Origin: Cellulosilyticum lentocellum DSM 5427
GTDB taxonomy: Bacteria > Bacillota > Clostridia > Lachnospirales > Cellulosilyticaceae
Reading direction: 5' to 3'
DNA: 64,000 bases
NCBI RefSeq assembly: GCF_000178835.2
Contig: NC_015275.1
Location: 2,687,001-2,751,000 of the forward strand
Part shown: piece after piece, positions 1-64,000 of the stretch
Numbering within the stretch: the stretch's first letter is position 1
Layout: each line of letters begins with the position of its first letter
Translations under genes and position numbers: made by a program
Notes under the pieces: model-generated
Databases searched by the model: none
What the model was told of the DNA's origin: nothing
The model's input: the letters and a program-made list of their open reading frames with translations, nothing else

Positions 1-119
1 AGAATAATGAAGATAAGGCCTATAAATAACCATTTTTTCTTTTTACGTTTTTTAGGTTTAAAAGGAGGGATATCATTATTTACTTCTTGTATTTTCTTCT
101 CTTTCGTTTCTTGCCCCAT
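1..119 (-). CDS. YlxF/MotE-like flagellar operon membrane protein, N-terminal part only
   Basis: An ATG at 119 is preceded by an AAGGAG Shine-Dalgarno lying in the last codons of fliJ, and opens a frame that runs off the window edge. The visible ~39 residues are a charged Lys-rich cytoplasmic stretch followed by the start of a hydrophobic membrane segment (WLFIGLIFII). In Bacillus and clostridial fla operons the gene after fliJ is usually ylxF, a MotE-like protein with one N-terminal membrane helix, and the topology fits. Position is the main support; the diagnostic C-terminal domain is outside the window. Confidence 0.5.
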   Translation of the reverse strand, partial: MGQETKEKKIQEVNNDIPPFKPKKRKKKKWLFIGLIFII

Positions 120-125
120 CTATCC

Positions 126-569
126 TCACTCCTTTTGATTCGCTCTGTATTTATATGTAACTATTTCATCTACTACATTATTTTCATTTCGCTTTTCTTC
201 TTCTTTATAATCTTCTAACTGAAGCTCTTTCAAATTCTCTAGTATTTTTCGTTCTTTGACGGCTTCTACTAGTTCTTCTCGCCTTTGCTCTACTTTTTTT
301 GCCGCTAAGTCAATTTCCTCATTTTTAGAATGAATAGCTTCCTCCATATAATTGGAATAATAATTAAGCTGCCTTAATTGTATGATATTTACTTTTTCAT
401 GAGATTGAATTTTTGCTTCTTTATATGCCATTTCTCTTTGCTTCACCAATACTTCTTTTTCAGCCTTTGCTTTTTCATGACATTGATGTGCTAGCCCTAA
501 TTCTCTCTTTTTGCTTTCTTCTAGCTTTTCTTTTAAAGCTAAAATAGGTTCCAATTTATACTTAAACAT
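126..569 (-). CDS. fliJ: Flagellar export protein FliJ
   Basis: Small protein of about 147 residues, almost entirely heptad-rich charged helix, as expected for FliJ. FliJ is the soluble chaperone-escort that forms the coiled-coil stalk inside the FliI ATPase ring and links it to the export gate. The ATG at 569 is preferred over the upstream GTG at 575 because AGGGTG lies at the right distance before it. It begins about 10 bases after the fliI stop and is followed within a few bases by the YlxF-like gene, so it is co-transcribed. FliJ sequences diverge strongly; identity rests on length, coiled-coil character and position after fliI. Confidence 0.88.
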   Translation of the reverse strand: MFKYKLEPILALKEKLEESKKRELGLAHQCHEKAKAEKEVLVKQREMAYKEAKIQSHEKVNIIQLRQLNYYSNYMEEAIHSKNEEIDLAAKKVEQRREELVEAVKERKILENLKELQLEDYKEEEKRNENNVVDEIVTYKYRANQKE

Positions 570-578
570 ATTCACACC

Positions 579-1880
579 CTAACTAATTATTTCCTGCATA
601 TGATGTAAAGTATTTTCAAACTCAACCTTTTCACCCACTGATTGACATAGAAACTCATTGATGAATTTCATCTTGTCAATAGCTGCATCAATTTCCTCAC
701 TGCTTCCCTTATTATAGGCCCCTACATTAATTAAGTCTTCTGCTTCCTTATATACAGCCATATGTTTTTTTATCTCTCTAGCATAAGTTTTATGTTGGTC
801 TGAAACAATATTGCTCATAACCCTGGATATACTAGCTAGTACATCTATTGCTGGATAATGTCCCTTATTAGCTAATTTTCTAGATAATACGATATGTCCA
901 TCTAGTATGCCTCTCGCTGTATCTGTAATAGGTTCGTTAAAATCATCTCCATCAACTAGAACGGTATACATACCTGTAATACTTCCTTTATCTGAATTAC
1001 CTGCCCTTTCCAGAAGCTTTGGCATTTGTGCAAAAACTGATGGCGTATAACCTCTAGAAACAGGTGGTTCTCCAATAGCAAGGCCTATTTCCCTCTGTGC
1101 CATTGAAAACCTTGTGAGAGAATCCATCATAAGAAGCACATCTTTTCCTTGAGCTCTAAAATGTTCTGCTAAAGCTGTTGCTGTCATAGCGGCTTTAAGG
1201 CGCATGAGTGCAGGTTGATCAGAAGTAGCTACAACTACTATAGATCGCTTAAGACCTTCTGCTTGCAAGTCATTTTCGATAAACTCTCTTACCTCTCTAC
1301 CTCGTTCTCCTATTAGGGCTATAATATTTATATCGGACAAAGCATTCCTTGCAATCATACCCATTAACGTACTTTTTCCTACCCCACTACCTGCAAATAT
1401 TCCTATCCTTTGTCCCTTTCCTACAGTTAACATGCCATCAATAGCACGTACACCTAACTGTAGTGGAATAGTGATACGATTTCTTGTAAGTGGATTAGGT
1501 GCTGTATTATCAATAGGTACTTGATACCTGCAGTGCAGTTCATCACCATTAATAGGTTTTGCTCGCCAATCTACTACTTTTCCTAATAAACTTTCATCTA
1601 CTTTTACACTCAGTTTATCACCATAAGCTAATACTTCACACCCAGGACCAATACCCTCTAGATTACCTAATGGCATTAATAATAAGTACTCGTCCTTAAA
1701 TCCCACTACTTCAGCAGTGACTAGTTCTTTTTTTCCTCTGGGTTGAATATAACAAATATCTCCTATGTTAGCTATTGGACCCAAGGTCTCAATACTCATT
1801 CCAACCACTCTCGTTACCCTACCTTTATAGGTCCACAGCTGGCTTTTTGTAGCCTGTTCATACCTTTTAAAATCAATCAT
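579..1880 (-). CDS. fliI: Flagellum-specific ATPase FliI
   Basis: 433 residues, normal length. FliI is the hexameric F1-beta-like ATPase that energises unfolding and delivery of substrates to the flagellar type III export gate at the cytoplasmic membrane. Visible motifs are the Walker A loop AGSGVGKST (163-171), the GER catalytic segment (191-193), a Walker B strand ending MMDSLTRF (about 251-258) and the SRGYTPSVF segment typical of FliI/SctN. The ATG has a GGGG-type ribosome site. It lies 8 bases after fliH and directly before fliJ. No anomalies seen. Confidence 0.97.
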   Translation of the reverse strand: MIDFKRYEQATKSQLWTYKGRVTRVVGMSIETLGPIANIGDICYIQPRGKKELVTAEVVGFKDEYLLLMPLGNLEGIGPGCEVLAYGDKLSVKVDESLLGKVVDWRAKPINGDELHCRYQVPIDNTAPNPLTRNRITIPLQLGVRAIDGMLTVGKGQRIGIFAGSGVGKSTLMGMIARNALSDINIIALIGERGREVREFIENDLQAEGLKRSIVVVATSDQPALMRLKAAMTATALAEHFRAQGKDVLLMMDSLTRFSMAQREIGLAIGEPPVSRGYTPSVFAQMPKLLERAGNSDKGSITGMYTVLVDGDDFNEPITDTARGILDGHIVLSRKLANKGHYPAIDVLASISRVMSNIVSDQHKTYAREIKKHMAVYKEAEDLINVGAYNKGSSEEIDAAIDKMKFINEFLCQSVGEKVEFENTLHHMQEIIS

Positions 1881-1888
1881 ATTATCCC

Positions 1889-2650
1889 CTACTTTGCATT
1901 CATTAAGATTCTTGTATCATTAATAACACGCTCAAGTCCTTGCGAGATATCATACACAATACTTCCTTGATTGAATTCAATCATACAAGTGGTTTCATTA
2001 AGATTGTCTCTTGTTTCTATTTCTAAATCTTTTCTAATTCCTTTAATTGCATCGATTTCCTTTTCTGACAACCTTGCATATAAAATAGGTGAAATAATTA
2101 CCTTGACTTTTCCTAAAATCTCTTCTTTACTTAGCATCTTTCTAACTAAATACTTTACCCAGTCAACTTGATAATTCATTTCTTCGCTAATAATATGATT
2201 AAGGAGTGTAATAAGGGTTTCTACTAGCTCCCCTTCTGTACTCATAATCAGCTCTTCTTTTTCTTTATGAGCATTTGCTAGAATATGTTCTGCTTGCTTT
2301 CGAGCTTCTTCTAATACTTCTTCTCTTTCTTTTGTCATTTCAAATAACATATGTGTCTTTAATTGCTTTGCTTCTTCCTCTATTGCTTGTGATTTTTGTA
2401 TTGCTTCTGAAAGCATCTGCCTCACTTGATTGTCTGCTTCTTCTAGTTTAGCATCAATAAGTTCCTGTATTTCCTTTAGTTGCTTCTCTTGAATACTTTC
2501 TAATTGTTCTTTTTCATCAAAACTTGATTGATCTATAGTTTCATTTATGTAATCTTCTTCTGCAAGCACATCTATCTGCCTAGTAGAAAAATCTATAATA
2601 CTTTGTGTTCTTATTCTTTCACCCTTTATAATACTAGACAACGACCTCAT
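1889..2650 (-). CDS. fliH: Flagellar assembly protein FliH
   Basis: About 253 residues. A long Glu/Gln/Lys-rich coiled coil (roughly residues 50-130) precedes a compact C-terminal domain, the usual FliH architecture; FliH dimers bind and restrain FliI and dock it to the C-ring. The reading frame can be extended to a GTG at 2662, but the ATG at 2650 has GGAG at proper spacing and is preferred. Either choice overlaps the 3' end of fliG (17 or 29 bases), implying translational coupling. FliH is poorly conserved, so the name relies on coiled coil plus position between fliG and fliI. Confidence 0.88.
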   Translation of the reverse strand: MRSLSSIIKGERIRTQSIIDFSTRQIDVLAEEDYINETIDQSSFDEKEQLESIQEKQLKEIQELIDAKLEEADNQVRQMLSEAIQKSQAIEEEAKQLKTHMLFEMTKEREEVLEEARKQAEHILANAHKEKEELIMSTEGELVETLITLLNHIISEEMNYQVDWVKYLVRKMLSKEEILGKVKVIISPILYARLSEKEIDAIKGIRKDLEIETRDNLNETTCMIEFNQGSIVYDISQGLERVINDTRILMNAK

Positions 2651-3641
2651 CTCCTGCTCCACGTGAAATTACAATCTCACCCGCATCTTCTAATTTACGA
2701 ATAACATTAACGATTTTTTGTTGAGCATCTTCAACTTCTTTAACACGCTTTGGTCCCATATATTCAAGATCTTCTTCAATCATCGCTGCAAGACGTTTAG
2801 AGACATTAGACATAATAACTTCTTTAACACTATCTCCTGCACCTTTAAGCGCAATAGCTAACTGATGATTATCCACTTCTCTAAGTACACGTTGGATCGA
2901 TTTTGGATCAAGCGTCGTAATATCTTCAAATACAAACATACGTTTCTTGATAATTTCTGCTAATTCTGGATCTTCAATTTCAAGATTTTCCATAATATTC
3001 TTTTCAGTTGTACGATCCACTTGATTGATAATATCTACAATTGAATCAACACCACCAATACTTGTATAATCCTCAGATACTAATGTAGATAAGCGTTTTT
3101 CAAACTCTCTTTCAATCTGATTAATAACATCTGGTGAAGCTCTATCCATCAGTGCAATTCTACGTGCAGTATCAGCTTGCATCTCTGGTGGTAACGCCCT
3201 GATGATTTCTGCTGATTGACTTGGTTTTAAGTAGGATAAAATAAGTGCTATAGTCTGTGGATGCTCATTTTGGATAAAATTAACCAACTGTGATGCTTCC
3301 GTCTTTCTAGCAAATTCAAATGGTCGTACTTGCAATGATACAGTAAGTTTATTAATAACCTCTACTGCTTTATCTGAACCCAAAGCTTTTTCTAAAAGTT
3401 GTCTTGCATAGCCAATACCACCTTCAGCAATATATTCTTGAGCTAAGCACATTTCATAGAACTCTTGAAGCACTTCTTCCTTCACTTTAGGTGATACAGC
3501 TTTAATACTAGCTATTTCTAAAGTAAGTTGTTCTATTTCTTCTTCTTTTAAATATTTGAAGATACTAGCAGACTTTTCTGGTCCTAAAGCAATTAATAAC
3601 ATCGCAGCTTTTTGTTTACTTGAAAATTGTTCCTTCACCAT
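2634..3641 (-). CDS. fliG: Flagellar motor switch protein FliG
   Basis: 335 residues, full length. FliG sits on the cytoplasmic face of the MS-ring, generates torque with the stator and switches rotation sense with FliM/FliN. The EHPQT motif of the middle domain (in FIQNEHPQTIALIL) is present, as is the MFVFEDI segment of the C-terminal domain that precedes the charged torque helix. The ATG follows GGGAGTGAT, a ribosome site formed in the last codons of fliF. The 3' end overlaps fliH. Confidence 0.97.
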   Translation of the reverse strand: MVKEQFSSKQKAAMLLIALGPEKSASIFKYLKEEEIEQLTLEIASIKAVSPKVKEEVLQEFYEMCLAQEYIAEGGIGYARQLLEKALGSDKAVEVINKLTVSLQVRPFEFARKTEASQLVNFIQNEHPQTIALILSYLKPSQSAEIIRALPPEMQADTARRIALMDRASPDVINQIEREFEKRLSTLVSEDYTSIGGVDSIVDIINQVDRTTEKNIMENLEIEDPELAEIIKKRMFVFEDITTLDPKSIQRVLREVDNHQLAIALKGAGDSVKEVIMSNVSKRLAAMIEEDLEYMGPKRVKEVEDAQQKIVNVIRKLEDAGEIVISRGAGDEVVV

Positions 3642-3645
3642 GTCA

Positions 3646-5235
3646 TCACTCCCAATCTTCTTCTGTCAGCCAATTACGAAGTAAGTTTGCTACAGCCTCT
3701 GGTTTTTCATCTACGAATTTATCAATTTGACGTTTTGTCTCTAATGTTTCTTTTAATTCAATTTCCTCAAGTTCTACTTGTTCCTTAGCTGCCTTCAGCA
3801 TTTCTTCCACTTCAAGTTCTGGTTCTACTTCAACTATTTCTTCATGTTTTCTAAATCGAAGTACTACAAACGCAATTAGAAGCAATGCCAGCACAAGGAA
3901 TACTAAAGGTAAATAGTCTTTGTAATCAATTTGATAAACTTCTTGATCTAAGAAAATAGGATTTTCATAGGCATTGACAACAACATTATCTATACCTGTA
4001 GCGCTCTTAACTGAATTAACAATAGATTCATCTACAGCAAGTGTACGTTGCTCACGGTTACTTACTTTAAATTCATTCCAAGTCATTCCTGTTAATGTTG
4101 GCTTAACTTCCTCTTCTCTATAGATTTTATTTTTAAACAAATTAACAGACAAAGAGGATTTTTCCAAATCAACATTCCCAGGATTTTTTACATATACAGA
4201 CTCTGTCTTATCAGGTGCATAAGTAATATCTTTTTGCGTCTCCTTGCTTTCACCACTTGTACCATTATTCGTTTGGTAAGTTGGAATATCTCCTCCATTT
4301 GTCGTGGTACCTGGTTCTGCTCCTGTTTGATTGTTCTTAGTGGAACTAGAAGCTTGCGTTTCTTGTTGTATAACCCCTCTACTTTCATCTTCTCCTTGGG
4401 TTTGATACTTTTGACTAGATTCTTGATATTGATCAAAATCTAGAATCAAATTAGGACTTACGCGTACATCATCATACATATTTCCTAGTAGATTAGATAC
4501 CTTCTGAGTAACATCTTGTTCTGCTAATAACTTTATTTCCTGTTGCTTATTAAGGCCTAATTGACTTTCTTCACTACCAGAATATAATGTATTACCTTGT
4601 GAATCTATAACTACAATATTCTTTTTATCTAAATTGGCTACACTAGAGGAAATATATGTTGCAATACCTTCACATTGTTTAGTTGTAAGCGTCTTACTTA
4701 ATGTCAGAAATATACTCGCTCTACTTTCTACTTGTGACTGAAGGTATGCATTTTTCTGTTCTGGAATAACCAGTTCAACGCGAGCACTTTCAATTCCCTC
4801 CATTGAACGTAACGTTCTCTCCAATTGTTGCTTTTTATATTCATTGTTTTTAGCTGTCATCTCAGTCTGTGTTGTGGACATTGTATTATTAATCACCTGA
4901 TCAAAAGTCATTCCACTTTCTGGCACATCTGACATAGCAGTATACATTAACGCCTGCTCATATTGATTTTCCTGTACTTGTATATTGGTACTATCATTAA
5001 TTAATTTATACTTAATACCATTTTCATTTAAAACAGTAGCCACTTGCCCAATAGACTTAGAATCCAAATTCTCTGAAAAGAGGTTTTTCATCTTTGGCCT
5101 AGTCAACAATACAACTGCTGTGATTGCAATAATAAGTGCCAAAACACCTATTCCAATTTGTATTTTTTGCTTTTTAGTTAAATTATTTAATTTCTCAGTA
5201 ATTTGATTCGATATCTGTTCAATCGTCTGTTGCAA
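3646..5235 (-). CDS. fliF: Flagellar MS-ring protein FliF
   Basis: About 529 residues. FliF forms the membrane-supramembrane ring on which rotor and export gate assemble. Two membrane helices are visible, near residues 28-48 and about 70 residues from the C-terminus, enclosing the periplasmic ring-building domains. A low-complexity Gln/Ser/Thr/Gly-rich linker lies in the middle, and the extreme C-terminal helix (EAVANLLRNWLTEEDWE) is the FliG-binding end. The start is unusual: GAGGTG stands 6 bases before a TTG at 5235, which is better placed than the GTG at 5244 that overlaps this ribosome site. Confidence 0.96.
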   Translation of the reverse strand: MQQTIEQISNQITEKLNNLTKKQKIQIGIGVLALIIAITAVVLLTRPKMKNLFSENLDSKSIGQVATVLNENGIKYKLINDSTNIQVQENQYEQALMYTAMSDVPESGMTFDQVINNTMSTTQTEMTAKNNEYKKQQLERTLRSMEGIESARVELVIPEQKNAYLQSQVESRASIFLTLSKTLTTKQCEGIATYISSSVANLDKKNIVVIDSQGNTLYSGSEESQLGLNKQQEIKLLAEQDVTQKVSNLLGNMYDDVRVSPNLILDFDQYQESSQKYQTQGEDESRGVIQQETQASSSTKNNQTGAEPGTTTNGGDIPTYQTNNGTSGESKETQKDITYAPDKTESVYVKNPGNVDLEKSSLSVNLFKNKIYREEEVKPTLTGMTWNEFKVSNREQRTLAVDESIVNSVKSATGIDNVVVNAYENPIFLDQEVYQIDYKDYLPLVFLVLALLLIAFVVLRFRKHEEIVEVEPELEVEEMLKAAKEQVELEEIELKETLETKRQIDKFVDEKPEAVANLLRNWLTEEDWE

Positions 5236-5266
5236 ATTATTCACCTCACTTTATTTCAATCTGAGA

Positions 5267-5575
5267 TTAAACAGATAGGTTCATAATTTCTTTGTAAGCA
5301 CTTAATAAACCATTTCTCACCTGTAACGTATATTGTAATAATATCCCGGATTTTTCTTGAGCAATTAATAAACTAGCAATATCATCATTAGCACCTGTAA
5401 TAAAATCATTAGTTAAATTTTTAGTTTCTGCTTCTGCTGTCTTATTAGCTTGTATTAATTCTTTTGCTGCATCTAATGCATATGTAAAACTTTCATTCCC
5501 TGTAAGTTTTTTCTCATCTTGAATTTTATTCATTAATTGCTGATTAAGCTGTATGCCTTGAATTGCTGCTATCAT
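5267..5575 (-). CDS. fliE: Flagellar hook-basal body protein FliE
   Basis: 102 residues, usual FliE size. FliE is the adaptor that joins the MS-ring to the proximal rod. The C-terminal half contains the conserved pattern of FliE (IASLLIAQEKSGILLQYT then the VRNGLLSAYKEIMNLSV end). GGGAGGAAAG precedes the ATG. It lies 18 bases after flgC and about 30 bases before fliF, the gene order flgB-flgC-fliE-fliF of firmicute fla operons. Confidence 0.93.
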   Translation of the reverse strand: MIAAIQGIQLNQQLMNKIQDEKKLTGNESFTYALDAAKELIQANKTAEAETKNLTNDFITGANDDIASLLIAQEKSGILLQYTLQVRNGLLSAYKEIMNLSV

Positions 5576-5592
5576 ATTCTTTCCTCCCAGAA

Positions 5593-6030
5593 TTATTTGC
5601 CAATCTCTAACGCTTTGGCAAACATCGATTTCATCGTATTGAATGAAGTCACATTGGCTTCATATGATCTACTTGCAGAAATCATATTAACCATCTCATC
5701 AACTGTATTGACATTAGGCATCTCAACATATCCCTGTGCATTTGCATCAGGATGAGTAGGATTATACACCAGTGCCCCTTGACTCTCATCTTCAACAATC
5801 CTTGCCACCCTAACGCCATTTACACCGCTTTGCTTCTTTTTATTTAATATACTAGAAAAACTATTTTCATTTTGCATTTGTTCAAAAATCACTGTTTTTC
5901 TTTTATATGGACCACCCTCTGCAGTACGTGTTGTATTTACATTAGCCATATTTTGAGAAATAATGTCTAATCTTAATCGTTGCGCTGTAAGTCCACTAGC
6001 TGCTATATCCATAGAATCAAAAAAACCCAT
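5593..6030 (-). CDS. flgC: Flagellar proximal rod protein FlgC
   Basis: 145 residues. FlgC is a rod subunit exported through the MS-ring. The N-terminal signature of rod/hook proteins is clear (FDSMDIAASGLTAQRLR followed by ISQNMANVNTTR) and the C-terminal helix EMVNMISASRSYEANVT matches the family. A strong AGGAGG site precedes the ATG. Located 15 bases after flgB. Confidence 0.96.
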   Translation of the reverse strand: MGFFDSMDIAASGLTAQRLRLDIISQNMANVNTTRTAEGGPYKRKTVIFEQMQNENSFSSILNKKKQSGVNGVRVARIVEDESQGALVYNPTHPDANAQGYVEMPNVNTVDEMVNMISASRSYEANVTSFNTMKSMFAKALEIGK

Positions 6031-6045
6031 CCCTTTTCCTCCTTG

Positions 6046-6417
6046 TTATTTTAGATTTTGTAGCACTGTAGAGAAACGTCCCAGCTGACTATTTACCCTT
6101 GTTACTAAAGCATTATACCTAGCACTCACTTTAGCTTCTTCTGCCATTTCTACGTCAATATCCACATTATTACCATCTAACCTGTAAGAAGAATTCGCAT
6201 AATCTGTATATATTTCCGGCTCAATATCTTTTAAGTTTAATCCGGCTGTTCCCCCTTTTTTGATTTCCTTTTCTAAGATAGTTTCAAATCTGACATCTTT
6301 CCTTTTATATCCAGGCGTGTCCACATTACTAATATTCTCACTTATGATACCTTTTCTAAGCATTGTTGCACTTATTGCTGTATTCATTAAATCTATATCA
6401 GAAAAAATGTTCATCAT
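6046..6417 (-). CDS. flgB: Flagellar proximal rod protein FlgB
   Basis: First gene of the fla operon; 124 residues from the ATG at 6417. The open frame extends to 6519, but the additional N-terminus is hydrophobic and unlike FlgB, whereas a GGGGG ribosome site stands just before the ATG-ATG pair at 6417/6414 and the protein then begins like other FlgB (NIFSDIDLMNTAISATMLRK). The rod signature ISENISNVDTPGYKRKDV is present. FlgB forms the base of the rod with FlgC, FliE and FlgF/G. Confidence 0.95.
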   Translation of the reverse strand: MMNIFSDIDLMNTAISATMLRKGIISENISNVDTPGYKRKDVRFETILEKEIKKGGTAGLNLKDIEPEIYTDYANSSYRLDGNNVDIDVEMAEEAKVSARYNALVTRVNSQLGRFSTVLQNLK

Positions 6418-6490
6418 CTTCCCCCTTTTTAGTCTAAAATAAATAGTTAACCTAAAAACAAAATTGCACAAATGTATTAATATAATACCA

Positions 6491-6519
6491 ATTATATAAT
6501 TATATTCGTTATAAAGCAA
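6491..6519 (-). promoter_or_regulatory. Candidate sigma-A promoter of the fla operon
   Basis: On the minus strand TTGCTT (6519-6514) and TATAAT (6496-6491) are separated by 17 bases, about 75 bases upstream of the flgB start. The -10 is a perfect consensus. No other gene lies between it and flgB. Sequence-only call; a flagellar sigma factor site was not recognised. Confidence 0.5.
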
Positions 6520-6653
6520 TAAATATTAACAAGCTTCTCCCTTAGAAACACTTAATTGTCATATATTACTCTATATTTTATGCATTTCTTTTAGTCCAAG
6601 TATTTTTTTAGCTCTTTTTAGTTCATTCGGGTCTATTCTTGTATCATTTTAAC

Positions 6654-6683
6654 TATAAAAAAATAGACCACTAAGGTCTATTT
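6654..6683 (-). terminator. Intrinsic terminator of the SpoIIM-like gene
   Basis: Minus-strand hairpin with 9-bp arms (AAATAGACC/GGTCTATTT) and a short loop, followed by a run of T. It begins inside the last codons and separates the gene from the fla operon. Confidence 0.8.
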
Positions 6684-7244
6684 TATAAGAATTTTCACAT
6701 TATTCATTATCCCTAAGTCTAATGATGCCATTATTGCCGATACAAGCAAAATCGGAATGAGTAACTTAGCATACTGCTTTTTCACTTGTCCTCTTGCACC
6801 ACCTATTAAATCCATACTTCTTTTTAAAATTTCTATGCCTACACTCACTGCCAATATTGCCTGTACGCCATAAGAGAACATCCCAATCATTATGCCTCTA
6901 CCTCCAAAAAGCAATATTAATGCAGTTGTTGTAAACCCATATGAAAAGATCATACTAAACAAAAGAATCCAACTCAAAGGGGCAGTAAGTCCAAACCAAC
7001 CAAATAGCCATATCAAAAACACCTTCTTAAGGTATTTTATTACTATATAACCAAAGCTCATCAGATTCATACTCATGTAATCTTGTGTAAGCCATGTATA
7101 TAAAACTTCAAATGTTTGCGTATTTTTCCCTTCAATCCAAAAGGTATACCAAACACTAGCAAAAACCGCTAATACTAATATCAAAACGCCCCCCATCTCT
7201 TTCAGTACTGATAATCGTCCTTTTAACAAATAATCCCCATTCAC
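6678..7244 (-). CDS. Stage II sporulation protein M-like membrane protein
   Basis: 188 residues with four to five hydrophobic segments (roughly residues 17-35, 62-80, 82-105, 110-140 and 160-182). The arrangement, an amphipathic stretch, a helix starting LIWLFGWFGLTAPLSW and a later GFTTTALILLFGGRG segment, resembles the SpoIIM/DUF95 family, whose B. subtilis member acts with SpoIID and SpoIIP in peptidoglycan remodelling during engulfment. GTG start supported by GAGAGGTGG just upstream. Monocistronic, with its own terminator. The match is by topology and motif feel, so a different DUF95 membrane protein is possible. Confidence 0.6.
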   Translation of the reverse strand: MNGDYLLKGRLSVLKEMGGVLILVLAVFASVWYTFWIEGKNTQTFEVLYTWLTQDYMSMNLMSFGYIVIKYLKKVFLIWLFGWFGLTAPLSWILLFSMIFSYGFTTTALILLFGGRGIMIGMFSYGVQAILAVSVGIEILKRSMDLIGGARGQVKKQYAKLLIPILLVSAIMASLDLGIMNNVKILIK

Positions 7245-7373
7245 TTTCCACCTCTCCCATCGCCATCATATAAAATAATCTATGATACAAGCTTTCTATT
7301 TATACCTAAAATCCTAAACGTATATCTAAGGGCTATATATACCTATCGCATCTTATCTATAAATTTTTCATAA

Positions 7374-7410
7374 AAATATAAAGAGATGAGCTTAATAAAC
7401 TCACCTCTTT
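7374..7410 (-). terminator. Intrinsic terminator of purB
   Basis: Minus-strand hairpin AAAGAGGTGAG/CTCATCTCTTT (one mismatch) followed by a T-rich tract, just after the purB stop. Confidence 0.8.
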
Positions 7411-7427
7411 ACATTTATACACGACAT

Positions 7428-8858
7428 TTATACACGTACATGACCTTCTGCACCTAATAAAGCTTTATTTTCTTCTAAAATAGGCTTAATCACTTCATTA
7501 ATAAAATCTACAACTTGCATTGCTGCACAGCCAATGAAGTTTTCTGGTTTCAATATAGCTTTTAACTCTGACTCTGACATCTTGAAAGTATTATCCTTTA
7601 AAATGCGTTCAATTAAATCATTACTTTTTCCATTCTGCTTAACCTCTGCTGCTGCCTCCATAGATAAAACGCGAATACGTTCATGAAGTTCTTGACGATC
7701 TCCTCCACGTTTTACACCCTCCATCAAAATAACCTCAGTTGCCATAAATGGTAATTCATCATTAATATGTTTCTCGATTACTTTTGGATAAACCACTAAT
7801 CCATCTGCTACATTCATGTAGATCTCTAATATCGCATCTACTGCTAAAAACGCTTCAGAAACAGCAATTCTCTTATTTGCACTATCATCAAGTGTTCTTT
7901 CAAACCACTGCGTTGAAGCTGTAATAGCTGGATTTAATGTGTCACATATAACATAACGCGCTAACGAAGAAATACGTTCTGTACGCATCGGATTACGTTT
8001 ATACGCCATAGCTGATGATCCTATTTGATTCTTTTCAAAGGGTTCTTCTATTTCTTTAAGGTGTTGAAGTATTCTAATATCATTACTAAATTTATAAGCA
8101 GATTGAGCCACTTGGCTTAATACATTTAACACAAGTGAATCAAACTTTCTAGTATAAGTTTGTCCTGTTACTGGATAAACAGAAGTATAACCTAGCTTTT
8201 CAGCAACTGTTTGATCTAATAATTTAACCTTTTCATAGTCTCCATCAAACAAATTTAAGAAAGTAGCTTGAGTACCTGTAGTACCCTTAGCACCCCTAAG
8301 TCTTTTTTGTTCGAGTAAATGATTAATTTCTTCTAAATCTAGCCATAAATCTTGTAGCCATAAAGTTGCTCTTTTTCCCACTGTCGTAAGCTGAGCAGGT
8401 TGTAAATGTGTAAATCCTAAAGTAGGCAAATCTTTGTAATCTATCGCAAATTTTGCTAATTTGTCCATGACATTAACAACTTTTTTCTTAATCACTTCAA
8501 GTGCTTCATACATAATGATTAAATCAGTATTATCCCCAACATAACAGCTAGTAGCACCCAAGTGTATAATTGGCATCGCCAAAGTAGCTTGTTCTCCATA
8601 GGCGTGTACATGAGCCATGACATCATGACGCACTTTCTTTTCCCATTCTTCTGCTACTTCATAATTAATATCTTCACTAAATTTCTTAAGTTCTTCAACC
8701 TGCTCCTTTGTCACATTTAACCCAAGCTCGTGTTCAGTTTCAGCTAAAGTAACCCATAACTTTCTCCAAGTTTTAAATTTCTTTTCCTCAGAAAATAAGT
8801 AAAGCATTTCCTTACTTGCATATCTACCCTCTAATGGACTTTTATATGAATTTCTCAT
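7428..8858 (-). CDS. purB: Adenylosuccinate lyase
   Basis: 476 residues. Fumarase/aspartase-superfamily lyase that releases fumarate twice in purine synthesis, from SAICAR and from adenylosuccinate. The superfamily signature GSSAMAYKRNPMRTE (catalytic flexible loop) is present, as are the N-terminal SPLEGRYAS segment and the TFTHLQPAQ-type region (GFTHLQPAQLTTVGKRA). AAAGGA precedes the ATG. It stands alone between its own promoter/operator and terminator. Confidence 0.96.
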   Translation of the reverse strand: MRNSYKSPLEGRYASKEMLYLFSEEKKFKTWRKLWVTLAETEHELGLNVTKEQVEELKKFSEDINYEVAEEWEKKVRHDVMAHVHAYGEQATLAMPIIHLGATSCYVGDNTDLIIMYEALEVIKKKVVNVMDKLAKFAIDYKDLPTLGFTHLQPAQLTTVGKRATLWLQDLWLDLEEINHLLEQKRLRGAKGTTGTQATFLNLFDGDYEKVKLLDQTVAEKLGYTSVYPVTGQTYTRKFDSLVLNVLSQVAQSAYKFSNDIRILQHLKEIEEPFEKNQIGSSAMAYKRNPMRTERISSLARYVICDTLNPAITASTQWFERTLDDSANKRIAVSEAFLAVDAILEIYMNVADGLVVYPKVIEKHINDELPFMATEVILMEGVKRGGDRQELHERIRVLSMEAAAEVKQNGKSNDLIERILKDNTFKMSESELKAILKPENFIGCAAMQVVDFINEVIKPILEENKALLGAEGHVRV

Positions 8859-8892
8859 GTGTATTTCCTTTCATGATTAATTTATTATCTTT

Positions 8893-8921
8893 ATTATACG
8901 TATTATTACCTCAAATAGCAA
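8893..8921 (-). promoter_or_regulatory. Promoter of purB
   Basis: Minus strand TTGCTA (8921-8916), 17-base spacer, TATAAT (8898-8893), about 35 bases upstream of the purB start codon. Confidence 0.6.
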
Positions 8922-8927
8922 TGTATT

Positions 8928-8967
8928 ATTCGAACGTTTAGTGATATATATAAGTTTTCGTTCGATT
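8928..8967 (-). promoter_or_regulatory. Candidate PurR operator (paired PurBoxes) upstream of purB
   Basis: Two inverted copies of TCGAACG-type sequence (TTCGAACGTT at 8929-8938 and the complement of TCGAACG at about 8959-8965) are separated by an AT-rich spacer of about 20 bases and lie just upstream of the purB -35 box. Bacillus PurR recognises two inverted PurBoxes with a CGAAC core at comparable spacing. The boxes and gene function agree; binding is inferred. Confidence 0.45.
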
Positions 8968-8972
8968 TAATA

Positions 8973-9025
8973 CATAAATTTATCACTATTTTAACACATA
9001 AATTTATCACTATTTTAACACATAA
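8973..9025. repeat. 24-bp tandem direct repeat between rny and purB
   Basis: The unit CATAAATTTATCACTATTTT followed by AACA occurs at 8973-8996 and again, identical, at 8997-9020; a third copy starts (CATAAA) and breaks off at the rny terminator. AT-rich, no function assigned; probably replication slippage. Confidence 0.8.
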
Positions 9026-9052
9026 AAATAGCGACGCCAAGCATCGCTATTT
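9024..9052 (-). terminator. Intrinsic terminator of rny
   Basis: Minus-strand hairpin AAATAGCGA/TCGCTATTT with nine-base loop followed by T-rich sequence; begins two bases after the rny stop codon. Confidence 0.8.
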
Positions 9053-9053
9053 A

Positions 9054-10607
9054 CTATTTAGCATATTCAGTTGCACGAGTTTCACGAATGATACTTACTT
9101 TAATTTGACCTGGATATTCCAAATCATTTTCAATACGTTTAGTAACGTCTCTCGCAAGAAGTATTAGACCATTATCATCTACTTCCTCTGGCGTTACCAT
9201 AATTCTTACTTCTCTACCTGCTTGAATAGCATAAGATTTTTCAACACCTTTAAAGGAAGTTGCAATTTCCTCAAGTTTCTGTAAACGTTTAATATAAGTT
9301 TCTAAGGTTTCACGTCGTGCCCCTGGTCTTGCCGCTGAAATCGTGTCTGCAGCTTGTACAATAACAGCAATTGCTGTTTCTGGATCTACATCTCCATGAT
9401 GCGCTTCTACAGCATTAATAACAGTTGCATTTTCTCCATACTTACGGCATAAATTAACACCTATACTTACATGAGAACCCTCTACTTCATAATCTACAGA
9501 TTTACCAATGTCATGAAGTAATCCTGCTCTTTTAGCTAAACGTACATCTAATCCAAGCTCACTAGCCATTAATCCCGCCAAATTCGAAACCTCTATTGAA
9601 TGACGTAATACATTTTGACCGTAGCTTGTTCTAAATTTCATTTTACCTAATAAACGAATAAGCTCTGGATGTAAGCCATGTACACCCGTTTCAAAAGTAG
9701 CAGCTTCTCCTTCTTCTCGAATAAGTACTTCTACTTCTTTTTTAGCTTTTTCAACCATCTCTTCAATACGAGCTGGATGAATTCGTCCATCCACAATTAA
9801 CTTTTCTAAGGCAATACGCGCTACTTCACGGCGTATTGGGTCAAAGCCCGATAAGATAACTGCCTCAGGTGTATCATCTATAATGAGATCTATCCCAGTA
9901 AGTGTCTCTAATGTTCTAATATTTCTTCCCTCACGTCCAATGATACGCCCCTTCATTTCATCATTTGGTAATGGTACAACAGATACCGTTGTATCTACTA
10001 CATGATCTACAGCGCACTTTTGGATAGCATTAGTGATAATTTCTTTTGCCTTTTTATCTGCTTCCAATTTAGTTTTTGCTTCTATCTCTTTAATCATTAT
10101 AGCAGATTCATGTCTTACATCTTCTTCAATGGTTCTTAAAAGATATTGTTTTGCTTCTGTTAAGGTCAAACCTGAAATACGTTCAAGTTCTTCTAACTGT
10201 TTTTGGTGTAAAGCTTCCGCTTCTTCCCTCGTCTTATCAGCTTTATCAATTTTTCTTTGTAATTGTTCTTCTTTTTGTTCAAGTGTTACTGTTTTTCTAT
10301 CGATATTCTCTTCTTTATGGAGTAATCTTTTCTCCATTTGTTGCAATTCATTTCTTCTTTCGCGTACTTCTTTATCTAATTCATTTTTGACACGAATGTT
10401 TTCTTCTTTTGCTTCTAATAATACTTCTCTTTTCTTAGCTTCCCCTGCTTTGATAGCGTCATCTATAATTTTTCTTGATTTTTCTTCTGCTGTTCCAATT
10501 TGTGCTTCCGCTATGTGTTTTCTATAAGAAGCGCCACTAAAAAAGGCTATTATTCCAACAATAATGATGACTACAATAATTCCTATTATTAAGCCTATTT
10601 GTTCTAT
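9054..10607 (-). CDS. rny: Ribonuclease Y
   Basis: Membrane-bound endoribonuclease that initiates mRNA decay in Firmicutes. Domains in order: N-terminal membrane helix ([18 protein letters not shown]), long charged coiled coil to about residue 200, KH domain with [15 protein letters not shown], then HD domain with [10 protein letters not shown]. The start is odd. The frame is open to a TTG at 10640 with no ribosome site. An excellent GGGAGG site lies inside that extension, and the in-frame codon eight bases beyond it is ATA (10607-10605), giving 517 residues; a GTG at 10616 overlaps the ribosome site itself. I place the start at the ATA but the exact start is uncertain. Confidence 0.93.
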
Positions 10608-10761
10608 ATCTACCACCTCCCAAGTATTATCAATGTGCAAATAACATCATAATTGTATAACTTTTTAAAAATGCTGTCAAGCATTACCTATTGAAAATAC
10701 GGTGTTTTTATCACTTTTCATATATATTTATACATAAAATTTAAATTCTTTAATTTAAGTC

Positions 10762-10794
10762 AAAAAATCAAAAAGGTAGCTATAAGCTACCTTT
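10762..10794 (-). terminator. Intrinsic terminator of recA
   Basis: Perfect 10-bp hairpin AAAGGTAGCT/AGCTACCTTT with a three-base loop followed by TTGATTTTTTG on the minus strand, just past the recA stop. Confidence 0.85.
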
Positions 10795-10808
10795 CGATTT
10801 TTACTATT

Positions 10809-11870
10809 TTATTCCTCTTCATCCACCATTAAATTTTTATCATTCATTTCGTCTTTTGTTTCATGAGCAGTTTCATCTAGCGCACTAATCCCATAATGAC
10901 TTCTTACTTTATTTTCTATCTCAAGTAAAAGTTCAGGATGCTCTTTGATATAAATTTTAGCATTCTCTCTTCCTTGGCCTAAACGTAAATCGCCGTAAGA
11001 GTACCATGCACCGCTTTTGTTAACAATATCGATATTAGTTGCTAAATCAAGTACATCTCCTTCTTTTGAAATCCCCTCACCGTACATAATATCAAATTCA
11101 GCTTGTTGGAAAGGTGGTGCTACTTTATTTTTTACAACTTTAACACGAGTACGACTTCCAATAAACTCATTACTTTGTTTTAAAGTTTCAATCTTACGAA
11201 CATCTAGACGAATAGATGCGTAAAATTTAAGCGCACGGCCACCAGTAGTTGTTTCATTACTACCAAACATAACACCAACTTTTTCACGAAGTTGGTTGAT
11301 GAAAATGACAGTACATTTTGATTTATTAATAACACCTGTTAATTTTCTTAGTGCTTGAGACATTAATCTTGCTTGTAAGCCCATATGAGAATCACCCATA
11401 TCACCTTCTATTTCAGCTCTTGGAACCAGCGCAGCAACAGAGTCTACTACAATAATATCAATAGCTCCAGAACGCACCATAGTTTCTGCAATTTCAAGAG
11501 CTTGTTCACCATTATCCGGTTGTGAAATATAAAGTTCATCAATATTAACGCCTAACTTAGCTGCATAAGATGGGTCTAAAGCATGTTCCGCATCAATAAA
11601 CGCCGCAATTCCACCTTGTTTCTGGACTTCGGCAATCATATGCAAAGTAACAGTTGTTTTACCTGAAGATTCTGGGCCATAAACCTCCACAATTCTTCCT
11701 TTTGGCAGGCCACCTACTCCAAGTGCAATATCTAAGCTCAGAGAACCTGTTGGGAAAGTATGCACATTTGTATCTGTCGCTTCCCCCAATTTCATAATAG
11801 AACCTTTACCAAATTGTTTTTGTATTTGCGAAATGGCTGCATCTAATGCCTTTTTTGATTCATCATTCAT
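10809..11870 (-). CDS. recA: Recombinase A
   Basis: 353 residues from the ATG at 11870; the frame also has a GTG at 11879, but that codon lies inside the GAGGTGA ribosome site. RecA forms ATP-dependent filaments on ssDNA, drives homologous strand exchange and triggers LexA self-cleavage. Visible: Walker [10 protein letters not shown], the [10 protein letters not shown] segment, Walker [11 protein letters not shown], the L2-loop region with [12 protein letters not shown] and [10 protein letters not shown]. The acidic C-terminal tail ends DEEE. A LexA-type box overlaps the promoter, and the gene has its own terminator. Confidence 0.98.
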
Positions 11871-11891
11871 TCTTATCACCTCATTATATAT

Positions 11892-11905
11892 CGAACATTT
11901 GTTCT
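11892..11905. promoter_or_regulatory. LexA (SOS) box at the recA promoter
   Basis: CGAACATTTGTTCT on the plus strand is a near-perfect palindrome matching the firmicute SOS box consensus CGAAC-N4-GTTCG with one terminal deviation. It lies just downstream of the recA -10 box, where LexA binding would block initiation. Confidence 0.8.
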
Positions 11906-11911
11906 GTAATC

Positions 11912-11940
11912 ATTATACCTAAACTTTGTCTTGATAGCAA
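11912..11940 (-). promoter_or_regulatory. Promoter of recA
   Basis: Minus strand TTGCTA (11940-11935), 17-base spacer, TATAAT (11917-11912). It starts immediately beyond the end of the cinA coding region and feeds transcription through the LexA box into recA. Confidence 0.7.
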
Positions 11941-11947
11941 GGAAAAT

Positions 11948-12372
11948 TTACTTAAAAAGTTTATAAAGTTGAAATAAGATATTTTTAACTGTTTTTTCTC
12001 TTATCGTTCTCCTTGATCCTTTTAAATGCAATTCATATACATCTGTTTTTGCTTCTGTAGCAATACCTATATACACTAATCCTACTGGCTTTTCTGGGGT
12101 TCCACCGTCAGGACCTGCAATACCAGTGGTAGATAAACCTATATCAGCTCCACTACACTTTCTAACACCTTCTGCCATTTCCCTAGCTGTTTGGTAACTA
12201 ACGGCGCCAACAGATTGAAGCGTCGCCTCCTTTACATCTACATACTTCATTTTAGCTGTATTACTATAAGTAACAATACCTTCATTAAAGCAAGCCGATA
12301 CACCACCACAATTAATCAATGTTCCTGCTAACAGTCCTCCTGTACAAGACTCTACTGTAGCTATGGTTTTTT
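11948..12372 (-). CDS. cinA: CinA C-terminal (nicotinamide-nucleotide amidase) domain, out of frame with the N-terminal half
   Basis: C-terminal part of CinA (PncC domain, deamidation of NMN). The catalytic serine motif VESCTGGLLAG is encoded in the region just upstream of the first conventional start (a TTG at 12319), so the domain is intact only if translation enters from the N-terminal half by a -1 shift at the A6 run 12372-12367. Other family segments are visible: GIVTYSNTAKMKYV, VGAVSYQTAREMAEG, STTGIAGPDGGTPEKPVG. As it stands this half lacks its own start and ribosome site. Either the gene is broken, the base call in the homopolymer is wrong, or slippage restores it. Confidence 0.8.
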
Positions 12373-13176
12373 ATTTTTTAACAAGAATCTTACGATAATT
12401 TCTTCAAGTCTGTCTTTATTATATCCGATTATAAAACTCCCTAAACGTTCCTCCACTTCTTTTTTCTTTTGTTGAAGCTGTTCTTTTGCCTTCTCTAAAC
12501 TTCCACTTTGTACATTGATACGTACGATGATCTCATATTCTCCTACATAAGTAGCTATACTTCCCCACTCAAATTCACCAAGCATACCTTGCAACTGGGT
12601 AGCTACTTCACTTTCTCCTAGACCAAATAATTTAATATCTAATGTTTCATTATAAAATGCTCTCTTTTGCTTTAAATAAGGTATGACTTCATTTTCTAGC
12701 ATAGGTTGCATCTCATATGGTGGACCTGGAAGTAATATAATAATAGCTTCATTATATTCAATAATACATCCGGGTGCAGTTCCATAATTATTTTTTAAAA
12801 TATAAGCTTCTTCTGGAAAAGCTGCTTGCTTTTCATTAATACTAGGCATTATTTGATTCATTTCTTTGAAGTAAGCCTTTATTTCTTCTAATACATTCAC
12901 TCTTATGCAAAGGGGTAGGCCTAATGCTTCGCAAACTGCCTCTTTTGTTAAATCATCTTTTGTTGGCCCCAATCCACCAGTCACAATAATATACTTACTC
13001 CGCACTATTGCCGTATTAATAGCCGCTTTAATAGCCGCTGCCTGGTCTCTTACTACTGTATGATAATCTGGCATTATCCCTATGGTTTGAAGTTGTTTAG
13101 CAATATAACTAGCATTTGTATTTATTGTATATCCTTTAACAACCTCATCACCTACAGCAATTATCTCTGCATTCAT
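12361..13176 (-). CDS. cinA: CinA N-terminal (MoaB-like/COG1058) domain; reading frame ends prematurely
   Basis: 271 residues covering the molybdopterin-binding-like N-terminal domain and the linker domain of CinA. The motif VTGGLGPTKDDLTKEAV is clear, as is LPGPPYEMQPM. CinA is normally about 410 residues; here the frame meets TAG at 12361 right after a Lys-Asn-Lys-Lys-Pro end. Reading on in the -1 frame continues directly into TIATVESCTGG, the start of the amidase domain. The gene lies upstream of recA, the order cinA-recA seen in many Firmicutes. The shift site is AAAAAACC; the -1 frame has a TAA just before it, so only that run can host the shift. Confidence 0.85.
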   Translation of the reverse strand: MNAEIIAVGDEVVKGYTINTNASYIAKQLQTIGIMPDYHTVVRDQAAAIKAAINTAIVRSKYIIVTGGLGPTKDDLTKEAVCEALGLPLCIRVNVLEEIKAYFKEMNQIMPSINEKQAAFPEEAYILKNNYGTAPGCIIEYNEAIIILLPGPPYEMQPMLENEVIPYLKQKRAFYNETLDIKLFGLGESEVATQLQGMLGEFEWGSIATYVGEYEIIVRINVQSGSLEKAKEQLQQKKKEVEERLGSFIIGYNKDRLEEIIVRFLLKNKKP

Positions 13177-13273
13177 AGCAATCCCTACCTTATCATTTTT
13201 TATTTATTATACCACGTTCTTTGGTCCGTTTAAATGAAGATTACCTACAATGCTTACTCTCTATTAAATAGCA

Positions 13274-13300
13274 AAAGAAGGTACACTATATACCTTCTTT
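13274..13300 (-). terminator. Terminator of the YHS-like gene
   Basis: 10-bp hairpin AAAGAAGGTA/TACCTTCTTT on the minus strand with the gene's own TAG stop codon in the loop, followed by TTTTG. The hairpin overlaps the coding end. Confidence 0.75.
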
Positions 13301-13633
13301 TTGTTTTAAAAATTGTTCTCTACATTCCCATGAACAGAAAAAATATTCTTTTCCTTGTTTCACAATGCGATAAGCCTGTGACTTTTCTATTTCTTTATGA
13401 CAAATTGGATCTATAACCAACTCTTCTTTAAGGAGCTGCGTAGCTTGATCTTTTTGCATTTGATTTTTTTCAATAATTTTAATTTCACCATTTACAATAG
13501 TAATCCCCTCAACATTTGGATTATCCTTGTATTTTTTAACTACCTTTCTTACTTTTAATATATAGCGTGTTAAATTAAATAAGCTTACAAGACCTATTAC
13601 TAAAATCATATTTAATATAAAATCAATAACCAT
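13286..13633 (-). CDS. Small membrane-anchored YHS/TRASH-like protein
   Basis: 115 residues. An N-terminal membrane helix (IDFILNMILVIGLVSLFNL) is followed by a basic stretch, a short beta-rich segment (VEGITIVNGEIKIIEK) and a C-terminal domain with three cysteines in the pattern DPICHKEI-(n)-YFFCSWECREQFLK. That pattern matches YHS/TRASH domains, which bind metals or occur in metal-handling proteins. GAGGTGA precedes the ATG. Stands alone. The metal-binding role is inference from the cysteine pattern; the histidine next to the first Cys is a variation on the usual DPVCG. Confidence 0.6.
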   Translation of the reverse strand: MVIDFILNMILVIGLVSLFNLTRYILKVRKVVKKYKDNPNVEGITIVNGEIKIIEKNQMQKDQATQLLKEELVIDPICHKEIEKSQAYRIVKQGKEYFFCSWECREQFLKQKEGI

Positions 13634-13700
13634 TTCTTCACCTCTTCTTCTATAAATATAGTATAGCTTACTTATATGAAAATAATTTAAACATCTTTCT

Positions 13701-13756
13701 ATAAAAATAGACTATATTTGCCTCACTATCTGAAAGCAAATATAGTCTATTTTTAT
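13701..13756 (-). terminator. Long perfect hairpin terminator of the DUF624 gene
   Basis: Perfect 21-bp arms (13701-13721 and 13736-13756) separated by 14 bases, with A-tract and T-tract ends, located directly after the stop of the YesL-family gene. It could work in both directions. Confidence 0.8.
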
Positions 13757-13769
13757 ATCACCTTATATT

Positions 13770-14414
13770 TTATGCCTCAGTCGATGGCGTCTCTTCATCC
13801 GATGTAATATAATGTGAAAACAAATTTTGCATCAAGAAGGATTGTCCTAATATAATAAGTCCTGGTGCCACTACAATTAAAAATGGGAATCTTAAAATAA
13901 GAACAACTGCTAAACCATATAAAGCTGTATTAAGTAAAGTAGTTAGTAAATGTTTATGTGTCATAACAAATGAGGTTTTGCAAAGCACTCTGGTTTTCAT
14001 ATCAAATCTCGAAAGTACCGCCCATAAATAAGTACTGTAATTTAAAAACTCAAAAACAATAAGGATTGCTAAAGGAATCACAAACTTTAGCATACTGGAA
14101 TGTTCTGGATTAAGTATACCATCAATAACTAAAATACCATAAAGTATACAACTTGTAGCTGCCACTACATACACTATCGTTAAAGGAATACTTTGTTTAA
14201 AGTTTTGCTTAAAGCTCTTAAAAAAATCTGCAACTACATAAGTTTGCTCTTTTCTTACCTTTTTACCTAATACATAAAAAACAGCTGTTGTTGAAGCTCC
14301 TATTGTAATAATGCCACATGAACAAATCCACCACAACAGCGATAAAATAATCACATCTGCTACTTCATTCATCCAAGCCCATATAGGGGCATCTAAATCA
14401 AAAAAACCTGACAT
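13770..14414 (-). CDS. YesL family (DUF624) integral membrane protein
   Basis: 214 residues with five hydrophobic helices (about 22-45, 75-100, 112-130, 140-160 and 165-190). The N-terminus, containing LDAPIWAWMNEVADVIILSLLWWICS then GIITIGASTTAVFYVLGK, is the standard DUF624 opening. Members often lie beside carbohydrate transporters and glycosidases; no such neighbour is adjacent here, and the biochemical role is unknown. AAGGAGG precedes the ATG. Monocistronic with a strong hairpin behind it. Confidence 0.8.
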   Translation of the reverse strand: MSGFFDLDAPIWAWMNEVADVIILSLLWWICSCGIITIGASTTAVFYVLGKKVRKEQTYVVADFFKSFKQNFKQSIPLTIVYVVAATSCILYGILVIDGILNPEHSSMLKFVIPLAILIVFEFLNYSTYLWAVLSRFDMKTRVLCKTSFVMTHKHLLTTLLNTALYGLAVVLILRFPFLIVVAPGLIILGQSFLMQNLFSHYITSDEETPSTEA

Positions 14415-14611
14415 GCTATTATGTCCTCCTTGAATAAATATTTAGTTATTCTTATTATACTATAGATCATCCTTTTTTTCTATACTCTCTATATTAGTCT
14501 ACTAATGTGTTATTCTTATAAATTATTTTATTATTCTCATCTAATTTACACCATTTCTCTGTTTGTTTTCCTAAAACTATTATATAATATAAAACAATAA
14601 TATATTTTTTT

Positions 14612-14641
14612 ATAAAAACTCTTGAAATAAGTTTTTATAAA
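14612..14641 (+). promoter_or_regulatory. Candidate promoter of argGH
   Basis: TTGAAA (14612-14617) and TATAAA (14636-14641) with an 18-base spacer, about 55 bases ahead of the argG start. The ARG box follows immediately, so repressor would cover the start point. Confidence 0.5.
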
Positions 14642-14656
14642 TGTATAATTATACAT
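14641..14656. promoter_or_regulatory. ARG box (ArgR/AhrC operator) of argGH
   Basis: ATGTATAATTATACAT is a perfect 16-bp palindrome and fits the arginine-repressor half-operator pattern TGNATWWWWATNCA. Its position at the expected transcription start of the arginine genes supports control by arginine through ArgR. The repressor gene is not in this window. Confidence 0.7.
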
Positions 14657-14696
14657 ATATTCTAATATATATAGAATCATTAAAGGGGGATTAACC

Positions 14697-15905
14697 ATGA
14701 AAGAAAAAGTTGTTTTAGCCTATTCAGGTGGTTTAGATACTTCAGTTATCATTCCATGGCTTAAAGAAAATTACGATTATGATGTTATTGCTGTATGTAT
14801 AAATGTAGGTCAAGATGCTGAATTAGAAGGCCTTGAAGAAAGAGCTCTTTCAATGGGCGTAAGTAAGGTTTATGTTGAGAACGTAAAAGATGAGTTTATG
14901 AGAGAATATGTATTTCCTATGATTCAATCTGGTGCTATTTATGAATCTAAATATTACCTTGGTACTTCTATTGCTCGTGCTGTTATTGCTAAAACGCTCG
15001 TTAATGTTGCCCTTAAAGAAGGGGCTGTAGCTATTTGCCATGGTTGCACAGGTAAAGGTAATGACCAAATTCGTTTCGAATTAGGTATTGCTGCACTTGC
15101 ACCTCATTTAAAAGTAATCGCGCCTTGGCGTATTTGGGATATTTCTTCTCGTGAAGAAGAAATTGAATACCTTGAAAAACGTGGCTTGCCTGTTCCGATG
15201 AAAAAGGAAGATAGCTATAGCCGTGACCGTAACATGTGGCATATTTCTCACGAAGGTCTTGAATTAGAGGATCCATGGAATGCACCAAACTATGAAACAC
15301 TTCTTAAATTAGGCGTATCTCCTGAACAAGCACCTGATAAAGCAACTACTATTACCTTAACCTTTAACCAAGGTATTCCAACTCATTTAAACGGAGAAGC
15401 TATGGAACCATCTGCACTTCTTGAAAAATTAAATGAATTAGGTGGTGCTAATGGTATTGGTATCGAAGACATTGTAGAAAACCGTGTTGTAGGTATGAAA
15501 TCTCGTGGTGTTTATGAAACTCCTGGTGGTACTATTCTTTATAAAGCTCATGAGGAATTAGAACATCTTACATTAGATCGTGAAACCTATCGTTATAAAC
15601 AAGAAATCGCTCTTGAATTTGCTGATTTAATTTATAATGGTAAATGGTTTACACCTCTTCGTGAAGCACTTCAGGCTTTTGTTACGAGTACACAGCAGGT
15701 TGTAACAGGAGAAGTTAAGTTAAAACTCTATAAAGGTAATGTTATTCCACAAGGCTCTTCTTCTCCATTTTCTCTTTATAGCGAGGCACTCGCTAGCTTC
15801 ACTACTGGTGACCTTTATAATCATAAAGATGCTGATGGATTTATCAGACTTTATGGCTTACCACTTCGTGTACGTGCCCTTAAAGCTGCTGAAAATCACA
15901 AATAA
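14697..15905 (+). CDS. argG: Argininosuccinate synthase
   Basis: 402 residues. ATP-dependent condensation of citrulline and aspartate, the penultimate step of arginine synthesis. The nucleotide-binding PP-loop [10 protein letters not shown] is at residues 8-17, and the family segments [13 protein letters not shown] and [15 protein letters not shown] are present. A GGGGG-type site precedes the ATG. First gene of argGH, transcribed opposite to most of the window. Confidence 0.98.
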
Positions 15906-15929
15906 TTAATCTATATCTAACAAACCAAG

Positions 15930-15970
15930 GAGTGTTCAAAACTAATTATTTTCCTAGTTTTGTAACACTC
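15930..15970 (+). terminator. Hairpin between argG and argH
   Basis: Arms GAGTGTT-C-AAAACTA (15930-15944) and TAGTTTT-GT-AACACTC (15955-15970) form a 14-bp imperfect stem, followed by TCTTGTTTTACC. It may partly terminate after argG or stabilise its mRNA, setting the argG/argH ratio. Confidence 0.55.
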
Positions 15971-16015
15971 TCTTGTTTTACCATTATTTAATTATTCAAC
16001 TCAAGGAGGATTACT

Positions 16016-17386
16016 ATGAAATTATGGGGTGGCAGATTCGCCAAAGAAACCGATCAACTTACTGATCACTTTAACTCTTCGATTTCTTTTGACCAAAGAT
16101 TATATAAGCAAGATATTATCGGTAGTATTGCACATGTAGCTATGTTAGGTGCTCAAAATATTATTTCCATGGCAGAAAGCGACGCCATTATTAACGGATT
16201 AAATTCTCTTTTAGAGGATATTGAAAAAGGTGACATTACCTTTAACGAAAAAATGGAAGATATTCATATGAACATCGAAGCTTTACTTATTAGCCGTATT
16301 GGTGATGTAGCTAAAAAAATGCATACTGGACGCAGTCGCAATGATCAAGTAGCCCTTGATGTAAGACTCTACACTCGTGATGAGATTATCACTTTAAAAG
16401 TGATGCTTAAGGAATTAATGCAAACAGTCATTGCACTAGCAAAAGATCATACAAATACCATTATGCCGGGCTATACTCATTTACAGCGTGCACAGCCTAT
16501 TACTTTTGCTCATCACCTTATGGCTTACTTTGAAATGTTTAAACGTGATTTTAAACGTTTAGAATTCACTTATGAAAATACTAATTTTCTACCTTTAGGT
16601 AGTGGTGCCCTAGCTACTACTACTTATCCTTTAGATCGAGATGCAGTTGCTAAAAGCTTAGATTTTAATGGTATCTGCGAAAATAGTATAGATGGTGTTT
16701 CAGATCGTGATTTCTGTCTTGATTTACTTTATACACTTTCTACTTTAATGATGCACCTTAGCCGTTTTAGTGAAGAAATTATTTTATGGAGTAGCCATGA
16801 ATTTCATTTCATTGAGCTAGATGATGCTTATAGTACAGGGAGCTCTATTATGCCTCAAAAGAAAAATCCAGATATAGCAGAATTAGTTCGTGGCAAAACA
16901 GGCCGTGTATATGGTAATCTAATGAGTTTATTAACGACTATGAAAGGACTTCCTCTTGCTTATAACAAAGATATGCAAGAGGATAAAGAACGCTTATTCG
17001 ATAGTATTGATACACTTAAAATGTGCCTTCCTATTTTTACACAAATGATTAAAACCATGAGAGTTTGTAAAACTAATATGTACACTGCTGCTTCCGGAGG
17101 ATTTACTAACGCTACTGATGCGGCCGACTATTTAGTTAAAAAAGGACTCGCTTTTAGAGATGCACATGAAGTAATCGGTAAGCTTGTTCTGCATTGTGTT
17201 ACTACACATACCACTTTGGAGGAACTTCCTCTTGAAACCTATCAAATGATCCACCCTATTTTTGATGAAGACATCTACGAGGCTATTTCACTAAAGACTT
17301 GCGTCAATGAACGTCAAGTAAAAGGGGGACCAAGCGAAAAAGCGGTTACAGCTCATATAAAAAGCGCTGCTGATTGGTTGCAATAA
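16016..17386 (+). CDS. argH: Argininosuccinate lyase
   Basis: 456 residues. Splits argininosuccinate into arginine and fumarate; same superfamily as PurB. Signature GSSIMPQKKNPDIAE contains the catalytic serine loop, and TGRSRNDQVALDVR and GYTHLQRAQPITFAHH are the other conserved blocks. A strong AAGGAGG site precedes the ATG. It lies 110 bases after argG and ends at a strong convergent terminator. Confidence 0.98.
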   Translation: MKLWGGRFAKETDQLTDHFNSSISFDQRLYKQDIIGSIAHVAMLGAQNIISMAESDAIINGLNSLLEDIEKGDITFNEKMEDIHMNIEALLISRIGDVAKKMHTGRSRNDQVALDVRLYTRDEIITLKVMLKELMQTVIALAKDHTNTIMPGYTHLQRAQPITFAHHLMAYFEMFKRDFKRLEFTYENTNFLPLGSGALATTTYPLDRDAVAKSLDFNGICENSIDGVSDRDFCLDLLYTLSTLMMHLSRFSEEIILWSSHEFHFIELDDAYSTGSSIMPQKKNPDIAELVRGKTGRVYGNLMSLLTTMKGLPLAYNKDMQEDKERLFDSIDTLKMCLPIFTQMIKTMRVCKTNMYTAASGGFTNATDAADYLVKKGLAFRDAHEVIGKLVLHCVTTHTTLEELPLETYQMIHPIFDEDIYEAISLKTCVNERQVKGGPSEKAVTAHIKSAADWLQ

Positions 17387-17432
17387 CTTTACATGAGATC
17401 TTTTAAATCTTTTAATAGTTCTTTTGAATAAC

Positions 17433-17472
17433 AATATAGCGTGCTATCTTCTTAGTGATAGCACGCTATATT
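17433..17472 (+). terminator. Terminator after argH, shared with the converging gene
   Basis: Perfect 16-bp arms (17433-17448, 17457-17472) with an eight-base loop. AT-rich flanks on both sides suit termination of argH and of the minus-strand gene ending at 17486. Confidence 0.8.
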
Positions 17473-17485
17473 ATTATTTATTCAT

Positions 17486-18034
17486 TTAAATTGGAATAGG
17501 AGTATCTAATATTTGTTTAAAAATAAAATAATTAAAAATTTCAGCTTTAAAAACCTCCATGGTTCTTATAAAACGTTGCATCGAGTGGTCAGTTAGTGAA
17601 ACCTCTAATTGCCATTGTTCATAATAAGCTTCAGCCATTTCTTTGCTACTCATTTCATATAAATTCTTTAAAAATGCGTAATTATATTCATACCCATGCA
17701 TGACCTCCAGCTCTTCTTCAATAGTTGTAGCCAGTTCTACATATAGTTCTTGACCCACTAACCATAGCTTACTAAAAAACTGCCACACAGCTGTAGGTGG
17801 AATAATAATAATAGTAGCCTGTGAATACGCATAGAATGTATTCCTATAGACTCTATTCAAATCAATAATAGCATAATCTATAGGCTCATGAGATACTGTT
17901 AGCAGCTCATATAATTCATCTTGCTTACTCACTTGCTTTTGACATTTTAAAATCCACTTTAAATTTCTATATTCATAAAAATAAAAACATCTTGCATGTG
18001 CATGATCCGCTATTCCTTGGCATACTAATTGCAT
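17486..18034 (-). CDS. Degenerate ISL3-type transposase-derived protein, possibly domesticated
   Basis: 182 residues from the ATG at 18034 (GGAAGG site; a GTG at 18040 is less likely). The order of segments follows the DDE domain of ISL3-family transposases: IDYAIIDLNRVYRNTF (family: the VSMDMSPAY block, D58 equivalent to the second Asp), then ATIIIIPPTAVWQFF (family: the IVxDRFHVV block), a helical region, and FIRTMEVFKAEIFNYFIF (family: the block before the TNGxxEGxN end). The third Asp and the RFH are replaced by prolines, the N-terminal DNA-binding part and first catalytic Asp are missing, and the end of the DDE domain is absent, so it cannot be an active transposase. No inverted repeats are seen. 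The frame is intact with a normal ribosome site and terminator, suggesting an expressed derivative rather than a fresh relic. Assignment is by eye. Confidence 0.5.
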   Translation of the reverse strand: MQLVCQGIADHAHARCFYFYEYRNLKWILKCQKQVSKQDELYELLTVSHEPIDYAIIDLNRVYRNTFYAYSQATIIIIPPTAVWQFFSKLWLVGQELYVELATTIEEELEVMHGYEYNYAFLKNLYEMSSKEMAEAYYEQWQLEVSLTDHSMQRFIRTMEVFKAEIFNYFIFKQILDTPIPI

Positions 18035-18089
18035 AGTCACCCTTCCTTTTTATTGAAAGTGTAGACTACTTTACTATTTTTTAAACATT

Positions 18090-18707
18090 TTATTCTTGCA
18101 TAGGTACATATTCAAAATACATCACCTTATCTATCTGTAAATTATAAGCAACTGCATAAGCTAGATTTCCCGCTTTCATACTTAACATCTTAAGCTCTGG
18201 TGTCTTCTCATCTGATTGAATAGCATCTACTGTAATAGGTACATCTTCAGCTACTAATCCCTTGTCCTTTAGAAATGCTTCACAACGAGCTTGTACTTCT
18301 TCATCTGTCAATTCTAAAACTGGCGCTTCTGTTACATACTGATAAATCATTCCTCTTATCTCTTTAGTAGCTTCCTCCATAATAATCCCGTAGAACTCCA
18401 AATCACCTTCTACTTTATTTTCTGATTCATCTTTAGCTGTTAATGATAATATATTTTCTAAGCCACTATCTTCTTTAGCACGATTACGCACTGCTCCTTT
18501 TGTCCAATCTTCTGTTTCGCTTACTTCAATGTCAAAATACTTCTTAAGTGCTGCTTGTGCACTAGTATCTAATTCATTAATAAGCGTCGTATCAGTAATA
18601 GCCTCTTCTACATAGCTACTTTTAGGCATTATAAATTGTATGATAAACATCCCAGCTAAAAGTAGGGCAATGATTACAAAAATTAAAGTTCTTAGTCTCT
18701 TATTCAT
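18090..18707 (-). CDS. Membrane-anchored extracytoplasmic protein of unknown function
   Basis: 205 residues from the ATG at 18707, chosen because GGAGG lies six bases before it (a GTG at 18719 would sit on the ribosome site). An N-terminal membrane helix after KRLRTL (IFVIIALLLAGMFIIQFIM) is followed by an acidic extracytoplasmic domain of mixed helix and strand without cysteines. I recognise no family. It is followed by the transposase-derived gene 56 bases on and preceded by the glgB terminator. Confidence 0.7.
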   Translation of the reverse strand: MNKRLRTLIFVIIALLLAGMFIIQFIMPKSSYVEEAITDTTLINELDTSAQAALKKYFDIEVSETEDWTKGAVRNRAKEDSGLENILSLTAKDESENKVEGDLEFYGIIMEEATKEIRGMIYQYVTEAPVLELTDEEVQARCEAFLKDKGLVAEDVPITVDAIQSDEKTPELKMLSMKAGNLAYAVAYNLQIDKVMYFEYVPMQE

Positions 18708-18795
18708 ATGGTCCTCCACTATGTTTATGATTAATCTCTTTATTAGTATACACTAAAAATATGCAGGTTTTATAAAAATCTAACTTCCTTTTCAC

Positions 18796-18832
18796 AAAAA
18801 AGACAAGTATGCGTTTCTTTGCGTACTTGTCT
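18796..18832 (-). terminator. Terminator of glgB
   Basis: Minus-strand hairpin with 12-bp arms (one mismatch) AGACAAGTACGC/GCATACTTGTCT followed by TTTTTTGTG, just after the glgB stop. Confidence 0.8.
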
Positions 18833-18851
18833 CCTAATCATAGATACTTCT

Positions 18852-21425
18852 TTACTTTTTAGCTTTACTTACATTTTTCTTTGTTTTACCAGCTGTTTTC
18901 TTTTCTTCTGTACTTACTAAAGGAGAAGCCTTTTCTTTGACGATTATTTCCTCAGTCTTATTAGAAGCTTGCTGCTTTACTTTAGTTTTTGTTTCTTTAG
19001 TTTTTGTATCCTTGGTTTTTGTTTCTTTAGACTTAGTTTCTTTGGCTTTTGCATCTTTAGCCTTTGTTTCTTTAGTCTTTGGTAGCACTACTGCTTTTTC
19101 TATTTCTTTGTCCTTCTTTGATTTAATTGTTTTTTTAGCCGGTATTGCATTTGCGACTACTTCTGTAGCTACCTCTTTCATATCTTTATCTGTAGCTGAT
19201 TTCACTGATTTAGTATTCTTCTTTACTGATTTTTTCTTTGCCTTAAATACCATCATACTAAGTGGGGGTATAGTGATTTCTATACTATAGGGTCTACCAT
19301 GCCATCCTGTTTCTGTAGCTTTTACCACGCCATTAAGCGCGTTACTACCACCATAAAGTGCTGCATCACTACTTAATAGTTCCTCGTAATTTGCCAGTGT
19401 AGGTACCCCTATTCGATAGTCTGTGTAACTTGCTGTTTTAAAGTTAATAACCACTACAAGTTCTTCCCCTGTTTCTACATTTCTTCGTAGGAAAGAAATA
19501 ATACTCTGTTCTCTATTTTCACAGTCAATCCATTCAAAATTCTCATAGCCATTGCCAGTTTCCCATAAAGCCTTCTCAGATGTATATAGCTTATTAAGTG
19601 CTTTCACCCACGCTGAAATGCCTTGATGTTCTTTATCATTTAATAAATCCCAATCTAAAGCAACCGCTTCATTCCATTCTTTAGTTTGTGCAAATTCGTC
19701 TCCCATAAATAACATCTTTTTCCCAGGATGTGCATACATATAACCATATGCCACTCTTAAATGAGCAAATTTTTCAAGCCTTTCTCCTGGCATCTTATAA
19801 ATCATAGACGCTTTACCATGAACAACTTCATCGTGCGATAAGACTTGAATAAAATTTTCACTAAAAGCATACATCAAACTAAAGGTAATCTTGCCATGTT
19901 CTCTTGTACGATCAGCTGGAGGCGTCTTCATGTAACTCAAAAAGTCATTCATCCATCCCATATTCCACTTAAATCCAAAGCCAAGTCCACCTTCAGATAC
20001 TGCATACGATACTTTTGGCCAAGCTGTAGATTCCTCTGCAATCATCATAATACCTGGTACTTTTGAATAAGCTACCTCATTGAGCTGTTTTAAAAAAGCA
20101 ATAGCTTCTAAATTTTCCTTGCCTCCATATTGATTTGGAATAAAATCCCCTTCTCTTCCATAATCTAAATATAACATCGAAGCAACAGCATCTACTCGAA
20201 GTCCATCTATATGATAACATTCTAACCAAGAAAGAGCACTGCCAATTAAAAAGAGTGACACTTGTGGTTTTCCATAATCAAAAATAAGTGTTCCCCAGTG
20301 TGGATGCCATGCTTCTTTCTCATTTGCTTTTTCATATAGGGCTTCACCATCAAATTTTTCTAAGGCAAATGCATCTTTGGGAAAGTGTGCTGGTACCCAA
20401 TCTAATAAAACACCAATATTATTCTTGTGCATCATTTCTACAAAGTATCTAAAATCATCTGGTGAACCGTACCTACTGGTTGGCGCAAAATAGCCTGTTA
20501 CTTGGTATCCCCATGACCCATCAAAAGGATGTTCTACAATTCCCATTAATTCAACATGTGTATAACCCATTTCTTTCACATAATGAGCAAGTTCATCTGC
20601 TGCTTCACGATAAGTATAGAACTCTCCATTATCGTGTTTCTTCCATGAACCAATATGTACTTCGTAAATGGATACGGCTTCTTTATAAGGTGCTTTTTTA
20701 GTTCTAGCATTCATCCATTTCGTATCTTTCCACTTATATTTTCTCATATCATAAACAACCGCTGCATTATTAGGTCTAACTTCATAATAATTGGCATAAG
20801 GATCTGTTTTATATAATAGTTCCCCTGTTTTAGTACGCAGTTCAAATTTATATAAATCCCCTTCAGCAAGCCCTGGAACAAAAAGTTCCCAAATACCTTG
20901 ATTGGCAATCTGTCTCATTGGATGTCTTCTACCATCCCAATTATTAAAATCTCCTATCACACTGACACGCTTAGCATGAGGTGCCCATAATGCAAATCTA
21001 ACCCCCTCTACGCCATTCACTTTTATAAAATGTGCGCCCAGTTTATCATAAACCTCGTAGTCTTTTCCTATTCCAAATAAATAAAGATCATCTTCAGTAA
21101 AAGTAGAATCAAATTGATAAGGATCTATATAACTCCATGTGTGCCCCTCATCATCTTCACATATGAGTTTATATAAAAATTTTTCTTGCTTATCTTCTAT
21201 AACGCCTTCAAAAAGTCCCTGATACCCCTTAAAGTAAAGCGGATAATTTTTCTCATCCTTTAAATCTACTACTACTATTTGTTTCGCCCCTGGGCAAAAT
21301 ACACGTATAATCTGTTTTTCTCCTTGATTAAGCAAATGTGGACCAAGTATACTATGTGGTGTAGCTAAGGTGCCTTGTTCTAATAACTCAAATTGTTTTT
21401 CCATTAATAAATTATCATTTCCCAT
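18852..21425 (-). CDS. glgB: 1,4-alpha-glucan branching enzyme with Lys-rich C-terminal tail
   Basis: 857 residues; the enzyme body (about residues 1-729) has the usual GlgB length and adds alpha-1,6 branches to glycogen. Order: N-terminal beta domain, CBM48 (VRFALWAPHAKRVSVIGDFN), GH13 barrel with DGLRVDAVASMLYLD (nucleophile Asp), MMIAEESTAWP (acid/base Glu) and VLSHDEVVHGK (third Asp), then the all-beta C-domain ending PPLSMMVFKAK. A further 128 residues (730-857) are nearly pure Lys/Thr/Glu/Ala with KETK/KDTK repeats and no hydrophobic core, not part of known GlgB. GAGGTGA precedes the ATG. No other glg genes are adjacent. Confidence 0.95.
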   Translation of the reverse strand: MGNDNLLMEKQFELLEQGTLATPHSILGPHLLNQGEKQIIRVFCPGAKQIVVVDLKDEKNYPLYFKGYQGLFEGVIEDKQEKFLYKLICEDDEGHTWSYIDPYQFDSTFTEDDLYLFGIGKDYEVYDKLGAHFIKVNGVEGVRFALWAPHAKRVSVIGDFNNWDGRRHPMRQIANQGIWELFVPGLAEGDLYKFELRTKTGELLYKTDPYANYYEVRPNNAAVVYDMRKYKWKDTKWMNARTKKAPYKEAVSIYEVHIGSWKKHDNGEFYTYREAADELAHYVKEMGYTHVELMGIVEHPFDGSWGYQVTGYFAPTSRYGSPDDFRYFVEMMHKNNIGVLLDWVPAHFPKDAFALEKFDGEALYEKANEKEAWHPHWGTLIFDYGKPQVSLFLIGSALSWLECYHIDGLRVDAVASMLYLDYGREGDFIPNQYGGKENLEAIAFLKQLNEVAYSKVPGIMMIAEESTAWPKVSYAVSEGGLGFGFKWNMGWMNDFLSYMKTPPADRTREHGKITFSLMYAFSENFIQVLSHDEVVHGKASMIYKMPGERLEKFAHLRVAYGYMYAHPGKKMLFMGDEFAQTKEWNEAVALDWDLLNDKEHQGISAWVKALNKLYTSEKALWETGNGYENFEWIDCENREQSIISFLRRNVETGEELVVVINFKTASYTDYRIGVPTLANYEELLSSDAALYGGSNALNGVVKATETGWHGRPYSIEITIPPLSMMVFKAKKKSVKKNTKSVKSATDKDMKEVATEVVANAIPAKKTIKSKKDKEIEKAVVLPKTKETKAKDAKAKETKSKETKTKDTKTKETKTKVKQQASNKTEEIIVKEKASPLVSTEEKKTAGKTKKNVSKAKK
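18985..19085. repeat. Degenerate 12-15-bp repeats encoding the KETK tail of GlgB
   Basis: Imperfect tandem units related to TTTAGTTTTTGTTTC on the plus strand encode repeats of Lys-Glu-Thr-Lys, Lys-Asp-Thr-Lys and Lys-Ala-Lys-Asp. Such tracts expand and contract by slippage, so the length probably varies between strains. Confidence 0.7.
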
Positions 21426-21444
21426 CTTCTCACCTCTTTATTTG

Positions 21445-21473
21445 ATTTTAATATATTTTTAAAAATTTTTCAA
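21445..21473 (-). promoter_or_regulatory. Promoter of glgB
   Basis: Minus strand TTGAAA (21473-21468), 17-base spacer, TAAAAT (21450-21445), about 20 bases before the glgB start codon. Confidence 0.5.
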
Positions 21474-21572
21474 TCTTTCAAGCCAGTTTCTTACATCAAT
21501 TACAGATACAAGCTTGTCTTATTTCATAAAATTGTATATCCTAATGATACAGATTAAGAAAGGAGTCTTATA

Positions 21573-22970
21573 ATGCACCAACATAACGACCAATTATTTA
21601 CAGTTATTTCCTATTCCTATAGTGAATATATTCAAGCACAAATAGATTTACTCAATAATTCTTTGTACTTTTCGACTATTTATTTTGATGAAGAGACTTT
21701 TCATCTTCAAGAAAGCTTAAAAGAAATTTTTCTTTCATTACCAACTCTGTTATCGGCGGGTTCTTCAAGTAAAGAAGCTTGTGCTACAGAGCTTTTAAAC
21801 TATCGTGCTACTCTAGAACAAAAATTTCGCTGTTTAATTGCTTATCAAAGGGAACTTACTCATATCGTGACACTCAAACAACAAGCTTTTTCCTTAACTA
21901 AAGATTATTTGGAAGAATTAGGCCTTACCGATATTGACTCTACACAAATTGATTATGAAAAATTAGCATTAGATTGTACCCATTATGTTTTCAATGAAAA
22001 TAAGGAAACTAGCATTCAAAAAAAGGCCAGTGAACTTTTACCTTATATTCCAATTAAACTAACTAAAGAGAATTATTTAGCTTATTGTAAAAAAAGCATC
22101 ACGCATATTGCTATTCAAGATACACCTGAAGCAGCTAGTCACCTGGTTTCTATTTTAAAACAGCTTTTCGATGGTACAGATTGTCCTCAATATGGTCAAC
22201 ATTTTTCAGATCTTGTTGAATCCTTAGATAACCTTGCTATCTTAAATGATCTCACAGATTTATTTGAAGAAGCTAATTTATTAAACGAAACAATAGAAAC
22301 CCTTATTGATATGCTTCATCATATGCATAAAACCATTTGTACCTTAAGTAATCTACTTTTATTTGATCAATTAGATTTTACTGACATTACTGATATGCAT
22401 GTAAGTTTTTCTGACCTTTATTACTCTTTAAAATCTGTTTTTCTTAATGAAAGCGAATCAGAAGTTCTTCTTCCTACACTTAAAGAGCGTTTAGAGAATT
22501 TAACAAAAGAACTTAAACAAGAGATGCAAAAAGTAAGTACTACTGCTCAAGTAAATCCTTTCTTCAATTTAATGCAATCTTATCTCTCTATGTCTATTGA
22601 TCAGATTTTTGGATTTACTACCGTAAAGAAATCTAATTATAGTACTGACGTATCTATGATTATTGAAGTGTTCATAAATGACCTTCGTTCTAAGCTATTT
22701 GCACTTCCTACATTAGAGCGTAAATGCCGCATGCAGTATTTCATTAGTAATATACCTTTTGTGATGTCTCATGATAATTTAAACACTTATATTCAAAAAG
22801 CTTTTACCCATCTTAAAACACCTGAGCAAGGTGTATTAACTGCCATGCAATTAAGTAGTATTCTTGAGCAAGCAGGTTATTTCCCTGCCATTAAAGAACA
22901 ACCTATTATCGAAGAAGATTTAGAAAATGATGATGCTGCTACACGCTTCCTAGCAGAGCATGGTGAATAA
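21573..22970 (+). CDS. Large helical orphan protein of unknown function
   Basis: 465 residues, Leu/Glu/Ser-rich and predicted by eye to be almost wholly alpha-helical, with no signal peptide, membrane helix or recognisable catalytic motif. The C-terminus is acidic (EEDLENDDAATRFLAEHGE). AAAGGAG precedes the ATG. It is divergent from glgB across 147 bases and converges on the P-type ATPase gene at a shared hairpin. I do not recognise the family; the size and clean frame argue for a real cytoplasmic protein, probably restricted to a narrow lineage. Confidence 0.75.
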   Translation: MHQHNDQLFTVISYSYSEYIQAQIDLLNNSLYFSTIYFDEETFHLQESLKEIFLSLPTLLSAGSSSKEACATELLNYRATLEQKFRCLIAYQRELTHIVTLKQQAFSLTKDYLEELGLTDIDSTQIDYEKLALDCTHYVFNENKETSIQKKASELLPYIPIKLTKENYLAYCKKSITHIAIQDTPEAASHLVSILKQLFDGTDCPQYGQHFSDLVESLDNLAILNDLTDLFEEANLLNETIETLIDMLHHMHKTICTLSNLLLFDQLDFTDITDMHVSFSDLYYSLKSVFLNESESEVLLPTLKERLENLTKELKQEMQKVSTTAQVNPFFNLMQSYLSMSIDQIFGFTTVKKSNYSTDVSMIIEVFINDLRSKLFALPTLERKCRMQYFISNIPFVMSHDNLNTYIQKAFTHLKTPEQGVLTAMQLSSILEQAGYFPAIKEQPIIEEDLENDDAATRFLAEHGE

Positions 22971-23000
22971 TACTAGTTCATATCAAATTGACTTCATGTA

Positions 23001-23040
23001 AAAATGGCTAAAATTCCTTTTGGGGTACTTTAGCCATTTT
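23001..23040 (+). terminator. Convergent terminator, orphan gene and P-type ATPase
   Basis: 12-bp arms AAAATGGCTAAA (23001-23012) and TTTAGCCATTTT (23029-23040), T-tract after and A-tract before, between two converging stops; usable in both directions. Confidence 0.8.
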
Positions 23041-23048
23041 ATTTTTAA

Positions 23049-25856
23049 CTAAGAAAGTCCTTTTCGACTTCTCATACCGACTTTTTTAACCTGCTTGACT
23101 GCACTTTTAGCCGATCGTTTTAACATTCTAAGTGCTTGTTTTATAAGTTCATTGACAATAACAACGAGTGCACCACAACCAATGATTTTTAACCACATTT
23201 CTTTAGATAACGGAATAGCATTAAAAAATGCACCACAATATTGAATCATTACAATCTGCAGCACCGCTGTTAGTAATATAATTTGTAAAGCTAATTGGTT
23301 CTTAAATAAATTAGGAAAAATACTACCTGTTCCAAATTCTCTACAGTTAAATGCATTAAATAACACACTAAATGCAAATAAACTAAATAGAACAGTCTGA
23401 ACTTCACTAGCATTACCATTGACAATGCTTTGTGCACCTAAAAAGTTATATCTTATTTGCAAGAAAAGAAGGGCTGTAATAAAGGTACTATTAATAATAA
23501 TCGTTCGTAGCATAAATCGATTAATAATGGGGGCTTCTCTTTTAATAGGTCGTCTTTTCATAACCGCGCTTCTAATAGGCTCAAGCCCTAATGCCAATGC
23601 CGGAGGTCCATCCATAATAATATTAATCCATAAAAGATGAATGGTCGTAAAAGGCATATCATACCCCATGATTTGACTTATAATAGCAATAAGAAAGGCA
23701 ATAATATTTACCGTTAGCTGAAATTGAATAAAGCGTTGAAAATTATTGTAGATGCCTCTTCCCCACTTGATAGCCTCTACAATCGTACTAAAGCTATCAT
23801 CTGTTAAAATAATATCTGCTGCATTTTTACTGACTTCTGTACCAGCAATGCCCATTGCAATACCCACATCCGCTTTAGTTAAAGCTGGGGCATCATTAAT
23901 CCCATCTCCTGTTACAGCTACAACCTCTCCATTTTTTTGAAGTGCCTGTACAATACGCATTTTTGTATCTGGCTTAGATCTAGCTACAATGGCAATATGT
24001 CGTATTTCTTTTTCTAAATCCTTATCACTTAAGGCATCAATATAACTTGCTTCTACAGCTTTTTTGCCATGTCCTACTAATCCGATTTCTTCGCCTATGG
24101 CAATAGCAGTCTGCAAATTATCACCTGTTAACATTTTTGTTTCAATCCCTGCACCTGCTGCTGTTTCTATTGCTTCCTTCACGCCTGGTCTAAGAGGATC
24201 CTGAATGCCTACAAAGCCCTCAAATACTAATGTTTCTTTCCATTCTTCTCGCCCAAGCACATTATAACTTGTTGCCATACGATGACCTGCAAAAGCTAAA
24301 ACACGCATAGCCTGTACTTGTAATGCCTCAATTTCTTTTAAAATCTGCTTCTTACGTTCATTCGTTAATGGTTTAAGCTGCCCTTCTGTTTTTTCAAAAC
24401 CACATTGATTTAATATAATTTCAGGTGCACCCTTTGAAAAAATTTCATAATTATTTTCTTCTTTTGCTATGGTAAGCATATATTTATTTTGTGAGTTAAA
24501 TGGAACTTGCTTGACAACCTCACTTCCTAGTCTCGTACGTGCATAATCATACTGCTCACATAAAAGTAGTAAAGCGCACTCTGTAGCGCTTCCTATGTAT
24601 TTCACTTCTTTTCCATGCACCTGTAAGTCTGCCGTACTATTAATCATACAGTTTCTTACAAAATCTGGATAACGCTTTAATTCAGCCTCATTTTTAAAGC
24701 TTCCTTCCAAATACAGCTTAGCCACTTTCATTTTATTTTGAGTTAATGTTCCTGTTTTATCACTGCAAATCACACTCACTGAACCAATTGTCTCACACGC
24801 TTCTTTTTTTCTTACCAATACATTAATTTTAGCCATTTGTTTCATGGTAATGGCTAAGGTAATATTAATCATAGTCGGTAGTCCTTCAGGTACTGCTGCT
24901 ACAATTAATGCGACACATACCACAAATGCTGTTTTCATCTCTGGAAAACTGCTCACAAGTGGACTAAGCGAACTTAAAAACTGATGGGTACTGCTAAAAT
25001 CTAAAGCTAATTTACACCCCTCAATAATTTGAACAATCATATAAACAAATAACATACCTGCTACTGCGGTAGAGACTTTGGAAATGGACTGAGCTAAATG
25101 ATCCATTTTAATTTCTAGAGGTGTACTTTCTTCTTTGCTTCCTAATGCTTTTGCAATATATCCCATTTCTGTTTCATCACCTGTAGCTGTAACAATCATC
25201 TTGGCTTGTCCTGAAGCAATTAGCGTCCCTCCAAAAAGCATATTATACTGTTTTGCTGGAATAGGATCTTGATAAATCGTTTTACCTTCTAGTGTTAATT
25301 CTTCTTGCTTAATAACGCCTAACTTCTTCTTAACATCATCAGACTCGCCTGTAAGCATGTCTTCCCTTACCTTTAAATCATTACACGATATAAGTCTACC
25401 ATCAGCAGGAACTTGATCTCCTGCTTCTAAAAAGATAATATCTCCAGGAATGATTTCACTTTTATGTATGAGTATTTTTTCTCCTGAACGTAGCACCTTA
25501 ACCTGTATATCTTCTGTCATGCGATTAAGGGCTTCTGCTGCTTTTTTAGATCTACTTTCAGTTAATAAGCCTATCGTAGTGCTTAAAAGTACTGCAAAGC
25601 AAATGCCTATGGCATCATGATATTCTTTAATCAAAAGGCTAATGGCTGCAGCAATAAGTAAGATAACAATGAGTTGTTGAGTAAGTGTCTCTTTTATTTC
25701 TTGAAGTAAACTTTTCTCCTTCGCTTTAGTAAAAAGGTTAGGGCCATACATCTCTAATCGCTTTTCTGCTTCTTTCGGGGATAACCCCTGACTAGAATCT
25801 ACATGGTGCTCTTTATAAATGTGCTCTATATCTTGGTTATAATACTTGTTCTCCAT
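23049..25856 (-). CDS. Ca2+-type P-type ATPase (PMCA/SERCA-like, P2)
   Basis: 935 residues. Cation pump of the plasma membrane that exports Ca2+ or a related ion. Present in order: N-terminal cation ATPase domain, MLTGES of the actuator domain (167-172), PEGLP in membrane helix 4 (323-327), phosphorylation site DKTGT with Asp at 366, the MLTGDN and TGDGINDAPALTKADVGIAMG hinge blocks, and a four- to six-helix C-terminal membrane domain with NIIMDGPPALALGLEP. PEGLP and the full-length C-terminal helices favour Ca2+ over heavy metals; there is no N-terminal CxxC metal domain. A basic tail (about 25 residues) follows. GGGAGG precedes the ATG. Confidence 0.92.
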   Translation of the reverse strand: MENKYYNQDIEHIYKEHHVDSSQGLSPKEAEKRLEMYGPNLFTKAKEKSLLQEIKETLTQQLIVILLIAAAISLLIKEYHDAIGICFAVLLSTTIGLLTESRSKKAAEALNRMTEDIQVKVLRSGEKILIHKSEIIPGDIIFLEAGDQVPADGRLISCNDLKVREDMLTGESDDVKKKLGVIKQEELTLEGKTIYQDPIPAKQYNMLFGGTLIASGQAKMIVTATGDETEMGYIAKALGSKEESTPLEIKMDHLAQSISKVSTAVAGMLFVYMIVQIIEGCKLALDFSSTHQFLSSLSPLVSSFPEMKTAFVVCVALIVAAVPEGLPTMINITLAITMKQMAKINVLVRKKEACETIGSVSVICSDKTGTLTQNKMKVAKLYLEGSFKNEAELKRYPDFVRNCMINSTADLQVHGKEVKYIGSATECALLLLCEQYDYARTRLGSEVVKQVPFNSQNKYMLTIAKEENNYEIFSKGAPEIILNQCGFEKTEGQLKPLTNERKKQILKEIEALQVQAMRVLAFAGHRMATSYNVLGREEWKETLVFEGFVGIQDPLRPGVKEAIETAAGAGIETKMLTGDNLQTAIAIGEEIGLVGHGKKAVEASYIDALSDKDLEKEIRHIAIVARSKPDTKMRIVQALQKNGEVVAVTGDGINDAPALTKADVGIAMGIAGTEVSKNAADIILTDDSFSTIVEAIKWGRGIYNNFQRFIQFQLTVNIIAFLIAIISQIMGYDMPFTTIHLLWINIIMDGPPALALGLEPIRSAVMKRRPIKREAPIINRFMLRTIIINSTFITALLFLQIRYNFLGAQSIVNGNASEVQTVLFSLFAFSVLFNAFNCREFGTGSIFPNLFKNQLALQIILLTAVLQIVMIQYCGAFFNAIPLSKEMWLKIIGCGALVVIVNELIKQALRMLKRSAKSAVKQVKKVGMRSRKGLS

Positions 25857-25952
25857 TGTTTCCTCCCTATCTCATCATCAAGTCTTTATTATCATATATA
25901 TACAAGCTTGTTTTATAATATGACTAAGAGCGAGGAGTTTATTAAAAATACA

Positions 25953-25983
25953 AAAAACAGACCTGTTATCCAAGGTCTGTTCT
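25953..25983 (-). terminator. Terminator of the dehydratase activase gene
   Basis: Minus-strand hairpin AACAGACCT/AGGTCTGTT (9 bp) followed by TTTTG, directly after the stop of the 1,406-residue gene. Confidence 0.8.
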
Positions 25984-25990
25984 ATGTAAG

Positions 25991-28900
25991 TTATACTTTT
26001 GAAAGGTTTTTAAAAGCAGTTGCCATCATTAACTTAATGCGATTAAGTTGATTGACATGAGAAGCTCCTGGATCATAATCTACTGTTACCACATTGGATA
26101 ATGGATAAACACGTCTCAGTTCTTTTACCATCCCTTTTCCTGTTACATGATTAGGTAGGCAACCAAAAGGTTGCATACACACCACATTATTAGCACCATC
26201 TTCTATTAAACTAATAATTTCCCCTGTTAAAAACCAACCTTCCCCCATTTGATGTCCAAGAGACATCACTTTACTAGCAATCTGTGCTAAATGTTCTATA
26301 CTATGGGGAGCGGTAAATCGCTGACTCTTCTCTAGTGCTTTTACTATAGGTTTTCGCTTATGATCCAAATAGTACATAAGCGCCTCTGCCCCTATTAATC
26401 CCTGGATAGGCTTACTCAGTTCATGATATTTAAATTTACTATTGTACGCACAATAATAGAAGAAATCTAAAAGATCTGGCATGACGGCTTCTCCACCTTC
26501 TGCTTCGATGGTTTCCACCACTTCATTATTAGCATAAGGATGGAACTTAACTAAAATCTCTCCTACTAAACCAACTCTTGGTTTCTTTACATCCGTCAAA
26601 GGCAATGTATCAAATTCATGAATTAATTGTTCAACATTCTTCTTAAAGTGTTGCTGGTTACCTGTAGCTACATTTTCTTTTCCTATACGACACCATTTTT
26701 CGTACAAGGCATTAGCAGAGCCTGGTACAGCTTCATAGGGCCTTACGCGATATAAAACACGCATGAGTAAATCGCCATATAAGATGCCCATAACAGCTTT
26801 ATTAGCAAGTCCCAAGGTCAATTTAACACCTGGATGAGCCTCTAAACCTTGTGCACTCAAAGAAATAACGGGTACATAGCTTAGTCCACTATCCTTTAAA
26901 GCCTTTCTTAAGAAACTAATGTAATTAGAAGCGCGACATCCACCACCTGTTTGCGTAATAATAAGGGAAGTATGATGTGGGTCTACTGCACCACTTTTGA
27001 GTGCTCTTAGCATCTGACCAATAACAATGATTGCAGGATAGCAGGCATCATTATTAACATATTTAAGACCCTCTTCTACATCTTGTGGGCACACTTTTTC
27101 TAATACTTTAACCTGATACCCACTACTATTAAAAGCAGCTTCTAAAAACTGAAACTGTATGGGTGCCATTTGTGGTACCAGAATAGTATGGTCTTTTCTC
27201 ATTTCTTTAGTAAAAATAATCCTTTCATCACTAACAGGGATGACTACCTTCTCTGCTAGCTTCTTACGTTCAGCAATTGCAGCTTTTAAAGAACGTATAC
27301 GAATTTTAATAGCTCCTAAATTAGCACCTTCATCAATTTTAATAAGTGTATAGATTTTACCTGAGCCCTCTAAAATTTCTTGAACTTGATCAGCTGTTAC
27401 TGCATCTAATCCACAGCCGAAAGAAGTCACTTGCATAAGCTCTAAATCATCTCTAGTACATACAAAATGCGCTGCTCTATAAAGGCGATTATGATAGGCC
27501 CATTGATCTAATACACGAATAGGTCTCTCTATTTCAGCTAAATGTGCTACTGAATCCTCTGTTAAAACCACTAATCCTTCTGCTGTAATGAGTTCTGTAA
27601 GGCCATGATTAATTTCTGGGTCTAAGTGATAAGGTCTCCCGCTTACTACTATTCCCTGTAGTCCTTTTTCCTTCATAAAAGCAAGTGTTTCATCACCTTT
27701 ATCAGCTATATCCTTTCTAAAAGCTTCTTGCTCATCATAAGCTGCTTTTATAGCTGCTGCCATTTCCTTTTTAGGAATCTCAAAACTTTCCATAGCTTTA
27801 GTCATTTGCCTAAGCACACCTTGAGGTGAATCTAAGTTTAAAAATGGATGCATGAATAATACATTGGCTTCTTTTAACTCATCCATATTATTTTTAATCA
27901 CTTCTGGATAAGACGTTACTATTGGACAGTTATAATGGTTATCTGCTGTTTGGTCTTCTTTTTTCTCATAGGGAATACAAGGATAAAAGATAAATGAAAC
28001 CCCTTGCTCAATTAAGTCTACAATATGCCCATGAGTTAATTTCCCAGGATAACAAACTGATTCTGATGGAATCGTTGAGATTCCTTTTTCATAAATCTTT
28101 TTACTTGACCTAGATGAAAGTTGTACTTTAAACCCAAGCTTAGTAAAGAAGGTATACCAAAATGGATAATTTTCATATAAATTAAGCACACGTGGCAAAC
28201 CTACAGTTCCTCTTGTTGCCATTTCCGTACTTAATGACTCATAAGCAAATAAGCGCTCATATTTATAGTTAAATAAATTAGGCAACTCTTTTTTGCTTGT
28301 TACATGACCTAATGGTTTTTCGCAACGATTACCATAAATAAATTTTCTACCATCATTTAACGTATTGACTGTAAGAAGACATTTATTTTCACACCCTTTA
28401 CAGCGTGTAGGCGTTTTCTTTATTTCTAAATGAAGTAATGCTTCTTTATTTAAAAGCTGATGAGGTGCTTCTGACTTTCTTTCTTTTGCTAGAAGTGCTG
28501 CACCATAAGCGCCCATTAATCCACAGATATCAGGCCTTACAACCTCACGTCCTAAGGTTAATTCCATCGCTCTTAATACGGCCTCATTATAGAATGTCCC
28601 TCCTTGTACAACCACATCACCTTGTATATCTTCAGCTGTACGTAACTTAATTACCTTATATAAAGCATTCTTAATAACAGAATAAGAAAGGCCTGCCGAA
28701 ATATCGCCAATTGCTGCGCCTTCTTTTTGCGCTTCTTTTACTTTAGAATTCATAAATACTGTACAACGTGTACCAAGATCTACTGGTTTGTTCGCTAATA
28801 ATGCTTTTTCACTAAAATCTTCAACACTAATCCCTAAGGAAGTACTTAACATTTCAATAAATGAGCCACAGCCAGAAGAACAAGCCTCGTTTAAAATAAC

Positions 28901-30211
28901 AGATTGTACAACACCATCTCTAATCTTAATGCACTTCATATCTTGTCCGCCAATATCTAAGATGAAACTAACTTGATTAGAAAATGCTTTAGCACCTCTA
29001 TAATGGGCAATGGTCTCTACTTCTCCATGAGTAACTTTAAAAGTATTTTGAATAAGTGCCTCCCCATATCCTGTCACACAGGAAGACTCAATATGTACTT
29101 GTTCTGGTAAGCTATCGTATAAAGCCATTAATTGTTCTTTAACTAATTTAAGTGGGTCTCCTTTATTACTACCATAAAAAGAATATAAAAGCTCATTATC
29201 TGTCCCAATCAGTGCTATCTTCGTTGTAGTAGAGCCTGCATCTATTCCTAAAAAAGCTTCTCCTTTATAGGATGAAAGGTCTCCTGTTTTCACTTGCCAC
29301 TTTTGGTGTCTCTCTCTAAAGGCTATAATCTCTTGTTCTGATTTAAAAAGAGGCTCTAGCGTTTGCCTGATTCCTGTATCACTACTCATATGATGCAAGT
29401 CTTTTATAAGCATTTCTAAATCTATAGCCTCTTCTTTATTAGCAAGTAAAGCTGCACCTATAGCTACAAAAAGCTCTGGTTTCTCAGGCACAACAACTTC
29501 ATCCTCTGTGAGTTTTAGTGTTTCAACGAAACGTTTTCTAAGCTCTGATAAAAAGTGTAATGGCCCACCTAAAAATGCCACTTTCCCTTTAATAGGCTTT
29601 CCACAAGCTAAAACACTAATGGTTTGATTAACAACAGCTTGAAAAATAGAAGTAGCAATATCTTCTTTGGCTACGCCTTCGTTGATAAGAGGTTGAACAT
29701 CTGTCTTCGCAAAAACACCACACCTTGCAGCTATTGGGTAAATCACATGATAGGATTTTGCCATTTCATTGAGCCCCATAGCATCTGTTTCTAAAAGCGT
29801 AGCCATTTGATCAATAAAAGCACCTGTACCACCAGCACAACTACTATTCATACGCTGTTCTAAACTACTCTCAAAATAGGTAATCTTTCCATCTTCACCC
29901 CCTAATTCAATAGCTACATTAACATCTTCTATATAGGTTTCTACAGCTTTGGTACATGCAATAACTTCCTGTACAAATTTGAGTTTTAGAAGAGAAGCTA
30001 TTTCCATAGCACCTGAACCTGTACTAACAATCTTTACCTGTACACTACCTAAGGCTATAAAACTTTCTTTTAATAGCCTTTCTAATGTGGTTTTTACATC
30101 CGAAAAGTGCCTTTCATATTTAGAATAAACTATTTCATCTTGTTCATTTAAATAAACAAGCTTGATAGTTGTTGATCCAACATCTATCCCCAAATTTAGC
30201 TTTCTGTTCAT
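25991..30211 (-). CDS. 2-hydroxyacyl-CoA dehydratase activase-like protein, double-ASKHA giant form
   Basis: 1,406 residues. Two BadF/BadG/BcrA-type ATPase domains lie in tandem, starting [13 protein letters not shown] (about 8) and [13 protein letters not shown] (about 322). Each carries the activase cysteines: SCAGGTGAF (C125) with RCGVFAKTD (C164), and ACSSGCGSF (C444) with RCTVFMNSK (C483), which in small activases ligate a [4Fe-4S] cluster between subunits. A four-Cys segment follows ([13 protein letters not shown], near 630), then a DUF2229 region and a C-terminal dehydratase-subunit-like part. Small homologues use ATP to inject an electron into 2-hydroxyacyl-CoA dehydratases. The substrate of this large form is unknown, and no dehydratase subunits are adjacent. 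AAGGAG precedes the ATG. Confidence 0.88.
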
Positions 30212-30284
30212 ATACTACTCCTTTTGTTCTTTAACTCTACTTATAATATATTCTCTATGTTTATCATTTCTTATTATATAACAT

Positions 30285-30314
30285 TTTCAATAAATTACTA
30301 ATACATTATTGAAA
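30285..30314. promoter_or_regulatory. Palindromic candidate operator upstream of the activase gene
   Basis: TTTCAATAA (30285-30293) and TTATTGAAA (30306-30314) form perfect 9-bp arms around a 12-base spacer, with a TATAAT-like sequence closer to the gene. Could be a regulator site for the activase gene; the regulator is unknown. Confidence 0.3.
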
Positions 30315-30373
30315 TTTTAACACTATATTATTTGCTGATAAAATACAAAATTCGATTTTATTTCGAGCCATCT

Positions 30374-30423
30374 CCAAAAATAATGCGGCATAAATCCTAT
30401 AAAATATAGAACTTATGCCGCAT
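30374..30423 (-). terminator. Terminator of the asparaginase gene
   Basis: 11-bp arms ATGCGGCATAA/TTATGCCGCAT with a 19-base loop, followed on the minus strand by TTATTTTTGG. Confidence 0.75.
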
Positions 30424-30463
30424 GATAGCCTCTTTTAAGATAACTTTGCTATTAACCTATCTA

Positions 30464-31459
30464 TTACGAAAGAATATAATTCTTCTCTTTAAATAATTCA
30501 CGAATTAAAGTAACATCTTGCGTTTTTGTTAAAGCCAACATCAACTTTAACCTCGCTTTTTGTCCCCTCATATCACTTCCCATAATAACACCCATATCAG
30601 AGAGTTCTTTGCCACCACCTTCGTAGCCATAGCTTTCTAACACACGCCCTGACTGACATCTCGACACAATAACAACGATGACTCCTTTGCTAATGGCATA
30701 ACGTATACCTTCTAGTACTTTAAGAGGTACATTTCCTCTTCCCATAGCTTCTATTACAATGCCTACTGCACCTAAATCCACGGCACTTCTCACAAGGCGA
30801 TCATCCATATCTAATACGGTTTTAATAAGATCAACTCTTCTCTCCACACTGTCTGTATCAATGTGTTGTCTAAAAGCTAAGTCTCTATATAAAATAAGGT
30901 CATTGGTATCAATAATTCCAAGTGGACCATAAGGTGATTGGAAGGTGTTGAGAGATAACGTATTGGTTTTAGTGACCTCTGCTGCTGAATTAACCTCGTT
31001 ATTAAGCACAACTAATACCCCTAAATGACGTGCTTTTTCTGAAACTGCTGTACAAACAGCAGCGGCCAAATTACTGGAGCCGTCATAACCCAGTTCTGAG
31101 CTATTTCTCATGGCACCTACGACGACAATAGGTTTTTCATGATGGATTGTTAAATCTAAAAAGTAAGCTGTTTCTTCTAAGCTATCTGTACCATGAGTCA
31201 CAATGACACCACTAATATCTTCTTCATCTAGCTTAGCTGTAATAAGCTTTTTCAGTTCTAATAGTTTATCAAAAGTCATATGAGGTCCTGGAATTTCACT
31301 AAAATTCACCACCTCAATATCTGCTAACTTATCAATATTGGAAACCATGGAAAGAATTTGCTCTCCAGATAAGGTAGGAATAGCCGCACCTATTTCCTCA
31401 TCTACAGTCATTGAAATCGTTCCACCTGTAAAAAATATACATACTTTAGGCTTATTCAT
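30464..31459 (-). CDS. L-asparaginase (type I-like)
   Basis: 331 residues from the ATG at 31459; the frame runs on to 31519, but AAGGAG stands before this ATG and homologues start here (MNKPKVCIFFTGGTISM). Hydrolyses asparagine to aspartate and ammonia. Both threonine motifs are visible: the nucleophile in FFTGGTISM (near residue 12) and VTHGTDSLEETAY with the second Thr-Asp pair. No signal peptide, so a cytoplasmic enzyme is expected. Monocistronic with its own terminator. Glutaminase side activity cannot be judged. Confidence 0.92.
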   Translation of the reverse strand: MNKPKVCIFFTGGTISMTVDEEIGAAIPTLSGEQILSMVSNIDKLADIEVVNFSEIPGPHMTFDKLLELKKLITAKLDEEDISGVIVTHGTDSLEETAYFLDLTIHHEKPIVVVGAMRNSSELGYDGSSNLAAAVCTAVSEKARHLGVLVVLNNEVNSAAEVTKTNTLSLNTFQSPYGPLGIIDTNDLILYRDLAFRQHIDTDSVERRVDLIKTVLDMDDRLVRSAVDLGAVGIVIEAMGRGNVPLKVLEGIRYAISKGVIVVIVSRCQSGRVLESYGYEGGGKELSDMGVIMGSDMRGQKARLKLMLALTKTQDVTLIRELFKEKNYILS

Positions 31460-31598
31460 GATGTTCTCCTTATGTTTACACTTAGTTTTCCTTATTATAC
31501 CATATATTAATCCTATCATTAAGCTTCATTCATTGCGTCTTTAGGTCATTTTCTTGCTTTCTGCTCCAATAAGCATACTTTTACTATTCTTTGCATAA

Positions 31599-31638
31599 AA
31601 ATAGGGTATGAAATTTCTATACATTTCATACCCTATTT
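31599..31638 (-). terminator. Terminator of the his operon
   Basis: Perfect 16-bp arms (31599-31614, 31623-31638) with an eight-base loop, followed by TTTATGC on the minus strand, five bases after the hisIE stop. Confidence 0.85.
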
Positions 31639-31642
31639 CCTG

Positions 31643-32296
31643 TTATTTTCTTTGAGCTAATTCTACACTAACTTCTTCCCAAGTTAAGCCTTTTTGTGCC
31701 ATCATAACTGTTAAATGGTACATTAAATCTGCAATTTCAAAAGTGAGTTCTTTATTATCTTCATCTTTTGCTGCAATAATGACCTCTGTGCACTCTTCTC
31801 CCACTTTTTTTAGGATTTTATTAAGTCCTTTATCTAATAAGTAGTTGGTATAAGACCCTTCCTTGGGATGCTCTTTACGCTGCATAATGGTGCTATAAAG
31901 CTCTCCCAGCATAGAATCATCACTTTCTAAGGTAACTGCTTCACGCTCAGCTTCCACCACTTCTTCAGTTAGTTCTCTATAAAAGCAACTTGAGTTACCT
32001 GTATGACAAGAAATCCCTCCTGCTTGCTCAATTTGAAGTAAAAGGGTATCTCCATCGCAATCAACACTGATTTGTTTTAAGTACTGATAGTGAGAAGAAG
32101 TTTCTCCTTTTAACCAAAGTGCCTGACGACTACGGCTAAAGTAATGTACCTTCCCTGTTTCTAGGGTTTTAAGCAAAGCTTCTTCATTCATATAAGCCAT
32201 CATTCTCACCTTTTTGGAATGATAATCTTGTGCAATCACAGGTACTAAACCTTTTTCATCATATTTAACGGCTTTTAAAAGTTCTTTTTTATTCAT
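31643..32296 (-). CDS. hisI: Bifunctional phosphoribosyl-AMP cyclohydrolase / phosphoribosyl-ATP pyrophosphatase
   Basis: 217 residues, a HisI-HisE fusion (hisIE) carrying out steps 2 and 3 of histidine synthesis. The HisI half has KVRMMAYMNEEAL, the Zn-binding region DCDGDTLLL and a later CHTGNSSCFYR. The HisE half begins near residue 115 (LGELYSTIMQRKEH) and contains KVGEECTEVIIAAKDED with the metal-binding Glu residues. GGGAGG precedes the ATG. Last gene of the his operon, 30 bases after hisF. Confidence 0.96.
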   Translation of the reverse strand: MNKKELLKAVKYDEKGLVPVIAQDYHSKKVRMMAYMNEEALLKTLETGKVHYFSRSRQALWLKGETSSHYQYLKQISVDCDGDTLLLQIEQAGGISCHTGNSSCFYRELTEEVVEAEREAVTLESDDSMLGELYSTIMQRKEHPKEGSYTNYLLDKGLNKILKKVGEECTEVIIAAKDEDNKELTFEIADLMYHLTVMMAQKGLTWEEVSVELAQRK

Positions 32297-32326
32297 GTCA
32301 ACCTCCCATAATAGTCATACCATTTC

Positions 32327-33088
32327 TTATAATCTCACTGGTATGCCTTTCTCCTGCAAATAGTGTTTTAAGTCATTAATCTCTAATTCTTTAAAATGAA
32401 ATAACGAAGCAGCTAAAGCTGCATCTGCTTTTCCTTCCTCAAAAGCTTCTAGAAAATGCGCCATGGTACCTGCCCCACCTGAAGCAATCACAGGAATTCC
32501 TACGGCTTCACTAATAGCCCTTGTTAAGTCTAAATCATATCCTGCTTTAGTGCCATCACAATCCATACTGGTCAAAAGGATTTCTCCAGCCCCTCTTTTT
32601 TCTGCTTCTTTGGCCCATTCTACAGCATCAATGCCAGTTGGAATACGACCGCCATGTATGTAAACCTCAAAGCCACTACCCCAATTTACTCTTTTGGCAT
32701 CAATGGCTACTACAATACATTGATTACCAAAACGTTCAGCTCCCTGATTAATTAAATCTGGGTCCTTAATAGCTGCGGAATTCATAGAAATCTTATCAGC
32801 ACCAGCATTTAAAATATTACGAATATCTTCTAAATTTCTAATACCTCCACCTACTGTCAGAGGAATAAAGACTTCCTCAGCTGTTCTTTCCACTACATCT
32901 AAAATAATATTTCTCTCATCAGAAGAAGCCGTTATATCTAGAAAAACAACTTCATCTGCCCCTGCATCACTATAGGCCTTGGCTACCTTTACTGGATCAC
33001 CTGCATCTATGAGATTGACAAAGTTAACACCTTTAACCACTCTTCCTGATTTTACATCAAGGCAAGGAATAATACGTTTACTTAGCAT
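32327..33088 (-). CDS. hisF: Imidazole glycerol phosphate synthase, cyclase subunit
   Basis: 253-residue (beta-alpha)8 barrel that closes the imidazole ring with ammonia from HisH. Conserved start [15 protein letters not shown] (catalytic Asp) and the second half motif [15 protein letters not shown] (second Asp) are present, as is the phosphate loop ASGGAG. GAGGAGG precedes the ATG. It is separated from hisA by an unusual 727-bp gap holding a structured RNA, so it may depend on read-through or on its own promoter. Confidence 0.97.
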
Positions 33089-33290
33089 CTCTTCTTCCTC
33101 CTCTATTTTAATAATGTAATAACCCTCTATATCTTCACCTTTATAAAACCCTCTGAACTCTAAAGAAATGTGAACTACTCAATCATATTATATACTATTG
33201 TCAAGTTAATTAAAAATAATTTCAAAATATTTTAGTGTCTTTTAGGGATTCGGCTGCTTGACTACATATATATAAGTGTAAAAACAAAAT

Positions 33291-33724
33291 AAATAACTTC
33301 CCACGGCATAATTACCACAGCTTCAACCTGAGGAACTGACCGGGTCAGCCAAGTCTCAATCTATTGTTATAGGTACCTCTGGACTTAAGGAAGATGTTCA
33401 CTGGTGCGCTGCAAGGAAGGCGCCACTTATAAGTTGTTTTAAATGTTTTTATACGTAGCATTACCAAATAAAGTTTTAAACCAGAGTCTTAAAGCCTTAG
33501 TTTCCTATCACAAGGGTGCACCGGCTAAGACGATAAGAGCTCCTCACTCTTCGTTTAAGCTTTTATAACAGATCTCTTTAGCCTCTAAAGTACAGGGTGT
33601 ACTGAGGAGCTACACCTATGCCCTTTTGTAGGCTATTGGTATCCGTATGTAAAAGCTACTAACGAATAGCTGGAACAAGTAAAAAGGGCCTAATGATTTA
33701 TCGGATCATTGGGCTCTTTTTACT
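33291..33724 (+). ncRNA. Putative large structured non-coding RNA, class not identified, antisense to the his operon
   Basis: About 430 bases with no plausible reading frame, more GC-rich than neighbouring spacers and dense in nested helices: GAGG/CCTC enclosing two hairpins (CTGAC-CGG-GTCAG and CTAT-TGTT-ATAG), TGGTGC/GCGCCA (33399-33424), a 9-bp AGCTCCTCA/TGAGGAGCT stem (33539-33611) enclosing CTTTAG-CCT-CTAAAG and GTACA-GGG-TGTAC, CTACA/TGTAG, AGCTA/TAGCT, and a likely closing helix CATA..TACC / GGTA..TATG (about 33307-33316 with 33638-33649). Strand choice: TGGTGC/GCGCCA and the terminal hairpin use G-U wobbles on the plus strand that become C-A mismatches on the minus strand. It ends in an intrinsic terminator. 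The 5' end is uncertain. Not recognised as tmRNA, RNase P, SRP, 6S, T-box or group II intron; large clostridial classes such as OLE or raiA cannot be excluded by eye. Confidence 0.6.
33681..33724 (+). terminator. Terminator of the putative ncRNA
   Basis: Seventeen-bp stem, AAAAAGGGCCTAATGAT with ATCATTGGGCTCTTTTT, with two wobble pairs on the plus strand, followed by AC after the T run. On the minus strand the same hairpin has two mismatches but could still attenuate his read-through. Confidence 0.75.
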
Positions 33725-33782
33725 ATGCCTATAGGAAATCTTGATTCACCTAGAAGTCTCATCAGCATGCACTAAGGTTTGA

Positions 33783-33791
33783 ATTATAACA
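33783..33791 (-). promoter_or_regulatory. Candidate extended -10 promoter inside the his operon, after hisA
   Basis: Minus strand TGTTATAAT (33791-33783) is a perfect extended -10. No good -35 is present. It might start a secondary transcript toward hisF, running antisense to the ncRNA. Confidence 0.3.
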
Positions 33792-33815
33792 CCATAACTT
33801 AGTAAAGATGGCTGC

Positions 33816-34532
33816 CTATTTAAAACGTCTTACTGCTTCTTCTAAATCAATGGCTCCAATGTATAAAGCCTTCCCAATAATAGCCCCATGCACATGAATG
33901 GCCTCTAATTTTTCTAAATCTTCGATACTCGATACACCACCTGAAGCAATAATGTCTAAATGGGTTGCTTCAACCAGCTTAGCTGTTTCTTCCACATTAG
34001 GGCCTTGCATCATACCATCCTTTGCAATATCGGTGTAAATCACTGTTTTAACACCCATAGCCTCTAGTTCCTTACAAAAGCCGAGCGCAGTGGTATCCGT
34101 TACTTCTAACCAGCCTTCAATCGCTACTTTACCACCTTTGGCATCTACCCCCACTACAATTTTGTCAGGACCAAAAGTCTCAATAGCTTCTTTAACAAGT
34201 GCTTTATTTTTAATAGCAGCACTTCCTAAAATAACCCGATCTACACCTCTATCTAATTGGCAATTAATATCTTCTATGGTGCGAATCCCCCCACCTAATT
34301 CAATAGGAATCTTAACTGCTGCTACAATATCACGAACAGCTTGCTCGTTAATGCCTTTTCCTTCTTTAGCCCCATCTAGGTCGACAATATGTAAATAATC
34401 TCCCCCTAGACTTTCCCATTTCTTCGCCATTTCAGCTGGGCTATTACCGTATATTGTCACTTCATTATAATCGCCTTGAAGTAATCTGACACAATTGCCA
34501 TCTTTTAAATCAATTGCTGGGTAAAGTTTCAT
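33816..34532 (-). CDS. hisA: Phosphoribosylformimino-5-aminoimidazole carboxamide ribotide isomerase
   Basis: 238-residue (beta-alpha)8 barrel, sister of HisF, catalysing the ProFAR to PRFAR isomerisation. Conserved AIDLKDGNCVRLLQGDY (catalytic Asp), IHIVDLDGAKEG-type segment and VIYTDIAKDGMMQGPN are present. A GGAGG site lies in the end of hisH and the genes overlap by four bases. Confidence 0.97.
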   Translation of the reverse strand: MKLYPAIDLKDGNCVRLLQGDYNEVTIYGNSPAEMAKKWESLGGDYLHIVDLDGAKEGKGINEQAVRDIVAAVKIPIELGGGIRTIEDINCQLDRGVDRVILGSAAIKNKALVKEAIETFGPDKIVVGVDAKGGKVAIEGWLEVTDTTALGFCKELEAMGVKTVIYTDIAKDGMMQGPNVEETAKLVEATHLDIIASGGVSSIEDLEKLEAIHVHGAIIGKALYIGAIDLEEAVRRFK

Positions 34533-35161
34533 GCTTCCATTCCTCCGAAATTCTTCAGTATTTGAAGCCCTACTAGGCCGCTTTTTTCTGGGTGAAACTG
34601 AGTAGCAAAGATATTGTCTTTTTGTGCTGCTACAGCTATGTGTTTACCATACGTTGTATAAGCACTTACTACATCAACAGAGGTTTCTAAATAATAAGAA
34701 TGAACAAAGTAAACACTACTACCTTGTGCTAAACCTGTAAATAAGGGGTCTTTTTTTACAAGCTCTAGATTATTCCAACCCATGTGAGGAATTTTTAAGC
34801 TTCCTCCTTTTTCATCTATCATTTCTTCAACTGTCATTTTTACGATCTCTCCTGGTAATAGACCAAGACCTTCATAGCTTCCATATTCATAGCTTTTATC
34901 AAATAAAAGCTGCATACCAAGGCAAATGCCCAGTAAAGGAGTCCCTCTTTTTACCACTTCTTTAGTAGCCTCAGCTAAACCACTGCTATTTAATTCTGCA
35001 ATTGCATCTCTAAAGGCTCCCACCCCTGGTAAGACTACCTTATCCGCTTTTAAAATCATTTCTGGATCAGCTGTAATTTCTGCGTTAAAACCTAAGGCTG
35101 CAAAAGCCTTTTTAACACTCTTTAAGTTACCCATTCCATAATCAATAATTGCTATAGTCAT
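34529..35161 (-). CDS. hisH: Imidazole glycerol phosphate synthase, glutaminase subunit
   Basis: 210-residue class I glutamine amidotransferase that feeds ammonia to HisF. Nucleophile motif LLGICLGMQLLF (Cys) and the C-terminal FATQFHPEKSG (His-Glu) complete the triad; YGMGNLKSV at the N-terminus is typical. GGAGG before the ATG. One base after the hisB stop region, overlapping hisA. Confidence 0.97.
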   Translation of the reverse strand: MTIAIIDYGMGNLKSVKKAFAALGFNAEITADPEMILKADKVVLPGVGAFRDAIAELNSSGLAEATKEVVKRGTPLLGICLGMQLLFDKSYEYGSYEGLGLLPGEIVKMTVEEMIDEKGGSLKIPHMGWNNLELVKKDPLFTGLAQGSSVYFVHSYYLETSVDVVSAYTTYGKHIAVAAQKDNIFATQFHPEKSGLVGLQILKNFGGMEA

Positions 35162-35162
35162 T

Positions 35163-35753
35163 CTATACCTCCAACATGCCTTTGGTAGAAGGCACTCCTT
35201 TAATACGAGGATTAAAACTCATGGCATCTAGCATGGCTTTAGCAAAGGCTTTGCACATGCCTTCAATGATATGATGATTATTTTTACCCCTTATGACTTG
35301 AATGTGCAGATTCATACCTGCATGAACAGCCACTGCTCTAAAAAACTCTTCTACCATTTCTGTATCAAAATCCCCTAAACGATCAATGGTAAAGGGTGTG
35401 TCTACATCCACATAAGGTCTTCCTGAAAGGTCCACGGCGCAAAGTACTAATGCTTCATCCATAGGTACAATGGCATGACCATAACGGTTAATCCCTTCCT
35501 TATTGCCAAGTGCTGCTTTAAAAGCCTGCCCTAGTACAATCCCTGTATCTTCTACTGTATGATGACAATCAATTTCGATGTCTCCTACAGCATTTACCTT
35601 TAAATCACTTAATGAATGCTTCCCAATGTGAGTAAGCATATGATCAAAGAAGCCAATCCCTGTATGGATGTCTGTTTTTCCTTCTCCATCAATATTTAAG
35701 CTGAGCGTAATCTTCGTTTCTGCTGTATCTCTTTTAATCTGGGCACTTCTCAT
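35163..35753 (-). CDS. hisB: Imidazoleglycerol-phosphate dehydratase
   Basis: 196 residues, the monofunctional dehydratase (no phosphatase domain). Mn-binding motifs GIGFFDHMLTHIGKH, DCHHTVEDTGIVLG and the second-half NNHHIIEGMCKAFA are present. AGGAGG before the ATG. Lies downstream of the GNAT/membrane fusion gene and directly before hisH. Confidence 0.97.
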   Translation of the reverse strand: MRSAQIKRDTAETKITLSLNIDGEGKTDIHTGIGFFDHMLTHIGKHSLSDLKVNAVGDIEIDCHHTVEDTGIVLGQAFKAALGNKEGINRYGHAIVPMDEALVLCAVDLSGRPYVDVDTPFTIDRLGDFDTEMVEEFFRAVAVHAGMNLHIQVIRGKNNHHIIEGMCKAFAKAMLDAMSFNPRIKGVPSTKGMLEV

Positions 35754-35853
35754 ATTTTGCCTCCTTTTACTAAAATCTTATTTAAACCACAAGGAACTTG
35801 CTAACATCCTGTACCATTTAGGTGATTTGCATTAAGTCGATGCTTTCTTATAT

Positions 35854-36906
35854 TCAAATAGAAGAGCAAATAATCACTACTAATGTAGCAAGTGCCATCA
35901 CGACATAAATCCCTTTATTCCAATCATAAACTCTTTTACTACCGAAAGACTCAAACGGATAAATAGGAATCATACGATAAATCAATAAATAGACGCCTAC
36001 TTGCTTGGTAACAGACGCAATCATACCCTGACTCCTACTAAAAACTAAGAAAGCTGTTAGAATAAGTAAAGCTATCCAGCTTACCAAAGCAGTCATTCCC
36101 ATTGCTTTTCTAAAAGCTTTCGTTTTTTCATAACGCTCAGGATACCAGTTACCAATCATCGGAAACAGTGACCCAATATTAACGAAAACACAAGTTAAAG
36201 CCCCACCACTTGTAACCCTAAATTTCCAATGACGCTCCGATGAGCATCTAGTACCTATAAATTCTGTAGTCGTAGTCAATAACAATAGCATAAGATAGAC
36301 AACCAAAATCGTTATGTCATATTTTAATCCACGTAGAGAGGTAACACTAAACAACAAGGCATTGATTAAAAAAAAGGCTAAAAGCTGTTTAATGCTATTA
36401 GGCGTACTAACTACACTTTCCTGATTTTTTGTTGCCACATAATAATCCATACCAATAGCAAAACAAAATGGGGTAGTAAAATATTGTTTTAGTGCACCTA
36501 AAAAACCAAATTGCTTAGCAAGGTTCACAAAACTTGTTCTAGCAAAACCATTTTTTTTAAATAATCCCCAAGACCCTACATTATCATCCTTCACAAGTGC
36601 AGTCAGTGCATCACATCCCTGCTCCCATAAATACTCGGCAGCACCTTTATAAAGCACATTTCCAATCCCTTTATTGTGATAATCACGGTCTACAAAAGCA
36701 TAATCTACATAGCCTATTTTTCTGCCACCAGCTTTTATAAATTTGTACAAAATAGCACCTGCAATTTTTCCATCTTTTACAGCAACTAAGGCCTGTTTTG
36801 GTTTTGGCACCCATAAGCTTTCTAGCCCAGTAAAAGCTCTTTTACCAATCTTATGGACCATTTCAATTTCATCAGTTTGCATTTGACGTATGATGATATT
36901 CTCCAT
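35854..36906 (-). CDS. GNAT acetyltransferase fused to an M50-like membrane domain lacking HExxH
   Basis: 350 residues. Residues 1-155 form a GNAT N-acetyltransferase: IRQMQTDEIEMVHKIG, the acetyl-CoA loop RDYHNKGIGNVLY (73-85) and the end GSWGLFKKNGFART. Residues 172-350 contain four or five membrane helices and a C-terminal segment YPFESFGSKRVYDWNK (315-331), which resembles the third motif region of site-2-protease-like (M50) membrane proteins. The expected zinc motif HExxH is absent; the corresponding stretch reads TTEFIGTR (213-220), so peptidase activity is unlikely. It sits between hisC and hisB, with GGGGGG before the ATG, so it is transcribed with the his genes although no histidine enzyme needs it. 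Substrate unknown; the M50 relation is tentative. Confidence 0.65.
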   Translation of the reverse strand: MENIIIRQMQTDEIEMVHKIGKRAFTGLESLWVPKPKQALVAVKDGKIAGAILYKFIKAGGRKIGYVDYAFVDRDYHNKGIGNVLYKGAAEYLWEQGCDALTALVKDDNVGSWGLFKKNGFARTSFVNLAKQFGFLGALKQYFTTPFCFAIGMDYYVATKNQESVVSTPNSIKQLLAFFLINALLFSVTSLRGLKYDITILVVYLMLLLLTTTTEFIGTRCSSERHWKFRVTSGGALTCVFVNIGSLFPMIGNWYPERYEKTKAFRKAMGMTALVSWIALLILTAFLVFSRSQGMIASVTKQVGVYLLIYRMIPIYPFESFGSKRVYDWNKGIYVVMALATLVVIICSSI

Positions 36907-37003
36907 TATTTCCCCCCGTATGTGCTTAATATCATAAACAATCTACGTGTTAAGTCATTAATAAAATGTACTTCATCGTCTCCTTTTAAGTCATCGTCCA
37001 TCA

Positions 37004-38047
37004 TTATACGAGTACTTTAAGCGCTTCTAAAAGTTTATTATTTTCTTCTGGTGTTCCAGCATTAATACGATAATAAATGCTGTCCTCTATCTTCATCTTA
37101 CGAATATAAATCTGTTTTTCTTCTAAGGCTTCAAAAACACTCTCTGGTAAAGTCAGCCATACAAAGTTAGCTTCTGATGGATAAGGCTTAAGCCCTAAAT
37201 TCCTTAGTCCTTGTTCTAACATCTTTCTATTATCTACAATGCGCCTTGCATTTTCTAAAAAGATGTCACGGTGCTCTATAGCCCATGTTCCTATAGCTTG
37301 CGAGAAAATATTCACATTATAAGGTGGTCTAACTGTGTTAATCAGGTTAATCACAGCTTCACAAGCAATGCCATACCCCACTCTGGCCCCAGCTAAGGCA
37401 TAAGCTTTAGAAAAGGTTTTTAAAACGATAAGATTGTCATAATCATTCACATAAGGAATCATCGAAATTTCTTTTTCACTAAACTCGGCATAAGCTTCAT
37501 CTACCACTACAAGCCCTTTTGCTACTTCTAAAATACTTCTTATTTCATCTCTAGTAAAAATACAGCCCGTTGGATTGTTAGGATTGCAAAGAAAAATGAC
37601 TTTAGGCTGCTCCTTGCATACCACTTCTTTAATAGCCGTCACATCATATGTAAAATCTGATTTCAAAGGTACTTTAATCATTTGTCCACTATTGAGCTGA
37701 GTAAACTGACTATACATACTAAAGGAGGGATAAGGCATCAATACCTTGTCACCATCTTCTAAAGTACTCCCTAATATACAGTCAATGAGTTCATCTGACC
37801 CTACACCACATACCACATTTTCTATCTTTACATCATAGACTTTTGCCACTGCATTTGCTAATTCTAAGCTATCTGTATCGGGGTAACGATTCACTAATAA
37901 ATCCCCTACACGTTCTTTCATATAAGCCACTAACTCTTCTGGTACGCTATAAGGACTTTCATTAGAATTCAAAATAACCCCTTCTGTCAAATAAGCTGAA
38001 TGATAAGGTGCCATAGTAGCAAAACGTTCTCTTAAAAATTTAACCAT
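37004..38047 (-). CDS. hisC: Histidinol-phosphate aminotransferase
   Basis: 347-residue PLP enzyme, fold type I. Visible: LNSNESPYSVPEEL-type opening, CGVGSDELID, LCNPNNPTGC, the aromatic/Asp pair VVDEAYAEF and the PLP lysine in KTFSKAYALAGARVGYG. Converts imidazole acetol phosphate to histidinol phosphate. Its start overlaps the hisD stop by one base (TAATG). Confidence 0.97.
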   Translation of the reverse strand: MVKFLRERFATMAPYHSAYLTEGVILNSNESPYSVPEELVAYMKERVGDLLVNRYPDTDSLELANAVAKVYDVKIENVVCGVGSDELIDCILGSTLEDGDKVLMPYPSFSMYSQFTQLNSGQMIKVPLKSDFTYDVTAIKEVVCKEQPKVIFLCNPNNPTGCIFTRDEIRSILEVAKGLVVVDEAYAEFSEKEISMIPYVNDYDNLIVLKTFSKAYALAGARVGYGIACEAVINLINTVRPPYNVNIFSQAIGTWAIEHRDIFLENARRIVDNRKMLEQGLRNLGLKPYPSEANFVWLTLPESVFEALEEKQIYIRKMKIEDSIYYRINAGTPEENNKLLEALKVLV

Positions 38048-39348
38048 TATTTCACTTCCTCATCTAAACGAACTTGAACTGATAATGCATGAGCAAATAA
38101 TCTTTCACTTTCTGCAAAACGTACAATTGATTTTCCGATCGGCATTAAGGCTTCTTTTGTAAAAGATAAAATACTGCTTTTTTTAATAAAATCATCTACC
38201 CCTAAAGGTGAGAAAAATCTAGCAGTACCATTAGTAGGTAAAACATGATTAGGACCTGCCATATAGTCACCTACTGGTTCTGGTGTATAATGGCCTAAGA
38301 AAATAGCCCCTGCATTTTTAATACGTGTTAAAACTTCAAAAGGTGCCGTTACTGCTAGTTCTAGGTGTTCTGGTGCAATGGCATTGGCAAGTTCACAGGC
38401 ACTTTCCATACTAGGCTCAATCACAATGGCACAATAGTTTGCTAAAGAAGCACTTAAAATCTCTTGGCGTGGCATGATTTCATAAAAGCGTGCCACTTCT
38501 TTTTGTACTTTTTCTGCTAATGCTTTGCTAGTTGTAATAAGCACTGCTGAAGCTAGCTGATCATGCTCTGCTTGTGATAATAAGTCTGCTGCTACGAAGG
38601 TAGGGTTAGCACTTTCATCAGCCACGATTAAAATTTCACTCGGTCCTGCGATCGAATCAATATTCACATAACCAAATACTTCTCTTTTAGCTAAAGTCAC
38701 ATAAATATTGCCTGGCCCTACTATTTTGTCCACCTTTGGAATCGTCTCAGTTCCAAAAGCGAGGGCGGCTATGGCTTGTGCCCCTCCAATTTTATAAACT
38801 TCTGTCACCCCTGCAATATAAGCAGCTGCTAACACTTCCTTAGTTAACTGACCATCCTTAGAAGCTGGTGTTACCATCACAATACGCTCTACGCCAGCTA
38901 CCTTTGCAGGAATCACATTCATTAATACAGAAGAAGGATAAGCTGCCTTGCCTCCTGGTACATATACGCCTACTTTTTCTAGAGGTGTGACGCGTTGGCC
39001 TAATATTTCACCATTTTCTTTCACATCAATCCATGTGTTTTGTTTTTGCTTTTGATGGAAGCTTTCAATACGCGCTGCTGAAAGTGTAATGGCTTCTTGA
39101 AGCTCAGGTTCTAAGGTATCATAAGCAGCTTTCATATCTTCTACACTTACCTTGACATTACCTGCATGAATCTCTGGGCAGTCCCACATGGCTGTATATT
39201 CGAAAAGAGCAGCATCTTTTTCACTACGTACACGATCTACTATTTTTTTAGCAGCTAAAGCATATTCCCCTGTATCCATATTGCCTCTTACTTCAAGTTT
39301 CTTCAAAAAAGCTTCTTTTGCTTCTATGGTTTCTATGATTTGAATCAT
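38047..39348 (-). CDS. hisD: Histidinol dehydrogenase
   Basis: 433 residues, normal length. Zn-dependent, NAD-linked two-step oxidation of histidinol to histidine. Conserved GVYVPGGKAAYPSSVLMN, PASKDGQL, GGAQAIAALAFGTE, IVGPGNIYVTLAKR and the metal/catalytic region IAPEHLEL are present. GGAGG before the ATG; four-base overlap with hisG. Confidence 0.98.
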   Translation of the reverse strand: MIQIIETIEAKEAFLKKLEVRGNMDTGEYALAAKKIVDRVRSEKDAALFEYTAMWDCPEIHAGNVKVSVEDMKAAYDTLEPELQEAITLSAARIESFHQKQKQNTWIDVKENGEILGQRVTPLEKVGVYVPGGKAAYPSSVLMNVIPAKVAGVERIVMVTPASKDGQLTKEVLAAAYIAGVTEVYKIGGAQAIAALAFGTETIPKVDKIVGPGNIYVTLAKREVFGYVNIDSIAGPSEILIVADESANPTFVAADLLSQAEHDQLASAVLITTSKALAEKVQKEVARFYEIMPRQEILSASLANYCAIVIEPSMESACELANAIAPEHLELAVTAPFEVLTRIKNAGAIFLGHYTPEPVGDYMAGPNHVLPTNGTARFFSPLGVDDFIKKSSILSFTKEALMPIGKSIVRFAESERLFAHALSVQVRLDEEVK

Positions 39349-39986
39349 TTGCGCTCCTCCATTTTCTTTTCAATATCATTTAATAGACGCCTTATCTCAC
39401 TATGCTTTACTTTTAAACTAGCCGTATTGACAATACAGCGTGCTGATAAAGGTTCGATATCTTCTAATACAACTAAGCCATTCTCTACCAAAGTTTTACC
39501 ACTCTCTACAATATCAACAATCACATCTGATAAACCTACAATTGGTCCTAGTTCTACTGAGCCATGAAGTTTAATAATTTCTACTGGCCTATTAGTTTTT
39601 TCAAAATAGCGCTTAGCAATAGAAGGATACTTTGTGGCAACACGAATGAGACCACCACTTTCTAGAAGTGCTTTTTTCTCTGGCTTACCTGCTACTGCCA
39701 TTTTACAAGCCCCAAAGCCTAAATCAATCACTTCATAAACAGCTCTGTTTTCTTCTAAAATGGTGTCTTTTCCTACAATGCCTATATCTGCTACACCATA
39801 ATCTACATAAGTAGGTACATCAGATGCCTTGGATAAAAAGAAACGATACTGACCATCATCACTTGTAAATAAAAGTTTGCGGCTTTCTTCTTCCATTTCT
39901 TTGCAGCTAATACCTAATTCCTTTAATACATCCATTGCTTTTTCTGCTAATCTCCCTTTTGCAAGGGCAAAAGTAATTTGATTCAT
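39345..39986 (-). CDS. hisG: ATP phosphoribosyltransferase catalytic subunit (short form)
   Basis: About 213 residues from the ATG at 39986; the frame has an upstream ATG at 40004, but it overlaps the hisZ end and a GAGAGGGGG ribosome site immediately precedes 39986. This is the short HisG lacking the C-terminal regulatory domain, which requires HisZ, encoded just upstream. Motifs: ALAKGRLAEKAM, GVADIGIVGKD and the PRPP-binding region DVIVDIVESGKTLVENGL. First enzyme of histidine synthesis. Confidence 0.97.
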   Translation of the reverse strand: MNQITFALAKGRLAEKAMDVLKELGISCKEMEEESRKLLFTSDDGQYRFFLSKASDVPTYVDYGVADIGIVGKDTILEENRAVYEVIDLGFGACKMAVAGKPEKKALLESGGLIRVATKYPSIAKRYFEKTNRPVEIIKLHGSVELGPIVGLSDVIVDIVESGKTLVENGLVVLEDIEPLSARCIVNTASLKVKHSEIRRLLNDIEKKMEERK

Positions 39987-39990
39987 GTGA

Positions 39991-41259
39991 TTACCCCCTC
40001 TCATTCCCCACTCTATAGAGTTCGTTAATAGTCGCTTCCTGAACAGTGCCTTCTGCTAAGTTGTACACATCTACTTTATTGTAATCTTTGTAATGAAGTA
40101 TGCCGCCCATACCAACTGCTTTAGCATAAGCCTTTGCTTCTTCAATGTTATCTGTAAAACTATTTTCTATCACCATGCCACTTTCACGATGATGATCACT
40201 GACTTCATAACAAATCTTTCTTGTTTGTTTATTAGCTACTACTAACGTACATTTACTATATAGTGGTGTAAGAGGTTTTTGCTTAATCAGGCGCTGCAAA
40301 ATAGCGTTCATATGCATACCAAACCCTACCGCTGGCAAACCTTTTCCAAACTCTTCAAGCAGATGGTCATAACGTCCACCTTCTACAATAGCTGTTCCAA
40401 TATAAGGTGTGAAAACTTGAAACATCATACCAGTATAATAATTACCATAAGATAATAAGCTGAAATTAAATAAAATAGATTCACTTACACCGTAATCCTC
40501 TAGCAGTTCATAGAGCTGCTCCATTTCATCTAAAGCTTTGACTGCTTGAGGGCTATTCATTTTTTTCTTTACACTACGAAGTAAGTCAATATGACCTGCA
40601 CACTCAATAAGCTCCAATAATAAAGCTAATGTTTCTTCATCTTTAATAGCCTCCTGCAAGACATCTTTAAGTAGTACAGCATTCTTTTGATCGATAGCTT
40701 CATAAACCTTTTCAACTGCTTCTTCTCCTAAACCTAAATCACTTAAAGTACATTTTAAAAATTGACTACTACCAATGTGAACAGTAAAGTCTGTTACACC
40801 TACTTTCTTTAAAGCAGTAATGGCTAACTTAATGACTTCTGCATCCGCTTCTATACTATTTTTGCCAATCAGTTCTACCCCTGCTTGTGTAAACTCATGA
40901 AGCTTTCCTTGATAGCGTTCGGGATATCTAAAACTATTGGTCATGTAAGCATATCGCTTTGGCATCATACTTTCTGCTTTTTGCATCCCAATGACTCTTG
41001 CTATAGCCCTGGTCATATCACTACGAAGTGCCAACATTTCACCTTGTCTATTTACAAATTTATAAAGACTAGGAGATTGAAACCCTGCTTTTTCGGTTGT
41101 AAAAACATTTAAGTATTCAAAGGTAGGTGTTTCTACCCAATGGTAACTATAACCTTCAAAAACCTTTTTGACTTGATCTTGAATTTTCCCTTTTAAAGCT
41201 GCTTCTTCTCCTGTATAATCCTTTACACCTTCTGGTATATGCAGTGCATAATTCTTCAT
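39991..41259 (-). CDS. hisZ: ATP phosphoribosyltransferase regulatory subunit
   Basis: 422 residues, a class II histidyl-tRNA-synthetase paralogue. Motif 2-like LALRSDMTRAIARV and a motif 3-like segment (GGRYDHLLEEFGKGLPAVGFG) are seen, while the anticodon-binding domain of true HisRS is reduced. HisZ forms a hetero-octamer with short HisG and confers histidine feedback. First gene of the his operon; GAGGGG before the ATG, about 40 bases from the predicted transcript start. Confidence 0.95.
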   Translation of the reverse strand: MKNYALHIPEGVKDYTGEEAALKGKIQDQVKKVFEGYSYHWVETPTFEYLNVFTTEKAGFQSPSLYKFVNRQGEMLALRSDMTRAIARVIGMQKAESMMPKRYAYMTNSFRYPERYQGKLHEFTQAGVELIGKNSIEADAEVIKLAITALKKVGVTDFTVHIGSSQFLKCTLSDLGLGEEAVEKVYEAIDQKNAVLLKDVLQEAIKDEETLALLLELIECAGHIDLLRSVKKKMNSPQAVKALDEMEQLYELLEDYGVSESILFNFSLLSYGNYYTGMMFQVFTPYIGTAIVEGGRYDHLLEEFGKGLPAVGFGMHMNAILQRLIKQKPLTPLYSKCTLVVANKQTRKICYEVSDHHRESGMVIENSFTDNIEEAKAYAKAVGMGGILHYKDYNKVDVYNLAEGTVQEATINELYRVGNERG

Positions 41260-41272
41260 TGCTTCCCCTCAC

Positions 41273-41290
41273 TTTACTATGATAAAGTAA
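41273..41290. promoter_or_regulatory. Palindrome downstream of the his promoter, possible operator
   Basis: ACTTTA-CTATGA-TAAAGT, 6-bp arms around a 6-base spacer, between the predicted start point and the hisZ start. Candidate site for a histidine regulator; no consensus was available to test it. Confidence 0.3.
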
Positions 41291-41305
41291 TAAATTAATA
41301 AAGTA

Positions 41306-41334
41306 AGTATAAACTCATCCTTAATAAAAATCAA
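41306..41334 (-). promoter_or_regulatory. Promoter of the his operon
   Basis: Minus strand TTGATT (41334-41329), 17-base spacer, TATACT (41311-41306). The leader is too short (about 40 bases) for a T-box, so histidine control is likely by a repressor or by HisZ feedback. Confidence 0.65.
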
Positions 41335-41345
41335 TATTTTATAAA

Positions 41346-42398
41346 CTATTCATACATTTTTATTGCTTTTTCACACCAATACGAGGCCTTAAGGTAGTCT
41401 TTTGGGGCACCTTGCCCATTCAGATATAAATAAGCTAACCAAATCATAGCTGAGGGTTGATCTTTAGCAGCTGCTATTTGATACCATTTGAAGGCTTCTT
41501 CATAATTTTGCTCTGTATCACTTCCTGTGTGATAGCTATAAGCTACATGGTTAATGGCTTCTATGTCACCTTCAAATGCTGCTTTTAAATAAACTTCAAA
41601 GGGTTCATCCCATCCCTTCATATGCGCTTCATAGTAAATATACCCCATATTAAACATGGCTGTATAATGCCCCTGACAAGCTGCTTTTTCATAAAAAAGA
41701 ATAGCCTTTTCTAAATTTTTTTCTATACCTTTACCTTCATAATACATATTTCCCATATAATTCATGGCTGCTGCACTTCCTAAATCAGCTGCCTTGGTAT
41801 ACCATTTAAAAGCTGTTTCATCATCTTTTAAAATGCCTTGTCCCATATAATAAATATTTCCTAGAACTAACATCGCTTCTACATGCCCCATAGCTGCAGC
41901 TTTCTCATACCATTTAACGGCTTCCTTACTATTTCTTTGTACCCCTTCTCCATTATAGTAACTGTGTGCTTTGTGTAAAATGGTACTTAAACTATCAGAC
42001 AAATGTGGTTCTTCATGCGTGTTAATGATACTTGCTGCTTCACCTAACTTTTCACCTAATAATTTATCTTGACTAAAAACTGTATCATTACCCTTTTCCT
42101 TTTTAATAAAACCCATCCACAACTCTACTGCCGCTTCTGCTAGAGAACGATCCATCATTCCCTCTTCATGAAGGATGCGAATACATTCATGTCTTTCTAA
42201 TAAATACTGCTTCGTATCACACTGACTTAAGCGCTTATAAATATCAAATGCCATGCTTTGTGCTAAAAGATAATGCTGCGTTTTTTCAAAAGGAAAGTAA
42301 TCTTTTATAAAAGCTAATAGCCTTTTAGGCTGATTAAAAAGCTCTTCTCCATAAGTTTTTTTTAATATTAATAATTGATTAATGATTTGTTTTTGCAT
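41346..42398 (-). CDS. Sel1-repeat protein of the kinase/phosphatase cassette
   Basis: 350 residues. After a helical N-terminal domain (1-130) come five or six Sel1-like repeats of about 36 residues, e.g. AMLVLGNIYYMGQGILKDDE and AAMNYMGNMYYEGKGIEKNL, forming a scaffold solenoid. The ATG follows GGGGGAAGGAGC and lies inside the PP2C gene end (20-base overlap), so it is coupled to the signalling cassette. Probably a protein-protein adaptor for the cassette; no enzymatic motif seen. Confidence 0.85.
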   Translation of the reverse strand: MQKQIINQLLILKKTYGEELFNQPKRLLAFIKDYFPFEKTQHYLLAQSMAFDIYKRLSQCDTKQYLLERHECIRILHEEGMMDRSLAEAAVELWMGFIKKEKGNDTVFSQDKLLGEKLGEAASIINTHEEPHLSDSLSTILHKAHSYYNGEGVQRNSKEAVKWYEKAAAMGHVEAMLVLGNIYYMGQGILKDDETAFKWYTKAADLGSAAAMNYMGNMYYEGKGIEKNLEKAILFYEKAACQGHYTAMFNMGYIYYEAHMKGWDEPFEVYLKAAFEGDIEAINHVAYSYHTGSDTEQNYEEAFKWYQIAAAKDQPSAMIWLAYLYLNGQGAPKDYLKASYWCEKAIKMYE

Positions 42399-43209
42399 GC
42401 TCCTTCCCCCTCATAGGATTTTGATAAATAACAGCTAAAGTAATATCATCCCCACTTCCCTTACTTGATGCTTCATTTAACCAAACCGGCAGTTGTTCCT
42501 CTAACAAAGTACTATCATAATGTTTCAGTAGTTCTAAATAATCTTTTCCAATCCTTAAGAAATCCTTTTCACTAGTAAAACTATTGGCATACCCATCTGT
42601 ACTCATTAGAAACAAACAAGGTGATTGATGAGTAGCAATAGGAATTAGTTTGTGTTTAAAATAACGCCAGCATTCTTTCTGACACAAAGAATAAGTTTCT
42701 GTTCCATATTGCTGCTCTGCTAGAATAAGACGTTTCGTTTCACCTTTTGCATCTACTTGTAATAAATCTCCATCTCCTATCTGCAAAGCAAAAACAAAGT
42801 CTGGCATCACCCATAAAATAATAAGGGTACTACCATAAAGCTTCCACATTTGTTCTGCTTTAGGATAATCCCCTCTTTCTTTCTGTTGGTGATGATACTG
42901 TATTTGTTCTTTCCACTCTTTCTCAATTGCCCTAGGTAATTGTACTTCCTTAATACTTTGTAATAAACTGTATAAGGAAGCTTCATCATTTTGCCATATA
43001 AGTATTTCTATAACGGCAAGGGCTACTGATACTGCTATTTCAGCCCCTTCATCACTATAAGGACAGGCACTACTCCCATGTCCATCTGCTATAGCACAAA
43101 CAAAGCTGTTAGGTGAAAAAAAGTTAGTTTTAATGGCATCTTGGCAAGGCATCTGTTTTATGATATGAGATGCCCCTGTCACACACCCTTTAATCATCTC
43201 CCATCTCAT
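42379..43209 (-). CDS. PP2C-family protein phosphatase
   Basis: About 276 residues from the ATG at 43209 (a TTG at 43221 is also open). Metal-dependent Ser/Thr phosphatase: CQDAIKT at the N-terminus, the metal-binding IADGHGSSACPYSDEGAE, LLQIGDGDLL-type strand, MSTDGYANSF and the C-terminal GSGDDITLAVIYQ with paired Asp residues. Its start region overlaps the vWA gene end. Likely reverses phosphorylation by the kinase encoded upstream; together with the vWA protein this is the TerY-P arrangement described for bacterial stress-signalling systems. Confidence 0.9.
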   Translation of the reverse strand: MRWEMIKGCVTGASHIIKQMPCQDAIKTNFFSPNSFVCAIADGHGSSACPYSDEGAEIAVSVALAVIEILIWQNDEASLYSLLQSIKEVQLPRAIEKEWKEQIQYHHQQKERGDYPKAEQMWKLYGSTLIILWVMPDFVFALQIGDGDLLQVDAKGETKRLILAEQQYGTETYSLCQKECWRYFKHKLIPIATHQSPCLFLMSTDGYANSFTSEKDFLRIGKDYLELLKHYDSTLLEEQLPVWLNEASSKGSGDDITLAVIYQNPMRGKEHAKTNH

Positions 43210-43214
43210 AGGCT

Positions 43215-43922
43215 CTACCAAACATCTAAAGCATCATCAGTAGTTACTGTAGGTAAGGTAGCTAAATCTATAGGCATACTTGTAGCAAAAGTATTTTTAG
43301 CTATCTGACTATGAGGACTAGAAACTTGTTTCGTCACGGTAGATGCCCACTTAATGTATTTGATTAATGCACTTGGATTATTAGCTTCTAAAACGGGCAT
43401 TTCTGGTTGATCTACAAAACGTGCAAGTACTTCTTTATCTGCATCATTACCAATGGCAATGGCTAATTTCACAGCTTTCTTTCCCCAAGGTAAACTTAAA
43501 AGTTGATTAAGAGCTGCTTCATAAGTATCTGTAGGCTGTCCATCTGATAGTAATACAAGTACTGGTGGTAATGCACGCTCCGGCATAGGTGGCATTTCTA
43601 ATTGACCAGCTACTAATTCTAATGCTTTACCTAAATCTGTTAATCCTCCTGCCTCTACATCTATCCACTCAAAATCTTGTACTGGTGTGGGGGATGCAAT
43701 ATGCCACTTAGCACCTTCTGAAAAGGTAATGGCTCTTATATAAAGCTGAGCATTAGGATTCTCCTCAGCGGCAGCTCTCATATCAGGAATAGTTTGTTTA
43801 ATAGCATAATTAAGTGATTGTATTTTTTCTCCCATCATAGAGCCAGAGCAATCGACTAACCATATAAAATGTAATGGCCTAGCTGCCATTTCTCCACCTG
43901 GTCTTTTTAAACCTTCTATCAT
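43215..43922 (-). CDS. von Willebrand factor A domain protein (TerY-like)
   Basis: 235 residues, essentially one vWA domain with a complete MIDAS: DCSGSM (DxSxS), the Thr in GGLTDLGKAL and the Asp in LLSDGQPTDTY. Cytoplasmic (no signal peptide). vWA domains bind partners through a metal ion. AAGGAG before the ATG. Placed between the kinase and PP2C genes, which identifies it as the TerY-type member of a TerY-P triad. No tellurite-resistance ter genes are nearby, so the function is not tellurite resistance by context. Confidence 0.9.
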   Translation of the reverse strand: MIEGLKRPGGEMAARPLHFIWLVDCSGSMMGEKIQSLNYAIKQTIPDMRAAAEENPNAQLYIRAITFSEGAKWHIASPTPVQDFEWIDVEAGGLTDLGKALELVAGQLEMPPMPERALPPVLVLLSDGQPTDTYEAALNQLLSLPWGKKAVKLAIAIGNDADKEVLARFVDQPEMPVLEANNPSALIKYIKWASTVTKQVSSPHSQIAKNTFATSMPIDLATLPTVTTDDALDVW

Positions 43923-43995
43923 ATTCTCCTTTTTAGTGAAATAACTTTCACTAAATCCTCCTCTCCCTTATTTCTTAATCTATTTTGACATACTT

Positions 43996-45297
43996 TTATT
44001 TGATAAAACCTAATGTATTGCTTATACCAAAATCAATAACTGTCCCTGTTAATAGTGTCATACTTTTACCTGGTGCTACGACTCTGCTACTACCCTCTAA
44101 AGTCGTTACCTGCCAGCTTTTAGTACTTCTATTTTGAACACCCCATTTATTAGGATCCTGTGGATGCCTAATTACTCTCGCTATTTCCGTATCAAAGTCA
44201 AAATCCTGATAAAAATGGTGTGCATAAATAATCGTTTCAGGGTTTAATACAATAGCTCTTTGTCCTAAAAGTAATACAGCACCTGCTTCTACTATTTGAT
44301 CACAACACCAACAAATAGGGCTCACTCCTAAATGGCTTTTGTCTTCATAAAAATTTTCAGCACCACAATGAAGGCAGTGAACAATGCTGTCTTCTAAACG
44401 CTTAAACCCACGTTTCCACTGATTCTCTACGATTCGTTTACTTGGCGTATGTATTCCTTCTGTAAAAGCCACTATAAAAAGGTCTTTAATAAAATCAGGA
44501 TATAAGCGCCAATAAATAATAGCATTATCTTGGTAACCTGCAATAGGCCTATTAGATAAATCTGTAGGATCCCAGATAAAAACTGGTTTTTGCCCATAAA
44601 GCACTTCCTTAGCTCTTATATCCAAACATTTAATACTGGCTTCTGTTGCACCTTCTAAAGGGTGATGTAACATAAACATATAAAATAACAAAACAGCTAA
44701 TGAAAATAAATCTGTTTCTGTCGTAGGCCCTTTTTCACCTCTTACAATCTCTGGCGCCATAAACCCTAAAGTCCCCTGTACACTATCTGCACTGGCACCA
44801 TTAATCACAACATTATCATTGTCACATACTAATACCTCACCTGTATCTGGTCTTATAAAAGCATTTCCAAAAGAAATATCACAGTAGCTATACCCTAAGG
44901 AATGTAGCTTTTGAAAACAATCAGCTAGCTCATATCCTGCCCTACATAATGCTTTAAAAGTAGGTTCAGCTTTACGTTTCATTAAATCAACAATACTTTT
45001 ATAAACATTAGGCCTTAACGCCATAATATAACCAAAGGTCTCACTTGTTTTAATAAAATCCATGGGCCATAAAAAACGTTCATCCTGTTTACCATTATGT
45101 ACAAGACGTACCAGCGTCTCTTCCTGCTTAGGTGTGGCCATATGAGGATGATACCACTTTAAAGCATAATGCTTATTTCCAGCCGTCACCTCATAAACTT
45201 CTCCTTGTCCTCCACTTCCTAATAACTTTAAGATACGATAGGAAATGCCCAAGGTAGAAGTCATTACTTTCCCTTCTTGTAGCATAGATAAGGTCAC
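43996..45297 (-). CDS. Ser/Thr protein kinase with C-terminal zinc ribbon and beta-rich domain
   Basis: 433 residues. Eukaryotic-like kinase domain (about 20-300): glycine loop GSGGQGEVY (27-35), lysine K47, catalytic loop YCDISFGN (D140, N145), DFG replaced by DND (about 159-161), and GTLGFMAPE activation-loop end. A zinc ribbon with CxxC pairs (CLHCGAEN ... CWCCDQ, about 309-335) and a beta-rich end (LLGQRAIVL ... DFGISNTL) follow. This layout matches kinases of TerY-P triads. The GTG at 45297 follows GGGGGAAGGATA, nearly the same ribosome site as the Sel1 gene; an ATG at 45264 is an alternative. First gene of the cassette. Confidence 0.88.
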   Translation of the reverse strand: MTLSMLQEGKVMTSTLGISYRILKLLGSGGQGEVYEVTAGNKHYALKWYHPHMATPKQEETLVRLVHNGKQDERFLWPMDFIKTSETFGYIMALRPNVYKSIVDLMKRKAEPTFKALCRAGYELADCFQKLHSLGYSYCDISFGNAFIRPDTGEVLVCDNDNVVINGASADSVQGTLGFMAPEIVRGEKGPTTETDLFSLAVLLFYMFMLHHPLEGATEASIKCLDIRAKEVLYGQKPVFIWDPTDLSNRPIAGYQDNAIIYWRLYPDFIKDLFIVAFTEGIHTPSKRIVENQWKRGFKRLEDSIVHCLHCGAENFYEDKSHLGVSPICWCCDQIVEAGAVLLLGQRAIVLNPETIIYAHHFYQDFDFDTEIARVIRHPQDPNKWGVQNRSTKSWQVTTLEGSSRVVAPGKSMTLLTGTVIDFGISNTLGFIK

Positions 45298-45328
45298 TAT
45301 CCTTCCCCCTATTTCTCATTTTTACTAC

Positions 45329-45358
45329 ATTATACTATAATCATTTTATTTTTTACAA
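45329..45358 (-). promoter_or_regulatory. Promoter of the kinase-vWA-PP2C-Sel1 operon
   Basis: Minus strand TTGTAA (45358-45353), 18-base spacer, TATAAT (45334-45329), about 30 bases before the kinase start. Confidence 0.55.
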
Positions 45359-45413
45359 TTTATTAATAAATAATGTAAATAATTTTACTTTTTAATTATT
45401 TTATTTAGATATA

Positions 45414-45461
45414 GAAAGAAGGGATTTTAACCATTGATTCATCGTTAAAATCCCTTCTTTC
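45414..45461 (-). terminator. Terminator of msrAB
   Basis: Perfect 18-bp arms (45414-45431, 45444-45461) with a 12-base loop; T-containing tract after it on the minus strand. Confidence 0.8.
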
Positions 45462-45492
45462 TTACTCTCTATATTCCATTATCCGCTTTAAA

Positions 45493-46449
45493 TTATAGTA
45501 AATCCTTATAGTTACCGTAGCCTTCCTCATCCATTTTAGACTTTGGAATAAAGCGTAGTGCTGCAGAATTAATACAATAACGTAATCCACCTAATTCTAC
45601 AGGACCATCTTCAAACACATGTCCTAAATGAGAGTTAGCAGAAGTACTCCTTACTTCTATTCTGTTCATGCCATGACTCGTATCCCCTTTATCATATACC
45701 GCACTTTCTATGATGGGCTTTGCAAAGGCAGGCCAGCCACAACCTGAGTCAAATTTATCTTTTGAACTAAATAAAGGCTTTCCACTTACTACATCTACAT
45801 AAATTCCTTCTTCGAAATGATTAAAGTATTCATTTTGAAAAGGTGGCTCAGTGCCTTGCTCTTGTGTCACCTGATACTGGATAGTGGATAATTGCTTTCG
45901 TAGCTCCTCCTTACTTAAAGAAGGACGATAATTATTTTCTTCAAGAAAACGCTTCCTCCCTGATCCCTTATAATAAAGTCCATATCTAAAAGGATTCTTC
46001 TTATAATAATCTTGATGCTCCTCTTCCGCAGGATAAAAAGCCATAGCCGGTTTGATAGGCACTGCAATAGGCTTATTAAACCAACCACTAGCTTCTAGCT
46101 TATCAATATAGCTTTGCGCCAAAGCTTTTTGCATTTCATCATGGTAAAAAATAGCTGTATGATACGTCTCTCCTCTATCTCCAAATTGTCCGTCTGGATC
46201 AGTAGGGTCAATGCTTCTAAAAAAGATTTCTAGTAATTCCTCATAGCTTATCTTCTCTTCATCATAAATAATTTCTACAGCCTCAACATGCCCCGTTTGT
46301 TTAGAGCATACTTCTTCATAAGTAGGATGAGGTTGATGTCCTCCTGTATACCCTACTTGGATGGCTTTTATCCCAGGCCATTCATCAAAAGGCTTTACCA
46401 TACACCAAAAACATCCACCTGCAAAGGTGGCTTTTGCATTATGATTCAT
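45493..46449 (-). CDS. msrAB: Bifunctional methionine sulfoxide reductase MsrA/MsrB
   Basis: 318 residues. The N-terminal MsrA domain has the nucleophile motif GGCFWC (Cys13) and reduces the S-epimer; the C-terminal MsrB domain, from about residue 170, reduces the R-epimer and ends with [11 protein letters not shown], whose Cys is the catalytic residue (no selenocysteine). The zinc CxxC pairs of many MsrB are not evident. No signal peptide, so cytoplasmic protein repair after oxidative damage. GAGGTGA before the ATG. Monocistronic. Confidence 0.96.
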
Positions 46450-46587
46450 ACCATCACCTCTTTCTATACGTAGTATAACCTCGTTATATTATCAGGATAC
46501 CATGTCATACAATCTTATTTATATTCAACTAAAAATTATGATATTGCTACTTTTTATTTTATACCTTTGTTTAAAATAAAAAAAGAC

Positions 46588-48699
46588 TTAATCATAAATA
46601 TAAAAAATAACGGATTTTGTACTACTTTCCCACACTGTTTGTATAGCTGAAGCCCGTGTAATCTCTGCAACGGGTACAAAAGTACGTCCATTTTTAGCTT
46701 CTGGAGGGGCTGACATGGTATAAGTCTTACCATCTATTTTCATTATTTTGCTTCCTAGCTGTAATGTAATGGTTTGGTTAGCTTTAATAGTTACTGTTTT
46801 AGTAGTAGGATGCCATAAAATGCACTCTCCTCCAATACCTATCGCATCCGCTACATACTTGATAGGTAGCATAGTTCTACCATTAGAGATATAGGGTGTG
46901 GCATCCATAGATTTATTAGTACTTCCTATTGTATAATGACTCTTACCAATAGTAAATTTTATAGGTGTTACCATGACTGGCGGTGGTGTAGGTATAACTT
47001 CATTTTCCTCTGCTACTTTAAGAAAATCTCCTTGCCAAATAGCATCTAGGCTTTGCTCTGTGGCTAATTCAGAAAAACCAGTTCCCCCTATTTGTAACTT
47101 ATAATTTCCTGAAGCAATGGTTTGGTCTGCTGTTAAGGTAAAGTGACTTATTGTAATAATAGAAGCCTCATTGGATCGTCTAACAATAGGTATCTCTAGT
47201 CTATTAGATTGCCATACCGGCGTTCCTAAACGTATATCTCCTTCTGTTACCGTGATTTGTGGTAGCTTTGTAAATTTCATCCCACTTTCTTCAAACTGTA
47301 ATATAATAGTTTTACCTTGAGCTATTTCTCCCGGCGCTAATTCTCGGATTTCAATTTTACCACCCACTTGATCTTTAAAGCCTATACGAACCTCAAAAGG
47401 TTCTACTTCTACCTGAAAAGGTGTGTCAACTGCTAATACCTTGGCTGTTAGTGTTTTTATAAGCGATCTTCCTTCTACTACAAGTTCGATATTTCCTTGT
47501 GTGCCATGAGGTATCATTAATGTCACCTGGAAATCATAACGACTCGCTTCCTTTGGTAATTGCTGTACTTTAAAACCTATAACTAGGTTTCCTTTTTTTA
47601 TAGGTTCGCATACCATTACCTCTCCATTCATAGTCACTTCTACCTTGCCTTGAGTATTCGTTTCTAAACTCACACCATTTCCAAACTCAAAATAAGTTAC
47701 TCTCTCTTTCACCAAAGAATCTGCTACTTTTTCTACTAAAGCAAATTGAACTTCTTGCTTTGTTCCAGAGTATACCTTTTTACTCTTCACTTCTAAGTCA
47801 ACTGTGTAATCCATTATCTCTAGTACTTCTACAGTAGCTTCTTGAATAAGGTCTCCTTTAGCTTTTACTGCTAGCTTTCCTTGAAAGTTATTATGATTTT
47901 CTTCTATAATCTTAATACCTGATAAAATGAAACCTCCTGTATATTTAGCCTGGCTTATATCGGGTAAAAGGATTTCTAGAGTCTGTCCGTCTATCTGCTT
48001 AATGGCATCAGCTCCACTATTAATCCCCTCGAAGCCCTTTATTCCTATAAGCTGAGGTGTACTCGTATTTATATCAAATGAAAAACCTTGATGAGTTAAC
48101 TGAATTTCAATAACCCCTTGTTTCCCTTGATTCATTGCCTTTGAAAAGGCTTTAGAAAAAGGCTCTTCAATCCATAGATCTGCCATTTCACCTTCTTTTA
48201 CTGCTGTTGGTATTTGATGAGTACTCACTTTTCCTCTATAATTCATAGCTGTTGCAACATGATATCTCCCTGATGTCACAGCTGTATTATTACTTATAAT
48301 TTCCACAAAACTTATTTCATCCACCATTTGAAGGGCCATAGGAATTCGTATACTTGTTCCTCTTTCTAGCCTGGCTCCTTGAATCTTAATCTGCAACATA
48401 CTACCTATCAATTTTGTTTCTAGCGATGCTTCTGATGCTGCACCTATTAACGTACTTATGTATGGCTCATCTAACCATTTAGCTCCTGAAAGTTGTAAAT
48501 AAAATAAATCGCCTACTTCTAACTCATCTACTAAGTCAATAATCAATTCTGGCGCATCTTCTGCAGAAATAACTTCCTGCTCCATAACCGTTATGACCTT
48601 ATTAATACGGTTCCAAGAAGCCCCACGAGAGAAATGAGGTACTAGACTTATAATCATTATAATAATCAAGCAATACGCTAATTTTTGTTTCTTGTTCAT
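46588..48699 (-). CDS. Secreted protein with C-terminal copper-amine-oxidase-N (stalk) domain
   Basis: 703 residues from the ATG at 48699 (AAGGAG seven bases upstream; the frame runs on to 48768 without support). Signal peptide (MNKKQKLAYCLIIIMIISLVPH). The middle 500 residues are beta-rich repeats of cell-surface character with no catalytic motif. The last 120 residues are the stalk domain: SHYTIGSTNKSMDATPYI, NGRTMLPIKYVADAIG, TITLQLGSKIMKIDGKTYT, NGRTFVPVAEI. Such modules are common on exported clostridial proteins and probably aid wall association. No LPxTG or SLH repeat. Function unknown. Confidence 0.82.
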   Translation of the reverse strand: MNKKQKLAYCLIIIMIISLVPHFSRGASWNRINKVITVMEQEVISAEDAPELIIDLVDELEVGDLFYLQLSGAKWLDEPYISTLIGAASEASLETKLIGSMLQIKIQGARLERGTSIRIPMALQMVDEISFVEIISNNTAVTSGRYHVATAMNYRGKVSTHQIPTAVKEGEMADLWIEEPFSKAFSKAMNQGKQGVIEIQLTHQGFSFDINTSTPQLIGIKGFEGINSGADAIKQIDGQTLEILLPDISQAKYTGGFILSGIKIIEENHNNFQGKLAVKAKGDLIQEATVEVLEIMDYTVDLEVKSKKVYSGTKQEVQFALVEKVADSLVKERVTYFEFGNGVSLETNTQGKVEVTMNGEVMVCEPIKKGNLVIGFKVQQLPKEASRYDFQVTLMIPHGTQGNIELVVEGRSLIKTLTAKVLAVDTPFQVEVEPFEVRIGFKDQVGGKIEIRELAPGEIAQGKTIILQFEESGMKFTKLPQITVTEGDIRLGTPVWQSNRLEIPIVRRSNEASIITISHFTLTADQTIASGNYKLQIGGTGFSELATEQSLDAIWQGDFLKVAEENEVIPTPPPVMVTPIKFTIGKSHYTIGSTNKSMDATPYISNGRTMLPIKYVADAIGIGGECILWHPTTKTVTIKANQTITLQLGSKIMKIDGKTYTMSAPPEAKNGRTFVPVAEITRASAIQTVWESSTKSVIFYIYD

Positions 48700-48750
48700 T
48701 AGACTACTCCTTTTAGCCCCTATATCTATCTCTTTTATTATAAAAATTAA

Positions 48751-48777
48751 AAAAGAGCCTTGCAACAAGGCTCTTTT
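48751..48777 (-). terminator. Terminator of the MATE transporter gene
   Basis: Perfect 12-bp arms AAAAGAGCCTTG/CAAGGCTCTTTT with three-base loop and a T-rich tract on the minus strand. Confidence 0.85.
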
Positions 48778-48780
48778 AAT

Positions 48781-50136
48781 TTACATTATTTTACTATTTT
48801 CTTTAAGGTTAACGTTTTCTTTAAACAAAGGATGTCTGACTAATTGAATAATTAGAGGGATTACCATTAATACCCACACAATAGGTTCAGCTACAATAAT
48901 ACCCATATAACCTAGAGAAGGTACTAGCAAAATAACAACAAGTACTTTTCCAATAAGTTCAATAAAACTTGAGAAAATAGGTGTTGTATGATCTCCTAAC
49001 CCTTGAAGTGCATTTCGAAAAACTGCAATCATGGCAGTTACAAAATAAAGTAATGTATCTACTCGCAAGTAAAGAGTGGCTGTTTCTATCACCTCAACTT
49101 CTTTACTTGCTGTTACCATTTGAATCAGTAGAGGCGATAAAGTATAGCTGATGATAATAACCACCACACACCAGCCCCATGCTGCTAAAATAACCTGTTT
49201 TATACCTATTTTGATACGCTGGATTTCTCCTGCCCCTCTATTTTGCCCACAATAGGTTGCTATAGTCATGCCTAACACACTAAAAGGCAACATTAACATT
49301 TCTGTAATTTTACGGGCACCCGTATGAGCTACAATGATATTGGTACTGAAAGTATTAATAGCACTTTGCAGGGCTACGGTTCCAAGTGAAACTAAAGACT
49401 GCATCATCCCCATGGATAATCCCGATTTTAATAATAGTACTATACGTGATTTTTGAGGCCTAAAATCACTCCACCTTAAATGAAGCATTGGATAGCGTTT
49501 CACTATATAAATAAAACATAAGATAGCAGCTATACTCTGTGAAATAACCGTAGCATAAGCTGCTCCTGCCACGCCTTGATTCATAGGCCCTACTAACAAG
49601 TAGTCAAGCCCTATATTCATTAATGCAGATAACACAAGAAAATAAAGTGGTGTAATGGCATCGCCTATAGCACGAAGTACACTGGCACAAACATTATAAA
49701 GCATGGCAGCCATCATTCCTAATAAAATAACTCTTATGTAAAGAATACCTTGTAACATGAGTTCATCTTTCATATTAAGCAATCTTAAAATAGGTTCCAA
49801 TAAACCTACACTAACTATGGTTAAAATAATAGCGGTGATCATCCCTAAACTTAATGTACCTGCTACGCTTTTTCTAAGTGCCTCAAAATCTCCTGCTCCA
49901 AAATCTCTTGCTACAATAATAGCAAATCCATTGGTTAGACCAATTAAAAAGCCAATGATTAAATTATTAAGTGTACTGGTCGCACCCACTGCCGCTAATG
50001 CTTGTTCTCCTAAAATCTCTCCTACAATTCTTATATCTACCAAACTATAAAAAAGCTGAACTAAATTACCAATAAAAATAGGAATAGCAAACTGTAAGAT
50101 AAGCTTTCCTGGATTTCCTTTTGTTAAGTCTTTCAT
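48781..50136 (-). CDS. MATE family multidrug/Na+ antiporter
   Basis: 451 residues with twelve hydrophobic helices in two MatE halves. The opening (GNPGKLILQFAIPIFIGNLVQLFYSLVDIRIVGEILGEQALAAVG) is characteristic of the DinF/NorM-like clostridial MATE branch. Exports drugs or metabolites using Na+ or H+ gradient. AGGAG before the ATG. Lies just downstream of tRNA-Ala and has its own terminator. Substrate cannot be told. Confidence 0.92.
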   Translation of the reverse strand: MKDLTKGNPGKLILQFAIPIFIGNLVQLFYSLVDIRIVGEILGEQALAAVGATSTLNNLIIGFLIGLTNGFAIIVARDFGAGDFEALRKSVAGTLSLGMITAIILTIVSVGLLEPILRLLNMKDELMLQGILYIRVILLGMMAAMLYNVCASVLRAIGDAITPLYFLVLSALMNIGLDYLLVGPMNQGVAGAAYATVISQSIAAILCFIYIVKRYPMLHLRWSDFRPQKSRIVLLLKSGLSMGMMQSLVSLGTVALQSAINTFSTNIIVAHTGARKITEMLMLPFSVLGMTIATYCGQNRGAGEIQRIKIGIKQVILAAWGWCVVVIIISYTLSPLLIQMVTASKEVEVIETATLYLRVDTLLYFVTAMIAVFRNALQGLGDHTTPIFSSFIELIGKVLVVILLVPSLGYMGIIVAEPIVWVLMVIPLIIQLVRHPLFKENVNLKENSKIM

Positions 50137-50173
50137 ATCCTATTCTCCTATATGTATTTGATACGTCACACAA

Positions 50174-50211
50174 TAAAAACACTCTATCTAGAAGTAACCC
50201 TCTAAATAGAG
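50174..50211 (-). terminator. Terminator of tRNA-Ala
   Basis: 11-bp arms with one mismatch (50182-50192, 50201-50211) followed on the minus strand by TGTTTTTATTG, 20 bases after the tRNA 3' end. Confidence 0.65.
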
Positions 50212-50231
50212 CCTGTAGATGTTATTATTAA

Positions 50232-50304
<73 letters not shown>

Positions 50305-50393
50305 TTAATATTAGCTTTATTTTACCTTATTTTTATAGACTATTCAATCTTATTTTTCTATTTGTTTTTCAAGTCATTTTTCCTGTAATAAGT

Positions 50394-50426
50394 TGGACAG
50401 AAAGCATGATTTTATGCTTTCTGTCC
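50394..50426. repeat. 13-bp inverted repeat downstream of the GH113-like gene
   Basis: GGACAGAAAGCAT and ATGCTTTCTGTCC around a six- to seven-base loop, between the glycosidase stop and the tRNA. No T-run follows on the minus strand, so it may stabilise the 3' end rather than terminate. Confidence 0.5.
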
Positions 50427-50459
50427 TTATGTACAACTTTCTTTTATGTCTAGTACTTA

Positions 50460-51386
50460 CTAACGACTATAGTATTTTTTTATAACCTGTTCAGCTGGTT
50501 TTCCATATAATGCATAGCCTTTGTCTTTTGCTGCTTCTTTTAAATCATATTGCTTCCATGGCCAATCCCACATAGCAAAACCAGATACCCAAGAGCGTTT
50601 TGAGCAAGCTTTAAACATAGCTTCATACCAAGCTGCTTGTTCTTCTAAAGCTACTTCTCCTGTTTTTCCCCAATCATTAGGGACTTCTGAAGAATGAGCC
50701 GTAGACATACAACCTGCTTCTGCAAAGAAAAATGGTTTTTGGAAATGCTCTACTACCTTTTCAATACGATCTAATTCCTTTTCCCAATCTTCAAGAGGGT
50801 AGTACCCACTAGAAGAAATAACATCTACTGCATCCCACCAAGTCACGTTATCTTCTTGATATTTATCTGTGTTATAGGATACAAGGCCATGATAAACCTG
50901 CTTAATGTCATCAATAAGCTTACGCCACTCGTCTGCTCTTCTCTCACTCATGACCATTTCACAGCCTGCAATCATCATCTCACAGCCTTCTTCTTGAGCA
51001 ATACGTGCATAATGTACCTGAAAATCTGTATAAGACTTAAACCAATTATGCCATTTAGGTTCACAATGCACATCTTTATCAAAGAAATTAATGTGTGCTC
51101 TCCAAGTACCATTTTTACAATTGGCTGTAGGCTTTAAAGCCACTTTAAGACCCAATGATTTTGCAAAACGAATCATCTCTCTTAATTCTTCATCTGATAC
51201 ATTAGCCTTAGACTTAAAATCAATCACCTCTGACTGTGCTGTATCTTGAAGGCCATTAGGCACTAAAATAATAAAATTAGCACCTGTTCTTTCTTGTAAA
51301 CTTTTTAAACTTTGTTTTGCCTTCTCATTTGCAAAACTCCCTTGAGCCGCAAAAGGTGCAAATGTTATACCTTTAATAAATTCCAT
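50460..51386 (-). CDS. GH113-like glycoside hydrolase (beta-mannanase family fold)
   Basis: 308 residues from the ATG at 51386, which has AAAAGGAG upstream; the frame continues to 51470 without support. A (beta-alpha)8 barrel is suggested by the strand pattern: GITFAPFAAQGSF, GANFIILVPN, LKVALKPTANCKNG, a glutamate in IAGCEMVMSE (acid/base candidate), VISSSGYYPL, and FFFAEAGCMS (nucleophile candidate) followed by GFAMWDWPWK. These resemble GH113 beta-mannanases. No signal peptide, so it probably acts on imported oligosaccharides. Divergent from an AraC regulator, the likely controller. Exact substrate uncertain. Confidence 0.75.
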   Translation of the reverse strand: MEFIKGITFAPFAAQGSFANEKAKQSLKSLQERTGANFIILVPNGLQDTAQSEVIDFKSKANVSDEELREMIRFAKSLGLKVALKPTANCKNGTWRAHINFFDKDVHCEPKWHNWFKSYTDFQVHYARIAQEEGCEMMIAGCEMVMSERRADEWRKLIDDIKQVYHGLVSYNTDKYQEDNVTWWDAVDVISSSGYYPLEDWEKELDRIEKVVEHFQKPFFFAEAGCMSTAHSSEVPNDWGKTGEVALEEQAAWYEAMFKACSKRSWVSGFAMWDWPWKQYDLKEAAKDKGYALYGKPAEQVIKKYYSR

Positions 51387-51491
51387 CTTCTGTCTCCTTT
51401 TACCCTTTTCTCTTATTATAGATTTTATGATAAACAGACTATATAATAATCTCATATTAAAATTGTACAAATCTATTTTTAGGAGTCAAAC

Positions 51492-52361
51492 ATGCATTAC
51501 TTATTTGAGTTCAATGATAAACGTTACACTTGGTATGAAGCTTTTTTATTTGATGCGGCTAAAGATGTCCTACCTATTCGCGCCCACTGGCATTACTTTA
51601 TGGAAATGATTTTTATACTAGACGGTACTGCCCTCATTAATTGTGAGCAGCATACTTATGTATTAGAATCTGGTGACCTTATTTTATTCCACCCCAAAAT
51701 GATTCATGCTATTTCTGCTACTACACCTTCGCCTTTAAAGTATGGTGTTTTAAAGTTCGATATTCACAAGCTTCAACCTTCCTCTACTTTTGGCCCAGAT
51801 TTAGCTTCTATTTTTCAAGCTGCTAAAACAGATGTTCATACTTGTGTCTTCTTTTCTGCTGAACAGCTAAAAAGCTTTCCGATGAAGGAAATTTTTCTAA
51901 CTTGCATTCATGAAACTCAGACTAAAGACTTTGGTTATGATTTACTTATTTATGCAAAGCTTACTTCCTTACTGATTGCCATTGCACGTTTTTGGCGCAA
52001 GAATGACTTTAATACAGACCTTGTCCTTACCAAAAACAATACCTATGACTCTATTGACACCATTACTGAATATATTGACGCTCACTCTAGTGAACCTTTA
52101 AAAGTGGAAGACCTAGCTAAACAATGTCATATGAGCTATTCTCATTTTGCTAAACAATTTAAAGTACTCTATGGACAATCTTGTAAAGAATACATAGCCT
52201 TTATTCGTGTTTGTAAAGCAGAGGACTTATTACGTTTCACTGATTTCGACTTAGCCTTTATTAGCCAAGAAACTGGCTTTTCTGATTGTAGCCACCTGAT
52301 TAAGACTTTCAAAAAGTATAAAGGTGTTACGCCAAAACAATTTCGTATGAATGGCATATAA
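51492..52361 (+). CDS. AraC-family transcriptional regulator
   Basis: 289 residues. N-terminal cupin-type sensor (HWHYFMEMIFILDG, LESGDLILFHPKMIHA) followed by the double helix-turn-helix: IDAHSSEPLKVEDLAKQCHM...SHFAKQFK and FDLAFISQETGFSDCSHLIKTFKKYKGVTPKQFR. Such proteins sense a sugar and activate linked hydrolase or transport genes. AGGAG before the ATG. Divergent from the GH113-like gene across 105 bases; converges on the HD-GYP gene. Confidence 0.92.
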   Translation: MHYLFEFNDKRYTWYEAFLFDAAKDVLPIRAHWHYFMEMIFILDGTALINCEQHTYVLESGDLILFHPKMIHAISATTPSPLKYGVLKFDIHKLQPSSTFGPDLASIFQAAKTDVHTCVFFSAEQLKSFPMKEIFLTCIHETQTKDFGYDLLIYAKLTSLLIAIARFWRKNDFNTDLVLTKNNTYDSIDTITEYIDAHSSEPLKVEDLAKQCHMSYSHFAKQFKVLYGQSCKEYIAFIRVCKAEDLLRFTDFDLAFISQETGFSDCSHLIKTFKKYKGVTPKQFRMNGI

Positions 52362-52395
52362 AATAAGCAGACTTCATTTTAAGTCTGCTTATTTT
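52360..52395 (+). terminator. Convergent terminator of the AraC and HD-GYP genes
   Basis: Perfect 15-bp arms AAAATAAGCAGACTT/AAGTCTGCTTATTTT, six-base loop, T-tract each way. Confidence 0.85.
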
Positions 52396-52404
52396 GTATA
52401 GATC

Positions 52405-53463
52405 TTATAAAATGGCTTCTATAGTAATCTGTTTATGGATAGATAAATTGATATACTCATTTCCTATTTGAATAATAGGATGTGATAAATCATTTTTATT
52501 AATCATTACAATGTTACCCTCTTGCCCATTACTTAATCTAACAGGTTTATTAATATAGGTTTCAGTTATACGCTCTAGAAATAAAAGTAAATATTTGGGA
52601 TCATATTTTTCAAATCCTTCATCTATAAGTGCTTCTACAACTTTAAATGGACACATTCCTTTTCTATAAATACGATTAGCTGTCATTGCATCGTATACAT
52701 CTATAATGGTTACAATCTTTGCAAAATCATCTATTTGTTCACCTTTTAATCCTTTAGGATATCCTGTCCCATCACATTTCTCATGATGCATACAGGCTGC
52801 TGCTTTAATACGTTCGTCAATAGCTTGCTTTTCTAATATCTTATAGCCTTTTACAGGATGCTCTTTAATCACATCAAATTCTTCTTTTGTAAGCCTTCCA
52901 GGTTTTGTAATTATTTCTTGTGGAATATCCACCTTACCAACATCATGTAATAGCCCGCATAAACTCAAAACTTGCATATCCTCTTCACTTAATCCTAACC
53001 ATCTTCCCATAATATGACACATTAATGCCACATTGACACTATGTGTATAGGTTAAATCATCATAACTGCGCATACAATACATCATATCCAATAACTGGAT
53101 ATTATTATCTGCTTTTTTGAACAAGTTATCAACTTCTGCAACTAATGTTTGTACATCAAGCGCTTCGTCTGTATGAGCTACATGAGATAGTGTGCTTCTT
53201 AGATTTTCTGTAGTAGCTAACATCCCTTGATCGAATACTTTAAAGGCTTCAGTCTCTTTAATAGCTTCAGTCGAGGTTGCTATAGGCATCGCTGCTTTTT
53301 CTTCAATATCTATATACTCTACTAAATACTCTTTTAGTAATTGCTGAACCCTTGGTGTTATCGTAGTTTGTCTTGGAATAAGTAAAACACCATTATGTTT
53401 ATAAATAGGTTTATCTATAACCATCCCCACCTGTATTTGTTCAATACCTATTCTTGTGCTCAT
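52405..53463 (-). CDS. HD-GYP domain cyclic-di-GMP phosphodiesterase
   Basis: 352 residues. An N-terminal region of about 130 residues (VGMVIDKPIYKHNGVLLIPRQ, DUF3391-like) precedes an HD-GYP domain with LCGLLHDVGKVDIP (HD), EHPVKGYKIL, HHEKCDGTGYPKGLKG (GYP) and IVTIIDVYDAMTANRIYRKG. All key residues of active enzymes are present. A small C-terminal beta domain (KPVRLSNGQEGNIVMINKND) follows. Hydrolyses c-di-GMP, so it may favour motility. No membrane segment. Own transcription unit. Confidence 0.92.
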   Translation of the reverse strand: MSTRIGIEQIQVGMVIDKPIYKHNGVLLIPRQTTITPRVQQLLKEYLVEYIDIEEKAAMPIATSTEAIKETEAFKVFDQGMLATTENLRSTLSHVAHTDEALDVQTLVAEVDNLFKKADNNIQLLDMMYCMRSYDDLTYTHSVNVALMCHIMGRWLGLSEEDMQVLSLCGLLHDVGKVDIPQEIITKPGRLTKEEFDVIKEHPVKGYKILEKQAIDERIKAAACMHHEKCDGTGYPKGLKGEQIDDFAKIVTIIDVYDAMTANRIYRKGMCPFKVVEALIDEGFEKYDPKYLLLFLERITETYINKPVRLSNGQEGNIVMINKNDLSHPIIQIGNEYINLSIHKQITIEAIL

Positions 53464-53640
53464 ATCGTCTCCCCAGTTTCATTTTTTCTTATAATTATTT
53501 AGTCACTTATGATTTTTTTTAATCTACCTCTTTATTAAAATACCATTTCTAATATGAACTTTTCAAGCTTTTAGGCATAAACGGTCATTTTTTAGCTTAA
53601 TTGGTCGTTTTTAGCTAATCAATTATCAAAATACATCATT

Positions 53641-54375
53641 TTATTTTTTGCACCACCATTGTTCTAGCCCATCAATCATAATAAATAGCATAAATCCTAA
53701 TAAACCTAATATTAAGATACCACCATACATAGCTAAATAATTCATTCGACTCCAACTATCTTGGATATAATAACCTAACCCATGCTGTGTTCCGTAGTTT
53801 TCAGCAAAAAATAAAACAGATAAAGTAGTCCCTACTGATAACCTAAGATGCGTTAAAATATCAGGAAGTACTGCTGGTAAAGTGACATGGTAAAACATTT
53901 GCCCTTTACTCGCTCCTAAACTCCTCATACTATGATAAAGGCCTGCATCAATCTGCTGAACACTCCCTCTTACTGCTACAATGACCTGAAAAACTGTAAT
54001 CAGCACAATAAGCGTAATCTTTGAATGATCTCCTAAACCAAACAAAATCATTAGAATAGGGAGTAATGCAGTTTTAGGAATAGGATAAGTAAAATAGATT
54101 AACGGATTTAAAAGACGGTTAATAACAGGTGAAGTACCCATTAATAGCCCAATCATTACGCCTATTAACGTAGAAATCAATAGCCCCCAAAAAATTCTTT
54201 GAAGACTTGCCCCTATATGTCCTAGCATAGGCCCCCCTATAATTTTTGGTAAATAGCCATAGACTTTTGTCGGCACTGGTAAAGCTGGTGTTTTTAACCA
54301 AATGGCTCCTAAATACCATATAAGATTAAAGAATAAGAAACCTTGTAAAAATAATAAACCTTTCCTTTGCTTCAT
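53641..54375 (-). CDS. ABC transporter permease (SsuC/TauC/ThiX type)
   Basis: 244 residues with six membrane helices and the EAA-loop region (SMRSLGASKGQMFYHVTLPAVLP). Belongs to the BPD_transp_1 permeases that serve NMT1-type binding proteins for small organic molecules such as sulfonates, pyrimidines or riboflavin. It starts within the ATPase stop (TGATG overlap) and is the last gene of the downstream part of the UbiA/UbiD/UbiX run. Confidence 0.92.
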   Translation of the reverse strand: MKQRKGLLFLQGFLFFNLIWYLGAIWLKTPALPVPTKVYGYLPKIIGGPMLGHIGASLQRIFWGLLISTLIGVMIGLLMGTSPVINRLLNPLIYFTYPIPKTALLPILMILFGLGDHSKITLIVLITVFQVIVAVRGSVQQIDAGLYHSMRSLGASKGQMFYHVTLPAVLPDILTHLRLSVGTTLSVLFFAENYGTQHGLGYYIQDSWSRMNYLAMYGGILILGLLGFMLFIMIDGLEQWWCKK

Positions 54376-55121
54376 CAGCTTCTCCCCCTTTTAATTTGTT
54401 CTTTAATTTGATGATAAAGCACTTTAAATTCTTCTCTTTCTCTAAAATGTGCATCTGCAAAAAGAGGGTTTTCCCATATAGCATTTACTGTTCCATTTTG
54501 ATACATGACAAGAATCTTATTTCCCATATAAAGTGCTTCTTCGATACTATGTGTGACGATTAAAGTCGTACAATGGTGCACTCTCCAAACCTTCAAAAAG
54601 ATTTCTGCTGCCTCTTCTTTCATAATGGCATCTAAAGCTGAAAAAGGTTCATCCATTAATAATAATTCTGGTGAAAAAGCAAAAGCTCTAGCAAGGGCTA
54701 CTCTTTGACGCTGTCCACCACTTAAAGCACTTGGATACCGTTTCGTTAACTGCTTAAGCTCTAAAGTCTCTAATACTTCTTCAAGATGCGCTTTTCTTTC
54801 TTCTGTCAGTTTCATCTTTTTAATGCGAAATGGTAAAGTACAATTTTCATATACTGTTTTCCAAGGTAAAAGACCATAACCTTGAGGAATATAACCAATG
54901 CGCTGCTTTTGATAATTAAAGCTTTCTCCCTTCATTAAAAGACTTCCTTCATAAGGTGTTATGCCTGCTAATGCTTTAATAAAAGTAGACTTTCCACATC
55001 CCGAAGGACCTATAATGGCAATAATCTCTCCTGGGTCTAGTGTTAAATCAATCGGTCCTAATGCCCTTTCAAAAATTTTATTGTTTTTATATTTCACTAC
55101 TAAATCCCTTACCTCAATCAT
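54375..55121 (-). CDS. ABC transporter ATP-binding protein (SsuB/TauB type)
   Basis: 248 residues. Walker A GPSGCGKST (about 38-46), Q-loop in GYIPQGYGLLPWKTV, signature LSGGQRQRVALARA, Walker B ELLLMDEPFSALD and the switch His in IVTHSIEEAL are all intact. Drives the adjacent permease. Precedes it with one-base overlap; follows the binding-protein gene after a terminator-like hairpin, which should lower its expression relative to the binding protein. Confidence 0.95.
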   Translation of the reverse strand: MIEVRDLVVKYKNNKIFERALGPIDLTLDPGEIIAIIGPSGCGKSTFIKALAGITPYEGSLLMKGESFNYQKQRIGYIPQGYGLLPWKTVYENCTLPFRIKKMKLTEERKAHLEEVLETLELKQLTKRYPSALSGGQRQRVALARAFAFSPELLLMDEPFSALDAIMKEEAAEIFLKVWRVHHCTTLIVTHSIEEALYMGNKILVMYQNGTVNAIWENPLFADAHFREREEFKVLYHQIKEQIKRGRS

Positions 55122-55182
55122 GTTGTATTCACCTCTCTTTAATTCTTTATTTTAACATGAGATTATCTCTAAACATCACACT

Positions 55183-55220
55183 AAAAGAGGCATTGCACTA
55201 ACTAAGTACAACACCTCTTT
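55183..55220 (-). terminator. Attenuating hairpin between binding protein and ABC ATPase
   Basis: AAAGAGGTGTTG/CAATGCCTCTTT interrupted stem with TTTTAG after it on the minus strand, 12 bases past the binding-protein stop. Probably a leaky terminator. Confidence 0.6.
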
Positions 55221-55231
55221 ACTAGTTGCTA

Positions 55232-56212
55232 TTACTGAATAACACCAATGTCACTTACTGCATCTGCTGGTTCAAGCGTAATTGTTAAAAGTCCCTTGTC
55301 TTCACACCAATCAAATACATCTTCTACTTCCTCTAAAGGAGGTAATTGATTTTTTCTAAATACAGGTGCAATAATGTTACCTCTCATCTCTTCTGGATAA
55401 CCAATGGTTGTAATAATCACTTCTTCATAAGCTTTTACATCTGTTGTATTAATGTAATCGACACCTTTGTTGTAGGCTGTATAAAAGGCTTTAATAGCAT
55501 TTGGTTTTTCATCAATAACAGATTGCTTAAATGCTGTAACAGAAGGGTACATACCACTATCCACATCTACCTTTTCAATCATTTTACCACCATTTGCAAT
55601 GGCTGTATCAGAAAAAGGACTTGGCATAATGGCAGCATCTATTTCTCCATTATTAAGCATTTCAAGTCTTGTTGGCATTGCTGGAATGGCTACTTTTTCT
55701 ACTGCTGCTTCAGACACATCATATTTATCTAATAGTTGGTCTAATGTATATTCAATGACTGTGTTTTCTGAAATAGCCACTTTTTTACCCACTAAATCAG
55801 CTACTTGATTAATACCACTATTGGCACCTGCTACTAAGACAAACTCGCCATCTGTCATGCCAGTAATTTTCATATCAATCCCTGCATTTTGATAAATAGC
55901 AATGGCAATCTGATCACAAATGACCCCATCAATTTGGCCTGCTTGAAGCGCTGCATCACGATCTTTAGCAGCTTTAAAAAATTCTAACTTTACATCTACT
56001 CCTGCTTCCTCAAAATACCCCTTCTCCTCTGCCATAATAATGGGTAGCGCTGAAATCGAACTAATAAGTCCTAAAGAAAGACTTTCTTTTTCAGCTCCTG
56101 CTTCTGATGGTGATGGACTGGCTTCTGGAATGGGCGCTTTTGCATTACATCCTACCATGACTACACTTAATATGAAACATAATAATACACTTAATTTCTT
56201 TTTCATCTTCAT
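55232..56212 (-). CDS. NMT1/THI5-type solute-binding lipoprotein
   Basis: About 326 residues from the ATG at 56212 (AAAGGA upstream). A lipoprotein signal peptide ends in VVMVGCNAK with the lipobox Cys. The mature protein has the periplasmic-binding fold of the NMT1 group: SLGLISSISALPIIMAEEKGYF, GVDVKLEFF, DAALQAGQIDGVICD, LVGKKVAI. Relatives bind thiamine precursors, sulfonates or aromatic compounds. It lies 37 bases after ubiX, so the ligand may be a substrate or precursor of the UbiA/D/X pathway. The ligand itself is not deducible from sequence. Confidence 0.88.
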   Translation of the reverse strand: MKMKKKLSVLLCFILSVVMVGCNAKAPIPEASPSPSEAGAEKESLSLGLISSISALPIIMAEEKGYFEEAGVDVKLEFFKAAKDRDAALQAGQIDGVICDQIAIAIYQNAGIDMKITGMTDGEFVLVAGANSGINQVADLVGKKVAISENTVIEYTLDQLLDKYDVSEAAVEKVAIPAMPTRLEMLNNGEIDAAIMPSPFSDTAIANGGKMIEKVDVDSGMYPSVTAFKQSVIDEKPNAIKAFYTAYNKGVDYINTTDVKAYEEVIITTIGYPEEMRGNIIAPVFRKNQLPPLEEVEDVFDWCEDKGLLTITLEPADAVSDIGVIQ

Positions 56213-56248
56213 TCTCTTTCCTTTCATCAAGTCGTTATCTATTGTGGG

Positions 56249-56827
56249 TTAATGATCTGTCCATTTTTGAAATAGCTGATGATGGATTCCTAAATGATCT
56301 AGCACTTTACCTACTACAAAATCTATAACTTCTTCTAAAGATTTGGGTTTGTGATAAAAACCTGGCATGGCAGGTAAAATACTCACATCCATCTTAGCTA
56401 GCTTCAACATATTTTCTAAATGAATAGCATTTAAAGGGGTTTCTCTTGGTACTAAAATAAGTGGTCTTTTTTCCTTAAGTGCTACATCTGCCGCACGTAC
56501 CAGGAGATTTTTAGATAGACCATAAGCTATCTCACCTAAAGTTCCCATAGAACAAGGCATTACAATCATGGCATCAAAGCCATAAGAACCACTAGCAATT
56601 CCTGCAAACAAATGATCGTTTTCTTCTAAAATAAGCTGATGGTACTGCTTTCTAAGCTTTTCCATATAAGACTTAAACTCTAAGTCTAGCTCATAAGCAA
56701 ATACTTTTTCAGCTGTAGCAGTCGCAATCACATGAATCTCCAAATCTAACCTTAGTAGTTCTTCAATTAATCTTTTAGCATAAATACTACCACTAGCACC
56801 TGTTATACCTACCACAATTCTTTTCAT
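56249..56827 (-). CDS. ubiX: Flavin prenyltransferase UbiX
   Basis: 192 residues. Makes prenylated FMN, the cofactor of UbiD decarboxylases. Visible: VGITGASGSIYAKRLIEEL (FMN-binding start), the IASGSYGFDAMIVMPCSMGTLG region and the C-terminal LVPRETPLNAIHLENM with conserved Arg-Glu. AAAGGAG before the ATG. Placed 30 bases after ubiA and in the same unit as the ubiD gene it would serve. Confidence 0.95.
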   Translation of the reverse strand: MKRIVVGITGASGSIYAKRLIEELLRLDLEIHVIATATAEKVFAYELDLEFKSYMEKLRKQYHQLILEENDHLFAGIASGSYGFDAMIVMPCSMGTLGEIAYGLSKNLLVRAADVALKEKRPLILVPRETPLNAIHLENMLKLAKMDVSILPAMPGFYHKPKSLEEVIDFVVGKVLDHLGIHHQLFQKWTDH

Positions 56828-56857
56828 ATACGCTCCTTTATTATCAAATGAATGATC

Positions 56858-57733
56858 TTATAATACTGTAGCTAGTACGCCGCATATAAGAAATACAATG
56901 CTAATAACTTGATTAATCTGGTAAGAGGCAATTTTAACATTCGTAAGATTATCTGGTGATACCAGCTTGTGTTCAATGATAAATAAAATACCAATAACAA
57001 GCATCCCTATTTCATAAATAACATTTAATTGCTTACTCATTAGTCCTATTGCCACTAGTATAACCCAAGCCAAAGCATGAAATACTCTGGCAATCATTAA
57101 AGCTTTTCTCACACCAAATCGTGCTGGAATAGAATGAATACCATGAGCTTTATCAAACTCATAATCTTGCGCACCATAAATAACGTCAAAACCAGCTACC
57201 CATAAAGTATTAGCAGCCCCCATCAGTAGAGGTAGTAAACTGATTTTTCCAGTCACTGCAAGCCATGCTCCTACAGGTGCTGCTGCAGAAGTAATACCTA
57301 ATACTAGATGGCAAGCCCATGTAAAACGTTTGGTATATGAATAAATAGTCATTAAGAAAATGGCTAGTGGTGATAGGATGAAACATAAAGTATTCAGCTG
57401 TAATGCACCTAATACCATCACCACAAAACAAATCATCGTAAAAATAATAACTTCCTTTTTATTCATAAGTCCACTAGGGATTTGTCTATTAGCTGTTCTA
57501 GCATTTTTAGCATCTATTTCTGCATCAATGACTCTATTAATGGCATTAGCACCTGTTCTAGCCCCCATAAAAGCTACCAAAATCCAAAACATAGTATCAA
57601 GCGAAGGCAAGCCTTCTGCAGCTAATAACATGGCAATAAGTGCAAAAGATAATGAAAAAATAGTATGTGAAAACATCACTAATGTGGCATAATCATTGAC
57701 TTTATTCTTTATTTTTTTAATGATTTTTATCAA
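56858..57733 (-). CDS. ubiA: UbiA-family aromatic prenyltransferase (MqnP/UbiA-like)
   Basis: 291 residues, eight to nine membrane helices. Both Asp-rich motifs for prenyl-diphosphate binding are present: NRVIDAEIDAKN (first) and DVIYGAQDYEFDKAHG (second). The start FSHTIFSLSFALIAML is like 4-hydroxybenzoate and MqnP-type enzymes. Initiation appears to be at TTG 57733, nine bases after GGGAGG and overlapping the ubiD end by 17 bases, which implies coupling. Attaches an isoprenoid chain to an aromatic acid; the acceptor is unknown. Confidence 0.9.
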   Translation of the reverse strand: MIKIIKKIKNKVNDYATLVMFSHTIFSLSFALIAMLLAAEGLPSLDTMFWILVAFMGARTGANAINRVIDAEIDAKNARTANRQIPSGLMNKKEVIIFTMICFVVMVLGALQLNTLCFILSPLAIFLMTIYSYTKRFTWACHLVLGITSAAAPVGAWLAVTGKISLLPLLMGAANTLWVAGFDVIYGAQDYEFDKAHGIHSIPARFGVRKALMIARVFHALAWVILVAIGLMSKQLNVIYEIGMLVIGILFIIEHKLVSPDNLTNVKIASYQINQVISIVFLICGVLATVL

Positions 57734-59546
57734 TTTTATAGGCCTCCCAATTATTTGTTACATATGTTTTAACGGCCTCACTCATAACAATATCATCTGG
57801 CCAGATACGTTCATGTCCTTCTGAAGGTAGTTTTTTAGTCGCATCAATTACCACTCTTACATCATCTATAGCTATTTCTTGTACCGTTATATCTCGTTTG
57901 GCATCAATATTATTAAAGAGTTTCCAACATACAATGGATACTTTGTCTACTGGAATATCCGCATCTACTAAAATGAGAACCTTAGATTCTACCTTTGGCG
58001 CTTTTAAAAAGGCTTCTGTCAGGCCTTTAGCTGCGCTGCCATCAGTTTTATGAATAGCTACTACAGTATACCCTTTTAAAATACCATTTGTTAAAACCGC
58101 TCCTTCTTGAATCACCTCTTTAAAATCAGTTAGGTCAAATGGGACGCATGCTTCAACTGGCTCTTTTTCATGCCATAAACTCATATCTCCTTCAGATGGC
58201 CATTTACGAGTAGCATCAACACCTAAACGATAGCCGTAATGCGACATTGGCGATGCATGATCCAGTGCATCTAGTGGCCCTGGTGAAAAGATCATATCTA
58301 GCTTTGGCCTTGTATTCTTAAGAATACAACTTGCTACGGCTTCATAGTCACTTGGTTTGATATCCTCATCTACTACAATGACCATTTTGGTATACATCAT
58401 TTGTCCCATTCCCCATGCGGTATTCATCACTTTTTTAGCATGTGCTGGAAAACGTTTTTTAATAGACATAATGACACAGCCATGAAAAACACCTTCTAAC
58501 GGAAAATCCATGTCCACTACTTCTGGACTGATCATACGAAGCAATGGTAAAAACAAACGCTCTGTTGCTTTTCCTATATAGCAATCTTCCATAGGTGGTT
58601 GCCCTACAATAGTCGCTGGATAAACGGGGTTTTTCTTATGGGTAATACAAGTCACATGAAAAACTGGATAATCATCTTCTAAGGAATAATAACCCGTATG
58701 ATCACCAAATGGTCCTTCTCTTCTTGGCTGTTCATTAACGTCTACATAACCTTCAATGACAAACTCAGCTTCAGCTGGCACAGAAATATCACTGGTAATG
58801 GATTTTACCATTTTAACTGGCATTTTTCTAAGATACCCTGCAAACATCATCTCATCTATCATTTTAGGCAGAGGTGCTGTTGCTGCATAAATAATGGCTG
58901 GGTCACCTCCCAAAACCACTGATACCGGCATCTTACCTCCACGCTTTTTATAGCTTTCATAAATTTCACGACCATCTTTATGCCAATGCCAGTGCATCCC
59001 TGTGGTGTTCTTATCAAACACTTGCATACGATACATGCCCATATTTTGCACACCTGTTTCTGGGTCTTTTGTAATGACCAATGGCAAGGTAAAAAAGGGG
59101 CCGCCATCTTGAGGCCAACAATGAAGCACTGGCAATTTTGTTAAATCCGGCTTGGTTTCAATCACTTCTTGACAGCTTCCTTTGGTAGGGAGCTTAATTG
59201 GAAAAACAGAAGCCAGCCGGCTTAAACGTGGTGCTGATTTAGCTAAGTTCATAATGCCCATGTAATTGGTCATATCCAGAAATCTTGCTAAATCTTCTTC
59301 TAAAGTCTTAAAGTTTTTAGCACTTAACGCCATACTCATACGCTCATAAGTTCCCATGGCATTAATAAGTACAGGGTAAGGAGAGCCTTTTACTTTTTCA
59401 AATAGTAAAGCAGGCCCATAAGCCTTAGAAACACGGTCCGTAATCTCCGTAATTTCCAAATAAGAATCTACTTCTTTTTTAACTCTTACAAGTTGTCCTT
59501 CTTCCTCTAGCTTTTTAATAAAGCTTTGTAAATTTTTATAACTCAT
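57717..59546 (-). CDS. ubiD: UbiD-family decarboxylase (MqnL-like)
   Basis: 609 residues, size of menaquinone-type UbiD rather than the 490-residue E. coli UbiD. Uses prenylated FMN. The conserved active-site region EQPRREGPFGDHTGYYS carries the Arg-Glu-(Asp) triad residues, and the prFMN/Mn-binding segment QVFDKNTTGMHWHWHKDGR is intact. Would decarboxylate a prenylated or free aromatic acid. Located 18 bases after the aminotransferase and coupled to ubiA. Confidence 0.93.
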   Translation of the reverse strand: MSYKNLQSFIKKLEEEGQLVRVKKEVDSYLEITEITDRVSKAYGPALLFEKVKGSPYPVLINAMGTYERMSMALSAKNFKTLEEDLARFLDMTNYMGIMNLAKSAPRLSRLASVFPIKLPTKGSCQEVIETKPDLTKLPVLHCWPQDGGPFFTLPLVITKDPETGVQNMGMYRMQVFDKNTTGMHWHWHKDGREIYESYKKRGGKMPVSVVLGGDPAIIYAATAPLPKMIDEMMFAGYLRKMPVKMVKSITSDISVPAEAEFVIEGYVDVNEQPRREGPFGDHTGYYSLEDDYPVFHVTCITHKKNPVYPATIVGQPPMEDCYIGKATERLFLPLLRMISPEVVDMDFPLEGVFHGCVIMSIKKRFPAHAKKVMNTAWGMGQMMYTKMVIVVDEDIKPSDYEAVASCILKNTRPKLDMIFSPGPLDALDHASPMSHYGYRLGVDATRKWPSEGDMSLWHEKEPVEACVPFDLTDFKEVIQEGAVLTNGILKGYTVVAIHKTDGSAAKGLTEAFLKAPKVESKVLILVDADIPVDKVSIVCWKLFNNIDAKRDITVQEIAIDDVRVVIDATKKLPSEGHERIWPDDIVMSEAVKTYVTNNWEAYKIDKNH

Positions 59547-59563
59547 TATTTGTCCCCACTTCT

Positions 59564-60865
59564 CTAGTCGTTGTATAAAGCGGCTTTATTTATTGCTATT
59601 CCAGCTAAAATGCTATCTAATGCATCTAATAAATCCTTGACATTCTCTGGCGTAATCACTAATGGTGGCTGAAAGGCTAAGACATTTCTTTCTAAGCCAT
59701 TTTTACCTAAAATGATGCCACATTCTTTTAAAGCTTCTAATATATCATCTACCAGTTCTGGTGCTGCCATTCCATTTAAGTGACGTACTTCTACGCCTAC
59801 CATAAGTCCCATACCTCTTACATCTGCTAAAATAGGATACTTTTCTTGAAGTAGTTTTAGTCCCTGCATCAATTGTTTTCCTAAGGTTTCTGCACGCTGA
59901 CATAAGTCATATTTTTCAATATAATCTAGCACTGCTAAAGCCGTGGTACTACAAACTGGATTACCTCCTAAAGTAGAAGCGGATGGTTTATTAAAGGCCA
60001 TAGCAATCTTTTCATTGGTGCAAGCTGCTGATATAGGCATACCATTACCTAGTGCTTTAGCTACTGTTAAAATATCTGGTACCACCTCATAATGTGAGAT
60101 AGCAAAAAGCTTTCCTGTACGTGCAAAGCCAGTTTGCACTTCATCTATAATAAGTAAAATATCATTGGCTTCTAAAAGTGCTTTAAGTGCCTTAAAATAG
60201 TGAGGTGGTGGTGTAATAATCCCACCATTACCTTGAATAGGTTCCATAATAAGTGCTGCAATATTATCTTTGCCTCTCATCTCAATGATTCTTCTAATAC
60301 TTTCTAAAGACTTCTTAGCTGCTGTTTCTATGTCTTCACCATAAATAAATGTATTTTCTGCAAAATGAACGGCATCAGATAAATAAGGATCACTTCGCCA
60401 CATAGGTATCGCCGTAGTACTCATAGTTAAATGTGTTCGCCCATGGAGACCATTTTTTATAGCAATAAACTCTTTTTTCCCTGTATAAAGTCTAGCCATT
60501 AATAAAGCTGTTTCGTTAGCTTCAGAACCTGTGCAGCAGAAAAAAGAACGACATATATCACCTGGTAAAAGTCCACTTAAGCGTCTTGCTAATTCTCCCA
60601 TTTGCTCTGTTAAATAAATAATACTAGTGTGCTGTAATGTACGCATTTGAGCAATAGCTGGCTCAATAATTTCCGGATTACAATGACCACAGTTCATTAC
60701 CGAAACACCTGAAAAAAAGTCTAAATACTTTTTGCCCGTATCATCATATAAATACTGCATCTCACCTTTTACGATTACTGGTGGCTCTTTGTAAAAATGA
60801 TTCCAGCTAGGTGGACACAAATAATTTTGTTTATTTTCAATCACTTGCTCCTTTAATGAATCCAT
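59564..60865 (-). CDS. Class III PLP aminotransferase (AGXT2/acetylornithine type)
   Basis: 433 residues. PLP-binding motifs: FFCCTGSEANETALLMAR, IIDEVQTGFARTGKLF with the Asp that contacts the pyridine nitrogen, and the Schiff-base lysine in TVAKALGNGMPISA. The opening CPPSWNHFYKEPPVIVKGE is like alanine-glyoxylate or beta-amino-acid aminotransferases rather than ArgD. In this operon it may make or consume the amino/keto precursor of the aromatic ring, or release a transported amino acid. AGGAGG before the ATG, 13 bases after the U32 gene. Confidence 0.9.
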   Translation of the reverse strand: MDSLKEQVIENKQNYLCPPSWNHFYKEPPVIVKGEMQYLYDDTGKKYLDFFSGVSVMNCGHCNPEIIEPAIAQMRTLQHTSIIYLTEQMGELARRLSGLLPGDICRSFFCCTGSEANETALLMARLYTGKKEFIAIKNGLHGRTHLTMSTTAIPMWRSDPYLSDAVHFAENTFIYGEDIETAAKKSLESIRRIIEMRGKDNIAALIMEPIQGNGGIITPPPHYFKALKALLEANDILLIIDEVQTGFARTGKLFAISHYEVVPDILTVAKALGNGMPISAACTNEKIAMAFNKPSASTLGGNPVCSTTALAVLDYIEKYDLCQRAETLGKQLMQGLKLLQEKYPILADVRGMGLMVGVEVRHLNGMAAPELVDDILEALKECGIILGKNGLERNVLAFQPPLVITPENVKDLLDALDSILAGIAINKAALYND

Positions 60866-60877
60866 TTTATTTTCCTC

Positions 60878-62794
60878 CTAGTCAAATTGCAATGCACCTA
60901 ATGTATAGCCCTTTTCTCCTCTTATAAACTGCGGCATTTCCTCTTTTTGAACAATTGCTTTTTGTGCGGCTTGATAAAGCCTAATGATGTGTTCTAACTC
61001 CTCACAGTTATAACTAGCACCTTCTATACGAAAATACGTAGCTCCTGCTTTATAAAGCGCCTCTATAAAGGGTAGGTAAGCTAATTCTTTGGTTAATAAC
61101 ATATGATTTCTACCTTTACAATCACGATAAATAGGATGTTCGTACCCCTTATCATCTATTAGGTATAAAATGCCTTCTTTATAATGAGTTTCATCTAATT
61201 CAGCTCCTGCTAAAGCTTTTGTATTATCATATAAATCATGTTCCATATACATCACAGCCGGTCTACCATGAACAATGACTTCTACTGGCATGCTGCTTGC
61301 CGCTAAAAAGTCTCTTGTATTATAGAGGGGTGATTCAATAGATAAGGTTATACGCTCTAAGCCTTGATGCTGGTAAAATTTAGCCATCTCTGCATTATAT
61401 ACATTTAATGAGAAATCCCCTATTAGCTCAAGTCCTAAATGTTTATACTCACCAATAGCACCAAGCTCCGTTATTAAAAGGCCATCTAAGCCCAAGTCTT
61501 GACTTAAATAATGATGATACACTTTAAAATCTTCTTCGTACATCATACGTGGTAAAGCCAAATAAATTTTACTACCTGCTTTACGTGTCGTAAGGTCCTT
61601 TATTTGTGCTACTGAAAAAGGTTTACTTGGCTCATACGTATCTCCTGATAAGTAAATATGTTCTACACCTAAGCTCAGTGCTAATACTGCACTCTCATAA
61701 TCATTAACGCGAATCGTCAGTTCAGGTCCTTTAGTTATTACTTGGTTTCCTGTTAAAACTTCTCTAATAACCTGCAAACGTTCTTCTTTCATTTCGATTT
61801 CTTCTACTGGCTGGCTAAACACTTTACCTGTGCTGTAGAATTTACCAGTTCCTTCATAACGCCTATTAATATTTTGAAGTCCTGGCTTACCAAAAGCATA
61901 AGCTGTTGATAAATCTCTATTACGATTTGCTTTTAGCAGTGCTAAATCCTGTTCTCGGTTGTAATCAATGGGGTCTTGTATATAACGATCTATGGCTTCA
62001 CTATAAGCCTTAATAATGGTTGCTAAGTAATCCATACTACGCATACGTCCCTCTATTTTAAAGGAAACAACGCCTGCATCAATTAATTCAGGAATATGGC
62101 TATACATGGCCATATCTTTTACCGCTAAAGGATAAGTTGTATCATAAAGCTTGTTGTCTTTTATGGCTTTGTACCCCCAACGACAAGGCTTCATGCAACG
62201 TCCTCTGTTACTACTTTGTCCAAAAACCATCCCTGAATAAGTACATTGTGCCCCATGGGCAATACACATGTCACCATGAACAAAATATTCAAATTCCATA
62301 TCTGTTTGAACATGTAGGGCCTTAATTTGAGCTAGAGACATTTCTCTAGACGCTACTATTCTCGTTACACCTAGATTTCTTAGGGTTTTAATCATAGGTA
62401 AATTGTGAACATTCATCATAACTGATGCATGAATAGTTAAATCAAGCTTCATCTCTTTTATTTTCTCTATTAAGCAAACATCTTGCACAATAAGTGCATC
62501 TGGTCCCACTTCGTTTAGAAAGACCAAATAATCTTCTATATGCTTAAGATCCTCATGACTTAATAAATTGTTAACTGTAATATAGACCTTCTTATTTAAA
62601 GCATGGGCCATTTCCACGGCCTGTCTTATTTCTTCCTGTGTAAAATTAAAATCTTTACGATGCATACGCATATTAAAGTTCTTGCCACCAAAATAAACGG
62701 CATCTGCACCGGTTTGAATGACTTCCTTAAAAATTTCAAAGTTTCCTGCTGGTGCTAGGAGCTCTACCTCTTGACCATTAAAAAACCTACTCAT
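60878..62794 (-). CDS. U32-family (collagenase-like / Fe-S hydroxylase) protein
   Basis: 638 residues. Opens with the U32 signature LLAPAGNFEIFKEVIQTGADAVYFGG. The four-Cys set typical of the family lies at C177, C184, C200 and C204 (HGDMCIAHGAQC...SSNRGRCMKPCRW), followed by FKIEGRMRSMDY. A second barrel-like half fills the C-terminus. Although named peptidases, characterised members (UbiU/UbiV, RlhA, TrhP) are Fe-S proteins of oxygen-independent hydroxylation of quinone precursors or RNA. Being first in an operon with UbiD, UbiA and UbiX makes a hydroxylation role in that pathway attractive but unproven; an RNA-modifying role as for RlhA is the alternative. Confidence 0.88.
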   Translation of the reverse strand: MSRFFNGQEVELLAPAGNFEIFKEVIQTGADAVYFGGKNFNMRMHRKDFNFTQEEIRQAVEMAHALNKKVYITVNNLLSHEDLKHIEDYLVFLNEVGPDALIVQDVCLIEKIKEMKLDLTIHASVMMNVHNLPMIKTLRNLGVTRIVASREMSLAQIKALHVQTDMEFEYFVHGDMCIAHGAQCTYSGMVFGQSSNRGRCMKPCRWGYKAIKDNKLYDTTYPLAVKDMAMYSHIPELIDAGVVSFKIEGRMRSMDYLATIIKAYSEAIDRYIQDPIDYNREQDLALLKANRNRDLSTAYAFGKPGLQNINRRYEGTGKFYSTGKVFSQPVEEIEMKEERLQVIREVLTGNQVITKGPELTIRVNDYESAVLALSLGVEHIYLSGDTYEPSKPFSVAQIKDLTTRKAGSKIYLALPRMMYEEDFKVYHHYLSQDLGLDGLLITELGAIGEYKHLGLELIGDFSLNVYNAEMAKFYQHQGLERITLSIESPLYNTRDFLAASSMPVEVIVHGRPAVMYMEHDLYDNTKALAGAELDETHYKEGILYLIDDKGYEHPIYRDCKGRNHMLLTKELAYLPFIEALYKAGATYFRIEGASYNCEELEHIIRLYQAAQKAIVQKEEMPQFIRGEKGYTLGALQFD

Positions 62795-62902
62795 CTTACC
62801 GCCTCTTTCTTAGCATTTTTCGTCTCAGATTTTTGACCTAAGTCAACTCATTATGCTATGTTTGCATCTAACTGTCAATATTTATTCCCTTATCCTTTAT
62901 TT

Positions 62903-62960
62903 TAAATATTTATCTTGACTTTTATTTATTTTACTAGATAAAAATCAAGATAAATATTTA
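62903..62960. repeat. Long inverted repeat in the divergent promoter region of the U32 operon and CBS-ACT gene
   Basis: Arms 62904-62925 and 62938-62959 (22 bp, one mismatch; extendable by one pair) around a 12-base AT-rich centre. Core half-site ATTTATCTTGA / TCAAGATAAAT. There is no adjacent stop codon to terminate, and it lies between divergent genes, so an operator for a dimeric or multimeric regulator is more likely than a terminator. Confidence 0.75.
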
Positions 62961-63013
62961 TTTTACTTTTTTAAGTTGTTTCACTTCAAACAGAAATTTA
63001 TCTATAAATTTTA

Positions 63014-63043
63014 TTGGCATTTATCTTTAAACAATAGTATAAT
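63014..63043 (+). promoter_or_regulatory. Promoter of the CBS-ACT gene
   Basis: TTGGCA (63014-63019), 18-base spacer, TATAAT (63038-63043), giving a leader of about 15 bases before the ATG at 63065. Confidence 0.65.
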
Positions 63044-63064
63044 AAACATAAAGAGGTGATAATT

Positions 63065-63685
63065 ATGTTAATTAAGAATATCATGATTCCTGTAAGTGAT
63101 TTAACCACTTTGAGGATGACACATACCGCTAAAGAAGCACTAGAAGTCATTGATTCAAAAGCCCTTCTTTCTTTACCTGTGGTGGATGGTAAACAGTTTG
63201 TAGGTATTATTTCTAAACGTTATATCCTAGAAGAATATTTTAATAGTGAAGAAGATAAGGCCACTTTTTTAAAACGTCCTATATCTGATTTTATGAAAAC
63301 TAAAATTCAATGCTTATCCTCTGAAGATTTAGTAGAAGAACCTATTAAACTTCTTTGCAATCGCAATATTCAATTCATCCCCGTTGTAGATGAAGCTGGT
63401 CATTTTGCCGGTATTGTGACACATAAAGCTGTTTTTGCTACTTTTAAAAATGCTTTGGGTATAGGTTATACCAGATTAGCTATTACCACCCCTGATGTTA
63501 AAGGCCGTTTAGCCAAGCTTACCGAACTTATTGCTAGAGAAAAAGGGAATATCATCAGTATTGTTCAACTCGATCCTGAAGTCATGCATTTAAAAGAACT
63601 TATTATTCGAGTTGAAGCTGAAAATGTGCAAAAACTAGTTAAAGTGTTAAATGAAAATGGATTTACAGTAAGACGTGTTGACTAA
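63065..63685 (+). CDS. CBS-pair and ACT domain regulatory protein (AcuB-like)
   Basis: 206 residues from the ATG at 63065 (AGAGGTGA upstream; the GTG at 63056 is inside that site). Two CBS motifs (about 4-60 and 75-130: SLPVVDGKQFVGIISKRYI and IQFIPVVDEAGHFAGIVTHK) are followed by an ACT-type beta-alpha-beta domain (LAITTPDVKGRLAKLTELI ... GFTVRRVD). CBS pairs bind adenine nucleotides and ACT domains bind amino acids; AcuB of Bacillus has this architecture. The partner protein is unknown. Divergent from the U32 operon. Confidence 0.85.
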   Translation: MLIKNIMIPVSDLTTLRMTHTAKEALEVIDSKALLSLPVVDGKQFVGIISKRYILEEYFNSEEDKATFLKRPISDFMKTKIQCLSSEDLVEEPIKLLCNRNIQFIPVVDEAGHFAGIVTHKAVFATFKNALGIGYTRLAITTPDVKGRLAKLTELIAREKGNIISIVQLDPEVMHLKELIIRVEAENVQKLVKVLNENGFTVRRVD

Positions 63686-63696
63686 TGCATTATCCA

Positions 63697-63754
63697 ATCA
63701 AAAGAGTTCCCCATCAGGATTTTACTTTGTCCTTATTGAGGGAGCTCTTTTGAT
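63697..63754 (+). terminator. Terminator of the CBS-ACT gene
   Basis: Outer arms ATCAAAAGAG/CTCTTTTGAT with further internal pairing (TCCC..GGGA, AGGA..TCCT) and T-rich flank; converging with the peptidase gene beyond. Confidence 0.75.
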
Positions 63755-63782
63755 TATTTCATATTCATTTCCACAAAAACAT

Positions 63783-64000
63783 CTATTTTGAGTTAATCAT
63801 AAAATCGGCGGCTACTTTTAAACCGTAAGCTGGTTCAGCCATTAAAACGGCTCTATTAATAGCTTTCGCCATTACTTTGGCTGCTAATGTGCCTACTACA
63901 TTTATATCTGCGGCTACTTCACCTACTGACATTGCATAAACACTATCACCATCGGCTGTAGTATGCACTGGACAAATGGTTTTTGCTAATCCATTTTGAG
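63783..64000 (-). CDS. P1-family (DmpA/S58) peptidase, C-terminal part only
   Basis: Last 72 codons of a gene that enters from the right edge; the frame is open across the boundary. The visible sequence NGLAKTICPVHTTADGDSVYAMSVG and the later DINVVGTLAAKVMAKAINRAV match the C-terminal block of P1-family (S58) peptidases such as L-aminopeptidase/D-esterase DmpA, which cleave themselves and act as N-terminal nucleophile hydrolases. The nucleophile region is outside the window. Confidence 0.85.
   Translation of the reverse strand, partial: QNGLAKTICPVHTTADGDSVYAMSVGEVAADINVVGTLAAKVMAKAINRAVLMAEPAYGLKVAADFMINSK

Follow-up and report, generated by a model that had tools for sequence, protein, structure and literature searches.

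The window analysed here, a stretch of 64,000 nucleotides from the genome of the fermenting bacterium Cellulosilyticum lentocellum DSM 5427, harbours a run of genes for UbiD-, UbiA- and UbiX-family proteins together with an ABC importer, a U32 protein and an aminotransferase, which raises the question of what such a set produces and for which purpose. On balance, we favour the reading that the operon directs importer-fed quinone assembly, i.e. a futalosine tail without its head, in the service of flavin-based electron transfer. All eight ORFs (53641-62794) locate on the minus strand in the order U32, amt, ubiD, ubiA, ubiX, binding protein, ATPase and permease (Table 1), and their profile matches agree with the co-directional families named in a preliminary description of this DNA. 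The genes overlap or are separated by 12-30 bases, with the sole exception of the 110 bases between the genes for the binding protein and the ATPase, where the hairpin formerly noted inside the gene run was also recovered. The stretch 55122-55235 comprising this hairpin folds at -27.5 kcal/mol (z -3.4; equalled in 1 of 200 shuffles) and is perhaps an attenuator or processing site. Promoter-like sites as that upstream of the U32 gene numbered 40 in the whole scan against a chance mean of 38.7, i.e. they are not in excess. The gene cluster is not due to chance: ubiD-ubiA-ubiX with adjoining ABC genes recur among relatives and are found together in 10 of the 17 genomes of the order that have this UbiD (own genome counted).

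Table 1. Features of the operon; positions refer to the window
Feature	Position	Strand	Details
ABC importer permease	53641..54375	-	PF00528
ABC importer ATPase	54375..55121	-	PF00005
Hairpin	55122..55231	-	between binding protein and ATPase; 16-pair stem
NMT1/SsuA-family binding protein, lipoprotein type	55232..56230	-	PF09084
UbiX flavin prenyltransferase	56249..56827	-	TIGR00421, 229.1 bits, cut-off 108.9
UbiA-family prenyltransferase, probably MqnP type	56858..57733	-	291 aa; TIGR01475
UbiD-family decarboxylase, MqnL type	57717..59546	-	609 aa, C-terminal part repeated; TIGR03701
Class-III PLP aminotransferase	59564..60865	-	433 aa; PF00202, 347.7 bits
U32 protein	60878..62794	-	638 aa, tandem U32 domains; PF01136, two stretches
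Promoter-like site	62850..62878	-	TTGACA-17-CATAAT, 11/12, upstream of U32; consensus match only

UbiD, which was also compared by alignment with E. coli UbiD (2idb), scores 645.3 bits on the MqnL equivalog model TIGR03701 (cut-off 495.9) and is thereby assigned to MqnL, as compared to 397.1 bits on the proteobacterial model PRK10922. In Selenomonas (L232), a genome with MqnC, UbiD likewise exceeds the MqnL cut-off (635.7 bits). UbiA reaches 306.5 bits on TIGR01475 (cut-off 180.8), and its sequence contains what we take to be both Asp-rich motifs. It remains below all three MqnP cut-offs, as do five UbiA proteins from MqnC-bearing genomes; on the model MqnP_DT, five UbiA proteins of the headless (MqnC-less) type score 252-332 bits versus 238-354 bits for those of five MqnC genomes. 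The own protein attains 312.3 bits on MqnP_DT versus 123.5 bits on UbiA_proteo, and 277 bits on PRK12888 (by name a 4-hydroxybenzoate octaprenyltransferase), which is below the cut-off of that model. UbiX supplies UbiD with prenylated FMN. Judged by family score, UbiD is a futalosine-tail enzyme, and UbiA scores like its counterparts in MqnC-bearing genomes; with both enzymes of this kind, the precursor would most simply be 1,4-dihydroxy-6-naphthoate and not just any aromatic acid.

The head of such a pathway was searched for in the own genome, which is one contig and was covered entirely, and in further genomes. No match over cut-off was obtained for MqnC (428.1) in 21 genomes, 17 of which have this UbiD (best own match, 42.5 bits), for MqnE (434.55) in 17 genomes (best own match, 35.6 bits) or for MenD of the classical Men pathway in the 17 UbiD-bearing genomes of the order; the same searches for MqnC, MqnE and MenD succeeded in 2, 2 and 7 of 14 control genomes, respectively. 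With PF02621 (MqnA/D), 12 of 21 genomes yielded matches at E <= 0.001, 8 of them over cut-off (best, 45.6 bits). The own match, the one among these that was inspected, scores 31.5 bits; it is an ABC binding protein whose gene adjoins permease-like and ATPase genes, and was on these grounds dismissed as evidence for MqnA/D. The former statement was that mqnA-D genes are not seen; in the entire genome, MqnC and MqnE give no match over cut-off, and PF02621 gives the one match just described. A complete futalosine pathway elsewhere, of which the operon would be the ordinary tail, had been named as the refuting case; it was looked for via MqnC and MqnE and not found, and, with MenD included, the searches for these three proteins revealed neither a complete futalosine nor a complete Men pathway over cut-off.

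The NMT1/SsuA-type importer is complete, with all three components over the cut-offs of their Pfam models. Its association with the tail genes was followed in a further sample of 45 genomes having this UbiD, 27 of them without and 18 with MqnC. Importer genes lie in the ubiD flank of 22 of the 27 MqnC-less versus 1 of the 18 MqnC genomes (Fisher 3.8e-7), and 5 of the 27 headless loci are without one; the single MqnC-counted genome (L194) has the importer as a fusion, and its best MqnC match (413.9 bits) is below the cut-off of 428.1. Importer genes also occur near ubiD in 5 of 35 loci outside the MqnC-typed set, and none was found beside ubiD or ubiA within the fetched stretches of 6 of the 17 order genomes. 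These exceptions speak against the favoured reading. In three loci (L189, L194 and L217), named as Spirochaetes, Deltaproteobacteria and Desulfobacterales, a permease homologue is fused to UbiA. The proposed link between importer and UbiA/D/X therefore holds far beyond the own genome. R91 and R188 of the binding protein are invariant in 24 aligned sequences (own one included). Its AlphaFold model (pLDDT 89.4) has SsuA, TauA, CmpA, PQQ-bound PqqT and MqnD as fold neighbours. The fold is shared with PqqT (9b1u; Z 25.6), which was solved with the quinone cofactor PQQ, but identity to PqqT is 16 %, the ligand of the own protein is a predicted one, and sulphonates, bicarbonate or nitrate are the ligands of the neighbours ranked higher by Z.

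A candidate consumer of the quinone is encoded about 1.7 Mb from the operon, a separation that speaks against the favoured reading. There, genes for ApbE, a type-II NADH dehydrogenase (NDH2) with DoxX, NusG-II (EetA-type), PF07456 (EetB-type) and HepT are found together (L102; G000:C1:1062043-1067200), the NDH2 (G000:C1:1063346-1065163; PF07992 plus DoxX) having a C-terminal membrane part. A conserved lipoprotein-like gene (L102:6397-6942) codes for DAVTGVS near the C-terminus and is without a Pfam match; it may be a counterpart of the PplA-type flavinylated lipoprotein. The NADH dehydrogenase of the type used in flavin-based extracellular electron transfer (FLEET; E <= 1e-60) is present in 24 of 27 MqnC-less versus 0 of 18 MqnC genomes (7.8e-10), and in 15 of 17 UbiD-positive versus 29 of 278 UbiD-negative genomes of the order (4.3e-12). 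In Clostridium cuniculi (L158), about 16 kb hold the series NDH2-HepT-U32-amt-ubiD-ubiA-ubiX-sbp-atp-perm-ApbE-EetA-EetB-lipoprotein, interrupted by one small ORF without assignment between amt and ubiD. The operon's quinone appears to serve the type-II NADH dehydrogenase of this flavin-based electron transfer system. A DHNA prenyltransferase (DmkA) over cut-off is encoded about 28 kb from the own FLEET locus (G000:C1:1033139-1034086), which speaks against the favoured reading in that demethylmenaquinone could also arise from imported DHNA without the operon; such a gene (E <= 1e-12) was detected in 27 of 44 tested genomes. DHNA prenylation requires no UbiD. Since this reaction has its separate enzyme and does without UbiD, DHNA is an unlikely substrate of the operon's UbiA.

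According to the favoured scheme, the ABC importer would take in an aromatic acid that is soluble and produced by neighbours. This acid would most likely be 1,4-dihydroxy-6-naphthoate, beyond which the futalosine pathway has no soluble intermediate. UbiA would attach a polyprenyl chain to the imported ring (the electron-transfer locus encodes a HepT-type synthase), and UbiD, using prenyl-FMN made by UbiX, would strip off the carboxyl group to yield demethylmenaquinone or a close relative. With this quinone, the FLEET type-II NADH dehydrogenase would be able to unload NADH, flavoproteins on the outer side of the membrane being the acceptors, and the U32 protein and the aminotransferase may form an optional branch altering the ring or the imported precursor. 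Ligand, reactions, product and step order as well as the roles of the latter two proteins are what we infer from gene content and families. The earlier idea of an environmental aromatic acid being converted into a quinone-like lipid is retained insofar as the importer is linked to UbiA/D/X and MqnC, MqnE and MenD were not found over cut-off, and is revised with respect to the precursor, now most simply 1,4-dihydroxy-6-naphthoate instead of an arbitrary acid. It had not anticipated the apparent link to NDH2 and flavin-based electron transfer, nor the DHNA prenyltransferase encoded in the genome.

We regard it as quite improbable that the operon itself yields no energy quinone, with UbiD/UbiX serving to detoxify or salvage an aromatic acid after its import, UbiA transferring prenyl groups to an unrelated lipid and the NDH2 link reflecting lineage signal. 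On the UbiD tree, the independent origins common to NDH2 and the headless state are indeed few; four changes suffice for the headless label and the starred branches provide just one independent pair, so that a sign test cannot reach significance. As the associations follow phylogeny with few independent changes, the counts and Fisher values given here overstate the independent evidence. The MqnC-positive L204 was left out of this tree (no ubiD ORF in the ORF set), and G331 was counted as MqnC-positive on a single match of 342.6 bits, which is in the range of other genomes' second matches and may be MqnE. NDH2 was, furthermore, not found in 3 of the 27 headless genomes, nor in the order genomes G087 and G178. 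Against detoxification or salvage stand the score of UbiD over the menaquinone decarboxylase cut-off, at least two FLEET-type genes in the flanks of 6 of 27 loci (L158, L160, L165, L174, L177 and L222), NDH2 immediately upstream in L055, L060 and L062, and polyprenyl synthase genes in L055 and L158.

Quinone assembly by way of a plain naphthoate route leaves the U32 protein and the aminotransferase unexplained, which counts against it. That these two are bystanders sharing a promoter, e.g. from a tRNA-hydroxylase operon, would be compatible with importer-fed quinone assembly by the other six genes; we consider it distinctly unlikely. TrhP is indeed the closest NCBIfam model to U32, albeit far under cut-off as is UbiU, and the pair is distant from ubiD in G147, G184 and G010. 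The pair is, however, part of the operon in L176 and lies within the sequence fetched around ubiD for L158, L160, L167, L055 and L066, and U32 at E <= 1e-90 is restricted to 9 of 295 order genomes, all nine with this UbiD (9 of 17 UbiD-positive versus 0 of 278 UbiD-negative genomes; 5.9e-13). The aminotransferase gene adjoins that of U32 in 6 of these nine genomes and in 4 of the 5 named loci whose flank contains U32. Linkage of both genes to ubiA/D/X, as previously asserted, is thus borne out by recurrent neighbourhood in relatives. For the aminotransferase, none of the best 25 of 69 NCBIfam matches is over its own cut-off, and a specific substrate could not be assigned, as PDB and NCBIfam matches scatter over GABA, acetylornithine, phospho-lyase and racemase types. 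DUF3048, QueA, DUF2812 and Sir2 proteins are encoded next to or near U32 (G212, G198) or next to UbiA (G212) and give no pathway clue; in L160, a gene at 15356-16762 sits between permease and U32.

Rather unlikely, in our estimation, is an O2-independent benzoquinone route, in which UbiA would add the prenyl chain to imported 4-hydroxybenzoate or a relative, UbiD/UbiX would remove the carboxyl group and U32 would act last as the hydroxylase, in the manner of UbiU/UbiV in anaerobic ubiquinone formation, yielding a prenylated benzoquinone for NDH2, with the aminotransferase adjusting the precursor. Besides the restriction of U32 to UbiD-positive genomes and its place inside the operon of L176, conserved residues speak for it: E169, C177, C184, C200 and C204 of U32 are invariant in a 6-row alignment, and we infer from equal spacing (offset 7) that the first three correspond to E162, C170 and C177, reported to be essential in TrhP (PMC6599085). 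Moreover, the DHNA prenyltransferase is missing in 6 of 9 genomes with U32 versus 1 of 8 without (p 0.0498), and the NDH2-bearing order genomes devoid of it (6 of 17) all have U32, as noticed post hoc. Conversely, U32 scores 164 and 65 bits on the UbiU and UbiV models against cut-offs of 440 and 275, and UbiA and UbiD favour Mqn-type over proteobacterial models, scores that do not prove substrate. U32 was also not found at E <= 1e-90 in 8 of the 17 UbiD-positive order genomes, where the hydroxylase would consequently be missing. A PDB sequence search with U32 gave no match at E <= 0.01, and Foldseek with its weak AlphaFold model (pLDDT 68.9; 6 rows) ranked the U32 protein Mk0906 (5d88) second, amid generic barrels, so that a function was not derived from this comparison. 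Returning to importer-fed quinone assembly, a wider formulation is tentative and may well prove too broad: a dedicated precursor importer, in some lineages fused for direct hand-over of the ring to prenylation, might feed flavin-based electron transfer in fermentative Bacillota and Spirochaetota, and the U32/aminotransferase branch might lead to a quinone other than demethylmenaquinone via O2-independent ring hydroxylation or amination.

Gut bacteria have been proposed to use soluble menaquinone precursors of their neighbours (PMC4746308, PMC5738691), these sources stating that the transporters were still to be annotated or not yet described. According to a survey from 2026, quinone pathways are apparently absent from many lineages, most of them Bacillota and Chloroflexota (PMC13386864). 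The present cluster offers named candidate importers, an importer-prenyltransferase domain fusion and a consumer (NDH2/FLEET), and some relatives keep quinone-tail genes beside genes for outward electron transfer; some "quinone-less" fermenters are accordingly predicted to be quinone auxotrophs supplied by neighbours. Among the best-ranked open-licence PMC literature, titles and abstract openings do not describe an importer-tail cluster; PMC8238504 is devoid of the quinone and FLEET terms looked for, and PMC12421875 of the transport terms looked for.

Several known systems resemble parts of the cluster. The futalosine tail MqnP/MqnL/MqnM, named by Ravcheev and Thiele 2016 (PMC4746308), is matched by UbiD over the MqnL cut-off, a UbiA scoring like those of MqnC-bearing genomes and UbiX, but here occurs without MqnC or MqnE over cut-off and combined with an ABC importer and, in some genomes, with U32 and aminotransferase. 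Incomplete Men pathways reduced to menA/menG (PMC4746308) likewise keep the late membrane-bound steps and miss the early ones, with precursor exchange being proposed; the present case differs by its futalosine-type tail enzymes and by a linked candidate for the importer left to be annotated in that source. The O2-independent UbiUVT pathway of ubiquinone formation (PMC6747719, PMC10470549) also unites UbiA, UbiD, UbiX and U32 in one functional set, whereas the U32 protein here is a single 638-aa tandem-domain protein under the UbiU/UbiV cut-offs. For iron-reducing Clostridium, again fermentative clostridia, a route from NADH via quinone to a flavinylated protein has been proposed (PMC13134045), which, in contrast, passes through NosR (NosR/ApbE); UbiA, UbiD, Ndh2, FLEET and EetA do not appear in the text of this source. 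With the FLEET locus of Listeria and lactic acid bacteria (PMC8837199, PMC9973259), the own genome shares NDH2, ApbE, EetA-like NusG-II, EetB-like PF07456 and HepT in one place, and the proposed supply of a quinone precursor from outside parallels the uptake of external DHNA by L. plantarum (PMC10746273). It differs from these in that UbiA/D/X with their own ABC importer stand where a DHNA prenyltransferase gene was not found, or accompany such a gene.

The operon is probably an importer-fed tail of the futalosine pathway that provides a quinone for flavin-based extracellular electron transfer (FLEET), with 1,4-dihydroxy-6-naphthoate as its most likely precursor. The broader claim, that some aromatic ring is imported and then made into a prenylquinone, can be held with greater confidence. 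The importer would supply the ring to a futalosine-type tail, and the resulting quinone would serve flavin-based electron transfer.

The run of eight co-directional genes in the preliminary description was confirmed on the - strand: U32 protein, class-III aminotransferase, UbiD, UbiA, UbiX, binding protein, ATPase and permease, all exceeding the gathering score of their general Pfam family. A promoter scan of the window revealed a good match to a promoter-like site upstream of the U32 gene, and folding computation a strong hairpin in the operon's sole sizeable intergenic gap. With 645.3 bits (cut-off 495.9), the window UbiD passes the equivalog model of the futalosine-pathway menaquinone decarboxylase, and its 397.1 bits against the E. 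coli-type UbiD model are far below the 788 required. The window UbiA stays below every MqnP cut-off (NCBIfam models), as does UbiA from genomes bearing the pathway head enzyme MqnC (n=5: L187, L191, L193, L195, L232; MqnP_DT, 238–354 bits); UbiA of the headless type, i.e. without MqnC, scores 252–332 bits against MqnP_DT (n=5: window, L055, L158, L168, L185). By sequence, UbiD of the window belongs to the futalosine tail, and UbiA probably does as well. UbiD comprises ~600 residues in the window and in loci such as L055, L058, L158, L163, L167, L188 and L193, and ~480 in many others; the long form occurs in MqnC-less and MqnC-bearing genomes alike, and the extra C-terminal part of the window UbiD is a repeat of conserved UbiD C-terminal motifs.

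Coordinates of the features discussed
Feature	Locus	Position	Size
Operon, - strand	window	53641-62794	
UbiD	window	57717-59546	~600 residues
Permease-UbiA fusion	L194	5972-7612	546 residues
Permease-UbiA fusion	L189	5612-7306	564 residues
Permease-UbiA fusion	L217	1792-3432	546 residues
UbiX fusion (PF02441, then PF04392)	L176	5020-6537	505 aa
Importer ATPase and permease in one ORF (PF00005, PF00528)	L212	10292-11788	
Further ABC importer, home genome (G000:C1:1591099-1593444)	L069	4600-6945	
FLEET-type NDH2 used as query	L055	6710-8587	
Lipoprotein-like gene, home FLEET block	L102	6397-6942	
Lipoprotein-like gene, FLEET block	L158	18361-18825	
UbiE/MenG-type methyltransferase	L061 (G087)	2348-3720	

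Of the 295 genomes sampled from the order, 17 encode window-type UbiD (E <= 1e-100). None of these 17 harbours MqnC, MqnE (likewise a head enzyme) or MenD over cut-off (controls: 2/14, 2/14 and 7/14, respectively); in the same search, MqnC was also found in 0/4 relatives without a UbiD match. The previously noted absence of futalosine head genes hence extends genome-wide for MqnC and MqnE in the home genome (4,714,237 bases in a single contig, 99.95% complete), where MenD of the alternative pathway is likewise not found over cut-off. PF02621, with its low cut-off, was passed by 8 of 21 genomes at only 26–46 bits and is uninformative as a sign of MqnA/MqnD, the home match being an ABC binding protein. 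That binding protein, part of the further importer in L069, exceeds this cut-off and represents a trap for annotating menaquinone genes.

For the wider, named set, the UbiD alignment was scanned against one genome per species (84,980 species), and the best 80 of 586 confirmed loci were retained; the MqnC search covered 45 of their genomes, leaving 35 loci. MqnC (E <= 1e-60) was matched in 18 of the 45, 15 of them over cut-off and three below it, with top scores of 413.9, 407.3 and a doubtful 342.6 bits. The other 27 are MqnC-less, with many assemblies in the set being drafts, as opposed to the single-contig home genome and to L185 (Breznakiella), whose record bears the title complete genome.

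Among these best 80 of 586 loci, at least one importer gene flanks ubiD in 22/27 MqnC-less versus 1/18 MqnC loci (Fisher 3.8e-7), two or more of the three in 19/27 MqnC-less loci, and some in 5/35 loci outside the MqnC search (L189, L202, L212, L217, L228). The proposed tie of the importer to ubiA/D/X is thereby borne out, and gene order is also conserved within the order, with ATPase and permease following ubiX or the binding protein in 10/17 UbiD-positive genomes, home included. No importer next to the UbiD set was seen in the fetched stretches of G010, G087, G178, G198, G212 and G264; the contig of G197 stops within ubiA. The fused ATPase-permease ORF of L212 reaches the contig end. In L176, one ORF joins UbiX to a binding-protein domain of a second type, both parts over cut-off, inside an operon with U32, aminotransferase and the usual importer; the PF04392 part is perhaps a cytoplasmic ligand-holding domain.

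The sole MqnC locus with an importer gene, L194, encodes permease and UbiA as a single protein. The fusion recurs in L189 (labelled Deltaproteobacteria) and L217 (labelled Desulfobacterales), each time with PF00528 followed by PF01040, both over cut-off. All three loci, named as three different groups, are draft metagenome records with the context binding protein-ATPase-[permease-UbiA]-ubiX-ubiD; the L217 contig starts just before the ATPase gene, and no binding protein is seen there. Because they are fused, permease and prenyltransferase would, on good evidence, act on one common substrate, which the fusion itself does not name. The structure model of the binding protein (window 55232-56230) is of good quality (pLDDT 89.4). 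Its best-matching folds are SsuA, CmpA and a zinc-bound Staphylococcus protein (Z 27–28); PqqT with PQQ scores 25.6, a pyrimidine-binding protein (3ix1) 24.7 and MqnD 19.7. Two arginines are invariant across 24 sequences, in keeping with an acid as putative ligand; folds and residues name no specific one.

U32 (E <= 1e-90) was detected in 9/295 order genomes, 9/9 being UbiD-positive (5.9e-13), and L176 holds U32 and aminotransferase within the operon, in agreement with the suggested link of both genes to ubiA/D/X. The pair is nevertheless optional, since U32 was not found at this threshold in 8/17 UbiD-positive order genomes. U32 is not beside ubiD in six of its nine genomes (G010, G147, G184, G198, G212, G264); the aminotransferase adjoins it in six (home, G010, G014, G147, G184, G196), not in G198, G212 and G264. 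Among the best 80 of 586 loci, five have U32 in the flank, all MqnC-less (L158, L160, L166, L167, L176), four with the aminotransferase; L166 stops at the contig edge. Residues at the spacing of the essential E, C and C of TrhP are invariant (6/6 rows). G196, which holds the U32-aminotransferase pair near ubiD, has a second U32 (L244, G196:C530), with genes for a permease, an ATPase and a binding protein of the operon's type beside it.

A UbiD tree (quick method; 58 rows: 44/45 named genomes, L204 being dropped, 13 order loci and the window) requires four changes of the headless label, and 0/500 shuffles are as low. Two headless sets are starred: 31 rows of Bacillota with two Haloplasmataceae and one Treponema, and six headless Spirochaetota. 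Starred branches carry only a single independent pair; no sign test can be made with that number, and with few independent changes the Fisher values overstate the evidence. What weighs most is that the genes are physically linked, that permease and UbiA are fused, and that the headless state is found in two separate sets.

FLEET-type NDH2, a type-II NADH dehydrogenase (E <= 1e-60), is encoded in 15/17 UbiD-positive versus 29/278 UbiD-negative order genomes (4.3e-12) and, among the best 80 of 586 loci, in 24/27 MqnC-less versus 0/18 MqnC genomes (7.8e-10). In the order, six genomes encode UbiD and NDH2 while lacking a DHNA prenyltransferase, and all six contain U32; this pattern, although seen post hoc (wider table for U32 versus DHNA prenyltransferase absence, p 0.0498), hints that the U32 branch could alone serve NDH2. 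At this threshold, NDH2 was not found in G087 and G178. In G087, a UbiE/MenG-type methyltransferase adjoins UbiA, and this lineage may therefore make a methylated quinone. G178, a genome of the same genus, has a diverged UbiD (L059; 50% identity) departing from many residues common to most other rows, and neither UbiA nor UbiX was seen in its fetched stretch.

At least two kinds of FLEET genes flank 6/27 MqnC-less loci (L158, L160, L165, L174, L177, L222), 0/18 MqnC loci and 0/35 loci outside the MqnC search, again among the best 80 of 586. The small lipoprotein-like genes of two FLEET blocks share DAV[TS]GVSIKV near the C-terminus, match no Pfam family and perhaps encode a diverged FMN-binding domain. 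NDH2 lies immediately upstream of the UbiD set in L055, L060 and L062. The home genome clusters ApbE, NDH2 with DoxX, NusG-II, PF07456 and the polyprenyl synthase HepT, ~28 kb from a DHNA prenyltransferase over cut-off. A single stretch of Clostridium cuniculi (L158) combines NDH2, HepT, U32, aminotransferase, ubiD, ubiA, ubiX, importer, ApbE, EetA, EetB and lipoprotein, the FLEET genes having the roles described in PMC8837199, PMC9973259 and PMC10746273.
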